From: Williamsia sp. 1135
Lineage (GTDB): Bacteria; Actinomycetota; Actinomycetes; Mycobacteriales; Mycobacteriaceae
NCBI RefSeq assembly: GCF_002095395.1
Contig: NZ_MJEI01000105.1
Location: forward strand, 124,001 to 188,000
Length of the DNA stretch: 64,000 bases
Direction of reading: 5' to 3'
A program made the translations under genes and the position numbers. Shown here in pieces: positions 1 to 64,000 of this stretch. Positions within the stretch are counted from its first letter, which is position 1; each line of letters opens with the position of its first letter. The notes beneath the pieces are model-generated. The model worked only from the letters and a program-made list of their open reading frames with translations, searched no databases and was not told where the DNA came from.

Positions 1-969
1 GCAGGTCCGCTCGTCGGCCTCCGCGCAGACATGGATGCGCTACCGATCGCCGAGCTGACGGGGCTTCCGTTCTCGTCCACCGTGGAGGGTGTCTCGCACG
101 CCTGTGGGCATGACGGGCACACCGCCATCCTCCTCGGCGTCGCCAAGGCACTGGCGTCCATGGGAGACCTGCCCATCGGTGTGCGATTGGTGTTCCAGGC
201 GGCCGAGGAAGTGATGCCCGGTGGGGCGCTCGATGCGGTGACAGCGGGTGTCACCAGGGGTGTCTCGCAGTTCTATGCGCTGCACTGCGACCCGAAGCTC
301 GAGGTGGGCAAGGTCGGACTGCGCGCAGGCCCGATCACCTCTGCCGCCGACCACGTCGAGGTGGTTCTGCATTCGCCTGGTGGGCACACCTCGCGGCCAC
401 ATCTGACTGCTGATCTGGTCTACGCCATGGGCACGGTGATCACCGGGCTGCCCGGTGTCTTGTCCCGCCGGATCGATCCGCGGACCAGCACTGTGATGGT
501 GTGGGGCGCGGCGAACGCCGGTGATGCACCCAACGCGATCCCGCAAGAGGGCCGTCTGCGCGGCACCGTCCGCACCGGGGACCACGCGACGTGGGCGTTG
601 CTGGAACCGCTGGTGCGCGAGATCATCGCGGGGTTGCTCGCGCCGCTGAGCGTTCGCTACGACCTCATCTACAAGCGCGGTGTGCCGCCGGTGGTCAACG
701 ATGCGGTGTCGACCGAACTACTCAGTCAGGCAATCGCTTCCGTGGGACCGAACGCGCTGGCGGACACCCCACAATCCGGTGGGGGTGAGGACTTCTCCTG
801 GTACCTCGAAAACGTCCCGGGAGCGATGGCGCGGTTGGGCGTGTGGAGCGGACACGGTCCGCAGGTCGATCTGCACCAACCGAACTTCGACCTCGACGAA
901 CGGGCGTTGGCCGTAGGGGTGAGGACCCTCGCCGGGGTCGTCTTGCAGGCGGGCCTACACGCCCGATAG
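1..969 (+). CDS. M20D family amidohydrolase (AmiA1-like), 5' partial
   Basis: Metal-dependent amidohydrolase of the hippurate hydrolase / N-acyl-amino-acid amidohydrolase type, expected to split an acyl amide in the cytoplasm. The gene enters from the left: the frame is open from base 1 and already reads the family motif GLRADMDALPI, so only the N-terminus is missing (322 residues visible). Visible motifs are HACGHDGH (metal ligands, about base 97-120), FQAAEE with the catalytic Glu, and the C-terminal GGGEDF and HQPNFDLDE blocks. It converges on the cyclotransferase-like gene with one base between the stop codons. The exact substrate cannot be read from the sequence. In M. tuberculosis the neighbours amiA1, Rv3304 and lpdA lie in the same order (from memory). 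Confidence 0.9.
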   Translation, partial: AGPLVGLRADMDALPIAELTGLPFSSTVEGVSHACGHDGHTAILLGVAKALASMGDLPIGVRLVFQAAEEVMPGGALDAVTAGVTRGVSQFYALHCDPKLEVGKVGLRAGPITSAADHVEVVLHSPGGHTSRPHLTADLVYAMGTVITGLPGVLSRRIDPRTSTVMVWGAANAGDAPNAIPQEGRLRGTVRTGDHATWALLEPLVREIIAGLLAPLSVRYDLIYKRGVPPVVNDAVSTELLSQAIASVGPNALADTPQSGGGEDFSWYLENVPGAMARLGVWSGHGPQVDLHQPNFDLDERALAVGVRTLAGVVLQAGLHAR

Positions 970-970
970 C

Positions 971-1459
971 TCAGGATTCCGCAGAGGGAGATTCCGGGCC
1001 GGGGCCGACGTTCCGGGATTCGCGGAGGCGAAGTTGGTGCACGTAGTCGTCCGGGGCTCCAGCGATTTCCGCTGCCTCGGCCATCACTCCGAGATACCGG
1101 GCCGAGGGCAGACCGCCCTCGAATGCGTCGAGCACGTACAGCCAGGCCAGGACCGGGCCGTTCGCGGTGTGGATGCGCGCACGGATCTTGCGGTGGATCT
1201 CGAGCTCGGATCCCTCCCAGCGGTCCAAGCTGCCCTCGTCGTCCTCGGTGACGTCGTAGAGCACCACGAAGACGCGGGCGTCGGGATCGTCTCGGTCTTC
1301 GGTGACCGTGGCAAGCGCACCTTCCCAGCCGATATCGCCGCCGCCGAAGGTCAGTCGCCATCCGTACAGCCACCCTGTTCCCGCCATCGGAGAGTGTGGA
1401 GCCCGCTCGAGCATCTGCTCGGGGTGCATGTTTGATCCGTACGCGGCATAAATCGGCAC
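971..1459 (-). CDS. Gamma-glutamylcyclotransferase-like protein (Rv3304-like)
   Basis: A 162-residue protein of the gamma-glutamylcyclotransferase fold. The family signature AAYGSNM lies at the N-terminus (residues 5-11) and an acidic segment with DRWEGSELE lies near the middle, where the catalytic Glu is expected. Known members turn gamma-glutamyl amines or amino acids into 5-oxoproline; the acceptor here is not known. The start is GTG at 1459. No Shine-Dalgarno sequence precedes it, but a TAGGCT hexamer lies at a distance that would fit a leaderless message. The stop lies one base from the stop of the convergent amidohydrolase. Confidence 0.75.
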   Translation of the reverse strand: MPIYAAYGSNMHPEQMLERAPHSPMAGTGWLYGWRLTFGGGDIGWEGALATVTEDRDDPDARVFVVLYDVTEDDEGSLDRWEGSELEIHRKIRARIHTANGPVLAWLYVLDAFEGGLPSARYLGVMAEAAEIAGAPDDYVHQLRLRESRNVGPGPESPSAES

Positions 1460-1587
1460 GGGAGGAGCCTAGATGGTCTGCTCCCCATCGGGAAAGTGGG
1501 AAGGGCGATCGACTAGATTCGACACGTGGCGACACCCCCGCCGACAGCCCATCAGGCCCATCCGACACCCCAGGGAGTTGACCTGAA

Positions 1588-3009
1588 ATGACAAAAATCG
1601 TGATCATCGGCGGAGGACCGGCCGGCTACGAAGCGGCCCTCGCCGCGGCCAGTTACGGCGCTGACATCACAGTGGTCGACAGCGACGGCATGGGCGGCGC
1701 CTGTGTGCTGTGGGACTGCGTCCCCTCGAAGACGTTCATCGCGTCGGCAGGGATCCGCACCGAGGTGCGCAGAGCTGTTGACCTGGGGATCAACCTGAAA
1801 TACGACGGCGCGCTGGTGTCGCTGCCGCAGATTCACGAACGCGTCCGGGACCTTGCTTTTGCGCAGTCCTCGGACATCCGGTCCAGGCTCCTCACCGAAG
1901 GCGTCCGGATCATTCACGGGCGCGGTCGGCTGACCGAACCCGAGGTCGGTTTCGCTGCCAGACACCGCGTGGTGGCCACCCCGTTCGAGCCGGACGGCAC
2001 CGATGGCCCGGAGGAGATTCTCGAGGCGGATGTGGCGTTGGTCGCCACCGGCGCGTCGCCGCGTGTCGTCCCCGGTGCCGAGCCGGACGGCGAGCGGATT
2101 CTGAACTGGCGTCAGATGTACGACCTGAGTGATTTCCCCGAGCATCTCGTCGTCGTCGGCTCCGGCGTGACGGGTGCCGAATTCGTGCACGCGTACACCG
2201 AGCTGGGTGTGCAGGTGACGATGGTGTCCAGTCGCGACCGGGTACTGCCCGGCGAAGACGAGGATGCGGCCTTGGTTCTCGAGGACGTGCTCGCCGAGCG
2301 TGGGGTCAAGCTCGTCAAACATGCCCGTGCCGACCGGGTCGAGCGGACCACCGACGGTGTGATCGTGCATCTTGCCGACGGGCGGACGGTCGAGGGCTCG
2401 CACTGTCTGATGACGGTCGGCTCTGTGCCGAACACCAATGGACTCGGCCTGGAAGCCGTGGGCATCGAATTGGCGCGCGGTGGATACCTGCAGGTGGACC
2501 GGGTGTCGCGGACATCGATCCCCGGGATCTACGCAGCCGGTGACTGCACGGGCTTGCTGCCGCTGGCGTCGGTTGCCGCGATGCAGGGACGTATCGCGAT
2601 GTACCACTCGCTCGGTGAGGGCGTGACCCCGATCAAGCTCAAGACAGTCGCGTCCGCGATCTTCACCCGGCCAGAGATCGCGACCGTCGGAGTGACCCAG
2701 GCGGCCATCGACTCCGGCGCGTATCCGGCGCGGACCGTGATGTTGCCGTTGGCGACCAACCCACGCGCCAAGATGAGTGGTCTGCGACGGGGATTCGTCA
2801 AGATCTTCTGCCGGCCTGCGACAGGTGTCGTCATCGGCGGAGTCGTGGTCGCGCCCAACGCGTCCGAACTGATTCTGCCCATCGCGTTGTCCGTGCAGAA
2901 CAAGCTGATGGTGAGCGACCTGGCGCAGACGTTCTCGGTGTACCCATCCCTGTCCGGATCGGTGACCGAGGCGGCCCGGCAACTGGTCCGGCACGACGAC
3001 CTGGACTGA
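1588..3009 (+). CDS. lpdA: NAD(P)H-quinone dehydrogenase, flavoprotein disulfide reductase family
   Basis: A 473-residue FAD enzyme of the pyridine nucleotide-disulfide reductase family, close in architecture to mycobacterial LpdA (Rv3303c), which reduces quinones rather than lipoamide. The FAD site IIGGGPAGYEA is at residues 6-17, the NAD(P) site VVGSGVTGAEF lies near residue 188, and the second FAD motif YAAGDCTG is in the C-terminal half. Two cysteines stand at the redox position (C39 and C44, CVLWDC then VPSK), but the C-terminal interface reads VYPSLSGSVTE and so lacks the His of the usual His-Glu pair. An AGGGAG ribosome site lies 10 bases before the ATG. The gene is followed by a nested palindrome. 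Confidence 0.88.
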   Translation: MTKIVIIGGGPAGYEAALAAASYGADITVVDSDGMGGACVLWDCVPSKTFIASAGIRTEVRRAVDLGINLKYDGALVSLPQIHERVRDLAFAQSSDIRSRLLTEGVRIIHGRGRLTEPEVGFAARHRVVATPFEPDGTDGPEEILEADVALVATGASPRVVPGAEPDGERILNWRQMYDLSDFPEHLVVVGSGVTGAEFVHAYTELGVQVTMVSSRDRVLPGEDEDAALVLEDVLAERGVKLVKHARADRVERTTDGVIVHLADGRTVEGSHCLMTVGSVPNTNGLGLEAVGIELARGGYLQVDRVSRTSIPGIYAAGDCTGLLPLASVAAMQGRIAMYHSLGEGVTPIKLKTVASAIFTRPEIATVGVTQAAIDSGAYPARTVMLPLATNPRAKMSGLRRGFVKIFCRPATGVVIGGVVVAPNASELILPIALSVQNKLMVSDLAQTFSVYPSLSGSVTEAARQLVRHDDLD

Positions 3010-3024
3010 CCTCGGGCCGACTAC

Positions 3025-3094
3025 AAATTCGCGCCACCTGCTGGCGTTCGCGCCGGGTGCAACCGGCGCGTACGCATGCAGGTGGCGCGAATTT
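3025..3094. repeat. Nested palindromic repeat, copy 1
   Basis: A 70-bp element with perfect 17-bp terminal arms (AAATTCGCGCCACCTGC at 3025-3041 and its reverse complement at 3078-3094). Inside is a second perfect hairpin, CGCGCCGG with GTGCAA loop and CCGGCGCG. It starts 15 bases after the lpdA stop. A diverged copy in the same orientation lies at 4448-4517, so the two copies flank the aminotransferase gene. It could work as a terminator hairpin or be a small dispersed repeat of the REP/MITE kind; the sequence does not decide. Confidence 0.85.
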
Positions 3095-3258
3095 CTCGGT
3101 CGGCTCTGTAGTCCCAACTAGTGGGATACCCATTTCATATTTCGAACAGCCGGGGTTAGCCTGCGTGTAGTAGCGGCGTACACCTGAGCCGTTGTTCGGT
3201 GACCACACTCATCACCTCCTGTCGTACATCTGTCGTCTTCTTCTGGAGTGTGGTTGTG

Positions 3259-4446
3259 ATGAAGCTCGATTCTGCATATGCGCCGTCTCACGCATTGACC
3301 AACGTCCGCGGCTCGGCCATCCGTGATCTGCTGAAACTGACCGAGCAGCCGGATGTCCTCAGTCTGGCCGGCGGTCTGCCTGCGACCGAACTGATTCCGG
3401 CGCAGCGGATCTCTGAGACCGCGGCGCGCGTGAGCGCCGATCCGGCTGCATTGCAGTACACGGTGAGCGCCGGCGTGCTGTCGTGTCGTGAGGTTGTGGC
3501 CGACTACGTCGGATCGTCAGATGTGGAGCGGGTGCTGCTGACGCATGGATCGCAGCAGGCGTTGTTCCTACTGGCGCACGCCCTGGTGAATCCTGGCGAC
3601 CTGGTTGTGGTCGATGACCCTGTGTACGTCGGCGCGTTGCAGGTCTTCCAGTCGGTGCGCGCTCGGATACGCGCATTACCGATCACCGCGCACGGTATCG
3701 ACGTCGAGTTGTTGCGCCAATGGCTCGAAGCCGGCGAACGGCCGCGGATCATCCATACGGTGAGCAACTTTCACAACCCAGCGGGTGTGTCGGCCTCCGG
3801 ACCGGCGCGAATCGAGTTGGCGCGTCTGGCGGATGAGTACGGCTTCCTGATCATCGAGGACGACCCGTACGGCCGACTCAGGTTCAGGGGCCAGGGCATT
3901 GAACCTATTGCTGCGCACAGTGATCGGGTGGTGTTGCTGGGTAGCGCCTCGAAGGTGTTGGCACCTGCGCTGCGGGTGGGATGGATGAGCGGCCCGCCCG
4001 ACGTGATCGGGTTGGTGGAACGCCTGCGGCAAGGTGCCGATCTGTGTGGCTCCACCTTCAGTCAGTTGGTTGTCGCGGAATTGCTGGGTGACCAGACGTG
4101 GTTCGCTGAACACGTCGGTGTCATTCGGCAGGAGTACGGTTCGCGGGCAGCGGCTTTGACGTCAGTGCTGCGAGGCACATTCGGCGAACGGGTGTCGTTC
4201 GCCGAGCCGGAAGGCGGGATGTTCTGTTGGGTGCGCATGCCTGGGGTCGACACGACTGAGTTGCTACCAAAGGCGGTCGATGCCGGAGTGGCTTACGTGC
4301 CCGGCGCTGCGTTTGGTGTGGAGGCTGATTTCGGCGACTGCCTACGGTTGAGCTTCGCAACGCTGACGCCGGAAGAGCTCGTCGAGGGTGTGCGTCGGCT
4401 GGCGGTCGCCGTCGCGGCTTCGAACCGAGAGGATTTGTCGCACTGA
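3259..4446 (+). CDS. PLP-dependent class I/II aminotransferase (LysN/2-aminoadipate type)
   Basis: Fold-type I aminotransferase of 395 residues, related to the catalytic half of MocR proteins and to LysN-type transaminases, but with no N-terminal helix-turn-helix. Visible sites are SLAGGLPATEL near the N-terminus, NFHNPAGVS (the NPxG cofactor loop), IIEDDPYGRLRF (the Asp that pairs with the pyridine nitrogen) and GSASKVLAPALRVGW, where the Lys would form the Schiff base. The amino donor is unknown. I chose ATG 3259, 11 bases after GGAG; an earlier in-frame start at 3199 would add an unconserved 20-residue leader. The stop lies one base before the second nested palindrome. A TCCCA-N5-TGGGA dyad at 3112-3126 may be an operator. 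Confidence 0.85.
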   Translation: MKLDSAYAPSHALTNVRGSAIRDLLKLTEQPDVLSLAGGLPATELIPAQRISETAARVSADPAALQYTVSAGVLSCREVVADYVGSSDVERVLLTHGSQQALFLLAHALVNPGDLVVVDDPVYVGALQVFQSVRARIRALPITAHGIDVELLRQWLEAGERPRIIHTVSNFHNPAGVSASGPARIELARLADEYGFLIIEDDPYGRLRFRGQGIEPIAAHSDRVVLLGSASKVLAPALRVGWMSGPPDVIGLVERLRQGADLCGSTFSQLVVAELLGDQTWFAEHVGVIRQEYGSRAAALTSVLRGTFGERVSFAEPEGGMFCWVRMPGVDTTELLPKAVDAGVAYVPGAAFGVEADFGDCLRLSFATLTPEELVEGVRRLAVAVAASNREDLSH

Positions 4447-4447
4447 C

Positions 4448-4517
4448 AAATTCGCGCCACCTGCGTACGTTCGCGCCGGTTGTAGGTGGCGCGTATGTGT
4501 GTAGGTGGCGCGAACTA
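4448..4517. repeat. Nested palindromic repeat, copy 2 (decayed)
   Basis: Second copy of the 70-bp element found at 3025-3094, in the same orientation. The left arm (4448-4464) is identical to that of copy 1. The right arm (4501-4517) matches at 14 of 17 positions, so the palindrome is decaying. The GTTCGCGCCGG and GGCGCGTA blocks inside are shared. It begins one base after the aminotransferase stop codon. Confidence 0.8.
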
Positions 4518-4543
4518 TGTGAACGGAATGACCCGAACAAACA

Positions 4544-4573
4544 TTCGACAGAACCGAAAAGTGTTGGTATGAT
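4544..4573 (+). promoter_or_regulatory. Putative sigma-70-type promoter of the HNH gene
   Basis: TTCGAC (4544-4549) and TATGAT (4568-4573) are separated by 18 bases, close to actinobacterial housekeeping promoter spacing. The predicted start would give a leader of about 30 bases with the GGGGGA ribosome site before the ATG at 4613. Called from sequence match only. Confidence 0.45.
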
Positions 4574-4612
4574 AGGAGGAAGCGTTCGATCGAGGGTCTG
4601 GGGGGACTTCGG

Positions 4613-6169
4613 ATGGCTGACTCTTCGTCTACTGATTCACCGGTTGTTCCTGTCCTGGTCGGTAAGTATCTCGAGCTGGAGGTGCTGCTGGCGGAGATTG
4701 CCGATGCCGGCTCGTCTGATCTTGATGACGTAGAAGTCAATGAGCTTGTGCGGGTGCATGAACGAATTTCCCGGAAGTTGGAGTTCGTTGGGCTTGATCG
4801 GCTGTTGGAGGTCTCGGATCGGTCGTCGTTCGTCAAGGCGGGGTATCCGTCGTTGTTCGGGTTCGCGCGCAAGGAGTTGCGGCTGAGCAAGGGCGCGACC
4901 GGTGAGCGGACGAGGGCGATGGAAGCGGTCGCGAAGTTCCATACCTTGCAGGGTGAGCAGTTGCCGGCGAAGTGCCCAGCGACGGCCCGCGCGTGGGCGG
5001 AGGGTGCGATCGGGTTTGCCCATGTCGGGGTGATTTTGGATGTGCGCAAGGAGATCCCATCGAAAGCCGGTCCGGATGTGTTCGATGTGGTCGACCAGTG
5101 GATGTCTGACGATGCCAGGGACAAAGACCCGACCGAGCTCAAAGAGTCGGGCCGCGACATCCTCGCGCGGGTCGATCCAGATGGGTCGTTGACCGATGAT
5201 GCCGATCGCGCCCGCAAACGCACGTTCACCAAAGGGTCGCAAGGTGTGGACTTCATGGCCACCGTCACCGGTCGGCTTGATCCGCAGACGTACGCGATGC
5301 TCGAGACGGTGATGGATGTGTGGGCGGCGCCGGGGATGAACAATCCGGCCGACCCGGACAGCCCATCGGGTGCGATAGATGACCCCGCCCAGGACGGGCA
5401 GTTGATCGAGGCCGCCGCCCAACGCGACACCCGCAGCCTCGGGCAGCGGCGCCACGACGCACTCAAAGCGATCCTGAAGACCATTCTCGAATGCAACCTG
5501 CTCGGAAAATCCCATCGAGGGTTGCCGGTGCGGATCATCGTCAACCTCACCAAGCAGCAACTCGAGGAGGCGGCGGGGGTCGCGACCACGGCGTCCGGGG
5601 TCGACATCCCCGTCAAGGATCTGCTGGATCTGGCGGCGCGATCGGACAAGTCGTTGGCGGTGTTCGAGAACCATTCGGCGGCGGTGCTGTACTTCGCGCG
5701 GGCCAAACGGGTCGCGCAACTCGAGCAGAGGTTGGCGATCATCGCCCGCGATCGGGGATGTAGCTTTTCGGGCTGCCGGATGCCCGCGACGTGGGCCGAG
5801 TTCCATCACGTGCTGGCGTGGATCGACGGTGGCCTGACCGATATCGACTCCCTGACCCCGGCCTGCGTGCCGCATCACCGGATGATCGGGCCCGGCAAAT
5901 GGGCGACAGTGATGATCACCGAGGGTCCGGACACAGGCCGGGTGGCGTGGATACCACCGGTCTACGTCGATCCGGAGCAAAAACCCCGGGTCAACCGGGC
6001 CCATCACGTCAACGAAACCATCGAAGCGACCTGGCTCGAGATCCTCGCCCAGCGCCAAGCGGCACTCGAAGAACGCGAAGACCAACTCCAACTCCCACCA
6101 CCGCCCACCCCGCCTGACGACGGCGGCAACGATGGTGGCAAGGCCGCCGACCCGCCTGACCAGGGCTGA
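4613..6169 (+). CDS. HNH endonuclease domain protein of the DUF222 / 13E12 repeat family
   Basis: A 518-residue protein with an N-terminal DUF222 region (about residues 20-350, mostly helical) and a C-terminal HNH nuclease motif near residues 380-430: GCSFSGCRMPA, then FHHVLAWIDGG and the closing VPHHRM. The family is present in many copies in Mycobacteriales and is named for the 13E12 repeats of M. tuberculosis. Its target is not established; it is often seen at variable loci. The tail beyond residue 490 is Pro/Asp/Gly-rich and low in complexity. ATG 4613 is preceded by GGGGGA at good spacing. It sits in the accessory islet between lpdA and glpK. Confidence 0.9.
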   Translation: MADSSSTDSPVVPVLVGKYLELEVLLAEIADAGSSDLDDVEVNELVRVHERISRKLEFVGLDRLLEVSDRSSFVKAGYPSLFGFARKELRLSKGATGERTRAMEAVAKFHTLQGEQLPAKCPATARAWAEGAIGFAHVGVILDVRKEIPSKAGPDVFDVVDQWMSDDARDKDPTELKESGRDILARVDPDGSLTDDADRARKRTFTKGSQGVDFMATVTGRLDPQTYAMLETVMDVWAAPGMNNPADPDSPSGAIDDPAQDGQLIEAAAQRDTRSLGQRRHDALKAILKTILECNLLGKSHRGLPVRIIVNLTKQQLEEAAGVATTASGVDIPVKDLLDLAARSDKSLAVFENHSAAVLYFARAKRVAQLEQRLAIIARDRGCSFSGCRMPATWAEFHHVLAWIDGGLTDIDSLTPACVPHHRMIGPGKWATVMITEGPDTGRVAWIPPVYVDPEQKPRVNRAHHVNETIEATWLEILAQRQAALEEREDQLQLPPPPTPPDDGGNDGGKAADPPDQG

Positions 6170-6329
6170 TAAAGCCCACCAGCACTGAGCACGGCATCAG
6201 AACGTTTCTGGTGTCGGGCTCAGTGCTGTCTGTTGGAACCGATCGCGATCCGCTAACGTCCTATCCCTGGCGAGGGGTCTGGTTTGAGGCCGGTCGCCGG
6301 TCAAACGAGGGTCAAGCGGAGGAGGGGTC

Positions 6330-6653
6330 GTGACGGATGAAGTGAAGTTCACCAACGAGCAGTGGGACGCGCTGGCTGAGGCGGCTGAGGTGTTTGCGGA
6401 GACACTCGTGACTGAGCGTGAAAAGCTCTCAAACGTGCTCCTGAAAAACTGGGCAGGTGAGTGCGAGGAGGGTCGTGGAACCATTAACAACTTGAGATTC
6501 CTACTAAATGGACTCGGGCAGGACTCCTTTGCTGGCGCGATTGAGTCTGAGTCTGCTTACCTACGGGGAATTGCGAACACTTGTCGATCTGCCAAAAACA
6601 ACCTCAGCGGTGTCGACCTCGGTAATGCTGGCGATCTCGGCAATGCATCGTAG
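6330..6653 (+). CDS. WXG100-like small protein
   Basis: A 107-residue, probably all-helical protein. It carries W41-A42-G43 in the middle of the chain, the position and length expected for WXG100 (ESAT-6-like) substrates of type VII secretion. The first half is rich in Ala/Glu helix (AEAAEVFAETLVTEREKL) and the second is a further helix after a short polar loop. I see no clear YxxxD/E secretion signal after the second helix. The GTG start is preceded by GGAGGAGGGG. The gene overlaps the next one by 11 bases, so the two are probably co-translated. Assignment rests on length and motif, so it is moderate. Confidence 0.6.
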   Translation: MTDEVKFTNEQWDALAEAAEVFAETLVTEREKLSNVLLKNWAGECEEGRGTINNLRFLLNGLGQDSFAGAIESESAYLRGIANTCRSAKNNLSGVDLGNAGDLGNAS

Positions 6654-7263
6654 GCTAGTCCTTGCGTTGGTGAGTTTGTCGACGCTTTTGATTTCGGCGT
6701 GCGTAGTTGACGAGAGCAATCCTGTTGCAGTTCCCGCTGCAAGTGATTCGACATCATTACCATCGCTCCCTAAGTTGGCGACGCCCGTTCCTCTGCCTTT
6801 TGATAATCCGTTCCCCGACCGTTGGAATAGTTCCAATGATGGGACTGCTTTCGAACCCTGCGTTGCGTACTCGCACGATGAATTGGATCGATTTGGGATC
6901 GATTCAGCAGAAATCGAAGATGCGGCGATAGTGAACGGTCAAGGAGTCCGTGGCTGCAGTTGGAGTATGGAAAATTGGTTTTCGCTAAGTAACCTAGTGA
7001 CCAATTCAAGCTCCCTGGAGGTCTACAAGAGAGGGATGGTCGAATATACCTGGCACCCAGACCTACATGTAGAAGGACGTGTGGTCGGCCTTTTCTCGAT
7101 ATCGCATGGCGGTTCCACGGACTGTTCGACTTATGTCCAGTCGTACTCGGCGGCGGTTGTCACGAACGTGGTCCCGTCAACCTCGGCGCAGGGAAAATCT
7201 GTCGACACATGCAAATTAGCTATAGATTTCACGCGCGCTTACATAGACAAAATTCCTGAGTGA
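6643..7263 (+). CDS. DUF3558-type secreted lipoprotein
   Basis: A 206-residue lipoprotein precursor. After MHRR comes a hydrophobic stretch ending in the lipobox LISAC, so the mature protein should be lipid-anchored at the outer face of the membrane. The body, with a conserved pattern of Cys residues (FEPC, RGCSW, DCST, DTCK), resembles DUF3558 lipoproteins common in Mycobacteriales, whose role is unknown. ATG 6643 is chosen because the signal peptide begins there; the frame is open further upstream inside the preceding gene. The gene is visibly AT-richer than the rest of the window, with many A/T-ending codons, which suggests acquisition from outside. Confidence 0.75.
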   Translation: MHRRLVLALVSLSTLLISACVVDESNPVAVPAASDSTSLPSLPKLATPVPLPFDNPFPDRWNSSNDGTAFEPCVAYSHDELDRFGIDSAEIEDAAIVNGQGVRGCSWSMENWFSLSNLVTNSSSLEVYKRGMVEYTWHPDLHVEGRVVGLFSISHGGSTDCSTYVQSYSAAVVTNVVPSTSAQGKSVDTCKLAIDFTRAYIDKIPE

Positions 7264-7354
7264 TGTCAGCCAGACCTCCAGGCGGCAAGTGTCATAGACT
7301 TCTGCGCAGCGAAGTGCTGGGGGAGGCACTGCCGGCGAGTACTTGGGGGACAGC

Positions 7355-8701
7355 GTGGCGCCAAAGGGCATAGGTCAAACGGACTGGATCAGCCATGCCA
7401 TCGATGAGATGAAGCGCATCTGCGCCGGAATGGACCCGAGCTCGGCAAGCGCAGATGCTGAGGCTATTCGGCTGATTGCATCGCGAATCACCCTTGCCGC
7501 AGACATGTACTACGCCAAGCTTGCTGCGCTGTACCCCGAGGGTGATTTCCATGGTGAGTCTGTCACCGGGTCGCGGCATGCGACGATCGCCGGCATCAGG
7601 CACATGGATGACTCGGCGGCTGTAGGGATCAAGATCGCCGATCAGATCAGTGCGATTTCGTCCATCCTGTCGTCGACTCAGGGGAGCGTCGCTGATCTGG
7701 ATGCCGAGTTCGGCACCAGCCAGAGCGCGGCCGAGCGCTTTCAGCAACAGCAACAACTGGCCAAGACCATGACGGACGTCTACAGCAACCCGGTGATCGG
7801 CGCGAACAGCGCGATGCCGGAGTACTCGGCACCGCCCCTCCCGCAGCTGGGCGGTGATTTCCAGCCGATCAACACCTCGACCGCAGGTAGCGGAACGGGC
7901 GGCAGTGGCTCGGGTGACAACTCGGGACTCGTCGGCGGATTGGCGGGTGGCGGTGGCCCAAACGGGCCGGGCGGTCCGGGCGGCCCCGGTGGTCCAGGCG
8001 CCGGGCAGGTCTCGTACGGCGGTGACCCGGCAGCAGACGTTCCGCTGTCCCTGGGCAGCGCGGGGCAAACGACTGCCGCGGACGCCGGAGGCCCGGGATC
8101 CGGGCCCCTGAACGGTGCATTCGGAAGTCCGATCCCTGCCGGCGGAACAGGTGCAAGTACCACCAATGCGGCGCTGAACTCCGCCCGCGGCCAGTCGGGG
8201 AGCGGTCTCGGCAGCCGAGCCGGGGCCGGCGGAGGCAGCGGCTCAGCTGGTGGAGGTGGCGGCCGGGCCGGCGGCGCGGGCGGTATCGGCGGCGCCGGAT
8301 CAGAGCCCAATCCACTTGCCCGACGACCGATCACTCCGCTCGCGACGCCGTCGGCCGGTAACGGCGCAGTGCCGGGATCCGGCCCGGCAACAACGACGCG
8401 CGGCGGTTCTCCGATGGTCCCGCCCGGCGGAGCCGGTCGAGGCGGGCGCGACGCCAACGGCGAACACCGAGCGGCGTCCTATCTGCACACCAGAGAGAAT
8501 GCGGAAGAGATGATCGGGCCTTTGCCGTTGGTCGGTCCTCCGGTCCTCGGCGATTGGGCCCGACCCGTCGACACCAGCGCCGCGGACGTGACGCCGATGA
8601 ACCTCGACGCGCCGACCGACAACCGCGACAACAGCAATCCCGACAACAACAACCGTGATGACAACAGCCCTGACAACAACGACACCCCCAACCGGACATG
8701 A
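7355..8701 (+). CDS. PPE/ESX-substrate-like protein with Gly-rich linker
   Basis: A 448-residue protein of three parts. Residues 1-150 are helical (starting MAPKGIGQTDWISHAIDEM, later YPEGDFHGESV) and resemble the N-terminal bundle of PPE/EspB-like type VII substrates. Residues about 175-370 are a Gly/Pro/Ala-rich, disordered linker. The C-terminus carries a short globular-looking block (TRENAEEMIGPLPLVGPPVLGDW) and ends in an Asn/Asp-rich tail. The start is GTG 7355 with GGGGGA 4 bases upstream; TTG 7343 is an alternative. It follows the WXG100-like and lipoprotein genes and may be secreted with the former. No ESX apparatus genes are in the window. Family assignment is tentative. Confidence 0.6.
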   Translation: MAPKGIGQTDWISHAIDEMKRICAGMDPSSASADAEAIRLIASRITLAADMYYAKLAALYPEGDFHGESVTGSRHATIAGIRHMDDSAAVGIKIADQISAISSILSSTQGSVADLDAEFGTSQSAAERFQQQQQLAKTMTDVYSNPVIGANSAMPEYSAPPLPQLGGDFQPINTSTAGSGTGGSGSGDNSGLVGGLAGGGGPNGPGGPGGPGGPGAGQVSYGGDPAADVPLSLGSAGQTTAADAGGPGSGPLNGAFGSPIPAGGTGASTTNAALNSARGQSGSGLGSRAGAGGGSGSAGGGGGRAGGAGGIGGAGSEPNPLARRPITPLATPSAGNGAVPGSGPATTTRGGSPMVPPGGAGRGGRDANGEHRAASYLHTRENAEEMIGPLPLVGPPVLGDWARPVDTSAADVTPMNLDAPTDNRDNSNPDNNNRDDNSPDNNDTPNRT

Positions 8702-8714
8702 CCGGCCGCAGGGA

Positions 8715-10223
8715 TCAGGCCAAGTTGTAGCTGCGCTCGACTGCTGTGTTCCATTCGGCGAACCGGGCATCGCGGTTGTCGGCGTCCATCGCCGGATCCC
8801 ACTGCTTGTCCTGCGCCCAGTTGTCGCGGATCTCTTGTTCGCTCTCCCAGTATCCAACGGCGAGACCGGCCGCGTACGCGGCTCCGAGGGCCGTGGTCTC
8901 GTTCACGACGGGCCGCACCACCGGCACGCCCAGGATGTCCGACTGGAACTGCATGAGCATCTCGTTGACCACCATGCCGCCGTCGACCTTCAACGTCGAC
9001 AACTCCACGCCTGAGTCCGCCTGCATCGCTTCGATGACTTCCCGCGTCTGAAAAGCAGTGGCCTCCAGCGCAGCTCGGGCGATGTGTCCCTTGGTCACGA
9101 ACCTCGTCAGCCCGACGATCACTCCGCGGGCGTCCGGACGCCATCGGGGCGCGAACAAACCCGAAAACGCCGGCACGAAGTACACGCCACCGTTGTCGTC
9201 GACGAGTTTGGCGGTCTCCTCGATGTCGCTGGAGGAATTGATCAGACCGAGATTGTCGCGCAACCACTGGATGAGTGAACCGGTGACGGCAATCGACCCC
9301 TCCAGCGCGTAGATCGGTTTCCGCTCGCCGATCTTGTAGCAGACCGTCGTCAACAAACCGTGGCTGCTGTGCACCACCTCTTCGCCTGTGTTGAGCAGGA
9401 GGAAATTACCTGTGCCGTAGGTGTTCTTGGCTTCGCCCGGTTCCAGGCACGCCTGCCCGAACGTCGCGGCCTGCTGATCGCCCAGGATCCCCGCGATCGG
9501 TACGTCCGCGAGCCGCCCGCGCTCGCGCACCTTCCCGTATACCTGCGACGAACTGCAGATCTCAGGGAGCAGACTGGTCGGGATCTGCATCTCCCGGCAA
9601 ATGTCCTCGTCCCATTCGAGCGTCTCCAGATCCATCAGCATCGTCCGCGAGGCATTGGTGACGTCGGTGAGGTGCCGACCGCCATCGGGGCCGCCAGTCA
9701 TGTTCCACACCAGCCAGCTGTCCATTGTCCCGAAGCACAATTCACCGGCTTCGGCGCGGTCGCGGGCACCCTCGACATTGTCGAGCAGCCACCGGATCTT
9801 CGGTCCCGCGAAGTACGTCGACAGCGGCAGCCCGGTGCGCTGCTGATAGCGTCCTGCGCCCTCGTCGCCTGCCAACTCTTCGCACAATTTGGCGGTCCTG
9901 GTGTCCTGCCAGACGATGGCGTTGTGGATCGGCTCGCCGGTGGATCTGTCCCACACCAGAGTCGTCTCACGCTGGTTCGTGATGCCCAGCGCCTTGATGT
10001 CAGCGGTCTGCAGGTCCTGCGACGCCAGCGCGGCCGCGACGACACGTCGGGTGTTGCGCCAGATCTCGACGCCGTCGTGCTCGACCCACCCGGCCTTCGG
10101 GAAGATCTGCTCGTGTTCCACCTGTTCCGAACTGACGACGTTGCCGGAATGGTCGAAGATCATGCAGCGCGTCGACGTGGTTCCCTGATCGATGGCGGCG
10201 ATGTAGCCGGTGCTGTTGGTCAC
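8715..10223 (-). CDS. glpK: Glycerol kinase
   Basis: A 502-residue FGGY kinase that phosphorylates glycerol with ATP to sn-glycerol 3-phosphate. The N-terminal phosphate loop [16 protein letters not shown], the DQQAATFGQ block and [13 protein letters not shown] are typical of GlpK, and the length fits the family (about 500). The start is GTG 10223. The gene is divergent from glpD, which oxidises its product, across a 137-base region that holds a GTTACC dyad. The C-terminus is 13 bases from the end of the Gly-rich protein gene, in convergent orientation. Confidence 0.96.
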
Positions 10224-10299
10224 GTAGTCGAGTTTCCCACGACCTCGTCGCCAATCCGGCGGAACCGGGCATGCGGGATGCGCTCACCCTGACCGACTA

Positions 10300-10315
10300 G
10301 TTACCAGCGGGTAAC
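10300..10315. promoter_or_regulatory. Putative operator between glpK and glpD
   Basis: The dyad GTTACC-AGCG-GGTAAC has perfect 6-bp arms. It lies in the divergent glpK/glpD region, 46 bases before the glpD ATG, and is placed so that one regulator could act on both genes. The binding protein is unknown; a GlpR-type or TetR-type repressor is possible. Confidence 0.4.
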
Positions 10316-10360
10316 GTGGGTCGCGGCACGGCACATCACCTGTGACCAGAGGAGATTGCG

Positions 10361-12106
10361 ATGACTGCGTCTGCATTCGACCCGGACCGACCAGCTGACC
10401 TCGGGCCCCGGTATCGGGACAACGCCTGGCAGCGGTTGTCGACAGAGCAGTTCGACGTGGTCGTGGTCGGTGGTGGCATCGTCGGCGTGGGTACTGCGCT
10501 GGACGCCGCAACACGCGGTCTCCGCGTCGCGCTGGTCGAAGCCCGCGACATCGCCTCCGGCACGTCGAGTCGCTCGTCGAAGATGTTCCACGGTGGTCTG
10601 CGGTACCTCGAGCAACTCGAGTTCGGGCTGGTTCGCGAAGCCCTGCACGAGCGCGAGTTGTCATTGAGCACGCTGGCACCTCACCTGGTCAAGCCGCTGC
10701 CCTTCCTCTACCCGCTGACCCACCGGGTGTGGGAGCGGCCGTACGTCGCTGCCGGACTGTTCCTCTACGACTCTCTGGGTGGCGCCAAATCGGTTCCGGG
10801 TCAACGGCACGTGACCCGCTCGGGCGCCCTCCGTATCGCTCCAGCCCTCAAACGCAACTCCCTCTCGGGTGGAATCACCTACTACGACACCGTCGTCGAC
10901 GATGCCCGCCACACCTTGACGGTCGCCCGCACCGCGTCGCATTACGGTGCGGTCATTCGTACGTCGACGCAGGTCACCGCTTTCCTGCGCGAGGCCGACC
11001 GTGTCAGCGGGGTGCGTGTCCGCGACACCGAGACCGGCGACACCGCGGAAGTTCGCGGCCACTGCGTCATCAATGCCTCGGGCGTCTGGACAGATGAGAT
11101 CCAGGCACTGTCGAAGCAGCGTGGCCGCTTTCGGGTCCGTGCGTCGAAGGGCGTGCACATCGTCGTCCCGCGCGACCGGATCATGAGCGAATCAGCGATC
11201 ATCCTGCGTACCCCGAAATCGGTGCTGTTCGTGATCCCCTGGGAGACACACTGGATCATCGGCACCACCGACACCGACTGGAACCTCGACCTTGCGCACC
11301 CGGCTGCCACCCGCGCCGACATCGACTACATCCTCGAGCGGGTCAACGAGGTGTTGGTGACGCCGCTCGGCCATGACGACATCGAAGGTGTCTATGCGGG
11401 ACTCCGGCCGCTGCTCGCCGGTGAGAACGATGAGACGTCGAAGCTGTCCCGCGAGCATGCGGTCGCCGAGGTCGCACCGGGGCTGGTGGCCATCGCGGGC
11501 GGCAAGTACACGACGTACCGGGTGATGGCCGCCGACGCGGTCGACGCCATCACCGACTTCATCCCCGTCCGGGTGGCGCCGTCCGTCACCGACAAGGTGC
11601 CGTTGGCAGGAGCCGAGGGCTATCACGCCCTCATCAACCAATGCGATCAGCTCGGACAGCGATTCGGGTTGCACCCGTACCGGATCCGCCGACTTCTCAA
11701 TCGTTACGGCTCGTTGATCGACGAGGTACTCGCGTACGCGAAGAAGGACGAGAGTCTGCTCCAACCGCTGGCCGCCGCGCCGCAGTACCTCCGGGTCGAG
11801 GTCGTTTACGCTGTGGTCAGCGAGGCGGCGCTGCACCTCGAAGACGTGCTCGCCCGCCGGACCCGCATCGCCATCGAGTATCCCGATCGCGGTGTGAAAT
11901 CGGCCAGGGAGGTGGCCGAACTCGTTGCGCCGCTGCTCGACTGGGACAACGAGAAGAAAGAGTTCGAGATCGAGACCTACCTGGCGCGCGTGGACGCCGA
12001 GGTCTCGTCGCAACGCCAGCCGGACGACGAGTCTGCCGACGCCCTCCGCGCGGCTGCGCCGGAGTCCCGGTCTGAACTCCTCGAGCCGGTTCCGGTTCCG
12101 GACTGA
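10361..12106 (+). CDS. glpD: Aerobic glycerol-3-phosphate dehydrogenase
   Basis: A 581-residue FAD enzyme that oxidises sn-glycerol 3-phosphate to dihydroxyacetone phosphate and passes electrons to the quinone pool at the membrane. FAD-binding VVVVGGGIVGVGTA lies at residues 30-43, followed by RSSKMFHGGLRYLEQ, a GlpD hallmark, and GGKYTTYRVMA in the second half. Length and motifs match GlpD2 of mycobacteria, which in M. tuberculosis lies next to lpdA; here the two are separated by the accessory islet. The AGGAG ribosome site precedes the ATG at good distance. Confidence 0.95.
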   Translation: MTASAFDPDRPADLGPRYRDNAWQRLSTEQFDVVVVGGGIVGVGTALDAATRGLRVALVEARDIASGTSSRSSKMFHGGLRYLEQLEFGLVREALHERELSLSTLAPHLVKPLPFLYPLTHRVWERPYVAAGLFLYDSLGGAKSVPGQRHVTRSGALRIAPALKRNSLSGGITYYDTVVDDARHTLTVARTASHYGAVIRTSTQVTAFLREADRVSGVRVRDTETGDTAEVRGHCVINASGVWTDEIQALSKQRGRFRVRASKGVHIVVPRDRIMSESAIILRTPKSVLFVIPWETHWIIGTTDTDWNLDLAHPAATRADIDYILERVNEVLVTPLGHDDIEGVYAGLRPLLAGENDETSKLSREHAVAEVAPGLVAIAGGKYTTYRVMAADAVDAITDFIPVRVAPSVTDKVPLAGAEGYHALINQCDQLGQRFGLHPYRIRRLLNRYGSLIDEVLAYAKKDESLLQPLAAAPQYLRVEVVYAVVSEAALHLEDVLARRTRIAIEYPDRGVKSAREVAELVAPLLDWDNEKKEFEIETYLARVDAEVSSQRQPDDESADALRAAAPESRSELLEPVPVPD

Positions 12107-12115
12107 GGCCCCCGA

Positions 12116-12535
12116 CTAGCGCGCGGGCTCATATCGGAGCAGGGTGACCTCGTCCTCGGGATGGTCGAAGAACACCGGCCGAACCCGCATGCCGATGCGT
12201 AGCTCGGCGGGCTCTACGTTGACGATCTCCGTCGACAACCGCGGACCCTCGTCCCACTGCACGACGGCCAGCAGCTGCGGCACCGAGTTCGCGAAGTGTG
12301 GCGACACCGGCTTGCGGGCGATGGTGAAGGTGTACAACGTTCCCTCGCCGGAGATCTCGCGCCATTCGAGGTCGTCGGCGAGTGTCCCGGGCGCCAGGAT
12401 TCGCGGATAGAAGACGTACTTCTCGAGTGACGGCGAGTACTGGATGCGAATCCGGTGCTCGAGCAACGCATCCCAGAAGGGCGCACTCACCGGTGTCTTC
12501 ACCGGCATGGGTGGGGTGAATGTCATGGCGTTCAC
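12116..12535 (-). CDS. DUF35 OB-fold protein, partner of the thiolase-like gene
   Basis: A 139-residue DUF35-type protein. DUF35 proteins pair an N-terminal rubredoxin-like zinc ribbon with a C-terminal OB fold and act as partners of thiolases and Ltp-type aldolases. Here the position of the ribbon reads YSPSLEKYVFYPR with none of the usual four cysteines, so zinc is probably not bound, while the OB part (GEGTLYTFTIA ... LSTEIVNV) is intact. It follows the thiolase-like gene with 5 bases between stop and start. GTG 12535 is the first start; ATG 12526 is an alternative. Confidence 0.85.
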   Translation of the reverse strand: MNAMTFTPPMPVKTPVSAPFWDALLEHRIRIQYSPSLEKYVFYPRILAPGTLADDLEWREISGEGTLYTFTIARKPVSPHFANSVPQLLAVVQWDEGPRLSTEIVNVEPAELRIGMRVRPVFFDHPEDEVTLLRYEPAR

Positions 12536-12540
12536 GCTTT

Positions 12541-13752
12541 CTAGTCGCCCTGCAGGACCAGGGTGGTTTGCTCGCCCATCACGCCGCCGTTGCCGGACAC
12601 GAAGGCCCGATTGCAGTCGGGCACTTGAGCTTCGCCGGACCGTCCCATGATCTGACGGGTGGCGTCGCAGACGTGGTGCATGCCGCCGGCGAGTCCCGCC
12701 TGGCCGAATCCGAGCTGACCGCCCGCAGTGTTGAGTGGGAAGTCGCCGCGGAACGTCAGGTCATGGGAGTTGACGAACTCCATCCCCTTGCCCTTCTCGC
12801 AAAACCCGGCGTCTTCGAGGCTCATCAGCACGGTGATGGTGTAACAGTCGTAGATCGACACCATGTCCATGTCGGAACGGTCGAGCTGGCTCATGTCGAA
12901 GGCGGAGTCGGCGGCATGGGTGATGGGGGTCTGCAGCAGATCCTGGGCGTAGGTGGGAGTCTTGTACGCGACGTGCTCGCCGAAACCTTTAATCCAGACC
13001 GGCCGATTCTTGGAACGCCGCGCGACGTCTGAGGACGTGACCAGCACCGCCGCCCCACCCGAGCAGGGCATGACGATCTCGAGCCGGTGCAGCGGGTCGG
13101 CGATCACCGGACTGGCGAGGACGTCCTCGATGGTCAGCGGCTTGTCATAGAAGATGGCGTCGGGCGTGTGGTTCGCGTTGACTCGTTGGTCGACCACGAT
13201 CTTCGCGAGCGCGCGCTCGTCATAGCCGTAGACCGAACCGTAGAGCTGCGCGATCTGGCCGTAGGGACCGTTCTGGCCGAGGTTGCCGAAGGGGATGTCG
13301 AACTCGGCCTGCGGAGAACCGAACCGGTTGGACGACGATCCGTAGAGCAGGATGTCGGTGAGGCTGTCGGGGAGCGGCTTCTTGGGTGAATGGGGGACGC
13401 CGTAGTCGGCCGGGAGCACGCACAACACGGCCTGACAGATCCCGAGTTCGACGGCGGCCGCCGCCCGCCACACCATTGCTGCCGCCGAGGCGCCGCCGAG
13501 ATCGACCACCTCCGCGAAATTGACTCGGGCCCCAAGGTATTCGGCGATGGTCGAGGGCACGAACATCTCTGATTCGAGCAGCGTCGAGGTGACGATGCCG
13601 TCGATCTCGATCCCGGTCAGCCCTGCATCGGCGATGGCCGAGGCCGACAGCGTGGCCCACTGTTCCAGGGTGAACCGAGGCGTCCGGGTCGATACCTTCT
13701 GTGGTGGCAGCTCGGTGTACCCCACGATTGCTGCATCGCCCCGAAAGCCCAT
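12541..13752 (-). CDS. Thiolase-fold lipid-transfer protein (Ltp2-type, likely aldolase)
   Basis: A 403-residue thiolase-superfamily protein of the SCP-x/Ltp group. At the place of the thiolase nucleophilic Cys the chain reads VDLGGASAAAMVW, with Ala instead, so normal thiolysis is unlikely. The Ltp motif SIYDCYTITV is kept. Ltp2 enzymes without the Cys, in complex with a DUF35 protein, catalyse retro-aldol cleavage of beta-hydroxyacyl-CoA side chains in steroid breakdown, and the adjacent DUF35 gene fits this. The steroid or terpenoid substrate is inferred. An AGGAG site precedes ATG 13752. A TetR gene lies just upstream on the same strand. Confidence 0.85.
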   Translation of the reverse strand: MGFRGDAAIVGYTELPPQKVSTRTPRFTLEQWATLSASAIADAGLTGIEIDGIVTSTLLESEMFVPSTIAEYLGARVNFAEVVDLGGASAAAMVWRAAAAVELGICQAVLCVLPADYGVPHSPKKPLPDSLTDILLYGSSSNRFGSPQAEFDIPFGNLGQNGPYGQIAQLYGSVYGYDERALAKIVVDQRVNANHTPDAIFYDKPLTIEDVLASPVIADPLHRLEIVMPCSGGAAVLVTSSDVARRSKNRPVWIKGFGEHVAYKTPTYAQDLLQTPITHAADSAFDMSQLDRSDMDMVSIYDCYTITVLMSLEDAGFCEKGKGMEFVNSHDLTFRGDFPLNTAGGQLGFGQAGLAGGMHHVCDATRQIMGRSGEAQVPDCNRAFVSGNGGVMGEQTTLVLQGD

Positions 13753-13801
13753 GGATACTCCTGCGCGTCAACTACCGGATAAGAAGGACGTCCGCAAACA
13801 T

Positions 13802-13820
13802 ACTAGAACCGAGATCTAGT
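13802..13820. promoter_or_regulatory. Putative TetR operator before the thiolase-like gene
   Basis: ACTAGA-N7-TCTAGT is a perfect 6-bp dyad 49 bases before the thiolase-like start. It overlaps the stop codon of the upstream TetR gene (CTA at 13816-13818). Position and shape fit a repressor site controlling the thiolase/DUF35 pair. Confidence 0.45.
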
Positions 13821-14430
13821 TTTCAACCGGTGCCAGTTCTGCAGGTCCGAAGATGAAGTCCATGAAGCGGTTGCAGAGCCGGTGGACGTCCTTCATCGTG
13901 CCGTCGTGATAGACCGCAGCGGTCAGTGCGGTGTTGATGATCGACCACAGCATGATGGCCGCGTCTTCTGCCGCGCCGGGGCCGAGTCGGGCGAAGTCAT
14001 CGGCAAGCGTGTTCTGGCACACCGTGAAGAATTGGCCGAGCAAAGCCTTCGCGTTGGTGTCTGCGCTCGACTGCAGGATCACGTGCACCTGGAAGAAGTG
14101 CTGCCTGCGCTCGAACGAGGAGATGACCGCGTTCATCTTCGCGCGGATCTGATGCTCGGACAGGTCTTCGCCGGAACGTGCGTAGGCCGGTGCCGCCCAG
14201 TCGAGCAATACCGCAGCGTAGAGATGCTCTTTCGACGAGAAGTACCGGTAGAGGGTGCCGAGCGCCACGCCGGCATCCTGCGCAACATCGCGGATCTGGA
14301 TCTGCTCGTACTCCTGCTCCTTGAGAGCAGCGTTGGCAGCCTTGATGATTCGCAATCGGCGTGCCTGCTGCCAGGCGGGCAACTCCGAACTGAGCGTCGC
14401 CGCCGCAGTAGTCGATGCCTGTTGCGTCAT
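13816..14430 (-). CDS. TetR family regulator (KstR-like N-terminus)
   Basis: A 204-residue TetR repressor. The helix-turn-helix spans about residues 28-75, with IQIRDVAQDAGVALGTLYRYFSSKEHLYAAVL closely resembling the DNA-binding part of KstR-type regulators of steroid and lipid genes. The ligand domain is variable, as usual. An AAGGAA ribosome site lies 6 bases before the ATG. It is read in the same direction as the thiolase-like/DUF35 pair downstream, from which it is separated by 63 bases with an operator-like dyad, so it probably controls that pair. A 12-bp CCCGGG repeat palindrome (14455-14466) lies in its own upstream region. Confidence 0.88.
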   Translation of the reverse strand: MTQQASTTAAATLSSELPAWQQARRLRIIKAANAALKEQEYEQIQIRDVAQDAGVALGTLYRYFSSKEHLYAAVLLDWAAPAYARSGEDLSEHQIRAKMNAVISSFERRQHFFQVHVILQSSADTNAKALLGQFFTVCQNTLADDFARLGPGAAEDAAIMLWSIINTALTAAVYHDGTMKDVHRLCNRFMDFIFGPAELAPVEN

Positions 14431-14534
14431 GAATGTTCCTTTGCGTAATTGAACCCCGGGCCCGGGTACAGCCTAGGACGCCACGGCTCGGGCCGAAGCC
14501 ACATGGCTGGCTTGTCTCCGGGATGAAGCGATGC

Positions 14535-17500
14535 TCATCCGGTTCTGCGTAACCGCAAACCGCGGGGCGTCGGGTCGAAACCGCTGTCTCGTAGGTGCTC
14601 GGCCAACGCGCCGGTCAGGACGGGTTCACCGTCGACGCGCTCGACATACAACCGGTCCACCTGACCCCGGGTAACCACTCGAGCAAGCGCCGCGGTGGCC
14701 GCCGCGAGTTGCTCGGAATCGGTACTGAAGGTCAGCACCGTCTTACCGCCTCGCTCGACGAACAGCACGAGATGACCGTCCACCAGCACCACCAGCGCGC
14801 CAGGTTTGCGGCCGGGGCGATGCCCCTCCGACTGCTGCGGCCACGCGAGGGCGGAACCGTACGGGTTGGCGGGATCGGTCGCCGCCAGCGCGATGGCCGT
14901 CTGCCCTATCGGCTCGACCTCGTCGCGGAGTCTGTCCACGGTGGTGGTCGCGGCGAATTGCGCGCCGCCCAATCCGTCGATGTAGTAACCACGCCGTACT
15001 TTGCCACTGTCCTCGAACCCGGTGAGGGCCTTGTACACCCGCGAGAAACCGCCGACGATGCCCTCCGTCATCACCGCGCCCTTGGTGACGACGCCGTACC
15101 GGTCGAGTAGTGCTGTGCACTGCGCGGCGACGGCGAGGGTGGGATCTGAGATCGGGGCCGGCAACACGAACCACCGTCCGGTCATCGACTGCGGCGCCGT
15201 GCGAGGGGTCCGGGCGAACCGTCGCCGCCCACGGTGCGCCGGCGCACTTCGGACTGCACCGGGTTTACGGCCCGGACCCAGCAGTGAACGCACGGGGGTG
15301 AACGTGTCGTTGCTGATCAGGCCCGCCCACGCGAGATCCCACAGCACCATCTCGAGTTCTGAACCGAGCGGGGTGACACCGCCGACGGCCATCGACTCGC
15401 TCAACTGCCGGAAGAAGAACGCACCGCCCGGGGCCAGATGGTCGAGGACCCGCTGATGCAGCTCACCCATGTCGATCTCGGCGGGGGTCGGCAGACTGTC
15501 CTCGGCGAGATCGGCCGGATGCAGGCTGATCCACCCGTCGGAACCGGACAGCCGGCCGTGCCCGGCCCACAGGACTTCGCCGCCGGCGGTCAATTCGTCG
15601 AGCATGTCGGGTCGATAATCGGCGACGCGAGCAGGCAGGACCAGGGACTCCCACGCAGACGCCGGGATGGGTACACCGGCGAGCTGATCGATGACCGCCG
15701 ACACGCCGTCGATACCGCGCAACCGCGACTGCCGGGTGACGTGTTGCCAGCCGGTGACGAACCGCGCGTACGTCTCATGGCTGACGGGTGCGACCTCGGC
15801 GCGGCTCGCCGCCAGTGACGCTCGCCGAAGCCCTGAGAGAACCTCTGTGTTGCACCACTGTTCACTGCTGCGCAGGGTGCCCTCCGGTTCGGGCCGGAAG
15901 TCTCCTTCGACGACCCGCCGCGAACTCGCCAGTCGAACGAGGGTGTCGCGTACGACAGCGACACCGAGGCCGAGCGCGGTGGCCGCATCGGCGGCGACGA
16001 ACGGTCCGTGCGTCCGGGCGTAACGTCCGATCAGATCGCCGAGCGGATCGTCGACGGGTTCGAGGAACGCCATCGGAAGCCCCTGCGGGGGAGGGATGCC
16101 GAGCCCGTCACGGAGTCTGCCCGCATCCTCGGCGGCGGCGAACAGCAGAGAGCCCCCACGGGGCACCTCGATCGCTCGGCCGGCCGACACGAGTTGGGCG
16201 AGCAACGGGAGGGGTTCATCGCCGGTGAATCGCGCGGCGACGTCGGATTCACTGAGCGGACCGAGCCACCGCAACAGATCCGCGATGCCCTCGATGTCGC
16301 GGGCCTGGCGGTCGGGGTGAAGGCGCTGGAGTTTGGCCTCGGTGTCGGCGATGACGTTCTGGTCGAGTAATTCTCGCAGATCCACTCGACCCAGCAGTTG
16401 TGCGAGCAACGCCGTGTCGAGCGAAAGGGTCGCGGCGCGGCGTTCGGCGAGTGGGGCGTCGTCGGCGTACATGAACGCGCCGACGTAGCCGAACAGCAGC
16501 GACGAGGCCATCGGCGACGGTGTCTCGGTCTCGATCTCGATGACCCGCAGGCGCCGATCGGCGACTTTCGTGAGCATGCCGACGAGCGCGGGGAGATCGT
16601 AGACATCCTGCAGACACTCGCGGAAGGCCTCGAGGATGATCGGGAACTGCGGAAACTTCCTTGCCACGTCGAGCAATTGGGCGCTGCGCTGACGCTGTTG
16701 CCACAGCGGGGCGCGTTTGCCGGGATTGCGGCGCGGCAGCAGCAGTGCGCGGGCGGCGCATTCACGGAAGCGCGAGGCAAACATCGCCGAGCCGCCGAGC
16801 TGCTCGGTGACGATCTGCTCGATCTCGTCCGGGTCGAAGTGGAAGAGCGCAGCTCCGGGTGGTTGATCGTCGGTGTCGGGGAGACGCACGATGATGCCGT
16901 CGTCCGCAGCCGAGACGGCGCCGTCGATGCCATAGTCCTGCTGCAGGCGAGCGGCGACCGCACTGGCCCATGGTGCGTGAACACGTAAACCGTAGGGGGA
17001 GTGCAGGATCACCCGCCAGTCGCCGAGTTCGTCGCGGAACCTCTCGACGAGAAGAGTGCGGTCGGTGGGGAGGTGGCCGGTGGCGGCCTGTTGCTCGGAG
17101 ACCAGTTGAGCGAGGTTGTCGCGGGCGAACTCGTTGAGCCCCAGCCGCTCCGCGTGTGCACCGAGCTTGCCGGGCTTGGACAATTCGCCGACGAACTTCC
17201 CGATGGCCTCACCGAGTTCGGCAGGCCGGCCGATGCTGTCACCGTGCCAGAAGGGAAGTCGCCCGGCCTGCCCGAACGCCGGTGTCACGAGCACCCGGTC
17301 GTGGGTGATGTCCTCGATACGCCAGCTGGTGGCGCCGAGCGCGAAGACATCTCCGACACGGGACTCGTAGACCATCTCCTCGTCGAGTTCGCCCACCCGC
17401 GTCTGTTTTTCGCCGACCATGTACACCGCGAAGAGGCCTCGGTCGGGAATTGCGCCACCGGAGGTGACCGCAAGTCGCTGTGCGCCCGGCCTACCGGTGA

Positions 17501-19130
17501 GCGTGCCCTGCGCGCGGTCCCAGACGATGCGTGGTCGGAGCTCGGCGAACTCGTCGGACGGATAACGCCCGGACAACAGGTCGAGAGTTGCGTCGAAGAC
17601 CGGTCGCGCCAACGTGGCGTACGGCGCGCTGCGGCGGACGGTCTGGTACCAGTCGTCGACGTCGATCGTGCCGGTGGCGCACGCGGCGACGGTCTGCTGC
17701 GCGAGTACGTCGAGTGGGTTGGCGGGAACGGTGAGTTCTTCGATCAGTCCGTCCGTCATCCGCTCGACGAGTACCGCGCACCGCAGCAGATCTCCGCGGT
17801 GCTTGGGAAACAGCACGCCCTGACTGATCTCACCGACCTGGTGACCGGCGCGCCCGATCCGCTGCAGGCCGCTGGCCACCGAGGGGGGCGCCTCGACCTG
17901 GATAACCAGATCGACCGCGCCCATGTCGATACCGAGCTCGAGGCTGCTGGTGGCCACCACGCAGCGCAGGCGGCCGGACTTGAGTTCGTCCTCGATCTGC
18001 CCCCGGACCTCTTTGCTCACCGAGCCGTGGTGGGCGCGGGCCAGCAGCGGTTCGGCCCCGGAGCTGATGCCACTACCGAGCATCTGTGCCGGGGCCCCGC
18101 CGGGAACCGCCGGGTTGGGCGCAGATTCGGTGGGCTCGCCGAGGCGGGTGGCGTGCACCTCGTTGAGGCGGGCCGTCAGCTGTTCAGACAGCCGTCGCGA
18201 GTTGGTGAACACGATGGTCGACCGGTTCTTCTCGATGAGATCGACGATCGAGCTCTCGACGTACGGCCACAGGGAGCCGGCCGCGGGCGCCGATGCCTCG
18301 TCGTCGATCTCTTCGCTGCTCGCGATCACCGGGATGTTGGTCATGTCGGCGACCGGCACGTTGACCGACAGGTCGAAGGTCTTGGCGGCGGGTGGCTGGA
18401 CCACGGTGCATGGCCTGCTCCCCGAGAGGAAGCCGGCGATGCGCTCGGGCGGGCGCACGGTTGCCGACAGTCCGATGCGCTGAGCCGGTTTTTCGAGCAG
18501 GGTGTCGAGACGCTCGAGGGACAACGCCAGGTGGGTGCCGCGCTTGGTGCCGGCCACGGCATGCACTTCGTCGACGATCACCGTCTCGACGTTCTCCAGC
18601 GTCTCCCGTGCTGCCGAGGTGAGCATCAGGAACAGCGACTCGGGCGTGGTGATCAGGATGTCGGGCGGCTTGCGCAGGAGTTGTCTGCGCTGCGCGGCCG
18701 GGGTGTCGCCGGAACGCACCCCGACGGTGATGTCCGCGATCGGCTGGTCGATCCGCTGCGCTGCGCGCGTGAGGCCGATCAGCGGGGCCCGTAGGTTCCG
18801 CTCGACATCCACGGCCAGTGCCTTGAGCGGTGAGACATAGAGAACCCGGGTGCCGGTGGTCGCCACCTCGGACTCCGGCCGCGACAGCTGATCGAGTGCC
18901 CACAGGAATGCCGACAACGTCTTACCCGAGCCGGTGGGCGCGACCACCAGCGTGTTCTCGCCGGCGGAGATGGCGTTCCAGGCTCCGAGCTGCGCCGAGG
19001 TCGGTTCGGGGAACGCCGAGGTGAACCACGCGCGGGTGGGCGCGGCAAAGCGGCCCATGACCTGCTGCGGGTCTAGCCCGGCGGGGGCTGAGGGGGAGGA
19101 CTTGCGGGCGGCCATTGCTCCATGATCCAC
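14535..19130 (-). CDS. lhr: Large ATP-dependent helicase-related protein Lhr
   Basis: A 1531-residue superfamily 2 helicase that translocates 3'-5' on DNA and unwinds duplexes and DNA-RNA hybrids; in mycobacteria it is tied to DNA damage repair. Visible motifs are Walker A VVAPTGSGKT (near residue 65), VIVDEVHAV (motif II), GLSATVRPPERI (motif III) and QRIGRAGHQ (motif VI). The long C-terminal region fits full-length Lhr (about 1510-1540 residues). The first ATG (19130, MDHGAM) has no clear ribosome site; the ATG at 19115 (MAARKSS) has GGAG very close. The gene is divergent from the cbtB riboswitch. In M. tuberculosis lhr lies in the same genomic neighbourhood as glpD2. Confidence 0.95.
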   Translation of the reverse strand: MDHGAMAARKSSPSAPAGLDPQQVMGRFAAPTRAWFTSAFPEPTSAQLGAWNAISAGENTLVVAPTGSGKTLSAFLWALDQLSRPESEVATTGTRVLYVSPLKALAVDVERNLRAPLIGLTRAAQRIDQPIADITVGVRSGDTPAAQRRQLLRKPPDILITTPESLFLMLTSAARETLENVETVIVDEVHAVAGTKRGTHLALSLERLDTLLEKPAQRIGLSATVRPPERIAGFLSGSRPCTVVQPPAAKTFDLSVNVPVADMTNIPVIASSEEIDDEASAPAAGSLWPYVESSIVDLIEKNRSTIVFTNSRRLSEQLTARLNEVHATRLGEPTESAPNPAVPGGAPAQMLGSGISSGAEPLLARAHHGSVSKEVRGQIEDELKSGRLRCVVATSSLELGIDMGAVDLVIQVEAPPSVASGLQRIGRAGHQVGEISQGVLFPKHRGDLLRCAVLVERMTDGLIEELTVPANPLDVLAQQTVAACATGTIDVDDWYQTVRRSAPYATLARPVFDATLDLLSGRYPSDEFAELRPRIVWDRAQGTLTGRPGAQRLAVTSGGAIPDRGLFAVYMVGEKQTRVGELDEEMVYESRVGDVFALGATSWRIEDITHDRVLVTPAFGQAGRLPFWHGDSIGRPAELGEAIGKFVGELSKPGKLGAHAERLGLNEFARDNLAQLVSEQQAATGHLPTDRTLLVERFRDELGDWRVILHSPYGLRVHAPWASAVAARLQQDYGIDGAVSAADDGIIVRLPDTDDQPPGAALFHFDPDEIEQIVTEQLGGSAMFASRFRECAARALLLPRRNPGKRAPLWQQRQRSAQLLDVARKFPQFPIILEAFRECLQDVYDLPALVGMLTKVADRRLRVIEIETETPSPMASSLLFGYVGAFMYADDAPLAERRAATLSLDTALLAQLLGRVDLRELLDQNVIADTEAKLQRLHPDRQARDIEGIADLLRWLGPLSESDVAARFTGDEPLPLLAQLVSAGRAIEVPRGGSLLFAAAEDAGRLRDGLGIPPPQGLPMAFLEPVDDPLGDLIGRYARTHGPFVAADAATALGLGVAVVRDTLVRLASSRRVVEGDFRPEPEGTLRSSEQWCNTEVLSGLRRASLAASRAEVAPVSHETYARFVTGWQHVTRQSRLRGIDGVSAVIDQLAGVPIPASAWESLVLPARVADYRPDMLDELTAGGEVLWAGHGRLSGSDGWISLHPADLAEDSLPTPAEIDMGELHQRVLDHLAPGGAFFFRQLSESMAVGGVTPLGSELEMVLWDLAWAGLISNDTFTPVRSLLGPGRKPGAVRSAPAHRGRRRFARTPRTAPQSMTGRWFVLPAPISDPTLAVAAQCTALLDRYGVVTKGAVMTEGIVGGFSRVYKALTGFEDSGKVRRGYYIDGLGGAQFAATTTVDRLRDEVEPIGQTAIALAATDPANPYGSALAWPQQSEGHRPGRKPGALVVLVDGHLVLFVERGGKTVLTFSTDSEQLAAATAALARVVTRGQVDRLYVERVDGEPVLTGALAEHLRDSGFDPTPRGLRLRRTG

Positions 19131-19171
19131 GAGAGGTCGGACATCGTCGGTGGTCTAGATCTTCCCTGCAG

Positions 19172-19201
19172 TTGACCGGGTAAAACGCAGCGGAATACAG
19201 T
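19172..19201 (+). promoter_or_regulatory. Putative promoter of the cbtB leader
   Basis: TTGACC (19172-19177) and TACAGT (19196-19201) are 18 bases apart. A start near 19208 would place the first transcribed base at the edge of the cobalamin aptamer, which supports the call. Sequence match only. Confidence 0.4.
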
Positions 19202-19204
19202 CAC

Positions 19205-19315
19205 TGCGGACCAGGTGAACGGGAAATCCGGTGTGAATCCGGAACGGTCGCGCCACTGTGAGTTCCGTCGGGCTTCGCCTGGTGGGCGAGTCAGGGCTCC
19301 GGCACTTGGTGACAA
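19205..19315 (+). ncRNA. Cobalamin riboswitch (compact type) upstream of cbtB
   Basis: Aptamer landmarks appear in the expected order: CGGGAAATCCGGTG, GAATCCGG, CGCGCCACTGTGAG and GAGTCAGGGCTCC. The closing stem pairs ACCAGGTG (19210-19217) with CACTTGGT (19303-19310), with one G-U pair. The short distance between the ends (about 100 bases) points to a compact cobalamin aptamer. Downstream, CGCGGGA (19328-19334) can pair with TCCCGCG (19342-19348), which abuts the GAGAGGAGA ribosome site, so control is probably at translation initiation. The controlled genes are the cobalt transporter pair cbtB-cbtA. Confidence 0.9.
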
Positions 19316-19327
19316 ACACACGCATGA

Positions 19328-19356
19328 CGCGGGACGCGTAATCCCGCGAGAGGAGA
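19328..19356 (+). promoter_or_regulatory. Hairpin abutting the cbtB ribosome binding site
   Basis: A perfect 7-bp stem CGCGGGA/TCCCGCG with loop CGCGTAA, followed directly by the Shine-Dalgarno stretch at 19348-19356 and ATG 19362. It is the likely expression platform of the riboswitch. No run of T follows, so a terminator is less likely. Confidence 0.5.
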
Positions 19357-19361
19357 TACCA

Positions 19362-19598
19362 ATGTCCAGTTCGTCAATGGCGCAGTCCCTTTCGGCAAAG
19401 CCGGCCCTGGCGATAGCGGTGCCCGACGTGTCCGCGATCAACGCCGCGCTGTGGCTGACCGCCACCACGCTGGTCGCTGCTCTCGCCTACTATTTCCTCG
19501 GTTTCGATCAAGGGGCGGTGTCCGTTTTCGGCAGTGACACCCACGTTCACGAGTACATTCACGACGCCCGCCACTTCCTCGGCTTCCCCTGCCACTGA
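19362..19598 (+). CDS. cbtB: CbtB family cobalt transporter subunit
   Basis: A 78-residue membrane protein with one transmembrane helix (about residues 25-46) and the C-terminal His-rich motif HVHEYIHDARHFLGFPCH, typical of CbtB, thought to bind cobalt. With CbtA it forms a predicted cobalt uptake system feeding cobalamin synthesis. The start is ATG 19362, after GAGAGGAGA and the riboswitch; the frame is open further upstream, but that part is the riboswitch itself. The next gene, cbtA, starts 29 bases downstream. Confidence 0.92.
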   Translation: MSSSSMAQSLSAKPALAIAVPDVSAINAALWLTATTLVAALAYYFLGFDQGAVSVFGSDTHVHEYIHDARHFLGFPCH

Positions 19599-19627
19599 GC
19601 CACCGAAGCCACTGAGGAACTGAATTC

Positions 19628-20446
19628 ATGGAAAAGAAGTTCATTGGCGCCGGCCTGCTCTCAGGCCTGGTCGCCGGATTACTCGCGTTCGTTTTCGCTC
19701 GTATCTACATCGAACCGCTCGTGGAGCGGGCCATCGGCTACGAAGAGGGCCGCGGACATGCGGAACTCGAATTGGCTGGGGGCGACGCCGGTCATGAGCA
19801 CGGCGAGGTCTTCAGCCGGGCCGTCCAGCAGAACTGGGGCGCCAGTACGGGCACGGTTGTCTTCGGCCTGATCATCGGTGCGTTCTTCGCGGTCGCGTTC
19901 ACCGTTGTCTGGTCGTACGTCGGCCGTCGCTACCCGCTGGTCGATCCTCGCGTCGTCGCCGGGCTTCTCGCCGTCGGGGGATTCATGGCGGTGTACCTGA
20001 TCCCGTTCAGTGCATACCCGGCCAATCCTCCCGCCGTCGGCAGCGACGACACCATCGGTGCGCGCAGCGGCGCTTACCTCACGATCCTGCTGCTGTCCGT
20101 GGCATTCCTCATCGCGGCGACCGTGCTGGCCTTCTGGCTCGCGCCGCGCATCGGTGGTCTGCTCTCGGCAGTCGCCGGTGTGGTTGCCTACTTCATCGCG
20201 GTCGGTATCAGTATCGCGCTGCTACCGAGCTTCGACGAGGTGCCCGGACCACTGCTGGACGGCAACACCATCGTGTTCCCGGGATTCCCGGCTGATGTCG
20301 TCGGCGATTTCCGGTACTACTCGATCGTCAACCAGGTGATTCTGTGGGGCGTCCTGGGGCTCGGATTCGCGTTGTCGCTCACCTGGATCGGCAAGCGCGC
20401 CGGCCGCGAGGCGGGCGTCGCAACACCTCAGAGAAGCGTTCGCTGA
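19628..20446 (+). CDS. cbtA: CbtA family cobalt transporter subunit
   Basis: A 272-residue membrane protein of the CbtA family with about five to six hydrophobic helices (residues 5-25, 75-100, 115-135, 155-175, 180-200, 235-255). A His/Glu-rich segment, GGDAGHEHGE, in the first outer loop could bind metal. With CbtB it forms a predicted cobalt importer under cobalamin riboswitch control. GAGGAA precedes ATG 19628. The stop overlaps the likely start of the phosphatase-like gene. Confidence 0.92.
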   Translation: MEKKFIGAGLLSGLVAGLLAFVFARIYIEPLVERAIGYEEGRGHAELELAGGDAGHEHGEVFSRAVQQNWGASTGTVVFGLIIGAFFAVAFTVVWSYVGRRYPLVDPRVVAGLLAVGGFMAVYLIPFSAYPANPPAVGSDDTIGARSGAYLTILLLSVAFLIAATVLAFWLAPRIGGLLSAVAGVVAYFIAVGISIALLPSFDEVPGPLLDGNTIVFPGFPADVVGDFRYYSIVNQVILWGVLGLGFALSLTWIGKRAGREAGVATPQRSVR

Positions 20447-20976
20447 GACTACGACTGATCACCGCGGCCCGGACCGGGCCCAACGTGGCACTGCGGTTCG
20501 GTGCGCACGACGATCCACTCGACAAACGCGGTCGCGCCGATTGCGCGCGGCTGCGTTTGTCGTATCCGGACACGGTCCGCATCGCGCCGGATCGATCGGC
20601 GATCGAAACAGCCGCAGAGATCGGGGCGGACGGGGTCGTCGACAACGCGCTGAAAGCACTGGATCTGGGGCGATGGGAAGGCCTCACGCCGGACCAGGTC
20701 GATCCCATGGACCTCGGGGAGTGGTTCGGCGATCCCGGCGCGAATCCTCATGGCGGCGAGAGCATCACGGCATTTCTTGCGCGCCTGACCGACTGGCTCG
20801 ACACCGCGTGGACAGTCGATGTCGGTGCGGTGGTCGGGTGCGGGACCGCGCAGGGCCTCGTCGCCGCGGCCACCGGGGTGAGCTTCTGGGGCGTCGAGGT
20901 GGCGCCTGCCGGGGTGGTCGATCTCGAACGCCGAGGTGGGCGATGGCGGCTGCAGTTGGGCTCGACCGATTTCTGA
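20443..20976 (+). CDS. Histidine-phosphatase-superfamily protein lacking the catalytic His
   Basis: About 178 residues with the outline of the histidine phosphatase (phosphoglycerate mutase-like) fold: a first strand RLRLITAARTG, then a helix (DKRGRADCARL), ALDLGRWEGLTPDQVD and HGGESITAFLARLTDWLD. Where active members read RHG, this one reads AAR, so the phospho-accepting His is absent; the family Glu and late His are also changed. In the same place other bacteria carry a cobalamin-pathway phosphatase. The start is uncertain: no ATG/GTG/TTG lies near the fold start, CTG at 20443 overlaps the cbtA stop (CTGA) with GAGAAG upstream, and GTG 20344 would overlap cbtA by 103 bases. Confidence 0.65.
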   Translation: MRLRLITAARTGPNVALRFGAHDDPLDKRGRADCARLRLSYPDTVRIAPDRSAIETAAEIGADGVVDNALKALDLGRWEGLTPDQVDPMDLGEWFGDPGANPHGGESITAFLARLTDWLDTAWTVDVGAVVGCGTAQGLVAAATGVSFWGVEVAPAGVVDLERRGGRWRLQLGSTDF

Positions 20977-20985
20977 AACCTGTTC

Positions 20986-21001
20986 CTGAAAATGATTTCA
21001 G
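20986..21001. promoter_or_regulatory. Putative operator before the acyl-CoA dehydrogenase
   Basis: The dyad CTGAAA-ATGA-TTTCAG has perfect 6-bp arms, 49 bases before the likely ATG. A further CTGAAA lies 14 bases upstream. The regulator could be the TetR encoded 1.4 kb downstream, but that gene's own upstream dyad is different in sequence. Confidence 0.35.
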
Positions 21002-21049
21002 ATTCTAGTATTGGCAGAAAGAACGATTGCTGACGCTAGGGGAAATTGC

Positions 21050-22285
21050 ATGTTCGAGTGGTCCGAAGAAGACCTGATGGTGCGCGACGCGGTACGCGGG
21101 TTCATCGACAAAGAGATCCGTCCGCACATCGATGAGCTCGAGACCGGCGCGCTGCCGCCGTACGACATCGTCCGGAATCTGCTCAAGACCTTCGGTGTCG
21201 ACGCCATGGCGACCGATTCCCTGGAGAAGGAGTTCGCCCACGACGAGGCCGTGGCCCGCGGCGAGGCCGAGCCCAAGAAGCCCTCGCCCGGGGCGGGTAT
21301 GACATCGATGGGCTCGATCCTCAACATCGAACTGGCGGGCGTGAGCTTGGGCATCGTCGCCTCGATGGGCGTGAGTCTGGGGCTGACGCCCTCGACGATC
21401 CGGTCCAAGGGCACCTTGGCGCAGAAGAAGCGTTGGCTCCCGGACCTGGTCACCATGAACAAGGTGGGCGCCTGGGCCATCACTGAACCCGATTCGGGCT
21501 CAGATGCGCTGGGTGGCATGAAGACGACCGTCAAGCGAGACGGTGAGAACTACATCCTCAACGGGCAGAAGACCTTCATCACCAACGGGCCGTTCGCCGA
21601 TACGATCGTCGTTTTCGCGAAGCTCGACGACGGTGATGCGAGTGTCGACCGGCGCCGTCGCAAGGTGCTCACGTTCGTGCTCGACAAGGGCATGGAGGGA
21701 TTGGCGCAGGGCAAGCCGTTCAAGAAGATGGGCATCATGTCCTCGCCGACCGGAGAGCTCTTCTTCGACAACGTCAAACTCGACAAGGACCGTCTCCTCG
21801 GTGAGACGGAAGAGGTCGGTGCGAAGGGCGGCGGTGACGGCGCGAAAGCCGGATTCGTGCTCGAGCGCGTAGGCATCGCCTCGCTCTCGCTGGGCATCAT
21901 CAACGAATGTCAGCGCTTGTGCGTCGACTACGCCAAGCAGCGCACGCTGTGGGGCAAGCCGATCTCCGAACTTCAGCTGATCCAGCTCAAGTTGGCGGAG
22001 ATGGAGGTGGCCCGCTTCAACGTCCAGAACATGGTGTTCCACGCGCTCGAGCGGGCGCAGTCGGGCAAGCCTCTGGACCTCGCGGAGGCCTCGGCGATGA
22101 AGCTCTATTCCTCCCGGGCGGCCACCGATGTCGCCATGGAGGCGATCCAGTTGTTCGGCGGCAACGGGTACATGACCGAGTATCGGGTCGAGCAACTTGC
22201 CCGCGACGCGAAGTCGCTGATGATCTACGCCGGCAGCAACGAAATCCAGACCACCCACGTGGCCAAAGGCGTCCTGGCCAGGTAG
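21050..22285 (+). CDS. Acyl-CoA dehydrogenase
   Basis: A 411-residue FAD-dependent acyl-CoA dehydrogenase, placing a double bond next to the thioester. Visible are WAITEPDSGSDA (flavin contact), GQKTFITNG, and the C-terminal FGGNGYMTEYRVEQLARD. At the usual catalytic-Glu site of medium-chain enzymes it reads IYAGSNEIQ, without Glu; a Glu stands instead at VLERVGIASLSLG, the position used by isovaleryl-CoA and long-chain enzymes. The substrate is therefore open. ATG 21050 is chosen because AGGGGA lies 6 bases before it; an earlier start at 21011 has no such site. The TetR operon follows 147 bases downstream. Confidence 0.92.
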   Translation: MFEWSEEDLMVRDAVRGFIDKEIRPHIDELETGALPPYDIVRNLLKTFGVDAMATDSLEKEFAHDEAVARGEAEPKKPSPGAGMTSMGSILNIELAGVSLGIVASMGVSLGLTPSTIRSKGTLAQKKRWLPDLVTMNKVGAWAITEPDSGSDALGGMKTTVKRDGENYILNGQKTFITNGPFADTIVVFAKLDDGDASVDRRRRKVLTFVLDKGMEGLAQGKPFKKMGIMSSPTGELFFDNVKLDKDRLLGETEEVGAKGGGDGAKAGFVLERVGIASLSLGIINECQRLCVDYAKQRTLWGKPISELQLIQLKLAEMEVARFNVQNMVFHALERAQSGKPLDLAEASAMKLYSSRAATDVAMEAIQLFGGNGYMTEYRVEQLARDAKSLMIYAGSNEIQTTHVAKGVLAR

Positions 22286-22384
22286 TTTCCCGGCACAAAT
22301 CCAGGCGAAGCAGGAAGACCCAGGAGCTGCAGCTGCTGGGTCTTCCTGCTTGTGCTGGGTCTTCACCGGCAACGCAGGACCAAC

Positions 22385-22410
22385 TTACAAACAGACTGGA
22401 CTGTTTCTAA
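22385..22410. promoter_or_regulatory. Putative autoregulatory TetR operator
   Basis: TTACAAACAG and CTGTTTCTAA face each other across 6 bases, pairing at 9 of 10 positions. The site ends 22 bases before the TetR start, where it would overlap the promoter of the TetR-monooxygenase-oxidase operon. Confidence 0.55.
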
Positions 22411-22432
22411 GTTCTCCGCTAACCTCCTGAGT

Positions 22433-23041
22433 GTGGCGACCAACACAGCAACGACCCATGAGACGGATGGGGACAGAGCGCCGACCCGCACGCAGGCCGA
22501 GCGCACCGCGCAGATGCGTGCGCGCCTGCTCGATGCGGCCATCTCGTGCCTCATCGACAAGGGGTATTCCGGTACCAGCACGCAGGAGATCTCGCGGCGT
22601 GCCGGTGTGTCCCGGGGTGCACAACTCCATCACTTCCCGACGAAAGAGTCACTGGTGGTCGCGGCCGTCGAGCACCTTGTCGAGCAACGGTTGGCGGAAT
22701 TGCTCGAAGCGCACGCGGCCGGACAACGAGCGAGCGTGGAGGTCTTCCTCGACGCGTTCTCGGGGCCCCTGTTCTACGCCGCACTCGAACTGTGGATTGC
22801 CGCTCGCACCGACCCTGCGCTGCATGCGGCGGTTCTGCCCCTCGAGGCGCGGGTCAACGAGGCGATCAACACCGGTGGTGCCGTGATCTTCGGCGACCGG
22901 ATGACACCAGAAGCAATAGAGATCAGCGTCGAACTGGCGCGCGGACTCGCCGTCTCGGCGCTGTTCCGCAACGACAAGTCCGACCAGGAGCTACGCAAAC
23001 GCCTGGTCCCGATATGGGAGGCCATGGTGACAACCAGATGA
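22433..23041 (+). CDS. TetR family regulator of the BVMO/GMC operon
   Basis: A 202-residue TetR repressor. The helix-turn-helix lies at about residues 20-65 (TSTQEISRRAGVSRGAQLHHFPTKESLVVAAVE). The chain ends at 23041 inside an ATGA overlap with the monooxygenase gene, so it is the first gene of that operon. GTG 22433 is chosen; no clear ribosome site precedes it, so the message may be leaderless or nearly so. A strong dyad with 10-bp arms lies at 22385-22410, which suggests autoregulation. The inducer is unknown but is probably a substrate of the downstream oxidases. Confidence 0.9.
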   Translation: MATNTATTHETDGDRAPTRTQAERTAQMRARLLDAAISCLIDKGYSGTSTQEISRRAGVSRGAQLHHFPTKESLVVAAVEHLVEQRLAELLEAHAAGQRASVEVFLDAFSGPLFYAALELWIAARTDPALHAAVLPLEARVNEAINTGGAVIFGDRMTPEAIEISVELARGLAVSALFRNDKSDQELRKRLVPIWEAMVTTR

Positions 23042-24597
23042 CCACTATCAAGACCGACAAGGCGCCGCTCGCAGCGTTGCCCACGCACGTCGACACCCTG
23101 ATCGTCGGTACCGGCTTTGCCGGTCTGGCTGCCGCGCACAGGATCTTGAAAGGTAACCGCAACGCCGACGTGATCCTCATCGAACGGGCAGGCGACGTCG
23201 GTGGCACCTGGCGCGACAACACCTACCCCGGTGCGGCCTGCGACGTGCCGAGCAACCTCTACTCGTTCTCGTTCGCGCCGAGTCCGGACTGGTCGAACAA
23301 CTATGCGCGGCAACCGGAGATCTTCAGCTACCTGCGTTCGGTCGCCGACGACTTCGGGTTTCGCGAGCGCACACTGTTCGATTGCGAGCTGCTGGGCGGA
23401 CGCTGGGATCCGCAGCTCGCGCGTTGGGTAGTGGAGACGTCGCGCGGAATGGTCTCCGCGAAGGTGCTCGTCGCCGCCACCGGAACGCTGTCGAATCCAA
23501 GCCTGCCGAATGTACCCGGCATCGGCGACTTCACCGGCACGATGTTCCACAGCGCCACCTGGGATCACAGTTTCGATCCGACCGGAAAGCGCATCGCCGT
23601 TGTCGGCACCGGCGCCTCGGCGATCCAGTTCGTCCCCGAATTAGCCGATCCCGCAGCACATCTGACGGTACTCCAGCGCACACCCGCATGGATCATCCCC
23701 AGGCTCGATCGCCCGGTCGGCAAGCTGGAGCGCGCTCTCTACCGAACATTGCCCCCTTCGCAGAAGATCGCTCGCGGAGGTCTGTACCTGTACCGCGAAG
23801 CGTATGTCGTCGCGTTGGCGAAGTTCACGTTCTTGCTTCCGTTGTTCAAGTTGCTGGCGACGACTCAGTTGCGTAAGCAAGTGAAAGACCCTGTGCTCCG
23901 CAAGAAGTTGACGCCGAAGTTCACCATCGGCTGCAAGCGGATGCTGCTCAGCAACACCTGGTTACCCACACTGGCGCGTCCGGACGTGAACCTCGTCGAC
24001 CACGGGGTGTCCGCCGTGACCGCCGACGGTGTGGTCGACTCCTCGGGCGTCGAGCACAAGGTGGACGCGGTGATCTTCGGAACCGGTTTCACCGCCACGG
24101 AACCACCGGTCGCGAAGGTGCTCCACGGCACCGATGGACGCAGCCTCGCGGAGATCTGGGACGGTAGCCCCAACGCGTATCGCGGAACCACGGTCCACGG
24201 GTTTCCGAACCTCTTCCTGATGTACGGTCCGAACACCAACCTCGGACACAGCTCGATCGTGTACATGCTCGAGTCGCAGGCCAACTACATCAGCTCCGCT
24301 CTCGAACAGATGGCTGATCGGAACTTGGTCAGCATCAACGTGAATCAGCGTTCCCAGGACTTCTACAACTCGGCGATCGACGAGGGTCTCGACGGTACGG
24401 TCTGGAACTCCGGTGGTTGCTCGAGCTGGTACTTCGACAAGAACGGCAGAAACTCGGTGATGTGGCCGACGTTCACCTGGGGATTCCGGCAGTTGCTGCG
24501 CTCCGCCGATCTCGGTGACTACGAACTCGACAAGAACGACACACCCGGTGGTGCAGATCTGCCTGCGCGCCGGTCACAGGAAAGCGAGTCCGCATGA
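23038..24597 (+). CDS. Baeyer-Villiger type flavin monooxygenase
   Basis: A 519-residue NADPH- and FAD-dependent monooxygenase. It has the FAD Rossmann site LIVGTGFAGLAAAH, GGTWRDNTYPGAACDVPS, the class fingerprint FTGTMFHSATWD (FxGxxxHxxxW) and the NADPH site IAVVGTGASAIQ. Such enzymes insert oxygen next to a ketone, giving an ester or lactone. Start and stop overlap both neighbours by ATGA, so it is translated with the TetR upstream and the GMC oxidase downstream. Pairing with a ChoD-like oxidase suggests a sterol, terpenoid or fatty ketone substrate; this is an inference. Confidence 0.92.
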   Translation: MTTIKTDKAPLAALPTHVDTLIVGTGFAGLAAAHRILKGNRNADVILIERAGDVGGTWRDNTYPGAACDVPSNLYSFSFAPSPDWSNNYARQPEIFSYLRSVADDFGFRERTLFDCELLGGRWDPQLARWVVETSRGMVSAKVLVAATGTLSNPSLPNVPGIGDFTGTMFHSATWDHSFDPTGKRIAVVGTGASAIQFVPELADPAAHLTVLQRTPAWIIPRLDRPVGKLERALYRTLPPSQKIARGGLYLYREAYVVALAKFTFLLPLFKLLATTQLRKQVKDPVLRKKLTPKFTIGCKRMLLSNTWLPTLARPDVNLVDHGVSAVTADGVVDSSGVEHKVDAVIFGTGFTATEPPVAKVLHGTDGRSLAEIWDGSPNAYRGTTVHGFPNLFLMYGPNTNLGHSSIVYMLESQANYISSALEQMADRNLVSINVNQRSQDFYNSAIDEGLDGTVWNSGGCSSWYFDKNGRNSVMWPTFTWGFRQLLRSADLGDYELDKNDTPGGADLPARRSQESESA

Positions 24598-26306
24598 ACG
24601 ACTATGACGTGGTGATCGTCGGCTCGGGGTTCGGTGGATCGGTGGCCGCACTGCGACTGGCCGAGAAGGGTTACAAGGTCGCGGTACTGGAGGCGGGCCG
24701 CCGATTCGCAGATGACGAACTCCCGAAGACGAGTTGGCGGCTGCGTAAATACCTCTGGGCGCCCTGGATGGGTTGCTATGGTGTGCAACGGATACACCTG
24801 CTCCCCGATGTGCTGGTGATGGCCGGCGCGGGCGTCGGAGGCGGTTCCCTGAACTACGCCAACACGCTGTACAAGCCGCCCACCAGATTCTTCGAGGATC
24901 CGCAGTGGGGGCACATCACCGACTGGCAGGACGAACTCACGCCGTACTACGACCAGGCCCGGCGAATGCTCGGTGTGGTGGACAATCCAAGCGTGACACC
25001 GGCGGACAAGGTGATGCGTGCAGTCGCCGACGACATGGGGGTCGGCTCGACATTCACCACGACGCCGGTCGGGGTCCTGTTCGGCAATCCCGGTGAGCAG
25101 GTACCGGATCCGTTCTTCGGGGGAGCCGGACCGGAGCGTACCGCGTGTACCGAATGTGGATCGTGCATGACCGGATGCCGGGTGGGAGCAAAGAACACCC
25201 TGGTCAAGAACTACCTTCATCTGGCAGAAGAGGCCGGGGTCACGGTGCTGCCGCTGACGACGGTGACAGCGGTACGTCCCGCGGGCGACGATTATGAGAT
25301 CGTCATCCGGCGCACGGGCGCGAAGGTTCGGCGCCGCGAGAAGAGCATCTTCGCGGGACAGGTCGTCTTCGCCGCAGGCACATACGGCACGCAGAAGCTG
25401 CTGCTCGCGATGAAGGAGACCGAACAACTCCCGCATCTGTCCGACCAGCTGGGTTCGGTGGTGCGCACCAATTCCGAGGCGGTCCTGGCCGCGACGGCTC
25501 GCGACCGCAAGACGGACTACACCGAAGGGGTGGCGATCACCTCGTCCTTCCATCCCGACGATCACACGCACATCGAACCGGTCCGATACGGCAAGGGCAG
25601 CAACGCCATCGGGCTGCTGCAGACCGTGTTGTCCGACGGTGGCGGCAAGGTTCCGCGCATCCTGAAGACCGCGGGTGTGGCACTACGCCATCCTGGAGCC
25701 TTCGCCCGGAGTCTGTCGGTACGGCACTGGTCGGAGAAGACCGTGATCGCCCTGGTGATGCAGACCGACGACAACTCTCTCGAACTGGGTTCCAAGCGCG
25801 GTATTTTCGGCAGGCAACTGACCAGCCGCGCGGGCGCAGGCGATCCACCACCGGAATGGATACCGCAGGGGCACGAGGCGATCCGGTTGCTGGCCGACAA
25901 GATCGGGGGAGACCCCGGTGGATCGATGGCGGAAATCGTGAACATCCCGATGACCGCACACTTCATCGGTGGCTGCGTGATCGGTGCTGATCCGGGCGAA
26001 GGCGTCGTCGATCCCTACCACCGGATGTTCGGTCATCCCGGGCTGCACGTGGTCGATGGGTCCGCGGTCAGTGCCAACCTCGGCGTGAACCCGTCTCTGA
26101 CGATCACCGCGCAGGCTGAACGTGCCATCGCTTTCTGGCCCAACAAGGGTGAGATCGACGAACGTCCCGAACTGGGTACCGAGTACCAGCGGATCTCGCC
26201 GGTCCAGCCGGTGTCACCTGTTGTGCCCGAGCGTGCCCCGGGAGCCCTGCGGCTCCCTCTGTTCGTTCGAGATCGTGAGTCCGAATCCGTGAAGGGAGCC
26301 TGCTGA
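24594..26306 (+). CDS. GMC oxidoreductase, cholesterol-oxidase (ChoD)-like
   Basis: A 570-residue FAD oxidoreductase of the glucose-methanol-choline family. The FAD motif YDVVIVGSGFGGSVAA is at residues 4-19 and the oxidase loop GAGVGGGSLNYANTL follows. Further along are CTECGSCMTGCRVGAKNT, a Cys cluster shared with ChoD proteins, and GGCVIGADPGEGVVDPYHRM with VVDGSAVSANLGVNPSLTI at the C-terminus. Length and motifs match mycobacterial ChoD (Rv3409c) more than secreted ChoE-type oxidases, and no signal peptide is present. It likely oxidises a hydroxyl of a sterol-like or other bulky alcohol, possibly feeding a ketone to the adjacent monooxygenase. Confidence 0.9.
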   Translation: MNDYDVVIVGSGFGGSVAALRLAEKGYKVAVLEAGRRFADDELPKTSWRLRKYLWAPWMGCYGVQRIHLLPDVLVMAGAGVGGGSLNYANTLYKPPTRFFEDPQWGHITDWQDELTPYYDQARRMLGVVDNPSVTPADKVMRAVADDMGVGSTFTTTPVGVLFGNPGEQVPDPFFGGAGPERTACTECGSCMTGCRVGAKNTLVKNYLHLAEEAGVTVLPLTTVTAVRPAGDDYEIVIRRTGAKVRRREKSIFAGQVVFAAGTYGTQKLLLAMKETEQLPHLSDQLGSVVRTNSEAVLAATARDRKTDYTEGVAITSSFHPDDHTHIEPVRYGKGSNAIGLLQTVLSDGGGKVPRILKTAGVALRHPGAFARSLSVRHWSEKTVIALVMQTDDNSLELGSKRGIFGRQLTSRAGAGDPPPEWIPQGHEAIRLLADKIGGDPGGSMAEIVNIPMTAHFIGGCVIGADPGEGVVDPYHRMFGHPGLHVVDGSAVSANLGVNPSLTITAQAERAIAFWPNKGEIDERPELGTEYQRISPVQPVSPVVPERAPGALRLPLFVRDRESESVKGAC

Positions 26307-26974
26307 TGTGGAGTGTGGCCGAGTCCGACATCGACCCCGGCGAGGTGCCGGTGAGCGCGCCGCCACCCTGGCCCGCGAATGTACGTGCCACCATCTGGTG
26401 GCACCGCAGCACCCAGGCCGCGAAAGACATCGGGGCCCAGTCCGCCGGGGACTCCGAGTCCACGATCGGTATCACGCTGGGTATGGTCGTCGACTACCTC
26501 GATTCACCGGTCGGCCCGTACCGGGAGATTCTCGCCAGCCCGGTGCTGCGGCGGCCCGGTGGCGGACTGGGTGCGCTTCCGCGGATCTCGGTACCGTTCA
26601 TCGCCGTCGACTCTGCTGCCTCGGTGCACGGTGGCCGTGAGCACTGGCAACTGCCCAAAGTGATGGCCACGTTCACCGGTGACGTTCTCGCAGGCGCCGG
26701 CGCGAGCGGTCCGGAATGGGCAGTCCAGACGCAGTCCGACGGTCGCGGTCCCGCGTTTCCGATCAAGGGCGGGATCGGCTTCGCGCAGCCGGCTGCCGGT
26801 GGGCTGGCCATCGCGGGATCGAAACTCACCGGGAAGGCTCGATATGCCCGGGTGACGGTTCTCTCGGACGGCCCGACGTTGACATCCTGGCTCACAGCGG
26901 GCACTCACCACGGCCTGCAGATCGTCTCCGGGCGGATGGAAACCGGTCTGGGAACAACGATCTCGACGGAGTGA
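26306..26974 (+). CDS. Acetoacetate-decarboxylase-superfamily protein
   Basis: A 222-residue protein with the fold signature of the acetoacetate decarboxylase superfamily: RISVPFIAVDSAASV, then GREHWQLPKVMATF, the segment that in true decarboxylases carries the Schiff-base Lys region and in this subgroup reads GREHxxLPK. The start overlaps the stop of the GMC oxidase (TGATG), so it is the last gene of the TetR-BVMO-GMC unit. In such families the protein may act as an aldolase, dehydratase or lactone-binding enzyme. The reaction cannot be fixed from sequence. It converges on the Mo-hydroxylase gene. Confidence 0.75.
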   Translation: MWSVAESDIDPGEVPVSAPPPWPANVRATIWWHRSTQAAKDIGAQSAGDSESTIGITLGMVVDYLDSPVGPYREILASPVLRRPGGGLGALPRISVPFIAVDSAASVHGGREHWQLPKVMATFTGDVLAGAGASGPEWAVQTQSDGRGPAFPIKGGIGFAQPAAGGLAIAGSKLTGKARYARVTVLSDGPTLTSWLTAGTHHGLQIVSGRMETGLGTTISTE

Positions 26975-26990
26975 CGCCTCGCCCGCACGG

Positions 26991-29723
26991 TCACCGGTTG
27001 ATGGCGTGCCAGACCCTCGGTGGGTTCATCGGTAGCTCGTACACCCGTACGCCGATCGCGTTCCGGATGGCACTCTCGAGTGCAGGTGCTACCGGGTTGT
27101 AGGGTGACTCGCTCATCGACTTGGCACCCAGCGGTCCGATGGCATCGTAGGTGTCGGCAAAGTAGACCTCGGTGTCGGGGACGTCGGCGATCTGCGGGAT
27201 GTGGTAATTGCGCAGTACCTGGGTGATGACGTGCCCGTTCTCCAGGATCATCTCTTCGTAGAGAGAACTGCCGATCGCCTGTGCCGCACCGCCTTCGACC
27301 TGGCCGCGGCACTGTTGAGGATTCATCACCACTCCGGCGTCCGCGGACTGCAGCGAATGCAGGATCCGCACTTCGCCGGTAGAGGTGTTCACCCCCACCC
27401 GGAACGCGTGCACATTGAACGCGGTCGACCGCGGGCTGCCGTCGTGCTTGCCTTCCGACGCCACCGGTCCGCCGTATGCCGCGGCGATTCCGGCCAGGTC
27501 GATGAAGTCCGAACCGGCCTGAACGCCCTGTGGTCCCAGTACGCACGCCGCCGGGTCCGCGTCGAGGGCGCGGGCTGCGACCTCGATCATGCTGGTGCGC
27601 AATCGATCGCACGCACAACGTAGGGCTTTGCCCGCGACGACGGTGCCGGCAGATCCGAACGCGCCGGTGTCGTAGCCGATCTCGTCGGTGTCTGCCTGCC
27701 GAATCGTGATCTGGCCCGGGGGGCACCCCAGTGCGGAGGCGGCGATCTGGGTCAGCACGGTGGTGGTCCCGTTGCCGAACTCGGCGGTACCCACCGCGGC
27801 GACGTACTCTCCGTCGGTGGTCAGGGTCATCGCGGCCTCGGCGAAGTGTCCTCGCGGAGGGATGGTGGCGATCATCGCAGCCGCCATACCTTCCCCGATC
27901 TCCCAATCAGGCAGTTGCTGGAGTTCGACGCCTCCACGTACCGGGTCGGTTCTACCCGCGAGCAGCGCTTGCTGGGCGAGATCGATGCATTGGTCGAGCC
28001 CATAGCTGCCGAACTCGAGATCTCCCTCCTCGATCTCCCAGGACACGAAATCATCGCCGGGTACAACGACATTGATTCTGCGCATCTCGAACGGGTCGAT
28101 GCCCAGGCGCGCCGCCAGTTCATCGATCGCTCCCTCGATCCCGAAGGCCACCTGACCGAGTCCGTACCCACGGAAGGCGCCCGAGGGAATGTTGTTGGTG
28201 TACACCGCGCGTGCGTCGACATGTTTGTTCGGACTTCGATAGAGCGCAACGGATTCGCTACACCCGTGGAACATCACACCGCCGCTGTGGTTTCCGTAAG
28301 CCCCGGCATCGGAGAGCACCGACACCGACAGCGCCGTCAGCACGCCGTCCGCGCCCGCCGCGGCCGTGACGTCGACCCGCATCGGGTGACGACACGGTGC
28401 GATGGTGAACTGATCGGTCCTGGTGAACTCGTAGACCACCGGCCGGCCGGTCTTCAGCATCGCCAGCACGACCAGGTCTTCGGTGAGCAATTCCTGCTTT
28501 CCGCCGAATCCGCCGCCGACCCGTGCCGCGTACACCCGGACCTGATCTGGCGGCAGATCGAAGATGTGGCACAACTCGTCGCGGACGAGAAACGGCACCT
28601 GAGTGCTCGAGCGCACCACGATGCGACCCTTATCGTCGCGCCAGCCGACCGCGCCGTGGGTCTCGAGGTGCGTGTGCTGGACCCGTGCGGTCTGCCAGCT
28701 GCCGGAGACCACCGCACCGCCGGTGTCGCGCGCGAGCGCGACGCCGGCGTCGATGTCGCCCACCGTGCCGTCCAGTGCGGCGACCAGGTTTGTCCCGGGG
28801 TCGGCGATCCGTGCCTCGGGACCCTTGTCACCGTGTACGAGTGGTGTGCCCGGCTCGGTGGCAAGGGCGGGGTCGAAATTGGCCGGGAGCACCTCGTACT
28901 CGGTGGTGATCAGGGAACTCGCCCTGCGCGCGATGGTCATCGAGTCGGCGACCACTGCGGCGACCCGCTGACCCACGAAGCGCAGGGTGACATCGAAGAC
29001 CCGTCCGTCGTCCGGGTCGTCGAGTCGGTTGTCGTGGCGGGCGGTCGAGAAGAGCACGCCGGGATCGTCGCGATGGGTCAGCACCGCACGCACCCCCGGA
29101 ACCTGTTCCGCTGCAGTGGTGTCGATGGCGACGATGCGGGCGTGGGGGTGCGGGCTACCGATCACTGCGACGTGACCGAGATCCGTGGGCAGGCGATCCA
29201 TCGTGTACGGCTCTGTGCCGGTCACGATGCGCGGCGCGGCGGGTGCCTGGACGGACTTGCCCACCGACACACCGGGGTCACCCGGTGCAACCTTCTCCGT
29301 GCCCACCACTTCGTCGAGTGCATCCCGGATGGAGCGGTAACCGGTGCAGCGGCACAGGTTCCCCTTGAGACTGTTCGGCAGGTCTGAAAGCTGATCCTCA
29401 TCGAGGGCACTCGCGGTGACAACCATTCCGGCCGTGCAGAATCCGCATTGGAAGCCGGCAGCATCAACGAATCTCTGCTGCATCGGATGCAGGTTCTCCG
29501 GCGTCCCGAGGCCGGCCACAGTCGTGATATCGGCGTCCGCGACCCGGTGTGCGGGGACGATGCAGGAGTGTTGCGCCTTGCCATCGACGAGGACAGAACA
29601 GGCTCCGCAATCGCCCGCGTCGCAGCCCTTTTTGACATCGTCCTGGCCCTGTTCACGCAAGAACGTGCGTAGACATTGCCCGGGTGCCGGAACAGCGTCG
29701 ACGAACTGACCGTTGATCTTCAT
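26991..29723 (-). CDS. Xanthine dehydrogenase family protein, fused 2Fe-2S and molybdenum subunits
   Basis: A 910-residue molybdenum hydroxylase in which the small FeS subunit is fused to the Mo-binding subunit. All eight cluster cysteines are present: C34, C39, C42, C54 (plant-type 2Fe-2S) and C93, C96, C124, C126 (helical 2Fe-2S). The Mo part shows ARVGGGFGGKQE, AFRGYGLGQ and, near the C-terminus, GAKSMSESPYNPVAPAL, where the Glu corresponds to the catalytic one. Electrons would go to the FAD subunit encoded just upstream. ATG 29723 (MKING) is preferred because GAAGGGCGG precedes it; ATG 29744 adds seven residues. With 8-oxoguanine deaminase in the operon the likely substrate is a purine. 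Confidence 0.9.
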   Translation of the reverse strand: MKINGQFVDAVPAPGQCLRTFLREQGQDDVKKGCDAGDCGACSVLVDGKAQHSCIVPAHRVADADITTVAGLGTPENLHPMQQRFVDAAGFQCGFCTAGMVVTASALDEDQLSDLPNSLKGNLCRCTGYRSIRDALDEVVGTEKVAPGDPGVSVGKSVQAPAAPRIVTGTEPYTMDRLPTDLGHVAVIGSPHPHARIVAIDTTAAEQVPGVRAVLTHRDDPGVLFSTARHDNRLDDPDDGRVFDVTLRFVGQRVAAVVADSMTIARRASSLITTEYEVLPANFDPALATEPGTPLVHGDKGPEARIADPGTNLVAALDGTVGDIDAGVALARDTGGAVVSGSWQTARVQHTHLETHGAVGWRDDKGRIVVRSSTQVPFLVRDELCHIFDLPPDQVRVYAARVGGGFGGKQELLTEDLVVLAMLKTGRPVVYEFTRTDQFTIAPCRHPMRVDVTAAAGADGVLTALSVSVLSDAGAYGNHSGGVMFHGCSESVALYRSPNKHVDARAVYTNNIPSGAFRGYGLGQVAFGIEGAIDELAARLGIDPFEMRRINVVVPGDDFVSWEIEEGDLEFGSYGLDQCIDLAQQALLAGRTDPVRGGVELQQLPDWEIGEGMAAAMIATIPPRGHFAEAAMTLTTDGEYVAAVGTAEFGNGTTTVLTQIAASALGCPPGQITIRQADTDEIGYDTGAFGSAGTVVAGKALRCACDRLRTSMIEVAARALDADPAACVLGPQGVQAGSDFIDLAGIAAAYGGPVASEGKHDGSPRSTAFNVHAFRVGVNTSTGEVRILHSLQSADAGVVMNPQQCRGQVEGGAAQAIGSSLYEEMILENGHVITQVLRNYHIPQIADVPDTEVYFADTYDAIGPLGAKSMSESPYNPVAPALESAIRNAIGVRVYELPMNPPRVWHAINR

Positions 29724-29736
29724 GATCGACCGCCCT

Positions 29737-30561
29737 TCATGCATTCACTCGTGGCTCGGCCAATTCCATGACCACCGCTCTCGTCAGTACCCCGGTCACC
29801 TGCCGGCGCCAGCCGGCCTCGCCGTGCGGGTCGGAGTAGTAGGCGTCGGTGGGAATCGCCGAATAGACCTGCTCGAGCACCTTCGTGGGTTCTGTCGAGT
29901 CGGTCGCGATCACATAGGGGACATCTGTTGCGGCGGTGACCGACACGAGGATCCCGGTCGGTGTCGCTCGGCCGATCACCACGGCCCCTGACCGGCCGAG
30001 CGGCGACATCGCCATCTTGCGCAGGACCGTCCGCTGCCGTAGCGCCGCAGCGGGTAGCTGGATCGACCGCAGGACGTCTCCCGGCCGCAGAATGGTGTGA
30101 GCCATCCCGGTGACGAATTCGTTTGTCGAACAGCGTAGGTCGGTCCCATCGGCTTTCCAGATCAGCAGCTCGGCATCGAGCGCGGACGCCATGGAGATCA
30201 TCGCTCCGGCCGGGAAACCGAGGCAGATGTTGCCGCCGACGGTGGCGCTCTGCCAGATCTTGAACGACGCGAGCAACGCCTGCGCGGCCTGCCGGAACAC
30301 GCTGGAGGCAGCCCACTCCGCTGGATAGGTGGCCGCCACGAGCGAGGAGATGCTGCAGGTCGCAGCGATCTCGAGTCCGGCGTCGGTGATGGTCAGCTCG
30401 GGCCAGTCCATTCCGCTCAGGTCCACAATCCGGCGTAGATGCAGCTGCGGTTCGCTCATCAACCACGTTCCGCCCGCCATCAATCCGTCGGTCGCGCAAA
30501 GGTCGGCGAGATCTGCGCGGGTCCGCGGCATCGTGACCGAGTCGATGGTGTGCAGGTCCAT
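29737..30561 (-). CDS. FAD-binding subunit of the molybdenum hydroxylase
   Basis: A 274-residue subunit of the CoxM/CutM/XDH-FAD type. FAD-binding motifs AGGTWLMSEPQ (residues 31-41) and ATVGGNICLG (near residue 110) are present, with a CO-dehydrogenase-type C-terminal domain. It passes electrons from the 2Fe-2S domains of the 910-residue protein to NAD or another acceptor. Its start overlaps the stop of the deaminase gene (TGATG), and its stop lies 13 bases before the preferred start of the large subunit, so the three genes are one operon. Confidence 0.9.
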   Translation of the reverse strand: MDLHTIDSVTMPRTRADLADLCATDGLMAGGTWLMSEPQLHLRRIVDLSGMDWPELTITDAGLEIAATCSISSLVAATYPAEWAASSVFRQAAQALLASFKIWQSATVGGNICLGFPAGAMISMASALDAELLIWKADGTDLRCSTNEFVTGMAHTILRPGDVLRSIQLPAAALRQRTVLRKMAMSPLGRSGAVVIGRATPTGILVSVTAATDVPYVIATDSTEPTKVLEQVYSAIPTDAYYSDPHGEAGWRRQVTGVLTRAVVMELAEPRVNA

Positions 30562-31916
30562 CAGCCGGCCTTCGCGATCAGAGCCGAGTGCGCTGCTGCC
30601 ACCCTCGCCGCGACCACCTCGGCATCGACGCGCGTCAGTCGACCTCCGCTGACGACGACCTCGCCGTTGACCCAGGACCGCTCGATAGGTGGTACATCAC
30701 CCAAGACCAGCGCCGCCACCGGATCTGCGATTCCACTGTGGCCGAGACCGTCCAGACGCCAGAGCACCAGGTCGGCGAGCTTGCCGGGTTCAATGGATCC
30801 GAGGTTGCTGTAGCCCAGCACCTCGGCGCCGCCGAGCGTCGCCAGCTCGAGAGCGGTTCTCGTGGTCATCGCGGTCGGACCGCCGATCGCCCGCGCCATC
30901 ATGACGGCCTGGTGCGCCTCTTCCACTAGTCGGCACGACTCGTTGGATGCCGAGCCGTCTACGCCGAGGCCGACCGGGACCCCCGCTGCGAGCAGATCCC
31001 CGGTACGAGCTATCCCGGCGCCGAGGCGGGCATTGGAGGTGGGGCAGTGCGCGATTGCGCTATGGGTTGCCGCAAGGGTGGCGATGGACCTGTCGTCGAA
31101 GTGCACACCATGCGCAAACCAGACATCGGGACCGACCCAGCCGACGCTCTCCATGTACTCGAGCGGAGTGCAACCGAAGTGCTCTGCCGTGTAGTCGGAT
31201 TCGTCGACCGTCTCGGCGAGGTGCGTATGCAGTCGGACGTTGCGCTCCCGGGCGAGTTCAGCGGACGCGCGCAGCAGGTCGGCCGTCACGGAAAATGGGG
31301 AGCAGGGCGCGAGGGCGATCTTGATCATCGCGTCGGGGGACGGGTCGTGCCACCGCGAGATGGCGTCCGAACTCGCGGTCATGATCTGATCGATCGTCTC
31401 TACGACGCTGTCCGGTGGCAGGCCACCGTCCTTCTCGCTGAGGTCCATCGACCCGCGTGTCGGGTGAAACCGCACACCGACTGCCTGCGCGGCGAGGATC
31501 TCTGCCGCCAGCAGGTCACCGCCTTCCTTGGGAAAGACGTAGTGGTGGTCAGTGCTGGTGGTGCAACCCGATAGAGCGAGCCAACCGAGTGCGCCTGTGG
31601 CAGCGACATTCACGGCCTCCTCGTCGATGCCCGCCCAGATGGGGTAGAGGGTGGTCAACCACTGGAACAGGGTGTGATCGGCCGCCAGGCCACGGGTGAT
31701 CCACTGGTACAGGTGGTGATGGGTGTTGATCAGCCCCGGGGTCAGGACGCATCCGGTGCCGTCGATCACCTCACCGGCGTCTCGGAGCTCATCGTCGACA
31801 GCGCCGTCGACCACCGCCGAGATCGTGTTGCCGACGATGACCACCGATCCGCCGCGCAGCTCACGTCGCCCCGCATCCATCGTCACGATGAAGGCGTTCT
31901 CGATGATTGTGCTCAT
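30561..31916 (-). CDS. 8-oxoguanine deaminase
   Basis: A 451-residue amidohydrolase expected to convert 8-oxoguanine to urate and ammonia in the cytoplasm. Metal ligands are seen in INTHHHLYQW, RLHTHLAETVDES and the late GVDGSASNE. Segments TRGSMDLSEKDGGLPPDSVV and LAPCSPFSVT match the 8-oxoguanine deaminase group rather than guanine deaminase, AtzB or TrzN. ATG 31916 is chosen because the amidohydrolase fold starts there (STIIENAFIVTMD); the frame is open further upstream. It is the first gene of an operon with the Mo-hydroxylase subunits. Its product is the substrate of the urate operon at 57788-61606. Confidence 0.88.
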   Translation of the reverse strand: MSTIIENAFIVTMDAGRRELRGGSVVIVGNTISAVVDGAVDDELRDAGEVIDGTGCVLTPGLINTHHHLYQWITRGLAADHTLFQWLTTLYPIWAGIDEEAVNVAATGALGWLALSGCTTSTDHHYVFPKEGGDLLAAEILAAQAVGVRFHPTRGSMDLSEKDGGLPPDSVVETIDQIMTASSDAISRWHDPSPDAMIKIALAPCSPFSVTADLLRASAELARERNVRLHTHLAETVDESDYTAEHFGCTPLEYMESVGWVGPDVWFAHGVHFDDRSIATLAATHSAIAHCPTSNARLGAGIARTGDLLAAGVPVGLGVDGSASNESCRLVEEAHQAVMMARAIGGPTAMTTRTALELATLGGAEVLGYSNLGSIEPGKLADLVLWRLDGLGHSGIADPVAALVLGDVPPIERSWVNGEVVVSGGRLTRVDAEVVAARVAAAHSALIAKAG

Positions 31917-32021
31917 GGCGCCACCGTACGACGACGGAGTTACAGAAAAATGACAACTGGCCACGGCGGACCACCTCGGAGTCCTACCATTTGCGAGTCG
32001 GGCAATTCGGGTACAGGCTAG

Positions 32022-32037
32022 CTGGAATCTGTTCCAG
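32022..32037. promoter_or_regulatory. Putative operator between the deaminase operon and the APC permease
   Basis: The dyad CTGGAA-TCTG-TTCCAG has perfect 6-bp arms. It lies 18 bases before the permease ATG at 32056 and inside the divergent region shared with the 8-oxoguanine deaminase operon. No regulator gene is adjacent. Confidence 0.4.
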
Positions 32038-32055
32038 GCAATGGAAGGATCCGAA

Positions 32056-33537
32056 ATGACGCAAGCGACAGTCAATCCGCCACCCAAGGCCGAACCCGAA
32101 CTCAAGCGGGTGATGGGTCCACGCCTGCTCCTGCTGTTCATCGTCGGTGACATCCTCGGCGCCGGTGTGTACGCCGTGACCGGCCAGATGATCGACAACG
32201 TCGGTGGCATGGCGTGGTTGCCGTTCATCCTCGCCTTCGCTGTAGCGACGTTGACGGCCTTCTCCTACCTGGAACTGGTGACCAAGTTCCCCCAGTGCGC
32301 AGGTGCAGCCCTCTATACGCAGAAGGCTTTCGGCATTCACTTCGTCACGTTCCTGGTGGCGTTCGCCGTGGTGTGTTCGGGCATCACGAGCGCCTCCACG
32401 TCATCGAATGTCGTTGCGGGCAACCTCCTCGAGGGCCTGCACGAATCATTCAGCGACGCCGACGGGCTCGGCTGGTTCAACGTTCCGACCGGCACCGGCG
32501 CGCAACTGTTCGTGGCTTTGGCGTTCATGGTCTTCCTGGCCGTGATCAATCTGCGCGGGGTCGGGGAATCGGTCCGCTTCAACGTGGTTCTCACCCTCGT
32601 CGAGATGCTCGCGCTCATGATCGTGATCGTGATCGGCTTCGTGGCTGCCGGTCGCGGCACCGGTGAAGGCGACATCGGAAACCTCGTGGTCTTCGAGGAC
32701 GCCAACGACAAGGGCTGGTTTCTGGCAACCACCATCGCGACCACCATTGCCTTCTTCGCCATGGTCGGGTTCGAAGACTCGGTGAACATGGTCGAGGAGG
32801 TGAAGGAACCGCAGAAGATCTTTCCCAAGACGATGCTGACCGGTCTGGGCGCTGCCTGCCTGATCTACGTTCTCGTCGTCGTCGCGGTGATCGCGGTGCT
32901 GCCCCTGGACTACGACTCGGGCGACGAAGGCATCCTCTTGCACGTGGTGCGGATCGGTGCACCCTCGGTCCCGATCGATGAGATCTTCCCGTACCTGACC
33001 GTGTTCGCCGTTGCGAACACGGCCCTGATCAACATGCTGATGGCCAGCCGGCTGATCTACGGAATGTCCAAACAACGGGTCCTGCCGAGGTCCCTCGGCA
33101 AGGTCTTGCCGAATCGCCGTTCGCCGTGGACCGCGATCATCTTCACGACGGTCCTCTCGTTCGCGCTCATCATCGTCGTGAACCAGTTGTCCGACAACGA
33201 CGTCGTTGCGGCGCTGTCGGGTACCACAGGCTTGCTGCTGCTGTGTGTGTTCGCGGTCGTCAATGTGGCGTGCCTGGTCCTCAAGCGGGGCCAGGACAAG
33301 ACGTTCTTCCGGGCCCCGGTCTGGATTCCGGTGCTCGGCGCGGTGCTCTGTCTGTTCCTCGCCGGTCCCTGGGCCCGCACCGACACCCAGATGATCCAGT
33401 ACAAGATCGCGGGAGTCATGCTGCTGCTGGGCGTGGTCCTGTGGGGCGTGACGTACGTGGTCAACCGGATGGAAGACCGGGGGACCGGCTTCGAGGACGC
33501 TGCAGCACTCGAGAACGACGACACCCCGGCGAGGTGA
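32056..33537 (+). CDS. APC superfamily permease
   Basis: A 493-residue membrane transporter of the amino acid-polyamine-organocation superfamily with about 12 helices. The first helix carries LLLFIVGDILGAGVYAVTG, the glycine-rich substrate motif of the fold, and AMVGFEDSVNMVEEVKEPQK is the conserved loop after helix 6. ATG 32056 has AAGGA 6 bases upstream; ATG 32041 is an alternative with no ribosome site. It is divergent from the 8-oxoguanine deaminase/Mo-hydroxylase operon and may import a substrate or amine for it. The substrate is not readable from the sequence. Confidence 0.9.
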   Translation: MTQATVNPPPKAEPELKRVMGPRLLLLFIVGDILGAGVYAVTGQMIDNVGGMAWLPFILAFAVATLTAFSYLELVTKFPQCAGAALYTQKAFGIHFVTFLVAFAVVCSGITSASTSSNVVAGNLLEGLHESFSDADGLGWFNVPTGTGAQLFVALAFMVFLAVINLRGVGESVRFNVVLTLVEMLALMIVIVIGFVAAGRGTGEGDIGNLVVFEDANDKGWFLATTIATTIAFFAMVGFEDSVNMVEEVKEPQKIFPKTMLTGLGAACLIYVLVVVAVIAVLPLDYDSGDEGILLHVVRIGAPSVPIDEIFPYLTVFAVANTALINMLMASRLIYGMSKQRVLPRSLGKVLPNRRSPWTAIIFTTVLSFALIIVVNQLSDNDVVAALSGTTGLLLLCVFAVVNVACLVLKRGQDKTFFRAPVWIPVLGAVLCLFLAGPWARTDTQMIQYKIAGVMLLLGVVLWGVTYVVNRMEDRGTGFEDAAALENDDTPAR

Positions 33538-33557
33538 GCCGAGCCCCGGGTATCTGA

Positions 33558-34997
33558 TCAGCGGATGGTCGCCGGGTACGGCAGGTCGCTGCTCTGGCGT
33601 TCGTCGACCAGCACCGGTCGGTCGAGCTGAGGGAATGCGCGCTGTGGACACGATGGACGATCGCACACCTTGCAACCGGCCCCGATCGGCACGGTGATGG
33701 TGGGGTCGTCGATCGCGATACCCGTGGAGTAGACCAGCCTGTCGGCGTAGGCGATGTCGCAACCGAGGGCGACGACGAACATCTTCTCTGGCGCCAGGTA
33801 GCCCGCAGACGCCGATCGCACTGTCCGCGCAATCCAGAGATAGGTCCTGCCGTCGGGCATCTGGGCCACCTGTGTCAGCACCTTGTCCGGCTGCGCGAAA
33901 GCTTCGTGCGCGACCCACAACGGACAACTGCCGCCCACCCGTGAGAAGTGAAATGCTGTGGCCGACTGCCGCTTCGAGATGTTCCCGGCACGGTCGATCC
34001 GGACGAAGATGAAGGGAACGCCGCGCTGACGTTGACGCTGCAGGGTGGAGAGCCTGTGGCAGACCGTCTCGAATCCGACCTGGAAGCGCAGTGCCAGTCT
34101 GTCGACGTCGTAGCGCTCCGTCTCGGCCGCCGACCGGAACTTCTCGTAGGGCAGCAACAGGGCGCCGGCGAAGTAGTTGGCGAGCCCGATCCTGGCCACC
34201 GGCTGCGATTGTTCGCTGAGCGTGTTGTCGTGCGCCAGGATCGAGTCGATGCGGTCGGCATGCTCCAGAAACGCCAATTGGGTGGCCATCTGGAATGCGC
34301 GCTGCCCGGCATCGAGTCGTCGCGCGATGCGCAACACCTGTGTTTCCGAGTCGAACACCCTTTTACGAGAGCCGATCTCGCCGTCGTCGTTGTCGATGAC
34401 GACCCGCACGTCGTGTTCGCGAAGGAGGAGATCCGCCAGTTGGGAGTCCAGTTCGCCGACTCGCAACCCCTGGGCCTCGAATGTCCTCTCGGCGGCCCGG
34501 TCCAGTTCGGGTATGTGATTGCGACGGTCGTAGAAGAAGTCGCGGACCTCTTCGAAGGGCATGGCCGGGAACACGACTCCCGAGTTCTCCGTCTGGTCGG
34601 GTGCCGCCCCCGCCTGGTAGGTCTCGAGCTCGGTCTGGGCCGCGTGGAGTCGGCGATGCAGGCCGATCAATGTGCGTCCGACTGTGGGCATTCGCGCGAC
34701 CAGTTCGTCGAGTTCGGCCTGTCCGATGTCGGCGGCCTCGGAGTATTCACCGAGGACCTCCCCGAGGTCGGCGATCAATCGGGCGTCGGTGTCAGCGGAG
34801 AAAAAGTGTGCCAGCAGGTCGTAGGTGTCGGTGAGCCGGAGCAACACCGCGACGGTCAGCGGCCGCTGGTCGTTCTCGAGTTGATTGACGTAACTGGTCG
34901 ACAACCCGAGTCCCTGTGCCAGCGCCGCCTGGGTCAATGCTCGCTCTTCGCGCAGACGACGCAACTTGGTGCCGACAAACATCTTGGCCACGGCCAT
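33558..34997 (-). CDS. prpR: Short-chain fatty acyl regulator PrpR (RamB family)
   Basis: A 479-residue regulator with an N-terminal XRE-type helix-turn-helix (LTQAALAQGLGLSTSYVNQLENDQRPLT). A long acyl-CoA-responsive region follows, and the chain ends with the cysteine motif CKVCDRPSCPQRAFP, which in mycobacterial PrpR holds a 4Fe-4S cluster. PrpR activates the methylcitrate genes when propionyl-CoA builds up. The ATG at 34997 is chosen by comparison with PrpR N-termini (a short MAVAK leader before MFVGTKLRRLREER); the frame is open to 35069. It is divergent from prpD with AT-rich repeats between them, as in M. tuberculosis Rv1129c/Rv1130. Confidence 0.92.
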   Translation of the reverse strand: MAVAKMFVGTKLRRLREERALTQAALAQGLGLSTSYVNQLENDQRPLTVAVLLRLTDTYDLLAHFFSADTDARLIADLGEVLGEYSEAADIGQAELDELVARMPTVGRTLIGLHRRLHAAQTELETYQAGAAPDQTENSGVVFPAMPFEEVRDFFYDRRNHIPELDRAAERTFEAQGLRVGELDSQLADLLLREHDVRVVIDNDDGEIGSRKRVFDSETQVLRIARRLDAGQRAFQMATQLAFLEHADRIDSILAHDNTLSEQSQPVARIGLANYFAGALLLPYEKFRSAAETERYDVDRLALRFQVGFETVCHRLSTLQRQRQRGVPFIFVRIDRAGNISKRQSATAFHFSRVGGSCPLWVAHEAFAQPDKVLTQVAQMPDGRTYLWIARTVRSASAGYLAPEKMFVVALGCDIAYADRLVYSTGIAIDDPTITVPIGAGCKVCDRPSCPQRAFPQLDRPVLVDERQSSDLPYPATIR

Positions 34998-35015
34998 CAC
35001 AGTAGCGGGTCGGTG

Positions 35016-35061
35016 TTTGCAAAGTTCGCAAAAGCGTTGCTCGAAATACGCAAAAATACGC
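35016..35061. promoter_or_regulatory. PrpR/RamB-type binding sites in the prpR-prpD region
   Basis: TTTGCAAA (35016-35023) is followed at once by TTCGCAAA (35025-35032). Two TACGC words follow at 35047 and 35057, the first as TACGCAAA. RamB/PrpR regulators recognise repeated TTTGCAAA-like words, so this stretch between the divergent starts is the probable control site for both prpR and prpDBC. Confidence 0.6.
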
Positions 35062-35110
35062 CTCAGCAAGGCCTTTTGTGGCGGTAGAGGCTCTGCGTAC
35101 TGTGCGAATC

Positions 35111-36617
35111 ATGATCAAACACATCGTTCGGACCCGTCGTAGCACCGACGAGTTCCCGCGCTCTGAGCACCTGGCGCAGAAGATCGCCGAGGTTGCCGCA
35201 GATCCGGTCGCGGTCCCGGAAGAGACGGCCGAGATGGTGCGCAATCGCATCATCGACAACGCAGCGGTCAGTGCAGCATCGGTGGTCCGCCGTCCGGTGA
35301 CGGTCGCCCGTGCGCAGGCGCTCGCGCACCCGGTCAGCTCTGGTGGCGCCGGTGTGTTCGGTGTTGCCGGCGGCTGTTCGCCGGAGTGGGCCGCGTGGGC
35401 GAACGGTGTTGCGGTACGTGAACTCGACTACCACGACACCTTCCTCGCAGCCGAGTACTCGCATCCCGGAGACAACATCCCCGCATTGGTCGCGGTCGGA
35501 CAGCATCTCGGCGTCAGCGGCGCCGACCTCATCCGTGGTCTGGCCACCGCCTACGAGATCCAGATCGACCTCGTGCGCGGAATCTCCCTGCACAAGCACA
35601 AGATCGACCACGTCGCGCACCTCGGAGCCTCGGCCGCGGCCGGTCTCGGCACCATGCTGCGTCTGGACGAGGAGTCGATCTACCAAGCTGTTGGTCAGGC
35701 CGTGCACCTGACCACCGCGACCCGGCAATCACGCAAGGGCGCAATCTCCAGCTGGAAGGCCTTTGCTCCCGCTCATGCGGGCAAGATCGCCGTCGAAGCC
35801 GTTGACCGCACCATGCGCGGTGAAGGGGCCCCGTCGCCGATCTGGGAAGGGGAAGACGGTGTGATCGCCTGGCTGCTCGACGGACCAGACGGCGCGTACG
35901 AGGTTCCGCTGCCCGAGGCCGGCGAGGCGAAACGGGCGATCCTCGACAGCTACACCAAGGAACATTCGGCCGAGTACCAGAGCCAGGCTCCCATCGATCT
36001 GGCCCCGGCGGCTCCGTGATCGCGTCGGTGACACCACCCAGATCGAATCCATCGTGCTGCACACCAGCAATCACACCCACGTCGTCATCGGTACCGGCTC
36101 GAATGATCCGCAGAAGTTCGACCCCAAGGCTTCTCGTGAGACCCTCGACCACTCGGTGATGTACATCTTCGCGGTCGCTCTGCAGGACGGCGTCTGGCAT
36201 CACGAGACCTCCTACGCCCCCGAGCGTGCCTGCCGGCCCGACACCGTTGAACTCCGGAACAAGATCTCCACGGTCGAGGATGTCGAATGGACTGCGTGCT
36301 ATCACGATCCGGATCCGGAGAAGCGGGCGTTCGGTGCCCGTGCGGTGGTCACGTTGACGAACGGTGAGGTCATCACCGATGAACTCGCAGTGGCCGACGC
36401 GCATCCGCAGGGTGCCCGACCATTCGCCCGCAAGCAGTACGAGGGCAAGGTCACCGACTTGGCAGCGCATGTCATCGACTCCGCGGAGCGGGATCGGTTC
36501 CTTGCCGCCGTCGCGGGCGTCGCCGAACTGCCCGCGGGCAAGCTCGGCGAACTCAATGTCCTGGTGCGTCCGGAGGTGCTGGCGACGGCTCCGGTCATCC
36601 CGAACGGGATCTTCTGA
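35111..36617 (+). pseudogene. prpD: 2-methylcitrate dehydratase prpD, split by a one-base frameshift
   Basis: PrpD dehydrates 2-methylcitrate in the propionate-degrading methylcitrate cycle. From ATG 35111 the frame gives typical PrpD sequence ([19 protein letters not shown], then [18 protein letters not shown]) up to [12 protein letters not shown] and stops at 36019. The rest ([23 protein letters not shown], to NGIF) continues in the next frame to 36617. Removing one C from the CCCC run at 36003-36006 restores [15 protein letters not shown]. Start and stop fit the operon: the stop overlaps the prpB ATG. Selection on both halves looks intact, so this is either a very recent mutation or a base-calling error in a homopolymer. 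As written, the protein loses its C-terminal third. Confidence 0.88.
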
Positions 36618-37561
36618 TGGCGGGCCATTTGAGCAGTTCGAGCGCGGGCCATCTCCTCGGCTCCACTGTGAGCGCCACGGATCGTCGGATCGCTCTGCGT
36701 CGCGGCCTGAGCAGTGGCTCGATCGTGCGTATGCCGGGTGCGTTCTCGCCCCTGGTGGCCAAGCTGGTCGCGGACGTCGGCTTCGAGGGTGTGTACGTCT
36801 CCGGAGCTGCTCTCTCTGCCGACCTCGGTCTGCCGGACATCGGTCTGACCACCCTGACAGAGGTCACCGACCGCGGCAGGCAGATCGCAGCCGCGACCGA
36901 TCTGCCGACCTTGATCGACGCCGATACCGGATTTGGTGAGCCGATGAGCGCTGCTCGCAGCATCACGATGCTCGAGGACGCAGGCCTGGCAGGCTGCCAC
37001 CTCGAAGATCAAGTCAACCCGAAGCGCTGCGGACACCTCGACGGAAAAGCTGTGGTCCCCGCAGAACAGATGCTGGGTCGGGTGAAAGCGGCTGTCTCGG
37101 CGCGGCGGGATGAGAACTTCGTCATCTGCGCCCGTACGGATGCCCGCGCCATCGAGGGGTTGGACGCGGCCATCGAGCGTGCGAAGTCCTATGCCGACGC
37201 AGGTGCTGATCTGATCTTTGCCGAGGCGCTCACCGCTCCCGACGAGTTCGAGGCATTCCGTGAGGCCGTGGACGTCCCGCTGCTGGCGAACATGACCGAG
37301 TTCGGCAAGAGCACGCTGCTCTCCGCCAAACAACTCGAGGATCTCGGTTTCAACGCCGTGATCTACCCGGTGACAACGCTGCGGCTGGCGATGTTCGCCA
37401 TCGAGCAGGGACTGCGCGAGATCGATTCCGCGGGAACGCAATCGGGGATCCTCGACACCATGCAACACCGCAGCAGGCTGTACGAGCTCCTTCGCTACCC
37501 CGACTACAACGAGTTCGACCAGAACATCTTCGATTTCACGATCCCGGGAGGATCCCGATGA
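36617..37561 (+). CDS. prpB: Methylisocitrate lyase
   Basis: A 314-residue lyase of the isocitrate lyase/PEP mutase superfamily, splitting 2-methylisocitrate into pyruvate and succinate. The catalytic motif KRCGH is in QVNPKRCGHLDGK, and the metal-binding LIDADTGFGEP and ICARTDARAIEG are present. The ATG overlaps the prpD stop (TGATG) and the stop overlaps the prpC ATG (ATGA), so prpD, prpB and prpC are one translation-coupled operon. Confidence 0.95.
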   Translation: MAGHLSSSSAGHLLGSTVSATDRRIALRRGLSSGSIVRMPGAFSPLVAKLVADVGFEGVYVSGAALSADLGLPDIGLTTLTEVTDRGRQIAAATDLPTLIDADTGFGEPMSAARSITMLEDAGLAGCHLEDQVNPKRCGHLDGKAVVPAEQMLGRVKAAVSARRDENFVICARTDARAIEGLDAAIERAKSYADAGADLIFAEALTAPDEFEAFREAVDVPLLANMTEFGKSTLLSAKQLEDLGFNAVIYPVTTLRLAMFAIEQGLREIDSAGTQSGILDTMQHRSRLYELLRYPDYNEFDQNIFDFTIPGGSR

Positions 37562-38676
37562 GCACACCCACGATTCACAAGGGGTTGGCCGGTGTGGTGG
37601 TCGACACCACGGCGATTTCCAAAGTGGTGCAGGAGACCAACTCGCTGACCTACCGCGGATACCCGGTGCAGGACCTCGCCGCGCGCTGCAGCTTCGAAGA
37701 GGTCGCATATCTGCTGTGGCATGGCGAGCTCCCGAACGACAGCCAGCTGGAAATGTTCACCGAGCGCGAGCGGTCCTATCGACGTGCCGACCGCTCGTTG
37801 CTGAGTCTGCTGAACCGGATCCCTGACAACTGCCACCCGATGGACGTCGTGCGTACGGCGATCAGCTTCCTCGGCGCCGAGGACCCGGAAGAGGACAACG
37901 CCGCGCAGAACCTCGACAAGTCGCTGCGCATGATGGCGGTGCTCCCGACGATCGTCGCGGCCGACATGCGGCGCAGGCGGGGGTTCGATCAGATCCCGCC
38001 CGACGTGCACCTCGGCTACAGCGAGAACTTCCTCAACATGTGTTTCGGTGAGGTGCCTGATCCCGTCATCGTCCGCGCCTTCGAGAAGTCGATGGTCCTC
38101 TACGCAGAGCACGGATTCAATGCCTCGACCTTCGCCGCCCGCGTCGTCACCTCGACCCGGTCGGATATCTACAGCGCGGTCACGGCGGCCATCGGGGCAC
38201 TCAAGGGGTCTTTGCACGGTGGTGCGAACGAGGCCGTCATGCATGACCTGATCGAGATCGACAGGCCGGAGCGGGCGCGAGAATGGCTGGAGACCAAGCT
38301 CGCGAACAACGAGAAGATCATGGGCTTCGGCCATCGTGTCTACAAGCACGGCGACTCGCGCGTTCCCACCATGAAGGCGGCTCTTGCCGACGTCGCCAGT
38401 GCGACTACAACATCCGACGGAGGCCGTTGGCTGGCCATCTCGGATGAGTTGGAACAGCTCATGGTGGCCGCGACCGGTATCAAACCGAACCTGGACTTCC
38501 CGACCGGCCCGGCATATCACCTGATGGGTTTCGCGATCGAGTCGTTCACCCCGATCTTCGTGATGAGCCGCATCACGGGGTGGACCGCACACATCATCGA
38601 GCAGGAAGGAGCCAATGCGCTGATCCGCCCACTGAGCGACTACAGCGGCCCCGTGCAACGCACACTCAGTGCCTGA
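37558..38676 (+). CDS. prpC: 2-methylcitrate synthase
   Basis: A 372-residue citrate synthase family enzyme joining propionyl-CoA and oxaloacetate. Visible are LKGSLHGGANEAVM (active-site His region), MGFGHRVYKHGDSR (the second His) and PNLDFPTGPAYHLMGF with the catalytic Asp. Length and operon position with prpD and prpB support methylcitrate rather than citrate synthase. It is the last gene of the operon. A weak hairpin TCTACG-TCCGGT-CGTAGA (38689-38706) follows the stop. Confidence 0.94.
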   Translation: MSTPTIHKGLAGVVVDTTAISKVVQETNSLTYRGYPVQDLAARCSFEEVAYLLWHGELPNDSQLEMFTERERSYRRADRSLLSLLNRIPDNCHPMDVVRTAISFLGAEDPEEDNAAQNLDKSLRMMAVLPTIVAADMRRRRGFDQIPPDVHLGYSENFLNMCFGEVPDPVIVRAFEKSMVLYAEHGFNASTFAARVVTSTRSDIYSAVTAAIGALKGSLHGGANEAVMHDLIEIDRPERAREWLETKLANNEKIMGFGHRVYKHGDSRVPTMKAALADVASATTTSDGGRWLAISDELEQLMVAATGIKPNLDFPTGPAYHLMGFAIESFTPIFVMSRITGWTAHIIEQEGANALIRPLSDYSGPVQRTLSA

Positions 38677-38843
38677 CCCTCTGTGAGTTCTACGTCCGGT
38701 CGTAGAGTTGTCAGGCCGTGCAGGGAACCAGCGGAGACGACCTCGACCGCCTGAGGTTGTGGTCGCAATCTGCGATTCGCTGCACCGCGCCGGGTGAAGT
38801 CGTGGTGAGGTTGTTCAGTGTCCGTGAGCGTGGAGGAGCGTTG

Positions 38844-41800
38844 ATGTTTCGCAAGGTGTTGGTGGCCAATCGTGGCGAGATCGCGATCCGGGCGTTTCGT
38901 GCGGCGTATGAGCTGGGTGCGGGCACGGTCGCGGTGTTTCCGTATGAGGACCGTAATTCTGTTCACCGGTTGAAAGCTGATGAGGCATATCAGATCGGTG
39001 AGCCGGGACATCCGGTGCGGGCGTATCTGTCGGTGCCCGAGATCATCGCCGCCGCCCAGCGCGCGGGCGCGGACGCGATCTACCCGGGCTACGGCTTCCT
39101 GTCGGAGAACCCGGATCTGGCGGCAGCGTGCGCCGACGCCGGGATCACGTTCGTCGGGCCCAGCTCAGACATCTTGGAGTTGACGGGCAACAAGGCGCGG
39201 GCGATCGCCGCGGCCCGCGACGCCGGTCTGCCGGTACTGGCGTCGTCGGAGGCCTCGGCCGATGTGGATGCGTTGATGGCTGCGGCCGAGTCGATGACGT
39301 TCCCGGTGTTCGTCAAGGCGATCGCCGGTGGCGGCGGCCGGGGTATGCGGCGGGTGGAGACCATCGAGGGTCTGCGGGAGGCGATCGAGGCCGCCGCGCG
39401 GGAGGCCGATTCGGCGTTCGGTGATCCGTCGGTGTTCCTCGAACAAGCGGTCATCGAACCCCGGCACATCGAAGTGCAGATCCTGGCCGACCAGCATGGC
39501 AATGTGATGCATCTGTTCGAACGTGATTGTTCGGTGCAGCGCCGTCATCAGAAGGTCATCGAGTTGGCGCCGGCCCCGAATCTGCCGCCGGGGTTGCGGG
39601 AGAAGATCTGCGCTGATGCCGTCGCGTTCGCGGAGAAGATCGGCTACACGTGTGCGGGGACGGTCGAGTTTTTGGTCGACCGGGAGGGCCGGCATGTGTT
39701 CATCGAGATGAACCCGCGGATCCAGGTCGAGCACACCGTCACCGAAGAGATCACCGATGTGGATTTGGTGCAGTCACAGATGCGGATCGCCTCCGGAGAA
39801 TCACTCGAAGACTTAGGGCTCTCGCAGGACACGGTGCAGATTCGGGGTGCGGCGTTGCAGTGCCGCATCACCACCGAAGACCCCACGAACGGTTTCCGCC
39901 CCGATACGGGGCGGATCACTGCCTATCGCACCCCGGGCGGTGCCGGGGTGCGCCTTGATGGTGGCGCCACTCTGGGTGCTGAGGTCAGTGCGCATTTCGA
40001 TTCGATGTTGGTCAAGCTGACCTGTCGTGGCCGCGATTTCGAGACGGCGGTGGCGCGGGCGAGGCGGGCGGTGGCCGAGTTCCGGATCCGCGGGGTCGCC
40101 ACCAATATCCCGTTCCTGCAAGCGGTCTTGGATGATCCCGATTTCCGCGAGGGCCGGGTCACGACCTCGTTCATCGAAGAACGACCCCAACTGCTGACCT
40201 CGCGGGTGTCGGCGGACCGCGGCACCCGCATCCTCAACTACCTCGCTGATGTGACGGTCAACAAGCCCCACGGCGACCGCCCGGCGACGGTCTACCCCCG
40301 CGACAAGCTCCCTGATGTCGACATCTCGACGCCGCCCGATGGCTCTCGGCAACGTTTGTTGAAGCTCGGCCCCGCCGGGTTTGCGGCGGATCTGCGGGCA
40401 TCAACAGCGTTGGGGGTCACCGACACCACGTTCCGTGATGCTCATCAGTCGTTGCTGGCGACGCGGGTGCGGACCAGCGGCCTGGTCGCGGTGGCGCCGT
40501 ATGTGGCGGCGCTGACGCCGCAGTTGTTGTCCGTCGAGTGCTGGGGAGGCGCGACCTACGATGTGGCGCTGCGGTTCCTCAAAGAAGACCCGTGGGAGCG
40601 CCTGGCGGAGTTGCGCGAGGCGATGCCGAACATCAACCTGCAGATGCTGCTGCGGGGCCGTAACACCGTCGGCTACACCCCCTATCCAGAGTCGGTGACG
40701 ACCGCGTTCGTCAAGGAAGCTGCCGCGACGGGCATCGATATTTTCCGGATCTTCGACGCGCTGAACAACGTCGATCAGATGCGGCCGGCGATCGACGCCG
40801 TCCGCGAGACCGGCACCACCATCGCCGAAGTCGCCCTGTCCTATACGGGGGATCTGTCGAATCCGGCTGAGGATCTCTACACGCTGGATTACTACCTGCG
40901 GTTGGCTGAGCAGATCGTGGAGGCGGGCGCGCATATTCTGGCGATCAAAGACATGGCCGGGTTGTTGCGGCCGCAAGCGGCTGCCACTTTGGTCAGTGCA
41001 CTGCGGAAAAACTTTGATCTGCCGGTGCATGTGCACACCCACGACACTCCCGGCGGGCAGTTGGCGACGTATTTGGCGGCGTGGACTGCCGGTGCTGATG
41101 CTGTCGACGGTGCCTCGGCGGCGATGGCCGGGACCACATCGCAACCGGCGTTGTCGGCGATCGTGGCGGCGACGGCGCACACCGACTACGACACCGGCCT
41201 GGATCTGGCGGCGGTGTGTGATATCGAGCCGTACTGGGAAGCACTGCGCAAGGTGTACGCGCCGTTCGAGTCCGGGCTCCCCGCCCCGACGGGGCGGGTG
41301 TACACCCACGAAATCCCCGGTGGGCAGCTGTCGAACCTGCGTCAGCAGGCCATCGGGTTGGGGTTGGGGGATCGGTTCGAAGATGTCGAAGGCGCGTACG
41401 CCGACGCCGACCACATGCTGGGCCGGTTGATCAAGGTCACCCCCTCCTCGAAGGTCGTCGGGGATTTGGCGTTGACGTTGGTCGGGCGAGGCATTTCCGC
41501 GGCCGAGTTCGCCGAAGACCCCACCGCCTATGACATTCCTGATTCGGTGATCGGGTTCCTGCGCGGGGAACTCGGCGACCCGGCCGGTGGTTGGCCCGAA
41601 CCACTGCGCACCCGTGCGTTGGAGGGAAGAGCGGAACCCAAACCGGTTGTCGCTTTGTCGGATGAGGACACCGAGCAGTTGGGGTCCGCCGAGGAGAAGG
41701 TGCGGCGGGCGGCGCTCAACCGGTTGCTGTTCCCGGGACCCACCCGCGAGTACGAGGAGCACCAGAAGGCCTACGGCGACACCTCGAGGTTGTCGGCGAA

Positions 41801-42227
41801 CCAGTTCTTCTACGGCCTGCGCTACGGCGACGAGCACCGCGTGGAACTCGAACCCGGTGTGGAGTTGTTGATCGGGTTGGAGGCGATCAGTGAACCCGAC
41901 AAGCGGGGGATGCGGACGGTCATGTGCATCCTCAACGGACAACTCCGCCCGGTCCAGGTCCGTGACCGGTCCTTGGATGTGACCGACACCGCTGCCGAAA
42001 AAGCTGTGGCGGGTAACCCCAAACACATTGCCGCACCTTTCGGAGGCGTGGTGACCATCGTCGTCGAACCCGGCGAGAAACTCGCGGCCGGCGCCGCCAT
42101 CGGGTCCATCGAAGCGATGAAGATGGAAGCCGCGATCACCGCACCGGCCGGTGGCACCGTCAAACGTGTTGCCATCTCCTCGGTCACCAGCGTCGAAGGC
42201 GGCGACCTCCTCATCGAACTCGAGTAG
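38844..42227 (+). CDS. pyc: Pyruvate carboxylase
   Basis: A 1127-residue single-chain pyruvate carboxylase making oxaloacetate from pyruvate, bicarbonate and ATP. The biotin carboxylase domain (residues 1-450) has GGGGRGMR and EMNPRIQVEHTVTEE. The carboxyltransferase domain (about 520-980) has TDTTFRDAHQSLLATRVR and the metal site HVHTHDTPGG. The C-terminal biotin carrier holds EAMKMEA, where the Lys is biotinylated. ATG 38844 has GGAGGAG 5 bases upstream; the upstream open frame is not conserved. Position after the methylcitrate operon fits a role in refilling oxaloacetate, which PrpC consumes. Confidence 0.97.
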   Translation: MFRKVLVANRGEIAIRAFRAAYELGAGTVAVFPYEDRNSVHRLKADEAYQIGEPGHPVRAYLSVPEIIAAAQRAGADAIYPGYGFLSENPDLAAACADAGITFVGPSSDILELTGNKARAIAAARDAGLPVLASSEASADVDALMAAAESMTFPVFVKAIAGGGGRGMRRVETIEGLREAIEAAAREADSAFGDPSVFLEQAVIEPRHIEVQILADQHGNVMHLFERDCSVQRRHQKVIELAPAPNLPPGLREKICADAVAFAEKIGYTCAGTVEFLVDREGRHVFIEMNPRIQVEHTVTEEITDVDLVQSQMRIASGESLEDLGLSQDTVQIRGAALQCRITTEDPTNGFRPDTGRITAYRTPGGAGVRLDGGATLGAEVSAHFDSMLVKLTCRGRDFETAVARARRAVAEFRIRGVATNIPFLQAVLDDPDFREGRVTTSFIEERPQLLTSRVSADRGTRILNYLADVTVNKPHGDRPATVYPRDKLPDVDISTPPDGSRQRLLKLGPAGFAADLRASTALGVTDTTFRDAHQSLLATRVRTSGLVAVAPYVAALTPQLLSVECWGGATYDVALRFLKEDPWERLAELREAMPNINLQMLLRGRNTVGYTPYPESVTTAFVKEAAATGIDIFRIFDALNNVDQMRPAIDAVRETGTTIAEVALSYTGDLSNPAEDLYTLDYYLRLAEQIVEAGAHILAIKDMAGLLRPQAAATLVSALRKNFDLPVHVHTHDTPGGQLATYLAAWTAGADAVDGASAAMAGTTSQPALSAIVAATAHTDYDTGLDLAAVCDIEPYWEALRKVYAPFESGLPAPTGRVYTHEIPGGQLSNLRQQAIGLGLGDRFEDVEGAYADADHMLGRLIKVTPSSKVVGDLALTLVGRGISAAEFAEDPTAYDIPDSVIGFLRGELGDPAGGWPEPLRTRALEGRAEPKPVVALSDEDTEQLGSAEEKVRRAALNRLLFPGPTREYEEHQKAYGDTSRLSANQFFYGLRYGDEHRVELEPGVELLIGLEAISEPDKRGMRTVMCILNGQLRPVQVRDRSLDVTDTAAEKAVAGNPKHIAAPFGGVVTIVVEPGEKLAAGAAIGSIEAMKMEAAITAPAGGTVKRVAISSVTSVEGGDLLIELE

Positions 42228-42242
42228 ACCGCACGAATCTGG

Positions 42243-44189
42243 TCAGTGCTGTGTCGCGGTCGATGCGGTCTCGGTCACGTAATCCGCGAGATCTGCGTGG
42301 CGGGTCATCGTCCAGTAGTCGATGATCCGCCAAGGCAGCACCGCGACCACGCGGCCGTCGGCGTTGCGATACCAGTTGCTCATCCCTGGGTGAGTCCACA
42401 CCATAGTGCTGTGTGCATTGTCGACGGCACGGTTGTAGTCGTCGTAAACGTCTCTGCGGCACTCGATCACGCCCAGGTCGCCATCGATCATCTGCTCCAG
42501 GGCATCCATGATGTAGCGGACCTGGCACTCGAGCATCGTGATGAAACTACCGCCGTGGCCCAATGCTGTGTTGGGGCCGGTCATGATGAACAGGTTCGGA
42601 AAATCGGGCACGGTGACACCGAGATACGCGCGGGCATCGTGTTCGGCCCACGCCTCCCGCGTAGTCTCGCCGGACCGGCCGATCACGTCCATCGGATACA
42701 GCAACCGGTCGGTGTGGAAGCCGGTCGCCATGATGATGACGTCGAATTCGTACTCTTGGCCGTCGGCGTCCTTGAGTCCGGTAGGGGTGATCTCGGCGAC
42801 GCCTTCTGTGATCAGCTGGACCCCAGGACGTTTCAACATCCGGTACCAACCGTTGTCCAGCAGCATTCGCTTACCGAAAGGTGGGTAGTCGGGTAGGCAC
42901 TTGTCGACGAGATCGGGTCTGCCCTCGAGTTCGTCTTCGAGGTAGCGGGTGTAGAAACCGCGGTGTGCGTGGTTGGTCGCGTTGATCGACAGCCTCGGCT
43001 CAGACCACTCCGGATCGACAGTCAGTGTCGGATGGACTTTGTCGTTGAAAATCCAGGACAGTCGGACGCGATACCACTCGTGGTAGTAGGGCACGTGATC
43101 CATCAACCAGTGGACATCGTCGCCTACTTCGGAGAAGTAGACGTCGTTGGGCGCGATCCACTGCGGTGAACGCTGGAAGATCGTCAGGTCGTCAACGGCA
43201 TCTGCAATCGCGGGGCCGATCTGCATGGCGCTCGCGCCGGCGCCGACGATCGCCACGCGCTTGCCGCGGAGGTCGATATCCGATGGCCACCGCGCCGAGT
43301 GGAAGAGTTCGCCGGTGAACGATTCGATGCCGGGAAGCGCCGGTGTCTTCGGGCGGTTGAGCAGACCGACAGCACTGATGACTGCGTTGGCGCACAGGGT
43401 GATCGGGGAGCCCTCGGCGTCACGTGCGGTGATGGTCCAGCTCTGCTCGGCCTCGTTGTAGATCGCACTCTCGACCTCGGTGCCGAACCGGATCTTCGAT
43501 CGCAGATCGTAGGCGTCGGCGAACTTCTCGAGGTAGTGCTGCACCTCGTCCCGTTTACCGAAGTGCGTCGACCAGGGATGCTGAAAGAACGAGAGTGAGT
43601 ACAGGTAGCTGGGTGTGTCCACACCGGCGCCGGGATAAGTGTTCTCCCACCAGGATCCACCGACGTTGGCGTTCTTCTCCAGCACGACGTGGGTGATGCC
43701 CGCCTGGGTCAGGCGCACCGACGAGAGCATCCCGGCGATACCGGCCCCGATGACGACCACGGAGAAATCGCTGGGCACCTCGCGGCGCGGACGGGGTGCG
43801 GGGGTGTCGTCGAAGCCCAGGACCTCACTCATCATGGGGCCGAACTCGTGGGGAACGGGTTCACCCATCGTGAACTCCATGACCTCCATCAGCTCGTCGA
43901 GGTCGAGGGTCTCGTTGGCCGGCGCGGCGCCCCGGATCCATTCGAGGACCGCGTCGACAGTCGCTGCGCGGATCTCGTCTTGGACCTCGTCCGGGAGCCC
44001 TCCGGTCATGTTGTCGTCCATGCCGCGGCTACGGGTGGGGCGGTAGCGCTCGGTGAGCCAGCGCCGGTCGGCGGTCAACTGGTAGAGCACCGCGACGAGG
44101 GTCGGGATGTTCGCGGCGTCGACGGCCCGACTCAACCGAGCTGGGTCCACGTCATCCGAGGGTGCGGACGCGATGGGCTGATGGTTCAC
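42243..44189 (-). CDS. Baeyer-Villiger monooxygenase, 4-hydroxyacetophenone monooxygenase type
   Basis: A 648-residue flavin monooxygenase. Residues 1-140 form the helical N-terminal extension seen in 4-hydroxyacetophenone monooxygenase (HAPMO) relatives. FAD-binding VVVIGAGIAGMLSS starts near residue 145, followed by GGSWWENTYPGAGVDTPSYLYS, the fingerprint FTGELFHSARWP and the NADPH site VAIVGAGASAMQIGP. Such enzymes turn ketones into esters. It is separate in type and length from the 519-residue enzyme at 23038. It is read alone on the minus strand between pyc and the nitroreductase operon, so the context says little about its substrate. Confidence 0.9.
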   Translation of the reverse strand: MNHQPIASAPSDDVDPARLSRAVDAANIPTLVAVLYQLTADRRWLTERYRPTRSRGMDDNMTGGLPDEVQDEIRAATVDAVLEWIRGAAPANETLDLDELMEVMEFTMGEPVPHEFGPMMSEVLGFDDTPAPRPRREVPSDFSVVVIGAGIAGMLSSVRLTQAGITHVVLEKNANVGGSWWENTYPGAGVDTPSYLYSLSFFQHPWSTHFGKRDEVQHYLEKFADAYDLRSKIRFGTEVESAIYNEAEQSWTITARDAEGSPITLCANAVISAVGLLNRPKTPALPGIESFTGELFHSARWPSDIDLRGKRVAIVGAGASAMQIGPAIADAVDDLTIFQRSPQWIAPNDVYFSEVGDDVHWLMDHVPYYHEWYRVRLSWIFNDKVHPTLTVDPEWSEPRLSINATNHAHRGFYTRYLEDELEGRPDLVDKCLPDYPPFGKRMLLDNGWYRMLKRPGVQLITEGVAEITPTGLKDADGQEYEFDVIIMATGFHTDRLLYPMDVIGRSGETTREAWAEHDARAYLGVTVPDFPNLFIMTGPNTALGHGGSFITMLECQVRYIMDALEQMIDGDLGVIECRRDVYDDYNRAVDNAHSTMVWTHPGMSNWYRNADGRVVAVLPWRIIDYWTMTRHADLADYVTETASTATQH

Positions 44190-44329
44190 CTCAAAAGACT
44201 AACCACGGATAGTCCAGATTGCGCAAGCCCAATTCTCAGTAGCTGTCGGATGGGGCCGGATTCGGCCGGGAGGCTTGACAGAGACGTTTACCGGCAGGGA
44301 TGCTGTGACTGCGATCACGCTAACGGCTG

Positions 44330-44351
44330 TCAGTCAGATAAGCATGACTGA
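44330..44351. promoter_or_regulatory. Putative operator before the nitroreductase operon
   Basis: TCAGTCA-N8-TGACTGA has perfect 7-bp arms and lies 31 bases before the nitroreductase ATG. A TTGACA hexamer at 44275 is a possible -35 box, with only a poor -10 match near 44300. The TetR encoded at the end of the operon is the natural candidate to bind here. Confidence 0.45.
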
Positions 44352-44382
44352 ATCATGCCGCCCTGGTTATCAAGGAGTTTTG

Positions 44383-45021
44383 ATGGAGCTTTCCGAGGCG
44401 ATGCGGACCACCGGCACCTGTCGGCACTATTCCGACGAGCCGGTACCCGACAAAGTCCTGTACGACGCCTTCGACGTCGCACGCTTCGGGCCGCAGGGTG
44501 GCAACCGCCAGCCGGTCCGGTGGATCGTGGTTCGGGACGAGGCAAAGAAGAAGGCGCTCGCCGATCTCTACCTCCCGTACTGGGAGGCGTACTACGCCGC
44601 GATCAGCGACGGCACCAAAGACGTCGGAGCGGTGCCCAAGACCATCCGCAGCGCCAACGAGTTCGCTCACAATCTGGCCTCCGTGCCGGTGTTGATCGTG
44701 GTGGTCGCCGAACTCGCCGGCCTGCATCCGACCGACGCCGAACTCGACAGACTCAGCGTCGTCGGTGGGGCGTCGATCTATCCGACGATGCAGAACCTGT
44801 GTCTGGCGCTGCGCGAGCAAGGCGTCGCGAGCGCCGTGACGACCCTTCTCTGCCACGAGGAGCCGGCCGTCAACGAACTGCTGGGGATTCCGGAGGGGTA
44901 CTTGACCGCCGCACACATCGCCGTGGGTTACCCGCGCGATCACTTCCCGACCAAGCTGACCCGGAGCCCGGTCGAGGACATCGTCTCGATCGACGAGTTC
45001 GACGCACCGATGTTTCGGTAG
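44383..45021 (+). CDS. Nitroreductase family protein
   Basis: A 212-residue FMN-binding protein of the nitroreductase superfamily. It begins MELSEAMRTTGTCRHYSDEPVP, with the RxY/SxP start typical of the family, and has FGPQGGNRQPVRWIVV (flavin contact) and ASIYPTMQNLCLALREQGVAS in the middle. Family members reduce nitro groups, quinones or enones with NAD(P)H. AGGAG lies 5 bases before ATG 44383; the upstream open frame carries the dyad and is not coding-like. It is followed by an acyl-CoA ligase and a TetR gene in the same direction. Confidence 0.88.
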   Translation: MELSEAMRTTGTCRHYSDEPVPDKVLYDAFDVARFGPQGGNRQPVRWIVVRDEAKKKALADLYLPYWEAYYAAISDGTKDVGAVPKTIRSANEFAHNLASVPVLIVVVAELAGLHPTDAELDRLSVVGGASIYPTMQNLCLALREQGVASAVTTLLCHEEPAVNELLGIPEGYLTAAHIAVGYPRDHFPTKLTRSPVEDIVSIDEFDAPMFR

Positions 45022-45077
45022 CCACGGCGGCAACAACCTCATCTCGTCGGCTTCCTCACCTCGGAGATCTGAAACGT

Positions 45078-46661
45078 ATGTCTTTGAACGCAATTCACAC
45101 CACCGCGCTGGGGCGTGCCACGCTCGGCGATCAGCTTCGCCGGCATGCCAGGACGTTGCCCACGAAGCCGGCTTTCATCAGCTATGACACCTCCGGTGTC
45201 CGTGATGTGTGCACCTATGCCGAGCTCGACCAGCGCGCCAACCGATGCGCCAACGCCCTGCTGGCGCTGGGTGTCGGTCGGGGAGATCGGGTCGCAGTCA
45301 TCGCCCGCAACCACGTGGACACCGTTGTCGCCTATTACGGAGCGCTCAAGATCGGTGCGGCCTATTCCGGGATCAACGTCATGTTCGGTGCGACCGAGGT
45401 GCACCAACAGCTCTCGCACCTCGAACCCACGGTGGTGCTGGCCGGTGCCGAGTTCACCGCGGTGGTCGATGCCGTGCGGGGCGATCTCGCCATCGACCAC
45501 CACCTCGTCTTCGGCGGCGAGGGGGTCGACGGCTGGATGTCGTTCGACGAGCAACTCCGCAACGCGGACCCGGTCGAGCCCGACTGTGAGGTCGATGAAC
45601 ACGATCTCGCGATGATCGTCTATACGAGCGGTACCGAAGCGGCTCCCAAGGGCGTGATGATCACCCATCGCAACTACCTGATCTCCACGGGTCCGGCGTG
45701 GAGTTGGGGTCTGCGTACCCAACCCGACGACATCTGGTTGTACGTCATGCCTTTTCACACGATCGCCGGCATCGGGTCGATGACGACATTGACGATGATG
45801 GGGGCGACGCTGGTCCTTCCGGCCACGACGGAGGCGGGGGCATCGCTGAGGATGATCCGTGATGAGAAGATCTCGGTTCTCGCGCAGACCCCGACGTTCT
45901 ACATCGGCCTGTCGAACCATCCCGACTTCGGCCCCGAATCGGTCGGAACCGTCCAGCGGTGCATGACCTATGGAGGTCAGGTGTCACCCCACGCGATCAA
46001 GGCCTGGGCCGACTCGGCCCCGGGCATCACCTGGGGGACGTACTGGGGCCAGTCCGAACTGTCGCAGCTGGGTAGCGTCGGCTGGTTCCGGCATCTCGAG
46101 GACATCCCGGACGGGGACCCCACCTGGATCGGGAAGCCGGTCTCACATCTGGAGATCGAGATCATCGACGCCGACGGACAGCCGGCTGATAGCGGTGAGC
46201 TCATCTGTCGGTCGCCGTCGGTGATGTCGGGGTACTTTCGAGACCCCGAGCGCACCGCACAGGTTCTTCGGGACGGCTGGGTGCACACCGGCGACATCGT
46301 GCGCCGCGACGACGATGGCAACCTGTTCTTCCTCGACCGCAGCAAAGACATGATAAAAACCGGTGGCATGAATGTCTCTTCGCAGGAAGTCGAGCGAGCG
46401 CTGCAGAGTCATCCGGACGTGATCCGTGCCGCGGTCGTCGGTCTCCCGGACGACTACTGGTCCGAAGTGGTGACGGGGTTCGTGATCGTCCGCGAGGGTT
46501 CGGAAGCTGATGCGGCTGCGCTCATAGATCACTGCAAACAGTCGATCGCGAGTTTCAAGACCCCCAAGAAGATCCACCTGGTGACCGATCTACCGGTCGA
46601 CCCGCAGGGAAAACTGCTCAAGCGTGAACTACGCAGACTCCACGGTCAGGTGAGCGCGTAG
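45078..46661 (+). CDS. AMP-dependent acyl-CoA synthetase/ligase
   Basis: A 527-residue adenylate-forming enzyme that activates a carboxylic acid with ATP and CoA. The AMP-binding motif IVYTSGTEAAPKGVMITH, the A5 motif GTYWGQSELSQL, A7 GDIVRRDDDGNLFFLDRSKD and the C-terminal catalytic Lys region PVDPQGKLLKREL are all present. The chain length of its substrate is unknown. ATG 45078 is chosen by homology; the ribosome site GGAG is 11 bases away. Its stop shares one base with the TetR start, and the nitroreductase lies 56 bases upstream, so the three are likely one operon. Confidence 0.92.
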   Translation: MSLNAIHTTALGRATLGDQLRRHARTLPTKPAFISYDTSGVRDVCTYAELDQRANRCANALLALGVGRGDRVAVIARNHVDTVVAYYGALKIGAAYSGINVMFGATEVHQQLSHLEPTVVLAGAEFTAVVDAVRGDLAIDHHLVFGGEGVDGWMSFDEQLRNADPVEPDCEVDEHDLAMIVYTSGTEAAPKGVMITHRNYLISTGPAWSWGLRTQPDDIWLYVMPFHTIAGIGSMTTLTMMGATLVLPATTEAGASLRMIRDEKISVLAQTPTFYIGLSNHPDFGPESVGTVQRCMTYGGQVSPHAIKAWADSAPGITWGTYWGQSELSQLGSVGWFRHLEDIPDGDPTWIGKPVSHLEIEIIDADGQPADSGELICRSPSVMSGYFRDPERTAQVLRDGWVHTGDIVRRDDDGNLFFLDRSKDMIKTGGMNVSSQEVERALQSHPDVIRAAVVGLPDDYWSEVVTGFVIVREGSEADAAALIDHCKQSIASFKTPKKIHLVTDLPVDPQGKLLKRELRRLHGQVSA

Positions 46662-47308
46662 TGCCGGTGTCTCCGAAGTCGGGTGACGACGCCACCGTCG
46701 TCCCATTGCCGGGTGGTCGGGCGCGCCCGCGTGGCGCAGGTGAAGGGCGTCGCGGCGAGATTGTCTCGGCCGCTGCGGATTTCTTCGCCGAGCAGGGCTA
46801 TCACACGGTCGGTATGCGGGACATCGCCCGAGCCGTGGGTATCCGGGGTGCAAGTCTGTACAACCACTTCTCCAGCAAAGAAGAGATCATGTACGCGATC
46901 GCGCTGCGGATGACCCGGGAACTGCAGGATCAACACATGCCCCTTCTCGATGCAGCGGGGACGCCACGGGAACGGCTCGCGAATCTCATGCGGGCCCACA
47001 TCCTCAGCCTGGCCGAACACCAGACCGAGCACCTCGTCAGTCTTCGTGAGCAAACCGCGCTGACCCCGAAGCACCTCGCCGAGATCACCGACATCCGCAA
47101 GTACTACCAACGGCGAGTGCGCGACGTGATCGCCGCCGGCGTCGCTGCGGGCGAGTTCCACACCGGCAATCCGCACCAGGCCGCGGTGGCGATCCTGGAC
47201 ATGATGAACGGGATCAGCTGGTGGTTGCATGACGGCGAGAACGTCGCCGCTCTCGCCGACACCTATACCTCGTACGCGCTGGACGGAGTCCTCCAGAGCG
47301 GATCCTGA
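46661..47308 (+). CDS. TetR family regulator (FadR/KstR2-like)
   Basis: A 215-residue TetR protein. The helix-turn-helix is at about residues 30-75 (VGMRDIARAVGIRGASLYNHFSSKEEIMYAI), a form common in regulators of acyl-CoA metabolism that sense acyl-CoA. GTG 46661 overlaps the TAG stop of the ligase by one base. The gene ends 22 bases before a strong palindrome that separates it from the convergent metE. It probably controls its own operon through the dyad at 44330-44351. Confidence 0.9.
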   Translation: MPVSPKSGDDATVVPLPGGRARPRGAGEGRRGEIVSAAADFFAEQGYHTVGMRDIARAVGIRGASLYNHFSSKEEIMYAIALRMTRELQDQHMPLLDAAGTPRERLANLMRAHILSLAEHQTEHLVSLREQTALTPKHLAEITDIRKYYQRRVRDVIAAGVAAGEFHTGNPHQAAVAILDMMNGISWWLHDGENVAALADTYTSYALDGVLQSGS

Positions 47309-47330
47309 ACGGATCCACCGACTCCGAAAC

Positions 47331-47381
47331 TGTGCCCTTCTGGCGAACAAAACCCCAGGTCGCGTCCGCCAGAAGGGCACA
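47331..47381. repeat. Palindromic element with conserved loop, copy A
   Basis: Perfect 15-bp arms (TGTGCCCTTCTGGCG at 47331-47345, complement at 47367-47381) enclose a 21-base loop. The central 25 bases match the reverse complement of the loop of the element at 57722-57774 at 21 of 25 positions, although the stems of the two are unrelated in their outer part. It lies between the convergent TetR and metE genes and may act as a two-way terminator. Confidence 0.8.
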
Positions 47382-47388
47382 TCATCGG

Positions 47389-49661
47389 TCAGGCGAGTTC
47401 GGCTCGGGCCGCTGCGGTGGCAGCCACGAGATTTCGGAGAGATTCCTTGACCTCGATCGGCCCGCGGGTCTTGAGGCCGCAGTCGGGATTGACCCAGAGC
47501 CGCTGGGCGGGAACGGCCTCGAGTGCGCGGCGCAGTGATTCGGTGATCTCGTCGGTCGACGGGACGCGCGGCGAGTGAATGTCGTAGACGCCCGGACCGA
47601 CGCTGTTCGAGAACCCGATGCCGTTGAGGTCGTCGAGCACCTCCATGTGTGACCGGGCGGCCTCGATCGAGGTCACGTCGGCGTCGAGATCTGCGATCGC
47701 ACCGATGACCTCACCGAACTCCGAGTAGCACAGGTGGGTGTGGATCTGCGTCGAGTCCGCAACCCCGGATGTCGACAGCCGGAATGCACCGACCGCCCAC
47801 TGCAGGTAGCCGGGTTTGTCGGATGATCGCAGTGGCAACAACTCTCGCAATGCGGGCTCGTCGACCTGGATGATGGCGACACCGGCCGATTGCAGATCCA
47901 CCGTCTCGTCGCGGATCGCCAGGGCGATCTGATTCGCGGTGTCGGCCAGGGCTGATCGTCGCGAACGAATGACCACGCGAGAATGGTCACAGGACCGGTC
48001 AGCATGCCCTTGACGGGCTTGCTGGTCAGTGACTGCGCGTAGGTGATCCAGTCGACGGTCATCGGCGCCGGGCGCGCCACGTCGCCGTAGAGAATCGGTG
48101 GTCGCACGCAACGGGTTCCGTACGACTGCACCCACCCGTTCGCTGTGGCGAAGAACCCGTCCAGTTGCTCGGCGAAATACTGCACCATGTCGTTGCGTTC
48201 GGGTTCACCGTGGACCAGCACGTCCAGTCCGAGCTCTTCCTGCAACGCGATGACATCGGCGATCTCCGACTGCATGCGCCGCACGTATTCGGCGTTGTCG
48301 ATCTCGCCGGAACGGCGCTGCGCACGCGCGACCCGAATGGCCGAGGTCTGCGGGTAGGAACCGATGGTCGTGGTCGGGAGCGGGGGCAGACCCAGACGCT
48401 CGGTTTGTTCGACCAGACGCTCCGCGGCCGGTCCGCGGGTGACGCCACCGGAGAGCACCGACGACAGCCGCGCGCGGATGTCGTTGTTGCGCAAACGGGG
48501 ATCGGCCTCACGTGAGGCCTGTGCCGCGGCCGAAGCGGCGAACTCCTCACGCACGGTGTCGCGTCCGTGTCGCAACGCCCGCGACAGCGTCACCACCTCG
48601 GAGACCTTCTCCGCAGCGAAGGCGAGCCGGCTCCGCAACTCGTCGTCGAGTTCGTCCTCGGGGTCGAGGCTGTAGGGCACGTGCAGGGTCGAGCACGATG
48701 TCGAGACGGCGAGCGAACCGACGGAGCCGAGAAGCGTGCCCAGGGTGGCGAGCGCCTTGTCGAGATCGGTGCGCCAGATGTTGCGGCCGTCCACCACACC
48801 GGCGACGACGTGCTTGCTCCGAAGTTCCGGAACCGCCGCGATGGCATCGGGATCCGCGCTGACGAGGTCGATACCGAGACCCTCGATGCTGGTCTTGGCG
48901 AGCGCCGGAAGGGCCTCCCGCAGGTCGCCGAAGTAGCTGGTGACACTGATCGCGGGCCGGCTGTAGTCGGCGGCGATCGCCTTGTACACGCGGCTGACGG
49001 CGGCCAGGACCTCGGGACTCAGGTCGGTGCACAGAGCGGGCTCGTCGATCTGAACCCAGGAGGCGCCGGCGTCCTCGAGCCGACCGAGGAGATCGACGTA
49101 CAGCGGCGTCAACTCATCCACCCGGTTGATGGGTGGGACTCCGCCATCCACAGCCTTGCTCAGCAACAGGAACGTGATCGGCCCGACGATGACCGGCCGG
49201 GCCGGAACATGTTGTGCACGAGCTTCTTCGAGTTCGCCGAGCACCTTCTCCGGATGTAGCGAGAAGGTGATGTCATCGCTGATCTCCGGGACCAGGTAGT
49301 GGTAGTTGGTGTCGAACCACTTGGTCATTTCCAGCGGGGTCACTGTTGTGTTGCCGCGGGCGGCGGCGAAGTAGCGGTCGAGGTCGTCCTCGATGCGGGC
49401 ATATCGCGCCGGTAGCGCACCGAGCATCACCGCGGTGTCGAGGATCTGGTCGTAATACGAGAAGGTGTTGACCGGAACGGAGTCCAGGCCGGCTTTGGTC
49501 AGTGCCGTCCAGGTGTCGCGGCGCAGGCCGGCGGCAACCCTCTCGAGCTCGGCTCGATCTATCCGGTCGGCCCAGTAGGACTCGGTGGCGCGTTTGAGTT
49601 CCCGGTTCGGCCCGATCCGGGCGGCACCGGTGATGGTGGTGGTGAAGAAATCGGCAGTCAC
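47389..49661 (-). pseudogene. metE: Cobalamin-independent methionine synthase metE, split by a one-base frameshift
   Basis: MetE transfers a methyl group from 5-methyltetrahydrofolate polyglutamate to homocysteine without B12. From GTG 49661 (GGAGG 8 bases upstream) the protein reads normally through [10 protein letters not shown] and [20 protein letters not shown], then leaves the frame. The rest ([15 protein letters not shown] onward) is in the next frame. One G is missing in the GGG run at 47949-47951 (a C on the coding strand); restoring it gives DDQPLADTANQ. The zinc ligands in [10 protein letters not shown] and NPDCGLKTR lie after the break, so the protein as written would be inactive. 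It is read behind a cobalamin riboswitch. Real mutation or sequencing error cannot be decided here. Confidence 0.88.
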
Positions 49662-49725
49662 GATGGACGTCCTCCAAAATTTGCGACGGATGGTCGCCAC
49701 CTGAAGACGGACGCCGAAGAAGCCC

Positions 49726-49751
49726 AAAAAGCTGCCGTGGCAGAAGACAGC
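49726..49751 (-). terminator. Putative riboswitch terminator in the metE leader
   Basis: On the minus strand GCTGTC and GGCAGC can form a 6-bp stem with one G-U pair and a 9-base loop, followed directly by TTTTT (plus-strand A run 49726-49730). It lies between the aptamer and metE, as expected for a transcription-stop expression platform. Confidence 0.45.
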
Positions 49752-49829
49752 GCTCCGCCATGCGGCGTTCCTCGGCAACCCACCCATTCCACGAGGCGGC
49801 GTGCCGCCGGACACGGCGTGTCCGGCACA

Positions 49830-50080
49830 GCCGGCAGGTCTTCGGACTCACGGCACCCGGCGGGTGTGCCGGAAGGCACAGCTGCCGAACCTAGTGGCCG
49901 TCGCTTCCCAGGAGTTCTCCAGTGCTCTGACGGCGGTCGCTTCCGTATACCGCTGCGGGACAGTCCCGGAATCTCACCGGGTTCCCTCTCACGTCGACGC
50001 TGCGACGCTTCTCTGACGTCAGCCGGTCACCGCGGGGCTCCGCACCGGACCAGGCTGCAGTCAAACCAACTGCACCGGCG
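49830..50080 (-). ncRNA. Cobalamin riboswitch upstream of metE
   Basis: On the minus strand the aptamer reads GAGGGAACCCGGTGAGATTC, then CGGGACTGTCCCGCAGCGGTAT, then AGTCCGAAGACCTGCCGGC: the full set of cobalamin riboswitch landmarks. The closing stem pairs GCCGG (50075-50079) with CCGGC (49830-49834). Just downstream is a perfect 9-bp hairpin, GCCGGACAC/GTGTCCGGC (49806-49826), then a terminator-like stem at 49726-49751. With B12 present it should turn off metE. It fills most of the 447 bases between metE and the HMG-CoA-lyase-like gene; no promoter was recognised. Confidence 0.92.
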
Positions 50081-50108
50081 AGTCTAACCCTACCGGCTTC
50101 TGGGCGGT

Positions 50109-51005
50109 TCAGGCGTCTGGGAAGTTGCCTGCTCGGCCCAGCAGAGCGGGCACGTCCTTGTCGAGCCGTGCGCCCAGCCAGGTGGCGGCGTCGGTGAGTG
50201 TGTCAAGAGTGACACCCGTGCTGACCGCGGACCGGTTCAGCGCATAGATGAGGTCCTCGGAGGCGATGTTGCCTGTCGCCGCAGGCGCGAAGGGGCAGCC
50301 GCCGAAGCCACCGATACTGGCATCGAGGGCGGCCGCACCGGTCTCGAGCGCAGTGAGGGCATTGGCATAGCCGGTGTTGCGGGTGTTGTGGAAATGCCAG
50401 CGCTGCGGCACATCCGGCGCGACGCGCGCGAGACCTGTCGCCAGGGTGCGGACCTGTGCGGGCACCCCCACACCGATGGTGTCTGCCAACGCGATCTCGT
50501 CGGGACCGGCCTGGGCCAGTCTGCCGGCGAGTTCGATCACCCACGCGGGGTCGACCTCACCGGAGAACGGACATCCGAACGATGCCGCAATCGTCACCGT
50601 CGTGCGAACCCCCGCTGCCCTCGCTTCGGCTGCGATGTCCTCCCAGGCCGAAATACCCTCCGCCACAGTGCAACCCTGATTCCGGGTACTGAACTCGTCG
50701 GTGGCAACCACCACAGCGTTGACCTCATCGACCCCCGCTGCCAGCGCGCGCTCGAGTCCCCGGCGGTTCAGGACGAGCCCGATGTACGACACGTCGGCCG
50801 ATCGGGGTACCTGCGCCATCACCTCTTCGGCGCCTGCCATCTGCGGCACCCTCTTGGGGTTGACGAAACTGACTGCCTCGATGCGCTTCACGCCCGCGGC
50901 GACGCTGCGAGCGATCAGCTCGACCTTCTCGTCGACCGAGAGCAGGGTCTGCTCATTCTGCAGCCCGTCGCGGGGGCTGACCTCCACCAGCGTTGTCGCA
51001 GTCAT
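50109..51005 (-). CDS. Hydroxymethylglutaryl-CoA lyase family protein
   Basis: A 298-residue TIM-barrel lyase of the HMG-CoA lyase family, which splits HMG-CoA to acetyl-CoA and acetoacetate. Seen are SPRDGLQNE (catalytic Arg and metal Asp), WHFHNTRNTGYANA (metal His pair) and GGFGGCPFAPAATGN with the mobile-loop Cys. The HxHN form differs from HCHDT of the mitochondrial enzyme, so a related acyl-CoA may be the real substrate. It is divergent from a GntR/FCD gene with two TTGTNNNCAA words between them. A class III CoA-transferase follows on the other side. Confidence 0.88.
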   Translation of the reverse strand: MTATTLVEVSPRDGLQNEQTLLSVDEKVELIARSVAAGVKRIEAVSFVNPKRVPQMAGAEEVMAQVPRSADVSYIGLVLNRRGLERALAAGVDEVNAVVVATDEFSTRNQGCTVAEGISAWEDIAAEARAAGVRTTVTIAASFGCPFSGEVDPAWVIELAGRLAQAGPDEIALADTIGVGVPAQVRTLATGLARVAPDVPQRWHFHNTRNTGYANALTALETGAAALDASIGGFGGCPFAPAATGNIASEDLIYALNRSAVSTGVTLDTLTDAATWLGARLDKDVPALLGRAGNFPDA

Positions 51006-51030
51006 TGGTCCATTTTGCCTACGACCCTAG

Positions 51031-51040
51031 TTGTATGCAA
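51031..51040. promoter_or_regulatory. GntR/FCD-type operator half of the pair, lyase side
   Basis: TTGTATGCAA, close to the TTGTATACAA core known for VanR-type FCD regulators, 26 bases before the HMG-CoA-lyase-like start. A related word, TTGTGAACAA, lies at 51104 on the regulator side. Confidence 0.5.
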
Positions 51041-51102
51041 TAGCCCCGGCGAAATAAAGAATTAACACTCAAATGCGGGACAGAATCAGTTTCGCTACCT
51101 AG

Positions 51103-51114
51103 ATTGTGAACAAT
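51103..51114. promoter_or_regulatory. GntR/FCD-type operator half of the pair, regulator side
   Basis: ATTGT-GA-ACAAT, a perfect 5-bp dyad 21 bases before the GntR start. With the word at 51031 it shares TTGTNNNCAA, so one regulator could act on both divergent genes. Confidence 0.5.
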
Positions 51115-51134
51115 ACGAAGATGCGGAGGTATCA

Positions 51135-51764
51135 ATGACTCGTGCTGTCGACCGGGTGTACGCGCACATCCGGGATGCCATCGTCGATGGCCGTTACCAG
51201 CCCGGCGCGCGCCTCGGTGAGGTCGAGATCGCAGAGCTGACCGATGCGAGCCGGACGCCGGTGCGTGAGGCTCTACGCCGCCTGGAGATGGAGGGATTGG
51301 TCGAGGTCTTGCCCCATCGCGGGGCAAGGGTCTACGAGTGGACGGCCGATGACCTGGAGGAGATCTACGACCTCCGGATGACGCTGGAGGCCATGGCCGC
51401 GGTCCGCGCCGCGAGCCGTATCGACGGTAAGGACCTCGATCGCATGACCGAACTGTGTGACCTGATGGAGGTCGCCGCGGTTCCCGGACCCCGGCAACGT
51501 CTCGACCTCGTCGCGCAGCTGAACGACGAGTTCCACGCCATCGTGCGGTCCGCCGCGGCCAGCAACCGGCTCACCACCATGCTCGGTGCCGTCATCCAGC
51601 TGCCGCTGGTCATGCGCACGTTCCACCGGTATGCCCCCGAAGATCTCACCCGCAGCTGTGCTCACCACCGGGATCTGGTGGCGGCGTTGCGCAATCGCGA
51701 CGAGGTGTGGGCCGAGTCAGTTATGCGAGCACACGTACGGGCCGCCAAATCCGTGCTGTTATAA
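51135..51764 (+). CDS. GntR family regulator with FCD domain
   Basis: A 209-residue regulator. The winged helix is at residues 1-70 (LGEVEIAELTDASRTPVREALRRLEMEGLVEVLPHRG). The helical FCD ligand domain follows, with the metal-binding His residues expected in FHAIV, CAHHRDL and AHVRAA. It is divergent from the lyase gene and starts a gene row with a CoA-transferase, hyuA, hyuB and an amidohydrolase. The ATG has GGAGG 5 bases upstream. The effector is probably a carboxylic acid of that pathway. Confidence 0.92.
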   Translation: MTRAVDRVYAHIRDAIVDGRYQPGARLGEVEIAELTDASRTPVREALRRLEMEGLVEVLPHRGARVYEWTADDLEEIYDLRMTLEAMAAVRAASRIDGKDLDRMTELCDLMEVAAVPGPRQRLDLVAQLNDEFHAIVRSAAASNRLTTMLGAVIQLPLVMRTFHRYAPEDLTRSCAHHRDLVAALRNRDEVWAESVMRAHVRAAKSVLL

Positions 51765-51823
51765 GCGCTCACAGTAGATACCGAGCCGGTCGTCGATGCC
51801 CGGCCGAGTGAGGAGTTCATGCG

Positions 51824-53035
51824 ATGACAACTGCAGACGCACCCGCCGGACCGTTGACCGACCTCAGGGTCGTCGAGATGGGTCAGCTGTTGGCCGGGCC
51901 GTTTTGTGGTCAGCTGCTGGCCGACTTCGGTGCGGAGGTGATCAAACTCGAATCACCGGGGGTGGGCGACCCGATGAGACAGTGGGGCCGCGAGAAGGCA
52001 CACGGCAAGTCGCTGTGGTGGCCGGTCGTCGCCCGCGGCAAGAAGTCGGTCACCTGCAACCTCCGAAGTCCCGAAGGCCAGGATCTGGCCCGTCGGATCA
52101 TTGCCGAGGCCGACGTGGTCGTCGAGAACTTCCGGCCGGGGACACTCGAACGATGGGGCCTCGGTGTCGAAGAACTGCACGAGATCAATCCGGGGCTGAT
52201 CGTCGCCAGGGTCAGCGGTTATGGCCAGAGTGGTCCGTATTCCGCCCGGGCCGGGTTCGGTTCGATCGGCGAGGCGATGGGTGGGATCCGTTATGTGACG
52301 GGCGATCCGACGAACGCACCGTCCCGCGCCGGGATCTCACTCGGTGATTCCCTGGCAGCGGTCTTCGCGACGATCGGTGTCCTGGCCGCCCTTCACCATC
52401 GAGAGAAGACAGGTGTCGGGCAGGTCGTCGACTCGGCCATCTACGAGGCCGTGCTCGCCATGATGGAGTCGCTTCTGCCCGAATGGGCCATCGGCGGCTA
52501 TCAGCGCGAGCGGACGGGTTCGGTCCTGCCGAACATCGCACCGAGCAACGTCTATCCGACCAAGGAGGACAGCATGATCCTGGTCGCGGCCAACCAGGAC
52601 AGCGTGTTCGGGCGTTTGGCGACCGCCATGGACCGGACCGATCTGATCGACGACCCGCGGTACCGTGACCACGCCTCCCGCGGGGTCAACATGGACGAAT
52701 TGGACGAGTTGATCGCGTCCTGGACCGCCGAGCGCGGCACCGACGAACTGCTGGAGTTGCTCCACGAGGCGGGGGTCCCGGCCGGCCGGATCTACACCGC
52801 GAGCGACATGTTCGCCGATCCGCACTTCGCGGCGCGTGAGGCGATCGTGAAGCTGGCCCACCCGGACTTCGGGGAGTTCCCCATGCACGGGGTGTTCCCG
52901 AAGCTGAGCAAGACCCCCGGCGCCGTCAGGCACGCCGGCCCCGCACTCGGTGAGCACAACGCTGACATCTACGGCGCGCTGCTCGGACTCACCGACTCCG
53001 ACCAGGCCGCGCTCGCCGGGCGCGGCACTATCTGA
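51824..53035 (+). CDS. CaiB/BaiF class III CoA-transferase
   Basis: A 403-residue family III CoA-transferase. It starts LTDLRVVEMGQLLAGPFCGQLLADFGAEVIKLE, a textbook N-terminus, and the Asp that forms the acyl anhydride is likely in RAGISLGDSLAAVFA. Such enzymes move CoA between two carboxylic acids. AGGAG lies 8 bases before ATG 51824. With the adjacent lyase it could activate and split a 3-hydroxy-3-methyl dicarboxylic acid such as HMG; some members of this family are known to use HMG and glutarate. Whether it belongs with hyuAB downstream is unclear. Confidence 0.9.
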   Translation: MTTADAPAGPLTDLRVVEMGQLLAGPFCGQLLADFGAEVIKLESPGVGDPMRQWGREKAHGKSLWWPVVARGKKSVTCNLRSPEGQDLARRIIAEADVVVENFRPGTLERWGLGVEELHEINPGLIVARVSGYGQSGPYSARAGFGSIGEAMGGIRYVTGDPTNAPSRAGISLGDSLAAVFATIGVLAALHHREKTGVGQVVDSAIYEAVLAMMESLLPEWAIGGYQRERTGSVLPNIAPSNVYPTKEDSMILVAANQDSVFGRLATAMDRTDLIDDPRYRDHASRGVNMDELDELIASWTAERGTDELLELLHEAGVPAGRIYTASDMFADPHFAAREAIVKLAHPDFGEFPMHGVFPKLSKTPGAVRHAGPALGEHNADIYGALLGLTDSDQAALAGRGTI

Positions 53036-53046
53036 CACCAGCCCTT

Positions 53047-53086
53047 CACACCCCAACCATCATTGGCCACACCCAACCATCACTGG
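53047..53086 (+). repeat. Short tandem repeat between the CoA-transferase gene and hyuA
   Basis: CACACCCCAACCATCATTGG (53047-53066) is repeated as CACACCCAACCATCACTGG (53068-53086), one base shorter and with one change. The second copy runs into the hyuA ribosome site. It looks like a local duplication in the leader. Confidence 0.7.
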
Positions 53087-53094
53087 AGATCCGC

Positions 53095-55149
53095 ATGCGA
53101 TATCGGCTCGGAGTTGACGTCGGCGGCACATTCACCGATGTGCTGCTGCTCGACGAGACCTCCGGAACCACGTTCCGGGCCAAGACCCCCTCGACCCCTG
53201 CCGATCAGTCGATCGGCGTGATGAACGGCGTCACCAAGGTGTGCGCCGAAGCGGCTATCGACTTTTCTGAAGTCGGGCAGGTACTCCACGGCACCACGGT
53301 CGCCACCAACGCGATCCTGCAGCACAAGGGCGCCAAGGTAGGGCTGGTGACCACCGACGGATTCCGGCAGGTGCTGCAGATCGCCAGGTCATTCGTGCCG
53401 GGCGGTCTGGCCGGCTGGATCATCTGGCCCAAACCTGAACCATTGGCCAAGCTCGAGGACACGGTCGAGGTGGTCGGCCGACTCGCCGCCGACGGATCGG
53501 AGGTGACGGCGCTCGACGAGGGTCAGGCCCGTGCGGCACTGAGCTCACTGTCGGGGGCGGGGATCGAGGCGCTCACGATCTCGTTGATCAACTCGTACGC
53601 CAACGATGCTCACGAGAAGCAGGTCGCGGCGTGGGCCGCCGAAGAGTTGCCCGGCATCCCGGTGTCGATCTCCAGCCACGTGCTGCCCGAGATGCGCGAA
53701 TACGAGCGCACCCTGACCACTGTCGCGAACAGCTACGTACAGCCAGAGGTGTCGCGATACGTCCGCAACCTCGACGCAACCCTGCGCGACAAGGGGATCG
53801 AGGCCCCGCTGTCGATCCTGCGCAGCGACGGTGGGCTCGTGCAGTCGGCCAAGGCCGCGGAGGATCCCGTCTCCCTGCTGCTCTCGGGGCCTGCGGGCGG
53901 CGTGACAGGCGCTGTCTGGTTCGCCGAGCAGGCAGGATTCACCGATTTCCTGACCTTCGACATGGGTGGCACCTCCACCGATGTGGCACTCGTGCTCAAA
54001 GGGGAGCCCCGCATCGGCCGAGAGACCAAGGTCGGTGATCTCGCGGTGAGGGCCACCAGCGTGGACGTCCGCACCGTGGGAGCCGGCGGGGGCTCGATCG
54101 CCCATGTCCCCGAGCTGACCAAGGCCCTGAGGGTGGGTCCGCAGTCCGCTGGTGCCGATCCCGGACCTGCGGCCTACGGCAGCGGTGGCACGGAACCGAC
54201 CGTCACCGACGCCAACGTCGTATTGGGTTATCTGCCCAGCGGATTGGCCGGCGGTGAGGTATCCCTCGACGTCGACGCCGCGCGCACTGCGGTCGCAGGC
54301 GTCGCCGACGCGATGGGGCTGGAGAGTCCCGAGGTCGCCGCGGCGGGCATCGTCGATATCGTCAACGAGAACATGTTCGGTGCGCTGCGATTGGTCAGTG
54401 TCCAGCAGGGTTTCGACCCCAGGGACTTCGCGCTGGTGTCGTTCGGTGGCGCCGGCCCGCTACACGTCAATGCGCTGGGCAGGCTCACCGGATCGTGGCC
54501 GGTCATCGTGCCACCCTCGCCGGGGGTGCTGTGCGCCTACGGTGACGCCACGACCTGTCTGCGCGACGAGAGTGCCCGCACGCTGATCCGCGCCTTCTCC
54601 GAGACCACCGACGACGAATTGCGTTCGGCGCTGGCGGAGTTGGCCGAGTCCGCCGCCGCCAGGCTTGCGGCCGAAGGGGTGCCCGCCGACCAGCAGACCG
54701 CCAAGTATCAGGTGGATCTGCGCTACCACGGCCAGGGATTCGAGATTCCCGTCGATCTGGACCCGGAGGTACTGGCAGGGGGCGAGGTCCTCGCCGGCCT
54801 CGGTGAGGCCTTCGACGCCGAGCACCAGCGGCTGTTCTCGTTCCTGCTGAAGAATGAGCGTGAGGTGATCAATCTGCGCGTCACGGTGAGTGGTCCGCGA
54901 CCCGAGGTGGCGTGGAAAGCGTTGCCGGAAGGCGACGCCGACGCGTCCGCTGCGCTCGCCCGGACGAGTGAGGTCTGGATGGACGGCGCGCATGTCTCCG
55001 CCGGGATCTATGACCGTTCGAAGCTCCTGGCAGGCAACGTGGTCACCGGACCTGCCGTGATCACCGAGATGGACTCGACGACCCTGGTCCTGCCCGGGCA
55101 CGCCGCCACCGTCCACACCAGCGCAAGCCTGCTGATCCGCCCGGTCTGA
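53095..55149 (+). CDS. hyuA: Hydantoinase/oxoprolinase subunit A
   Basis: A 684-residue protein of the hydantoinase A / 5-oxoprolinase family. The N-terminal actin-like ATP site is LGVDVGGTFTDVLLLD, and the second phosphate motif is FDMGGTSTDVALV near residue 290, followed by GAGGGSIAHV. With HyuB it forms an ATP-dependent amidohydrolase for a cyclic amide such as N-methylhydantoin, hydantoin or 5-oxoproline. GGAG precedes ATG 53095. The hyuB gene follows 63 bases downstream and an N-carbamoylsarcosine-amidase-like gene after that, which favours N-methylhydantoin. Confidence 0.93.
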   Translation: MRYRLGVDVGGTFTDVLLLDETSGTTFRAKTPSTPADQSIGVMNGVTKVCAEAAIDFSEVGQVLHGTTVATNAILQHKGAKVGLVTTDGFRQVLQIARSFVPGGLAGWIIWPKPEPLAKLEDTVEVVGRLAADGSEVTALDEGQARAALSSLSGAGIEALTISLINSYANDAHEKQVAAWAAEELPGIPVSISSHVLPEMREYERTLTTVANSYVQPEVSRYVRNLDATLRDKGIEAPLSILRSDGGLVQSAKAAEDPVSLLLSGPAGGVTGAVWFAEQAGFTDFLTFDMGGTSTDVALVLKGEPRIGRETKVGDLAVRATSVDVRTVGAGGGSIAHVPELTKALRVGPQSAGADPGPAAYGSGGTEPTVTDANVVLGYLPSGLAGGEVSLDVDAARTAVAGVADAMGLESPEVAAAGIVDIVNENMFGALRLVSVQQGFDPRDFALVSFGGAGPLHVNALGRLTGSWPVIVPPSPGVLCAYGDATTCLRDESARTLIRAFSETTDDELRSALAELAESAAARLAAEGVPADQQTAKYQVDLRYHGQGFEIPVDLDPEVLAGGEVLAGLGEAFDAEHQRLFSFLLKNEREVINLRVTVSGPRPEVAWKALPEGDADASAALARTSEVWMDGAHVSAGIYDRSKLLAGNVVTGPAVITEMDSTTLVLPGHAATVHTSASLLIRPV

Positions 55150-55212
55150 TCTGACGCAGGCCCGATTCAACCCCCGAACTGATCGAGATACACCACCTTC
55201 GTAGGAGATCTG

Positions 55213-57102
55213 ATGGCCACCATCATCGAAACCAGCACCACCGGAGTGAACAAGGTGCCGGTTGATCCGGTCACCCTCGACATCATCGAGAACGCATTAC
55301 GCAACGCCCGGTACGAGATGGACGAGGTGCTGTTCCGAACGGCGCTGTCTCCGGGCATCCGGGAGCAGCACGACGAGTTCCCGTTGATCGCCGATCCGAG
55401 CGGGAAAATGGTCGTGGGTCAGTTCGGGCTCTCCGTCCCCGACTTTCTCGACAACTTCAACGGCACTGTCGGCGAAGGTGACATCCTGCTGACCTCTGAT
55501 CCCTACGCCTGCGGCGCCGCGATCAGCCATGCCAACGACTGGCTCATCGTGCTTCCCATCTTCCACAGCGGGCGGGTGGTCGGGTGGTCGTCGATGTTCG
55601 GACACATGTCGGACGTCGGCGGCAGCACCCCGTCGTCGATGCCCGCCGACGCCCACACGATCTACGAAGAGGGCGTGATCATCCCGCCGTTCAAGCTCTA
55701 CGACAAGGGCGAACTCAACGACACCGCGCTCGACATCATCCTGAACCAGGTGCGGATGCCCGACTGGAACCGCGCCGACCTCAACGGCCTGGTCGCAGCG
55801 TGCACCACCGCCTCCCGGCGGATCGTCGAATTGTGCGATCGTTTCGGTGTCGATGTCTATCTGTCCGCGCTCGACGCGTTGCTCGACAGGAACTACCAGG
55901 CCATGAAGGTGCTTCTCGCGACGCTGTTCGTCGACGGCGAGACCATTGAGTTCAGTGACTACATCTGCGACGACGGATGTGGTTACGGCCCCTACAAGCT
56001 GACGATCAAATTGACCCGGCACGGCGAGAAGATCCATCTCGACTTCAGTGCCGACGCGGCGCAGGCGGTCGGGCCGATCAACTACTTCATCAACGAGAAT
56101 CTCGTACGGATGTTCTTCGGCATCTACGTGATCACCATCGCTGATCCCCAGATCCTCTGGAACGACGGCTTTTATCCGCTCATCGACGTGACCATTCCCG
56201 AGGACTCGTTCTGGAAACCGCGATTCCCGGCCGCGCTCAACGGTCGCAACCACGGAATCGGCCGGGTCTTCGACCTGTTCGGCGGACTGCTGGGCCAGGG
56301 AAACCCGGAGATCCTCAATGCCGCGGGGTTCTCGTCGTCGCCACACTTCATGTATTCCGGTCACTACGACGGCGGTTCGCGGGATGGCGAATGGTTCCAG
56401 CTCTACTCCATCGGTTTCGGAGGGATTCCGGGCCGCCCGATCGGAGACGGACCGGATGGCCACTCGCTGTGGCCCTCGTTCGTGAACATCCCGTGCGAGT
56501 ACCTCGAGTCGTATTACCCCCTGCGGGTCGAGCGCTGGGAGACGATCGCCGACACCGGCGGCGCCGGATTGCATCGTGGTGGCAACGGTGTCGACGTCGC
56601 GTATTACTTCGAGGAGCCGGGAACCATTGCGATACACGACGATCGCTGGCTCACCTATCCGTGGGGCGTCAACGGGGGCAAACCCGGTGCGCGCGGGGCG
56701 AAATGGATCAAACGTGTCTCCGGTGAGACCGAGGTGCTGCCGAGCAAGATCCACGATGTCGAGGTCGCGCGCGGCGACGTACTGCACTTCATCACCTGGG
56801 GCGGTGGTGGCTGGGGTGATCCGCTCGACCGGGATCCCGAGATCGTGGCTCTCGAGGTGCGGCGCGGTCTGGTCAGTGTCGAGGGGGCGGCCGAGGGCTA
56901 CGGCGTCGTGTGCACCGCGCAGGGAGATGTCGATGGCGCGGCGACCGAGGCCCGCCGGGAGGCCATTCGCTCCGAGCGCGGTGAACTCCAGACCTTCGAC
57001 ATGGGCCCGTCGATCCCCGAGATCCTCGAGCGGTGTGAGGCCGAGACCGGATTGCCGGCCCCGAGGCCACCGGTGAACGTGCGGAAGGCGGTGCGGGCGT
57101 GA
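55213..57102 (+). CDS. hyuB: Hydantoinase/oxoprolinase subunit B
   Basis: A 629-residue HyuB partner that carries the hydrolysing site. It starts with VDPVTLDIIENALRNARYEMDEVLFRTALSPGIREQHDEF, followed by GDILLTSDPYACGAAISHANDW, a conserved metal-binding block, and ends with WGGGGWGDPLDRDPE, the signature of the family's C-terminus. AGGAG lies 5 bases before the ATG. The stop overlaps the start of the next gene (GTGA), so the amidase is translated with it. Confidence 0.93.
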   Translation: MATIIETSTTGVNKVPVDPVTLDIIENALRNARYEMDEVLFRTALSPGIREQHDEFPLIADPSGKMVVGQFGLSVPDFLDNFNGTVGEGDILLTSDPYACGAAISHANDWLIVLPIFHSGRVVGWSSMFGHMSDVGGSTPSSMPADAHTIYEEGVIIPPFKLYDKGELNDTALDIILNQVRMPDWNRADLNGLVAACTTASRRIVELCDRFGVDVYLSALDALLDRNYQAMKVLLATLFVDGETIEFSDYICDDGCGYGPYKLTIKLTRHGEKIHLDFSADAAQAVGPINYFINENLVRMFFGIYVITIADPQILWNDGFYPLIDVTIPEDSFWKPRFPAALNGRNHGIGRVFDLFGGLLGQGNPEILNAAGFSSSPHFMYSGHYDGGSRDGEWFQLYSIGFGGIPGRPIGDGPDGHSLWPSFVNIPCEYLESYYPLRVERWETIADTGGAGLHRGGNGVDVAYYFEEPGTIAIHDDRWLTYPWGVNGGKPGARGAKWIKRVSGETEVLPSKIHDVEVARGDVLHFITWGGGGWGDPLDRDPEIVALEVRRGLVSVEGAAEGYGVVCTAQGDVDGAATEARREAIRSERGELQTFDMGPSIPEILERCEAETGLPAPRPPVNVRKAVRA

Positions 57103-57722
57103 GCGATACGCTCTCGTCGTACCTGGAGTCGGGCTTCGCAGGAAGCCTCGGGCCGGGCCGGAGCCCGGCGGTGTTGGCCATCGATCTGGCGATGGCCTAT
57201 CTGGCCGACTCCTCGCCGTTGCGGGCGCCGGTCGCCGATGCTGTCGCGGCGTCGGCGGCACTGGTGGGTGCGGCCCGCGCGGCGGGGATTCCGGTGATCT
57301 TCACCCGCGTCAGCTATCAGCGCGGTGGGATCGACGGTGGTCTGTTCGTGCGGAAGATACCGGCTCTCAAGGTGTTCGAGGAGGGCTCGCCGCTCGCGGA
57401 CTTCGTGCCCGATCCTCGTCCCGAGCCGGGAGAGACGGTGGTCACGAAGCAGTATGCCAGCGCCTTTTTCGGGACCTCGCTGGCCGCCACCCTCACCGCG
57501 CGCGGCATCGACACGCTCTACATCTGTGGACTGAGCACCAGCGGCTGCATCCGGGCCAGCGCGACGGACGCCCTGCAACACGGTTTTCGCCCGTTGGTGG
57601 TCTCGGATGCCTGCGGCGATCGCGAACAATCGTTGCACGAGGCGAATCTGCTCGACCTACAGGCGAAGTACGCCGATGTGCTCACCCTCGCCGACGCACT
57701 GACCCAGCTGAATCCCCGATAA
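57099..57722 (+). CDS. N-carbamoylsarcosine amidase-like cysteine hydrolase
   Basis: A 207-residue cysteine hydrolase of the isochorismatase-like superfamily. The triad is visible: Asp in LAIDLAMAYL, Lys in VTKQYASAFFGT and Cys in GLSTSGCIRASATDALQHGF. The STSGCIRASATDA stretch is characteristic of N-carbamoylsarcosine amidase, which releases ammonia and CO2 to give sarcosine. Overlap with hyuB by GTGA supports a two-step route: N-methylhydantoin to N-carbamoylsarcosine to sarcosine, the lower part of creatinine breakdown. No creatinine deaminase is next to it. The gene ends inside palindrome copy B. Confidence 0.88.
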   Translation: MSDTLSSYLESGFAGSLGPGRSPAVLAIDLAMAYLADSSPLRAPVADAVAASAALVGAARAAGIPVIFTRVSYQRGGIDGGLFVRKIPALKVFEEGSPLADFVPDPRPEPGETVVTKQYASAFFGTSLAATLTARGIDTLYICGLSTSGCIRASATDALQHGFRPLVVSDACGDREQSLHEANLLDLQAKYADVLTLADALTQLNPR

Positions 57723-57774
57723 TGGGTTGTTTTGGCGAACCCGACCTGCGGTTTTGTTCCCCAAAACGACCCAT
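57722..57774. repeat. Palindromic element with conserved loop, copy B
   Basis: Arms ATGGGTTGTTTTGG (57722-57735) and CCAAAACGACCCAT (57761-57774) pair at 13 of 14 positions plus a G-U pair. The 25-base loop is, in reverse complement, 21 of 25 identical to the middle of the element at 47331-47381. Both sit between convergent genes, and in both the bases CATCATCGG follow the right arm. It lies 13 bases before the uricase stop. Confidence 0.8.
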
Positions 57775-57787
57775 CATCGGGATGGGG

Positions 57788-58696
57788 CTAACCGAGCCAG
57801 GCCATCTGCTGCGTCCATGACGGACCGGCGTCGGGAGCATCGTCTCGGGTGACGGTGGCCTGGATCAAACCGTAGGGACGGTCGTCGGCGTTGAACACCT
57901 CTTTGTTGTTCTCCACGCCGAAGGGGGAGAGGTCGTAGACGAAGTGGTGGATGTTCGGAGCGGACAACTTGACCTCGGCGATGTGGTCGTAGGTCTCCAG
58001 GATGGTCTTGCCCATCTGATACAGCGTCTGCTGCAACGCCAATGACTGGACCGTCGCGAACGTCTCGACGATGATCTGCTTGATGGCGGGATAAACCGCT
58101 TCCCAATCGACGTCGGTGGTGGTGAAGCGCCACTTCGCGACCAGGGATGTCGACATCACCCGGTCGGTGGTCGGTTGCAGGATGGTGTACTCGTCTTCGA
58201 GGAAGTCATGGAATTCCGATCCCGTCGACTTCAGCACAACCAGATCCTTCAGACCTCCGATGACCCAGGTGTTTTGGGCATCACCCTTGCCTTCGACGGT
58301 GATGTCGGCGGTGCGGATCTCCTGGCCTTTGCGAACCCAGGTGTGGTCGTGTTCCTTGCCGTCGATGACCGCGCGTTCCCAGGCGTACTCCTCGATCTCG
58401 ATACGTGCCCCGTCGACGGGGTCGTTGTCATCGACGAAATGGTGGGCGAGGTCGAGCCCGTACTGCTCGATGCTCGAGATACCCTTTTCCTTGGCGTAGG
58501 CGTACGCGGTCTGCTTCTGGGTGTCGGTCGGCAGCACCTTACGCTGGTCGCCATCGGTGTGAGCGGCCGAGAAGTCACCGCGCAGCGCACTACCGACGTT
58601 GATGTCCTTGATCTCGTGTCGCGGGGTGTCGCGATAGATCCGGACCACGCGGTTCTCCGCTTTGCCGTACTGGTTCTCGCCCAGGATGATGCCCAT
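57788..58696 (-). CDS. pucL: Factor-independent urate hydroxylase (uricase)
   Basis: A 302-residue uricase converting urate, O2 and water to 5-hydroxyisourate and peroxide without a cofactor. The two T-fold halves are present. GKAENRVVRIYRD carries the catalytic Lys region, VLPTDTQKQTAYAYAKEKG the Thr of the relay, and IHHFVYDLSPFGVENNKEVF a conserved C-terminal block. No peroxisome-like or secretion tail is seen. ATG 58696 is set by homology; the frame is open upstream into the hydroxyisourate hydrolase gene region. It is the last gene of the minus-strand urate operon. Confidence 0.96.
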   Translation of the reverse strand: MGIILGENQYGKAENRVVRIYRDTPRHEIKDINVGSALRGDFSAAHTDGDQRKVLPTDTQKQTAYAYAKEKGISSIEQYGLDLAHHFVDDNDPVDGARIEIEEYAWERAVIDGKEHDHTWVRKGQEIRTADITVEGKGDAQNTWVIGGLKDLVVLKSTGSEFHDFLEDEYTILQPTTDRVMSTSLVAKWRFTTTDVDWEAVYPAIKQIIVETFATVQSLALQQTLYQMGKTILETYDHIAEVKLSAPNIHHFVYDLSPFGVENNKEVFNADDRPYGLIQATVTRDDAPDAGPSWTQQMAWLG

Positions 58697-58722
58697 TGTG
58701 CTTCTAGTCTCTTTCTCTTCGG

Positions 58723-59049
58723 TCAGCTGCCGCGATAGGTGGAGTATGCAAAGGGGCTGAGCAGCAGCGGTACATGATGATGCCGTGTGGTGTCCACGAC
58801 GGCGAACGCGATGGTCACCTCTGGGTAGAAGTTCTCGATCTCCCTCGCGCTGAACCATGAACCGGTGTCGAACGTGAGGCGATAGGTGCCTTCGCCGAGG
58901 TCGCCGCCGGTCACCGAAGCGATGCGGCCGTCGGAATCGGTGATCGCCGAGGCCAATTCGACTCCGGCGTCGTCATGTAATGAGACCGTCAACCCGGGCG
59001 CGGGAAGTCCGGTGACGGCATCGAGGACGTGGGTGCTCAATCCGGTCAC
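58723..59049 (-). CDS. uraH: 5-hydroxyisourate hydrolase
   Basis: A 108-residue transthyretin-like protein that hydrolyses 5-hydroxyisourate to OHCU. It starts LSTHVLDAVTGLPAPG with the catalytic His and ends with the family signature YSTYRGS. RHHHVPLLLSPFAYSTYRGS completes the active-site set. The start overlaps the stop of the OHCU decarboxylase gene (ATGA), so the two enzymes that follow uricase are made together. Confidence 0.95.
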   Translation of the reverse strand: MTGLSTHVLDAVTGLPAPGLTVSLHDDAGVELASAITDSDGRIASVTGGDLGEGTYRLTFDTGSWFSAREIENFYPEVTIAFAVVDTTRHHHVPLLLSPFAYSTYRGS

Positions 59050-59585
59050 GGGTGAGCACCTTCCTCCTCGTCGACGTAGTGGACGGCCGGCTCGAGCATC
59101 ACTCGCAACCGCCGACGGTTGATCTTCCCCAGTTCCATTCGCATGACCCGTCGTTCGGTCTGCGGGTCATTGCCCATCCGTTCCTTGAGAATGGCCAGCA
59201 ACTCCGCTGCCGGCCTGCCGTTGGCGAACACCAGATAGACGTGACCGAACTTGCTCTCGTACTCGGCGTTGCACTTCTTGAGCTCGTCGATGATCGCGGC
59301 ATCGGCACCGGCGACCCCTGATTGCTCGCTGGCCGACGACGGGTTGTCGGCGCGGTCGCCGATGCGTGGGTGCCCGTCGAGGGCCTCGTCGAGATCGGAT
59401 TCGGTGAGCTCGGCCAAGATCAGATCCGCACGCTCGAACAGTGCTTCGTCGTCGGTGAACGGACGCCCCGCCGCAACCCGGATCGCCCAGATCCGGGAGG
59501 TGCAGCACTCGTAGAGGGCGTGGATGGCTTGGCGGTCGCTCAGTTCGTTGAAGCTCTCGACACCGCGCCAGTCGACTCGTCGCAC
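59046..59585 (-). CDS. uraD: 2-oxo-4-hydroxy-4-carboxy-5-ureidoimidazoline (OHCU) decarboxylase
   Basis: A 179-residue enzyme that decarboxylates OHCU to (S)-allantoin. The catalytic His is kept in LDGHPRIGDRA and the family Glu in SASEQSGVAGAD; the C-terminal helix block KINRRRLRVML is normal. GTG 59585 is chosen because AGGAG lies 5 bases before it. A TTG at 59609 overlaps the stop of the permease gene (TTGA) and is an alternative that would add eight residues. Contrast with the fused, altered OHCU-like domain in the upstream permease. Confidence 0.92.
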   Translation of the reverse strand: MRRVDWRGVESFNELSDRQAIHALYECCTSRIWAIRVAAGRPFTDDEALFERADLILAELTESDLDEALDGHPRIGDRADNPSSASEQSGVAGADAAIIDELKKCNAEYESKFGHVYLVFANGRPAAELLAILKERMGNDPQTERRVMRMELGKINRRRLRVMLEPAVHYVDEEEGAHP

Positions 59586-59605
59586 GGATTCTCCTGCCTT
59601 TCGTA

Positions 59606-61606
59606 TCAACCCATTACGTCTTGGAAACGGTTGAACCGCGCCGAGACTATGGGATTGGCGTCCGCCACGAGATCGTCGAACCGGTAGTTGGCGATCTTCG
59701 CTATCTCGATCAGCGCAAACGACTTCTCGCTGCCTGCTGCATTGTCCATGCGAGTCCAGCCATTTCGGAGTACGCGCTCGTATCGCTCGGTCTCTCTGGC
59801 GCAGATCACCAGCGGGAAACCGAACTGCTGACGATAGGCTTTTGCCATCTCGACGATGTTATCGTGCTCTTCCTCTTCGAGATTGGACAACGCGGTGTGA
59901 TCTGAGGCGATCATGTCGCCGACCTCGTCTTCGGCGTCGAGATCCGGGAACGCCCTGATCAGTTCGAGCTGTTGCTCGTCGCTACCTGTGAGCAGCGCGT
60001 CCTGGAAGGAAGCCCGCAGGTCATGCGCGTTCTCGAACGGTCGTTGCTCGTACGCGGCGTCGACAACCCACGTCACGTTCTGCACGAGGCCGCCGAAGGT
60101 CTCTCGGAACTTCTCCAGCGACATCTTGTTGATCTCGGCAAGCCGGATCGAACCGCCTCCCGCGATCGCCACGCCACGACTGCCGGTGTGGAAGAACAGC
60201 AGATTCAGCAGTAGAGCGGTGATGGCGCCCATCGTGATTCCGGCGCCGAACGGGATCTGCAGCAGCACACCGGGCACGGCCTGGTCGACACCGGACATAC
60301 CCGGTACCTCGACCACGTTGCCGTCGACGATGACCTCCGACGGCGTCGAGGACTGGCTGAACTCCACGTACAGACCCATGGCGAGTGACGTGCTGACGAT
60401 GATCAGGTTCCGGTGGTCGGCGAAGTCGACTTTCCCGAGGGTGTGAATGCCGACCACGGCGACCGTGGCGAACAGGGTCATGGCGGCACCGCCGAGCACC
60501 GGGGCCGGGATGGCTTCGACGATCTTGGCGGTCTTGGGCAGCAGGCCCAGCAGGATCATGATGCCGCCGGCCGCGGCGACCACCCAGCGACTCTTGACTC
60601 CGGTGAGACGGACAAGCCCCACGTTTTCGGAGAACGCGGTGTAGGGGAACGAGTTGAAGATGCCGCCGATCACGGTGGCCAGGCCGTCCGCGCGCACGGT
60701 GGCCGCGATGTCTTCCTTTTTGATGCGTTTGCCGACGATCTCACCGGTTGCGAACACCGACCCGGTGGATTCCACGGCGATGATCATCATGACCACGATC
60801 ATCATCACGATGGCGATGAGATCGAAGCGTGGTGCACCGAACGCGAAGGGCGGGGTGAATCCGACCCAGTCGGCCTCGCCGACAGCGCTGAAGTTCGTGT
60901 CGCCGAGGATCCAGGCGACGATGGTCCCGACCACCAGGCCGAGCAGCACCGCGATGGTCGCCCAGAAGCCACGGAAGAAGCGCTGCATGAGAACGATCAG
61001 GAAGATGGTGCCCACCGCGTACAGCAGCCAGCGGCCGTTGCCGGCGTCCGAGGTGTGGGTGGCGGGATCGGTGGTTGCGTCACCGATGCCGACAGGCAGC
61101 AGCGCGATACCGATGATGGTGATGATGGTTCCGGTCACGACAGGAGGGAAGAACCGGATCAGTTTGGCGAAGAACGGCGCGATCAGGAAGGTGAAGATGC
61201 CCGCGCAGATGACGGCCCCGTAGACGGTCAGCAGCCCGACGCGTTCTCCGCCGTTGTCGTTGGCGATCTTGATGACCGGCGCGAGTGCGGCGAACGTGAT
61301 GCCCTGTAGCAGCGGGAGCCGGACACCGATCTTCCAGATGCCGACCGCCTGCAGGATGGAAGCGATACCACAGGTGAAGAGGTCGGCGGTGATGAGCATC
61401 GTGAGTGCGTCGCCGTCGAGGCCGATGGCACCGGCGATGATGAGCGGGACCAGCACTGCGCCCGCGTAGAACGCGATGACGTGCTGGAAGCCCAGAACCG
61501 CGAGTTTGCCGACCGGCGGGACCTCGTCGACAGGATGAACCCGCTTCTTCCGCATAGGCAGAACGGGGGGAGTGGCTGTGGAGTCGGCCTCGGGTTCGCT
61601 GCTCAT
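59606..61606 (-). CDS. NCS2 purine permease fused to a degenerate OHCU-decarboxylase domain
   Basis: A 666-residue fusion. Residues 35-475 form a nucleobase-cation symporter-2 (xanthine/urate permease) with about 12-14 helices; AVESTGSVFATGEIVGKRI and the segment GIFNSFPYTAFSENVGLVRLTGVKSR are the family signature region. Residues 486-666 align with OHCU decarboxylase: EQRPFENAHDL, LIRAFPDLD, AYRQQFGFPLVICARE and the last helix. The catalytic His of HPDL is Phe553 here and the STxEQ Glu region is shortened, so the domain is probably not active. It would bring urate or xanthine in and could tether or sense the pathway. The gene leads the urate operon. Confidence 0.92.
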   Translation of the reverse strand: MSSEPEADSTATPPVLPMRKKRVHPVDEVPPVGKLAVLGFQHVIAFYAGAVLVPLIIAGAIGLDGDALTMLITADLFTCGIASILQAVGIWKIGVRLPLLQGITFAALAPVIKIANDNGGERVGLLTVYGAVICAGIFTFLIAPFFAKLIRFFPPVVTGTIITIIGIALLPVGIGDATTDPATHTSDAGNGRWLLYAVGTIFLIVLMQRFFRGFWATIAVLLGLVVGTIVAWILGDTNFSAVGEADWVGFTPPFAFGAPRFDLIAIVMMIVVMMIIAVESTGSVFATGEIVGKRIKKEDIAATVRADGLATVIGGIFNSFPYTAFSENVGLVRLTGVKSRWVVAAAGGIMILLGLLPKTAKIVEAIPAPVLGGAAMTLFATVAVVGIHTLGKVDFADHRNLIIVSTSLAMGLYVEFSQSSTPSEVIVDGNVVEVPGMSGVDQAVPGVLLQIPFGAGITMGAITALLLNLLFFHTGSRGVAIAGGGSIRLAEINKMSLEKFRETFGGLVQNVTWVVDAAYEQRPFENAHDLRASFQDALLTGSDEQQLELIRAFPDLDAEDEVGDMIASDHTALSNLEEEEHDNIVEMAKAYRQQFGFPLVICARETERYERVLRNGWTRMDNAAGSEKSFALIEIAKIANYRFDDLVADANPIVSARFNRFQDVMG

Positions 61607-61723
61607 CGTGATACCTCTTGGATGAAGGGTCGTTCAGGGCGCACTGCGGTCGACACTTCACGGATCGGCCGCATTGCTCAGAGAAAGGATCACCCCAACT
61701 CGACTTGTCCGCAGGATGAGAAA

Positions 61724-61736
61724 AACGAATATATCG
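61724..61736. promoter_or_regulatory. AT-rich dyad between the urate operon and the MocA-like gene
   Basis: ACGA-ATATA-TCGT lies in the most AT-rich part of the 203-base divergent region between the permease start and the MocA-like start. It may be an operator or hold a -10 box for one of the two genes. No known urate-regulator site was recognised. Confidence 0.3.
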
Positions 61737-61809
61737 TCGCCGACAGGCTGTGCGATGCGATGAATTCGCGATTGTCACTCGTCGGCCGCATGGTGTCTGG
61801 GAGGTGGCT

Positions 61810-62406
61810 GTGAAGGGTTCGCCCGAGGAAGGTGTCTCGCTCGACGGCGCTCCGACGGTCGTGGGGGTGCTGCTCGCCGCGGGTGGGGGAACCAGGTATG
61901 GAATGCCGAAGATCCTTGCAGAACAAGGTGATTGGCTGCGACTGTGCGTTGCTGCACTGTTGGCAGGAGGCTGCTGCAAGGTGTTCGTCACGGTGGGTGC
62001 GGCAGCGGTGGCGATGCCTCAGGGGGCCGAGGCGGTGCAGGTACCGACGTGGCGTGAAGGACTGAGTGAGTCGGTGCGCGCGGGGCTTGTTCGCGCCCGC
62101 GGCCGCCAGGGTGTGGTCGGGGTTGTTTTACACGTTGTTGACATTCCGGATGTCTCGGCACCTCAGGTCGAGAGACTGCTCGCCGCGGCAGGCCCTTCGC
62201 CCCGGGCACTGGCCCGCGCGACCCACTTCGGGCAAATCGGCCATCCGGCATACATCGGTGCCGATCACCTTGGCGCCGTACTCGATTCACTGAGCGGTGA
62301 TCGCGGCGCGGGGCCCTTCTTCGCCGGCCGGGGCGACGTCATCGACGTCGAGTGCGGCGACCTCGGCACCGGCCTCGATCACGACCATCCGAGGCCCCGT
62401 CCCTAA
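61810..62406 (+). CDS. MocA/MobA-like molybdenum cofactor nucleotidyltransferase
   Basis: A 198-residue nucleotidyltransferase. The NTP-binding start VVGVLLAAGGGTRYGMPKIL fits the MobA/MocA group, and LHVVDIPDVSAPQVERLL holds the metal-binding Asp region. MocA adds CMP to molybdopterin to make the cofactor used by xanthine-dehydrogenase-type enzymes, such as the one at 26991-29723. GTG 61810 is preferred, with GGGAGG upstream; the frame is open to 61750. The gene is divergent from the urate operon. Its TAA stop overlaps the stop of the convergent small gene. Confidence 0.82.
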   Translation: MKGSPEEGVSLDGAPTVVGVLLAAGGGTRYGMPKILAEQGDWLRLCVAALLAGGCCKVFVTVGAAAVAMPQGAEAVQVPTWREGLSESVRAGLVRARGRQGVVGVVLHVVDIPDVSAPQVERLLAAAGPSPRALARATHFGQIGHPAYIGADHLGAVLDSLSGDRGAGPFFAGRGDVIDVECGDLGTGLDHDHPRPRP

Positions 62407-62684
62407 CCGACGATCGTGTAACCCAGTGCGCCCTCGGCGAATCTACGGACCACCGGGCGTGCAGCGGCGAGGGGTTCGTCGTAGCCCTCGCGTGCGTAAC
62501 CGGTCAGGCAGGCCTCGCCTTCGTCGCCCAGCGGTTCGATCGCGATCTCGGCGAGCATCTCGCCGGTGGTGGGTTCACAGACGGCCCAGGTGAATCGGGT
62601 CTCGTCATCCCACCCGCGTTCGCAGGCGCGCACGTAATCGGGGTCGGTGACACCGGCCAGCGCGAGCGCCGGCCGGTCGGTCAC
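62403..62684 (-). CDS. Hypothetical protein downstream of accA3 (Rv3284-like)
   Basis: A conserved-looking small protein of 93 residues from GTG 62684 (TDRPALALAGVTDPDYVRACERGWDDET ... TWAVCEPTTGEMLAEI). Coding-like sequence (AVEINAGAWYLRALRDDDRV) continues upstream in the same frame as far as the accA3 stop codon TAG at 62757-62759, with no ATG, GTG or TTG on the way, so the true N-terminus is unclear. The family is unknown to me; the second half could be part of an acetyltransferase-like fold. In M. tuberculosis a small unknown gene, Rv3284, also lies next to accA3. Confidence 0.6.
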   Translation of the reverse strand: MTDRPALALAGVTDPDYVRACERGWDDETRFTWAVCEPTTGEMLAEIAIEPLGDEGEACLTGYAREGYDEPLAAARPVVRRFAEGALGYTIVG

Positions 62685-62756
62685 CCGGTCGTCATCACGC
62701 AGGGCGCGCAGATACCATGCGCCTGCGTTGATCTCGACAGCCTCGATGGTGCGGTC

Positions 62757-64000
62757 CTACTTGAGCTCGAACAGGACAGTGCCCTGGGTGACCGCGGCAC
62801 CGGCTTCGATGGACAGTCCCTTCACGACGCCGTCTTTGTGGGCGGTGACCGGGTTCTCCATCTTCATGGCCTCGAGAACCACGACGAGTTCGCCCGCGGT
62901 GACCTCTTGGCCCTCGGTGACGGCCACCTTGACGACGGTGCCCTGCATGGGTGCGCTCACGGCATCACCCGATGCCGCGGCGGCGCCGCCCTTGGCGCGG
63001 GTACGAGACTTCGGCTTCTTCTTGACGGCGCCGTTCGAACCGCCGCCCCCACCGAGAGCGAGATCGCCGGGGAGCGAGACCTCGAGGCGACGTCCGCCGA
63101 CCTCGACCACGACGGTCTTGCGTGGCTCGGCGTCGTCTTCCTCGATGGGCTGCGCGCCGGTGTAAGGCTCGATCGGGTTCTCCCAATCGGTCTCGATCCA
63201 CTTGGTGTAGATGTCGAAGCCTTGGCCGTCGCCGATGAACGCGGGATTCGAGACGATGTGGCGGTGGAACGGGAGCACGGTGGCCAGGCCCTCGACCTGG
63301 AACTCGGCCAGAGCACGACGTGAACGCTCGAGCGCCTGCTCGCGGTTCTCGCCGGTGACGATCAGCTTCGCCAGCATCGAGTCGAACTGACCGCCGATGA
63401 CGTCACCCTCGACGACGCCGGAATCGACGCGGACACCGGGGCCCGTCGGTTCCTTGTAGACACTGATGGGTCCGGGGGCGGGCAGGAAGCCACGACCGGC
63501 GTCCTCGCCGTTGATCCGGAACTCGAAGGAGTGGCCGCGGGGGGTCGGATCCTCGGTGAACTCGAGCTTCTCGCCGGCGGCGATCCGGAACTGCTGACGC
63601 ACGAGGTCGATGCCCGCGGTCTCTTCCGTGACCGGGTGCTCGACCTGCAGGCGGGTGTTGACCTCGAGGAACGAGACCAGTCCGTCGGCGCCGACGAGGA
63701 ACTCGACGGTGCCGGCACCGTAGTACCCGGCTTCCTTGCAGATGGCCTTCGCCGAGGAGTGGATTCTCTCCCGCTGTTCAACCGTGAGGAAGGGGGCGGG
63801 TGCCTCTTCGACCAGCTTCTGGAAACGCCGCTGCAACGAGCAGTCGCGGGTGCCCGCGACGATGACATTGCCGTGCTGGTCCGCGATGACCTGGGCCTCG
63901 ACATGGCGGGCCTTGTCGAGGTAACGCTCGACGAAGCACTCGCCGCGGCCGAACGCGGAGACGGCCTCACGGGTCGCCGAGTCGAACAGCTCCGGAATCT
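62757..64000 (-). CDS. accA3: Acetyl/propionyl-CoA carboxylase alpha subunit AccA3, 5' partial
   Basis: The C-terminal 413 residues of a biotin carboxylase plus biotin carrier chain; the N-terminus is beyond the right edge. Visible are [32 protein letters not shown] of the carboxylase domain, a linker rich in Lys/Arg/Gly/Ala and the carrier motif EAMKMENPV, where the Lys is biotinylated. AccA3 serves several acyl-CoA carboxylases for fatty acid and mycolic acid synthesis. The frame is open to the last base, and the stop is TAG at 62757-62759. Confidence 0.95.

Follow-up and report, generated by a model that had tools for sequence, protein, structure and literature searches.

The locus described here raises the question of what a purine permease does with a copy of a catabolic enzyme at its C-terminal end once that copy has lost its catalytic residues. 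In Williamsia sp. 1135, the gene at 59606-61606 on the minus strand of the window (the whole stretch of 64,000 nucleotides that was analysed) encodes a 666-amino acid protein formed by an NCS2 xanthine/urate permease and a C-terminal OHCU_decarbox domain; a Pfam search at E<=1 found Xan_ur_permease and OHCU_decarbox and nothing else. The NCS2/SLC23 xanthine-urate permease part (residues 1-484; 60155..61606, minus strand) passed the subfamily test, with 476.3 bits for TIGR03173 (cut-off 414.15), and also matches TIGR00801 (344.6 bits, cut-off 291.8) and PF00860. Its whole membrane part is similar to permeases of the UraA, UapA and PbuX/PucJ type (NCS2/NAT, SLC23), and the AF2 model of the full-length protein matches UraA and UapA. 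Moreover, Gln41-His42, Glu279, Asn328 and Gly330, which we take to be positions with known roles in NCS2 permeases, are invariant across 75 aligned fusions. Judging from the family and the gene neighbours, urate or xanthine is the putative cargo.

Regarding the C-terminal domain (residues 493-643; 59678..60130, minus strand; PF09349, 107.4 bits), it is homologous to OHCU decarboxylase along its whole length and retains the same fold in the model, so that the earlier note's own doubt, that the domain might not model onto this fold, can be put aside. Nevertheless, it falls below the OHCU-decarboxylase equivalog cut-off (TIGR03164, 88.4 versus 96.25 bits). In the sequence alignment, Phe553 (59948..59950, minus strand) takes the place of the catalytic His (zebrafish 67) and Asp569-His570 (59897..59902, minus strand) that of the catalytic Glu-Gln (zebrafish 87-88), the SxxEQ region reading S-Asp569-His570; the alignment beside the gap at Glu87-Gln88 was bridged by SxxDQ forms. 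Both the full-length domain with Phe553 for the catalytic His and the altered STxEQ segment, as first reported for this gene, are thus borne out. In OHCU decarboxylase, His67 and Glu87-Gln88 are known as catalytic residues and Arg161 as an active-site residue. Among the columns chosen as site residues (67, 84, 87, 88, 108 and 161), the sole one kept in the window's domain is Arg642 (zebrafish 161; 59681..59683, minus strand), while Arg619 and Glu627 (zebrafish 138 and 146), taken as structural, are kept too. The domain is followed by a C-terminal tail peculiar to the fused family (59609..59677, minus strand), modelled with low confidence, in which Ala648, Ala650 and Pro652 are each present in 92% of 118 fusions.

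A complete decarboxylase with HPRIGD is encoded just downstream, as had also been noticed before: free UraD (59046..59609, minus strand) carries HPRIGD...SASEQ and scores 213.4 bits for PRK13798 (cut-off 124) and 154.3 bits for TIGR03180 (cut-off 139.4), its start likely being the GTG at 59585, behind an AGGAG-type site read by eye. Next on the same strand come a 5-hydroxyisourate (HIU) hydrolase (58723..59049; TIGR02962, 120.5 bits, cut-off 87.45) and a uricase (57788..58690; TIGR03383, 351.9 bits, cut-off 168.4), the order on the minus strand being fused permease, UraD, HIU hydrolase and uricase. By its predicted products, the locus combines an importer with the three enzymes leading from urate to allantoin. 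The fused domain is 100% identical to one on a contig of W. limnetica DSM 45521. The genome from which the window comes holds a second NCS2 permease, 49% identical to the fused one and about 24 kb away from it, outside the window (G000:C35:209596-210945), at which no OHCU-domain match was found. Elsewhere in the window there are a MoCoBD_2 molybdo-dehydrogenase match (27177-27905) and a divergent MobA-like NTP transferase (61810-62403), whose matches to molybdenum-cofactor cytidylyltransferase models are below cut-off, suggesting that purine oxidation genes may be nearby. On the plus strand beside the urate genes (51824-57722), an isochorismatase-family gene is accompanied by genes that, by eye, look like those for CoA transferase and hydantoinase A/B; the group may belong to a hydantoin or ureide pathway.

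In order to see how general the replacement of the His is, a census was made of the window plus 230 fetched loci. Domain matches occur in 72 of the 301 genomes of the window's family, in 29 of the 119 genomes of another family of the same class, in 30 of the 396 genomes of the phylum, in 23 of the 39 genomes of a Rubrobacter-like family of the phylum (a likeness judged by the permease-uraD gene order given in PMC4016543) and in 51 of the 240 genomes of the class of Bosea, besides 57 loci from a domain search of the GTDB contig collection. Every matching genome of the first two families and all 57 collection loci entered the census, each of the 30 matching genomes of the phylum set being represented by its best locus at least and the class of Bosea by loci from 30 of its 51 matching genomes. 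The family-genome and GTDB-contig sets overlap, identical sequences being counted once, and three partial hits were left out (L114|2229-2558, L118|72-3497 and L119|3233-3496). The fusion is not universal among relatives, as five of the nine searched genomes of the window's genus match. Among 201 family genomes, all 40 permeases that are 55-100% identical to the window's carry the fused domain; the search at E<=1e-100 gave 15 further permeases, none of them more than 51% identical.

In the 129 distinct domains sharing one open frame with a permease, the His67 column holds Tyr in 65, Phe in 64 and His in none. The His is kept in 155 of the 158 distinct domains not joined in frame to a permease, and the remaining three are truncated or incomplete copies: L226, with Tyr at this column, where a contig end cuts the frame; L230, lacking the middle of the domain and any permease match in frame, two pieces of it matching the window's domain at 57% and 47% identity; and L082, with Phe, counted as not fused. 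In the latter, a Mycobacterium MAG contig (420-1067), the first residues of the permease join straight to the domain and the membrane part is absent, which may reflect either a genuine deletion or a faulty assembly. Three apparent fusions with a His (HPEL; L128, L129 and L131) were rejected, since the domain there is encoded by a gene of its own, in a different frame from the permease. At column 87, the fusions hold Asp (118), Glu (8) or Ala (3), and at column 88 His (85), Gln (26), Arg (16), Ser (1) or Thr (1), states that move slightly with the alignment in single rows (e.g., L105). Ser84 is retained in 35 of the 129 and Asn108 in 10; Arg138 is kept in all of them, and Arg161 in all of them as well as in the 158 other domains. 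Thus, the case that would make this a one-off change, related fusions keeping both His and Glu, is contradicted for the His in every fusion, with Glu left in eight. As to whether Phe is conserved throughout, the position is strictly aromatic but shared almost equally between Phe and Tyr.

The origin of the altered site was approached through a tree of the domain (133 rows, with columns 67, 87 and 88 removed, leaving out L082 and rows more than 78% identical to a kept row; short search, SH-aLRT, no bootstrap). All 44 fused representatives fall into one clade (SH-aLRT 100) that arises within the free enzymes of the HPDLAG type, closest to the f18 sequences; the nodes immediately outside it have SH-aLRT values of 82-92. 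Convergent loss after several fusions is therefore unsupported. Inside the fused clade there are 14.55 substitutions per column, yet column 67 shows only three changes, all between Phe and Tyr. Read at columns 67/84/87/88/108/161, nearly all free enzymes are HSEQNR. The f18 fusions (n = 7) are YSEQNR (1), YSERNR (3) or YSDRNR (3), those of f20 (n = 2) YSDQNR, and those of f6 (n = 27) YSDQTR (17), YSEQTR (3), YSDRTR (3), YSDQDR (2), YSDQNR (1) or YADTSR (1). Fusions of the window's family are mostly (Phe/Tyr)-x-Asp-His-Ala-Arg, and those of genus g3 (n = 7) YIDRSR (4), YTARSR (2) or YLERSR (1). Since the His replacement is common to all fusions, the change from His to Tyr was probably first, and the intermediates suggest a stepwise rewriting from there. 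The order after this step was not strict, as the three f6 fusions with YSEQTR keep Glu-Gln together with Tyr67 and Thr108.

In the proposed course of events, a single in-frame fusion early in Actinomycetota would have placed a uraD copy at the C-terminus of an NCS2/SLC23 purine permease, probably starting from a permease-uraD gene pair. A side-by-side arrangement is a plausible starting point: in several f18 loci, the permease and a free uraD adjoin in different frames, and in Rubrobacter xylanophilus the permease Rxyl_2840 adjoins the OHCU decarboxylase Rxyl_2841, according to PMC4016543. With a separate catalytic uraD retained or acquired, the fused copy could have lost catalysis, presumably His67 to Tyr and then Glu-Gln, Ser84 and Asn108. 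In three f18 genomes (L145, L146 and L147), the fused permease is followed about 2 kb on by a separate uraD, which is preceded by a second, unfused permease; the domain hits there are split in two, suggesting that the site loop carries an insertion. The fusion of the alphaproteobacterium Bosea caraganae (L087 / L155) is placed inside the actinobacterial clade and is the only one among the 30 loci fetched from the 51 matching genomes (240 in the class), suggesting acquisition by horizontal transfer.

Pairwise NG86 was applied to 24 hand-picked pairs. The fused domain has a median dN/dS of 0.063 (24 values), compared with 0.051 in the permease (23 values) and 0.084 in the free enzyme (20 values), so it is under strong purifying selection. 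Together with the census, this agrees with the view of the earlier note that the permease retains a copy deprived of its catalytic residues. The persistence of the fusion without the pathway was assessed in 69 fusion genomes, hand-picked from about 109 and including all seven matching g3 genomes. Nine of these (G148, G188, G198, G207, G232, G260, G267, G927 and G1036), all at least 96% complete, have no second OHCU match, and neither Pfam uricase nor HIU hydrolase was found in any of them; the molybdo-dehydrogenase domain MoCoBD_2 is absent in eight. Among the scanned neighbour genes of three g3 loci, no purine-catabolism families were found. The domain gave dN/dS values of 0.024, 0.092 and 0.049 in three pairs from the pathway-less genomes. 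As the fusion is kept and selected there, a general dependence of the domain on OHCU, allantoin or the soluble enzymes is unlikely. Eleven more fusion genomes (G007, G037, G038, G053, G090, G104, G113, G191, G214, G219 and G231) have HIU hydrolase as well as another OHCU match besides the fused one, but no Pfam uricase; uricase-less fusion genomes may have a different urate-oxidising enzyme or a substrate other than urate. In Gordonia hankookensis (L045, 6550-7412), the permease fusion, a second OHCU match and HIU hydrolase are present.

The presence of the altered domain on all relatives examined, even those without the pathway, indicates that it probably controls the importer rather than performing catalysis. 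On balance, it is probable that the fused domain is a pseudoenzyme module acting on the transporter itself, as a cytosolic control or stabilising part intrinsic to it, and as such it would have stayed under strong selection. Between the point where the last membrane helix ends and the first invariant Asn of the domain, the linker has 18-26 residues (18-22 in 69 of 75). For the action on the transporter and for the binding of a purine or related anion by an aromatic-lined pocket with the kept Arg, we infer the steps from these patterns, the retention of the pocket itself being a reading of alignment and model. More tentatively, and only as a possibility, the former pocket may bind a cytosolic purine, either the cargo or a relative, and gate the SLC23 transporter, which would be a second invention of the role that STAS has for SLC26, outliving the pathway in small-genome Corynebacterium-like relatives. 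For genomes without the pathway, the simplest ligand that remains sensible would be a purine, and a zebrafish OHCU-decarboxylase structure entry presumably contains guanine. The kept Arg and the strictly aromatic column 67 would favour ligand sensing, but most fusions no longer have Ser84 and Asn108, which probably belong to the pocket, so that ligand binding may be lost. In consequence, the sensor idea put forward earlier survives in part: OHCU or allantoin as a general ligand is unlikely, given the nine genomes devoid of the pathway, and another ligand such as a purine is possible.

Among the other explanations, it is rather unlikely that the domain is only an aid for folding, stability or dimerisation with no ligand. 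This explanation would fit the fact that most of the conserved polar residues of the site have gone, whereas the hydrophobic positions, Arg138 and the fold remain; however, an exclusively aromatic column 67 and an invariant Arg161 across a deep clade are more constraint than a plain spacer needs. It overlaps with the control module, and the likelihoods given to the different explanations are not meant to add up to certainty. That the domain is still an enzyme, its site rebuilt on Tyr/Phe67, Asp87 and a new His88 for the same or another reaction, is improbable. The frequency of Asp87 and His88 and the slow evolution of the domain are in its favour, but 44 of the 129 fusions lack His88, which also leaves unsupported the idea of a relocated catalytic His compensating for His67; Ser84 and Asn108 are replaced as well in most, and the fusions with Tyr67 and an intact Glu-Gln suggest that the loss of the His preceded any rebuild.

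Less probable still is that the domain gathers uricase, HIU hydrolase and UraD around the pore so as to channel the imported urate, the docking role offered earlier as an alternative. A free copy follows the fused gene directly, on the same strand and within 1.2 kb, in 118 of 150 fusion loci (a redundant set), which would also suit a pathway-linked role in general. In addition, nitrogen limitation raises the expression of msmeg_1293-1296 of M. smegmatis together by 3.5-4.0-fold (PMC4617892); these genes encode a permease with or without the domain, OHCU decarboxylase, transthyretin and uricase. However, the nine pathway-less genomes have none of the three enzymes, and the free partners come from two subfamilies separated by a deep split (HPRIG type in f1, f6 and f20; HPDLAG type in f18), making docking unlikely as a general role. 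Lastly, the view that the change is a one-off mutation, a frameshift or a pseudogene in decay, for which a single damaged relative could be cited, has practically no probability left and is refuted by the replacement in 129 of 129 distinct fusions and a median dN/dS of about 0.06. In that relative (G046/L114, 2229-2558), the fused gene seems damaged, with a partial domain and an in-frame stop codon.

Compared to known systems, the fused domain shares with OHCU decarboxylase (UraD; PF09349, TIGR03164; zebrafish 2o70) the fold, the full domain length, Arg138, Arg161 and the FGFP motif, and differs from it by Phe/Tyr in place of the His, by the replacement of Glu-Gln in most cases and of Ser84 and Asn108 usually, and by being joined to a transporter. 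Fusion of a uraD domain to another purine-catabolism protein is likewise found in Arabidopsis TTL and Bacillus PucL. In PucL the fused decarboxylase is, we presume, active. It is also active in TTL, unlike the permease-fused domain, as reported in PMC2834698. With respect to the NCS2/SLC23 permeases, the distinction is the C-terminal cytosolic globular domain. SLC26/SulP transporters with STAS have a related membrane fold and, as in the fused protein, a globular domain directly behind the last membrane helix; the likeness is of position only, as the domain has the OHCU-decarboxylase fold and not that of STAS, and no STAS domain was found in the fused protein with Pfam at E<=1. In PMC6497670, SLC4 and SLC23 are said to lack carboxy-terminal domains, and the transport of SLC26Dg is described as compromised by deletion of STAS. 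Among the literature matches listed, which cover few subscription journals, no description of the fused, catalytically altered domain was found.

For genome annotation, nine genomes match PF09349 via the fused copy only, thus bearing the risk of a false decarboxylase: automated annotation may call these genes bifunctional permease/decarboxylases, crediting the activity to genomes without one. For the family, the fusion offers a clear case of a metabolic enzyme turned into a probably non-catalytic part of a transporter, with the intermediate states preserved in living genomes. As SLC23 proteins have been described without C-terminal domains, the clade would also be a natural test of whether an added soluble domain can control an elevator-type transporter.
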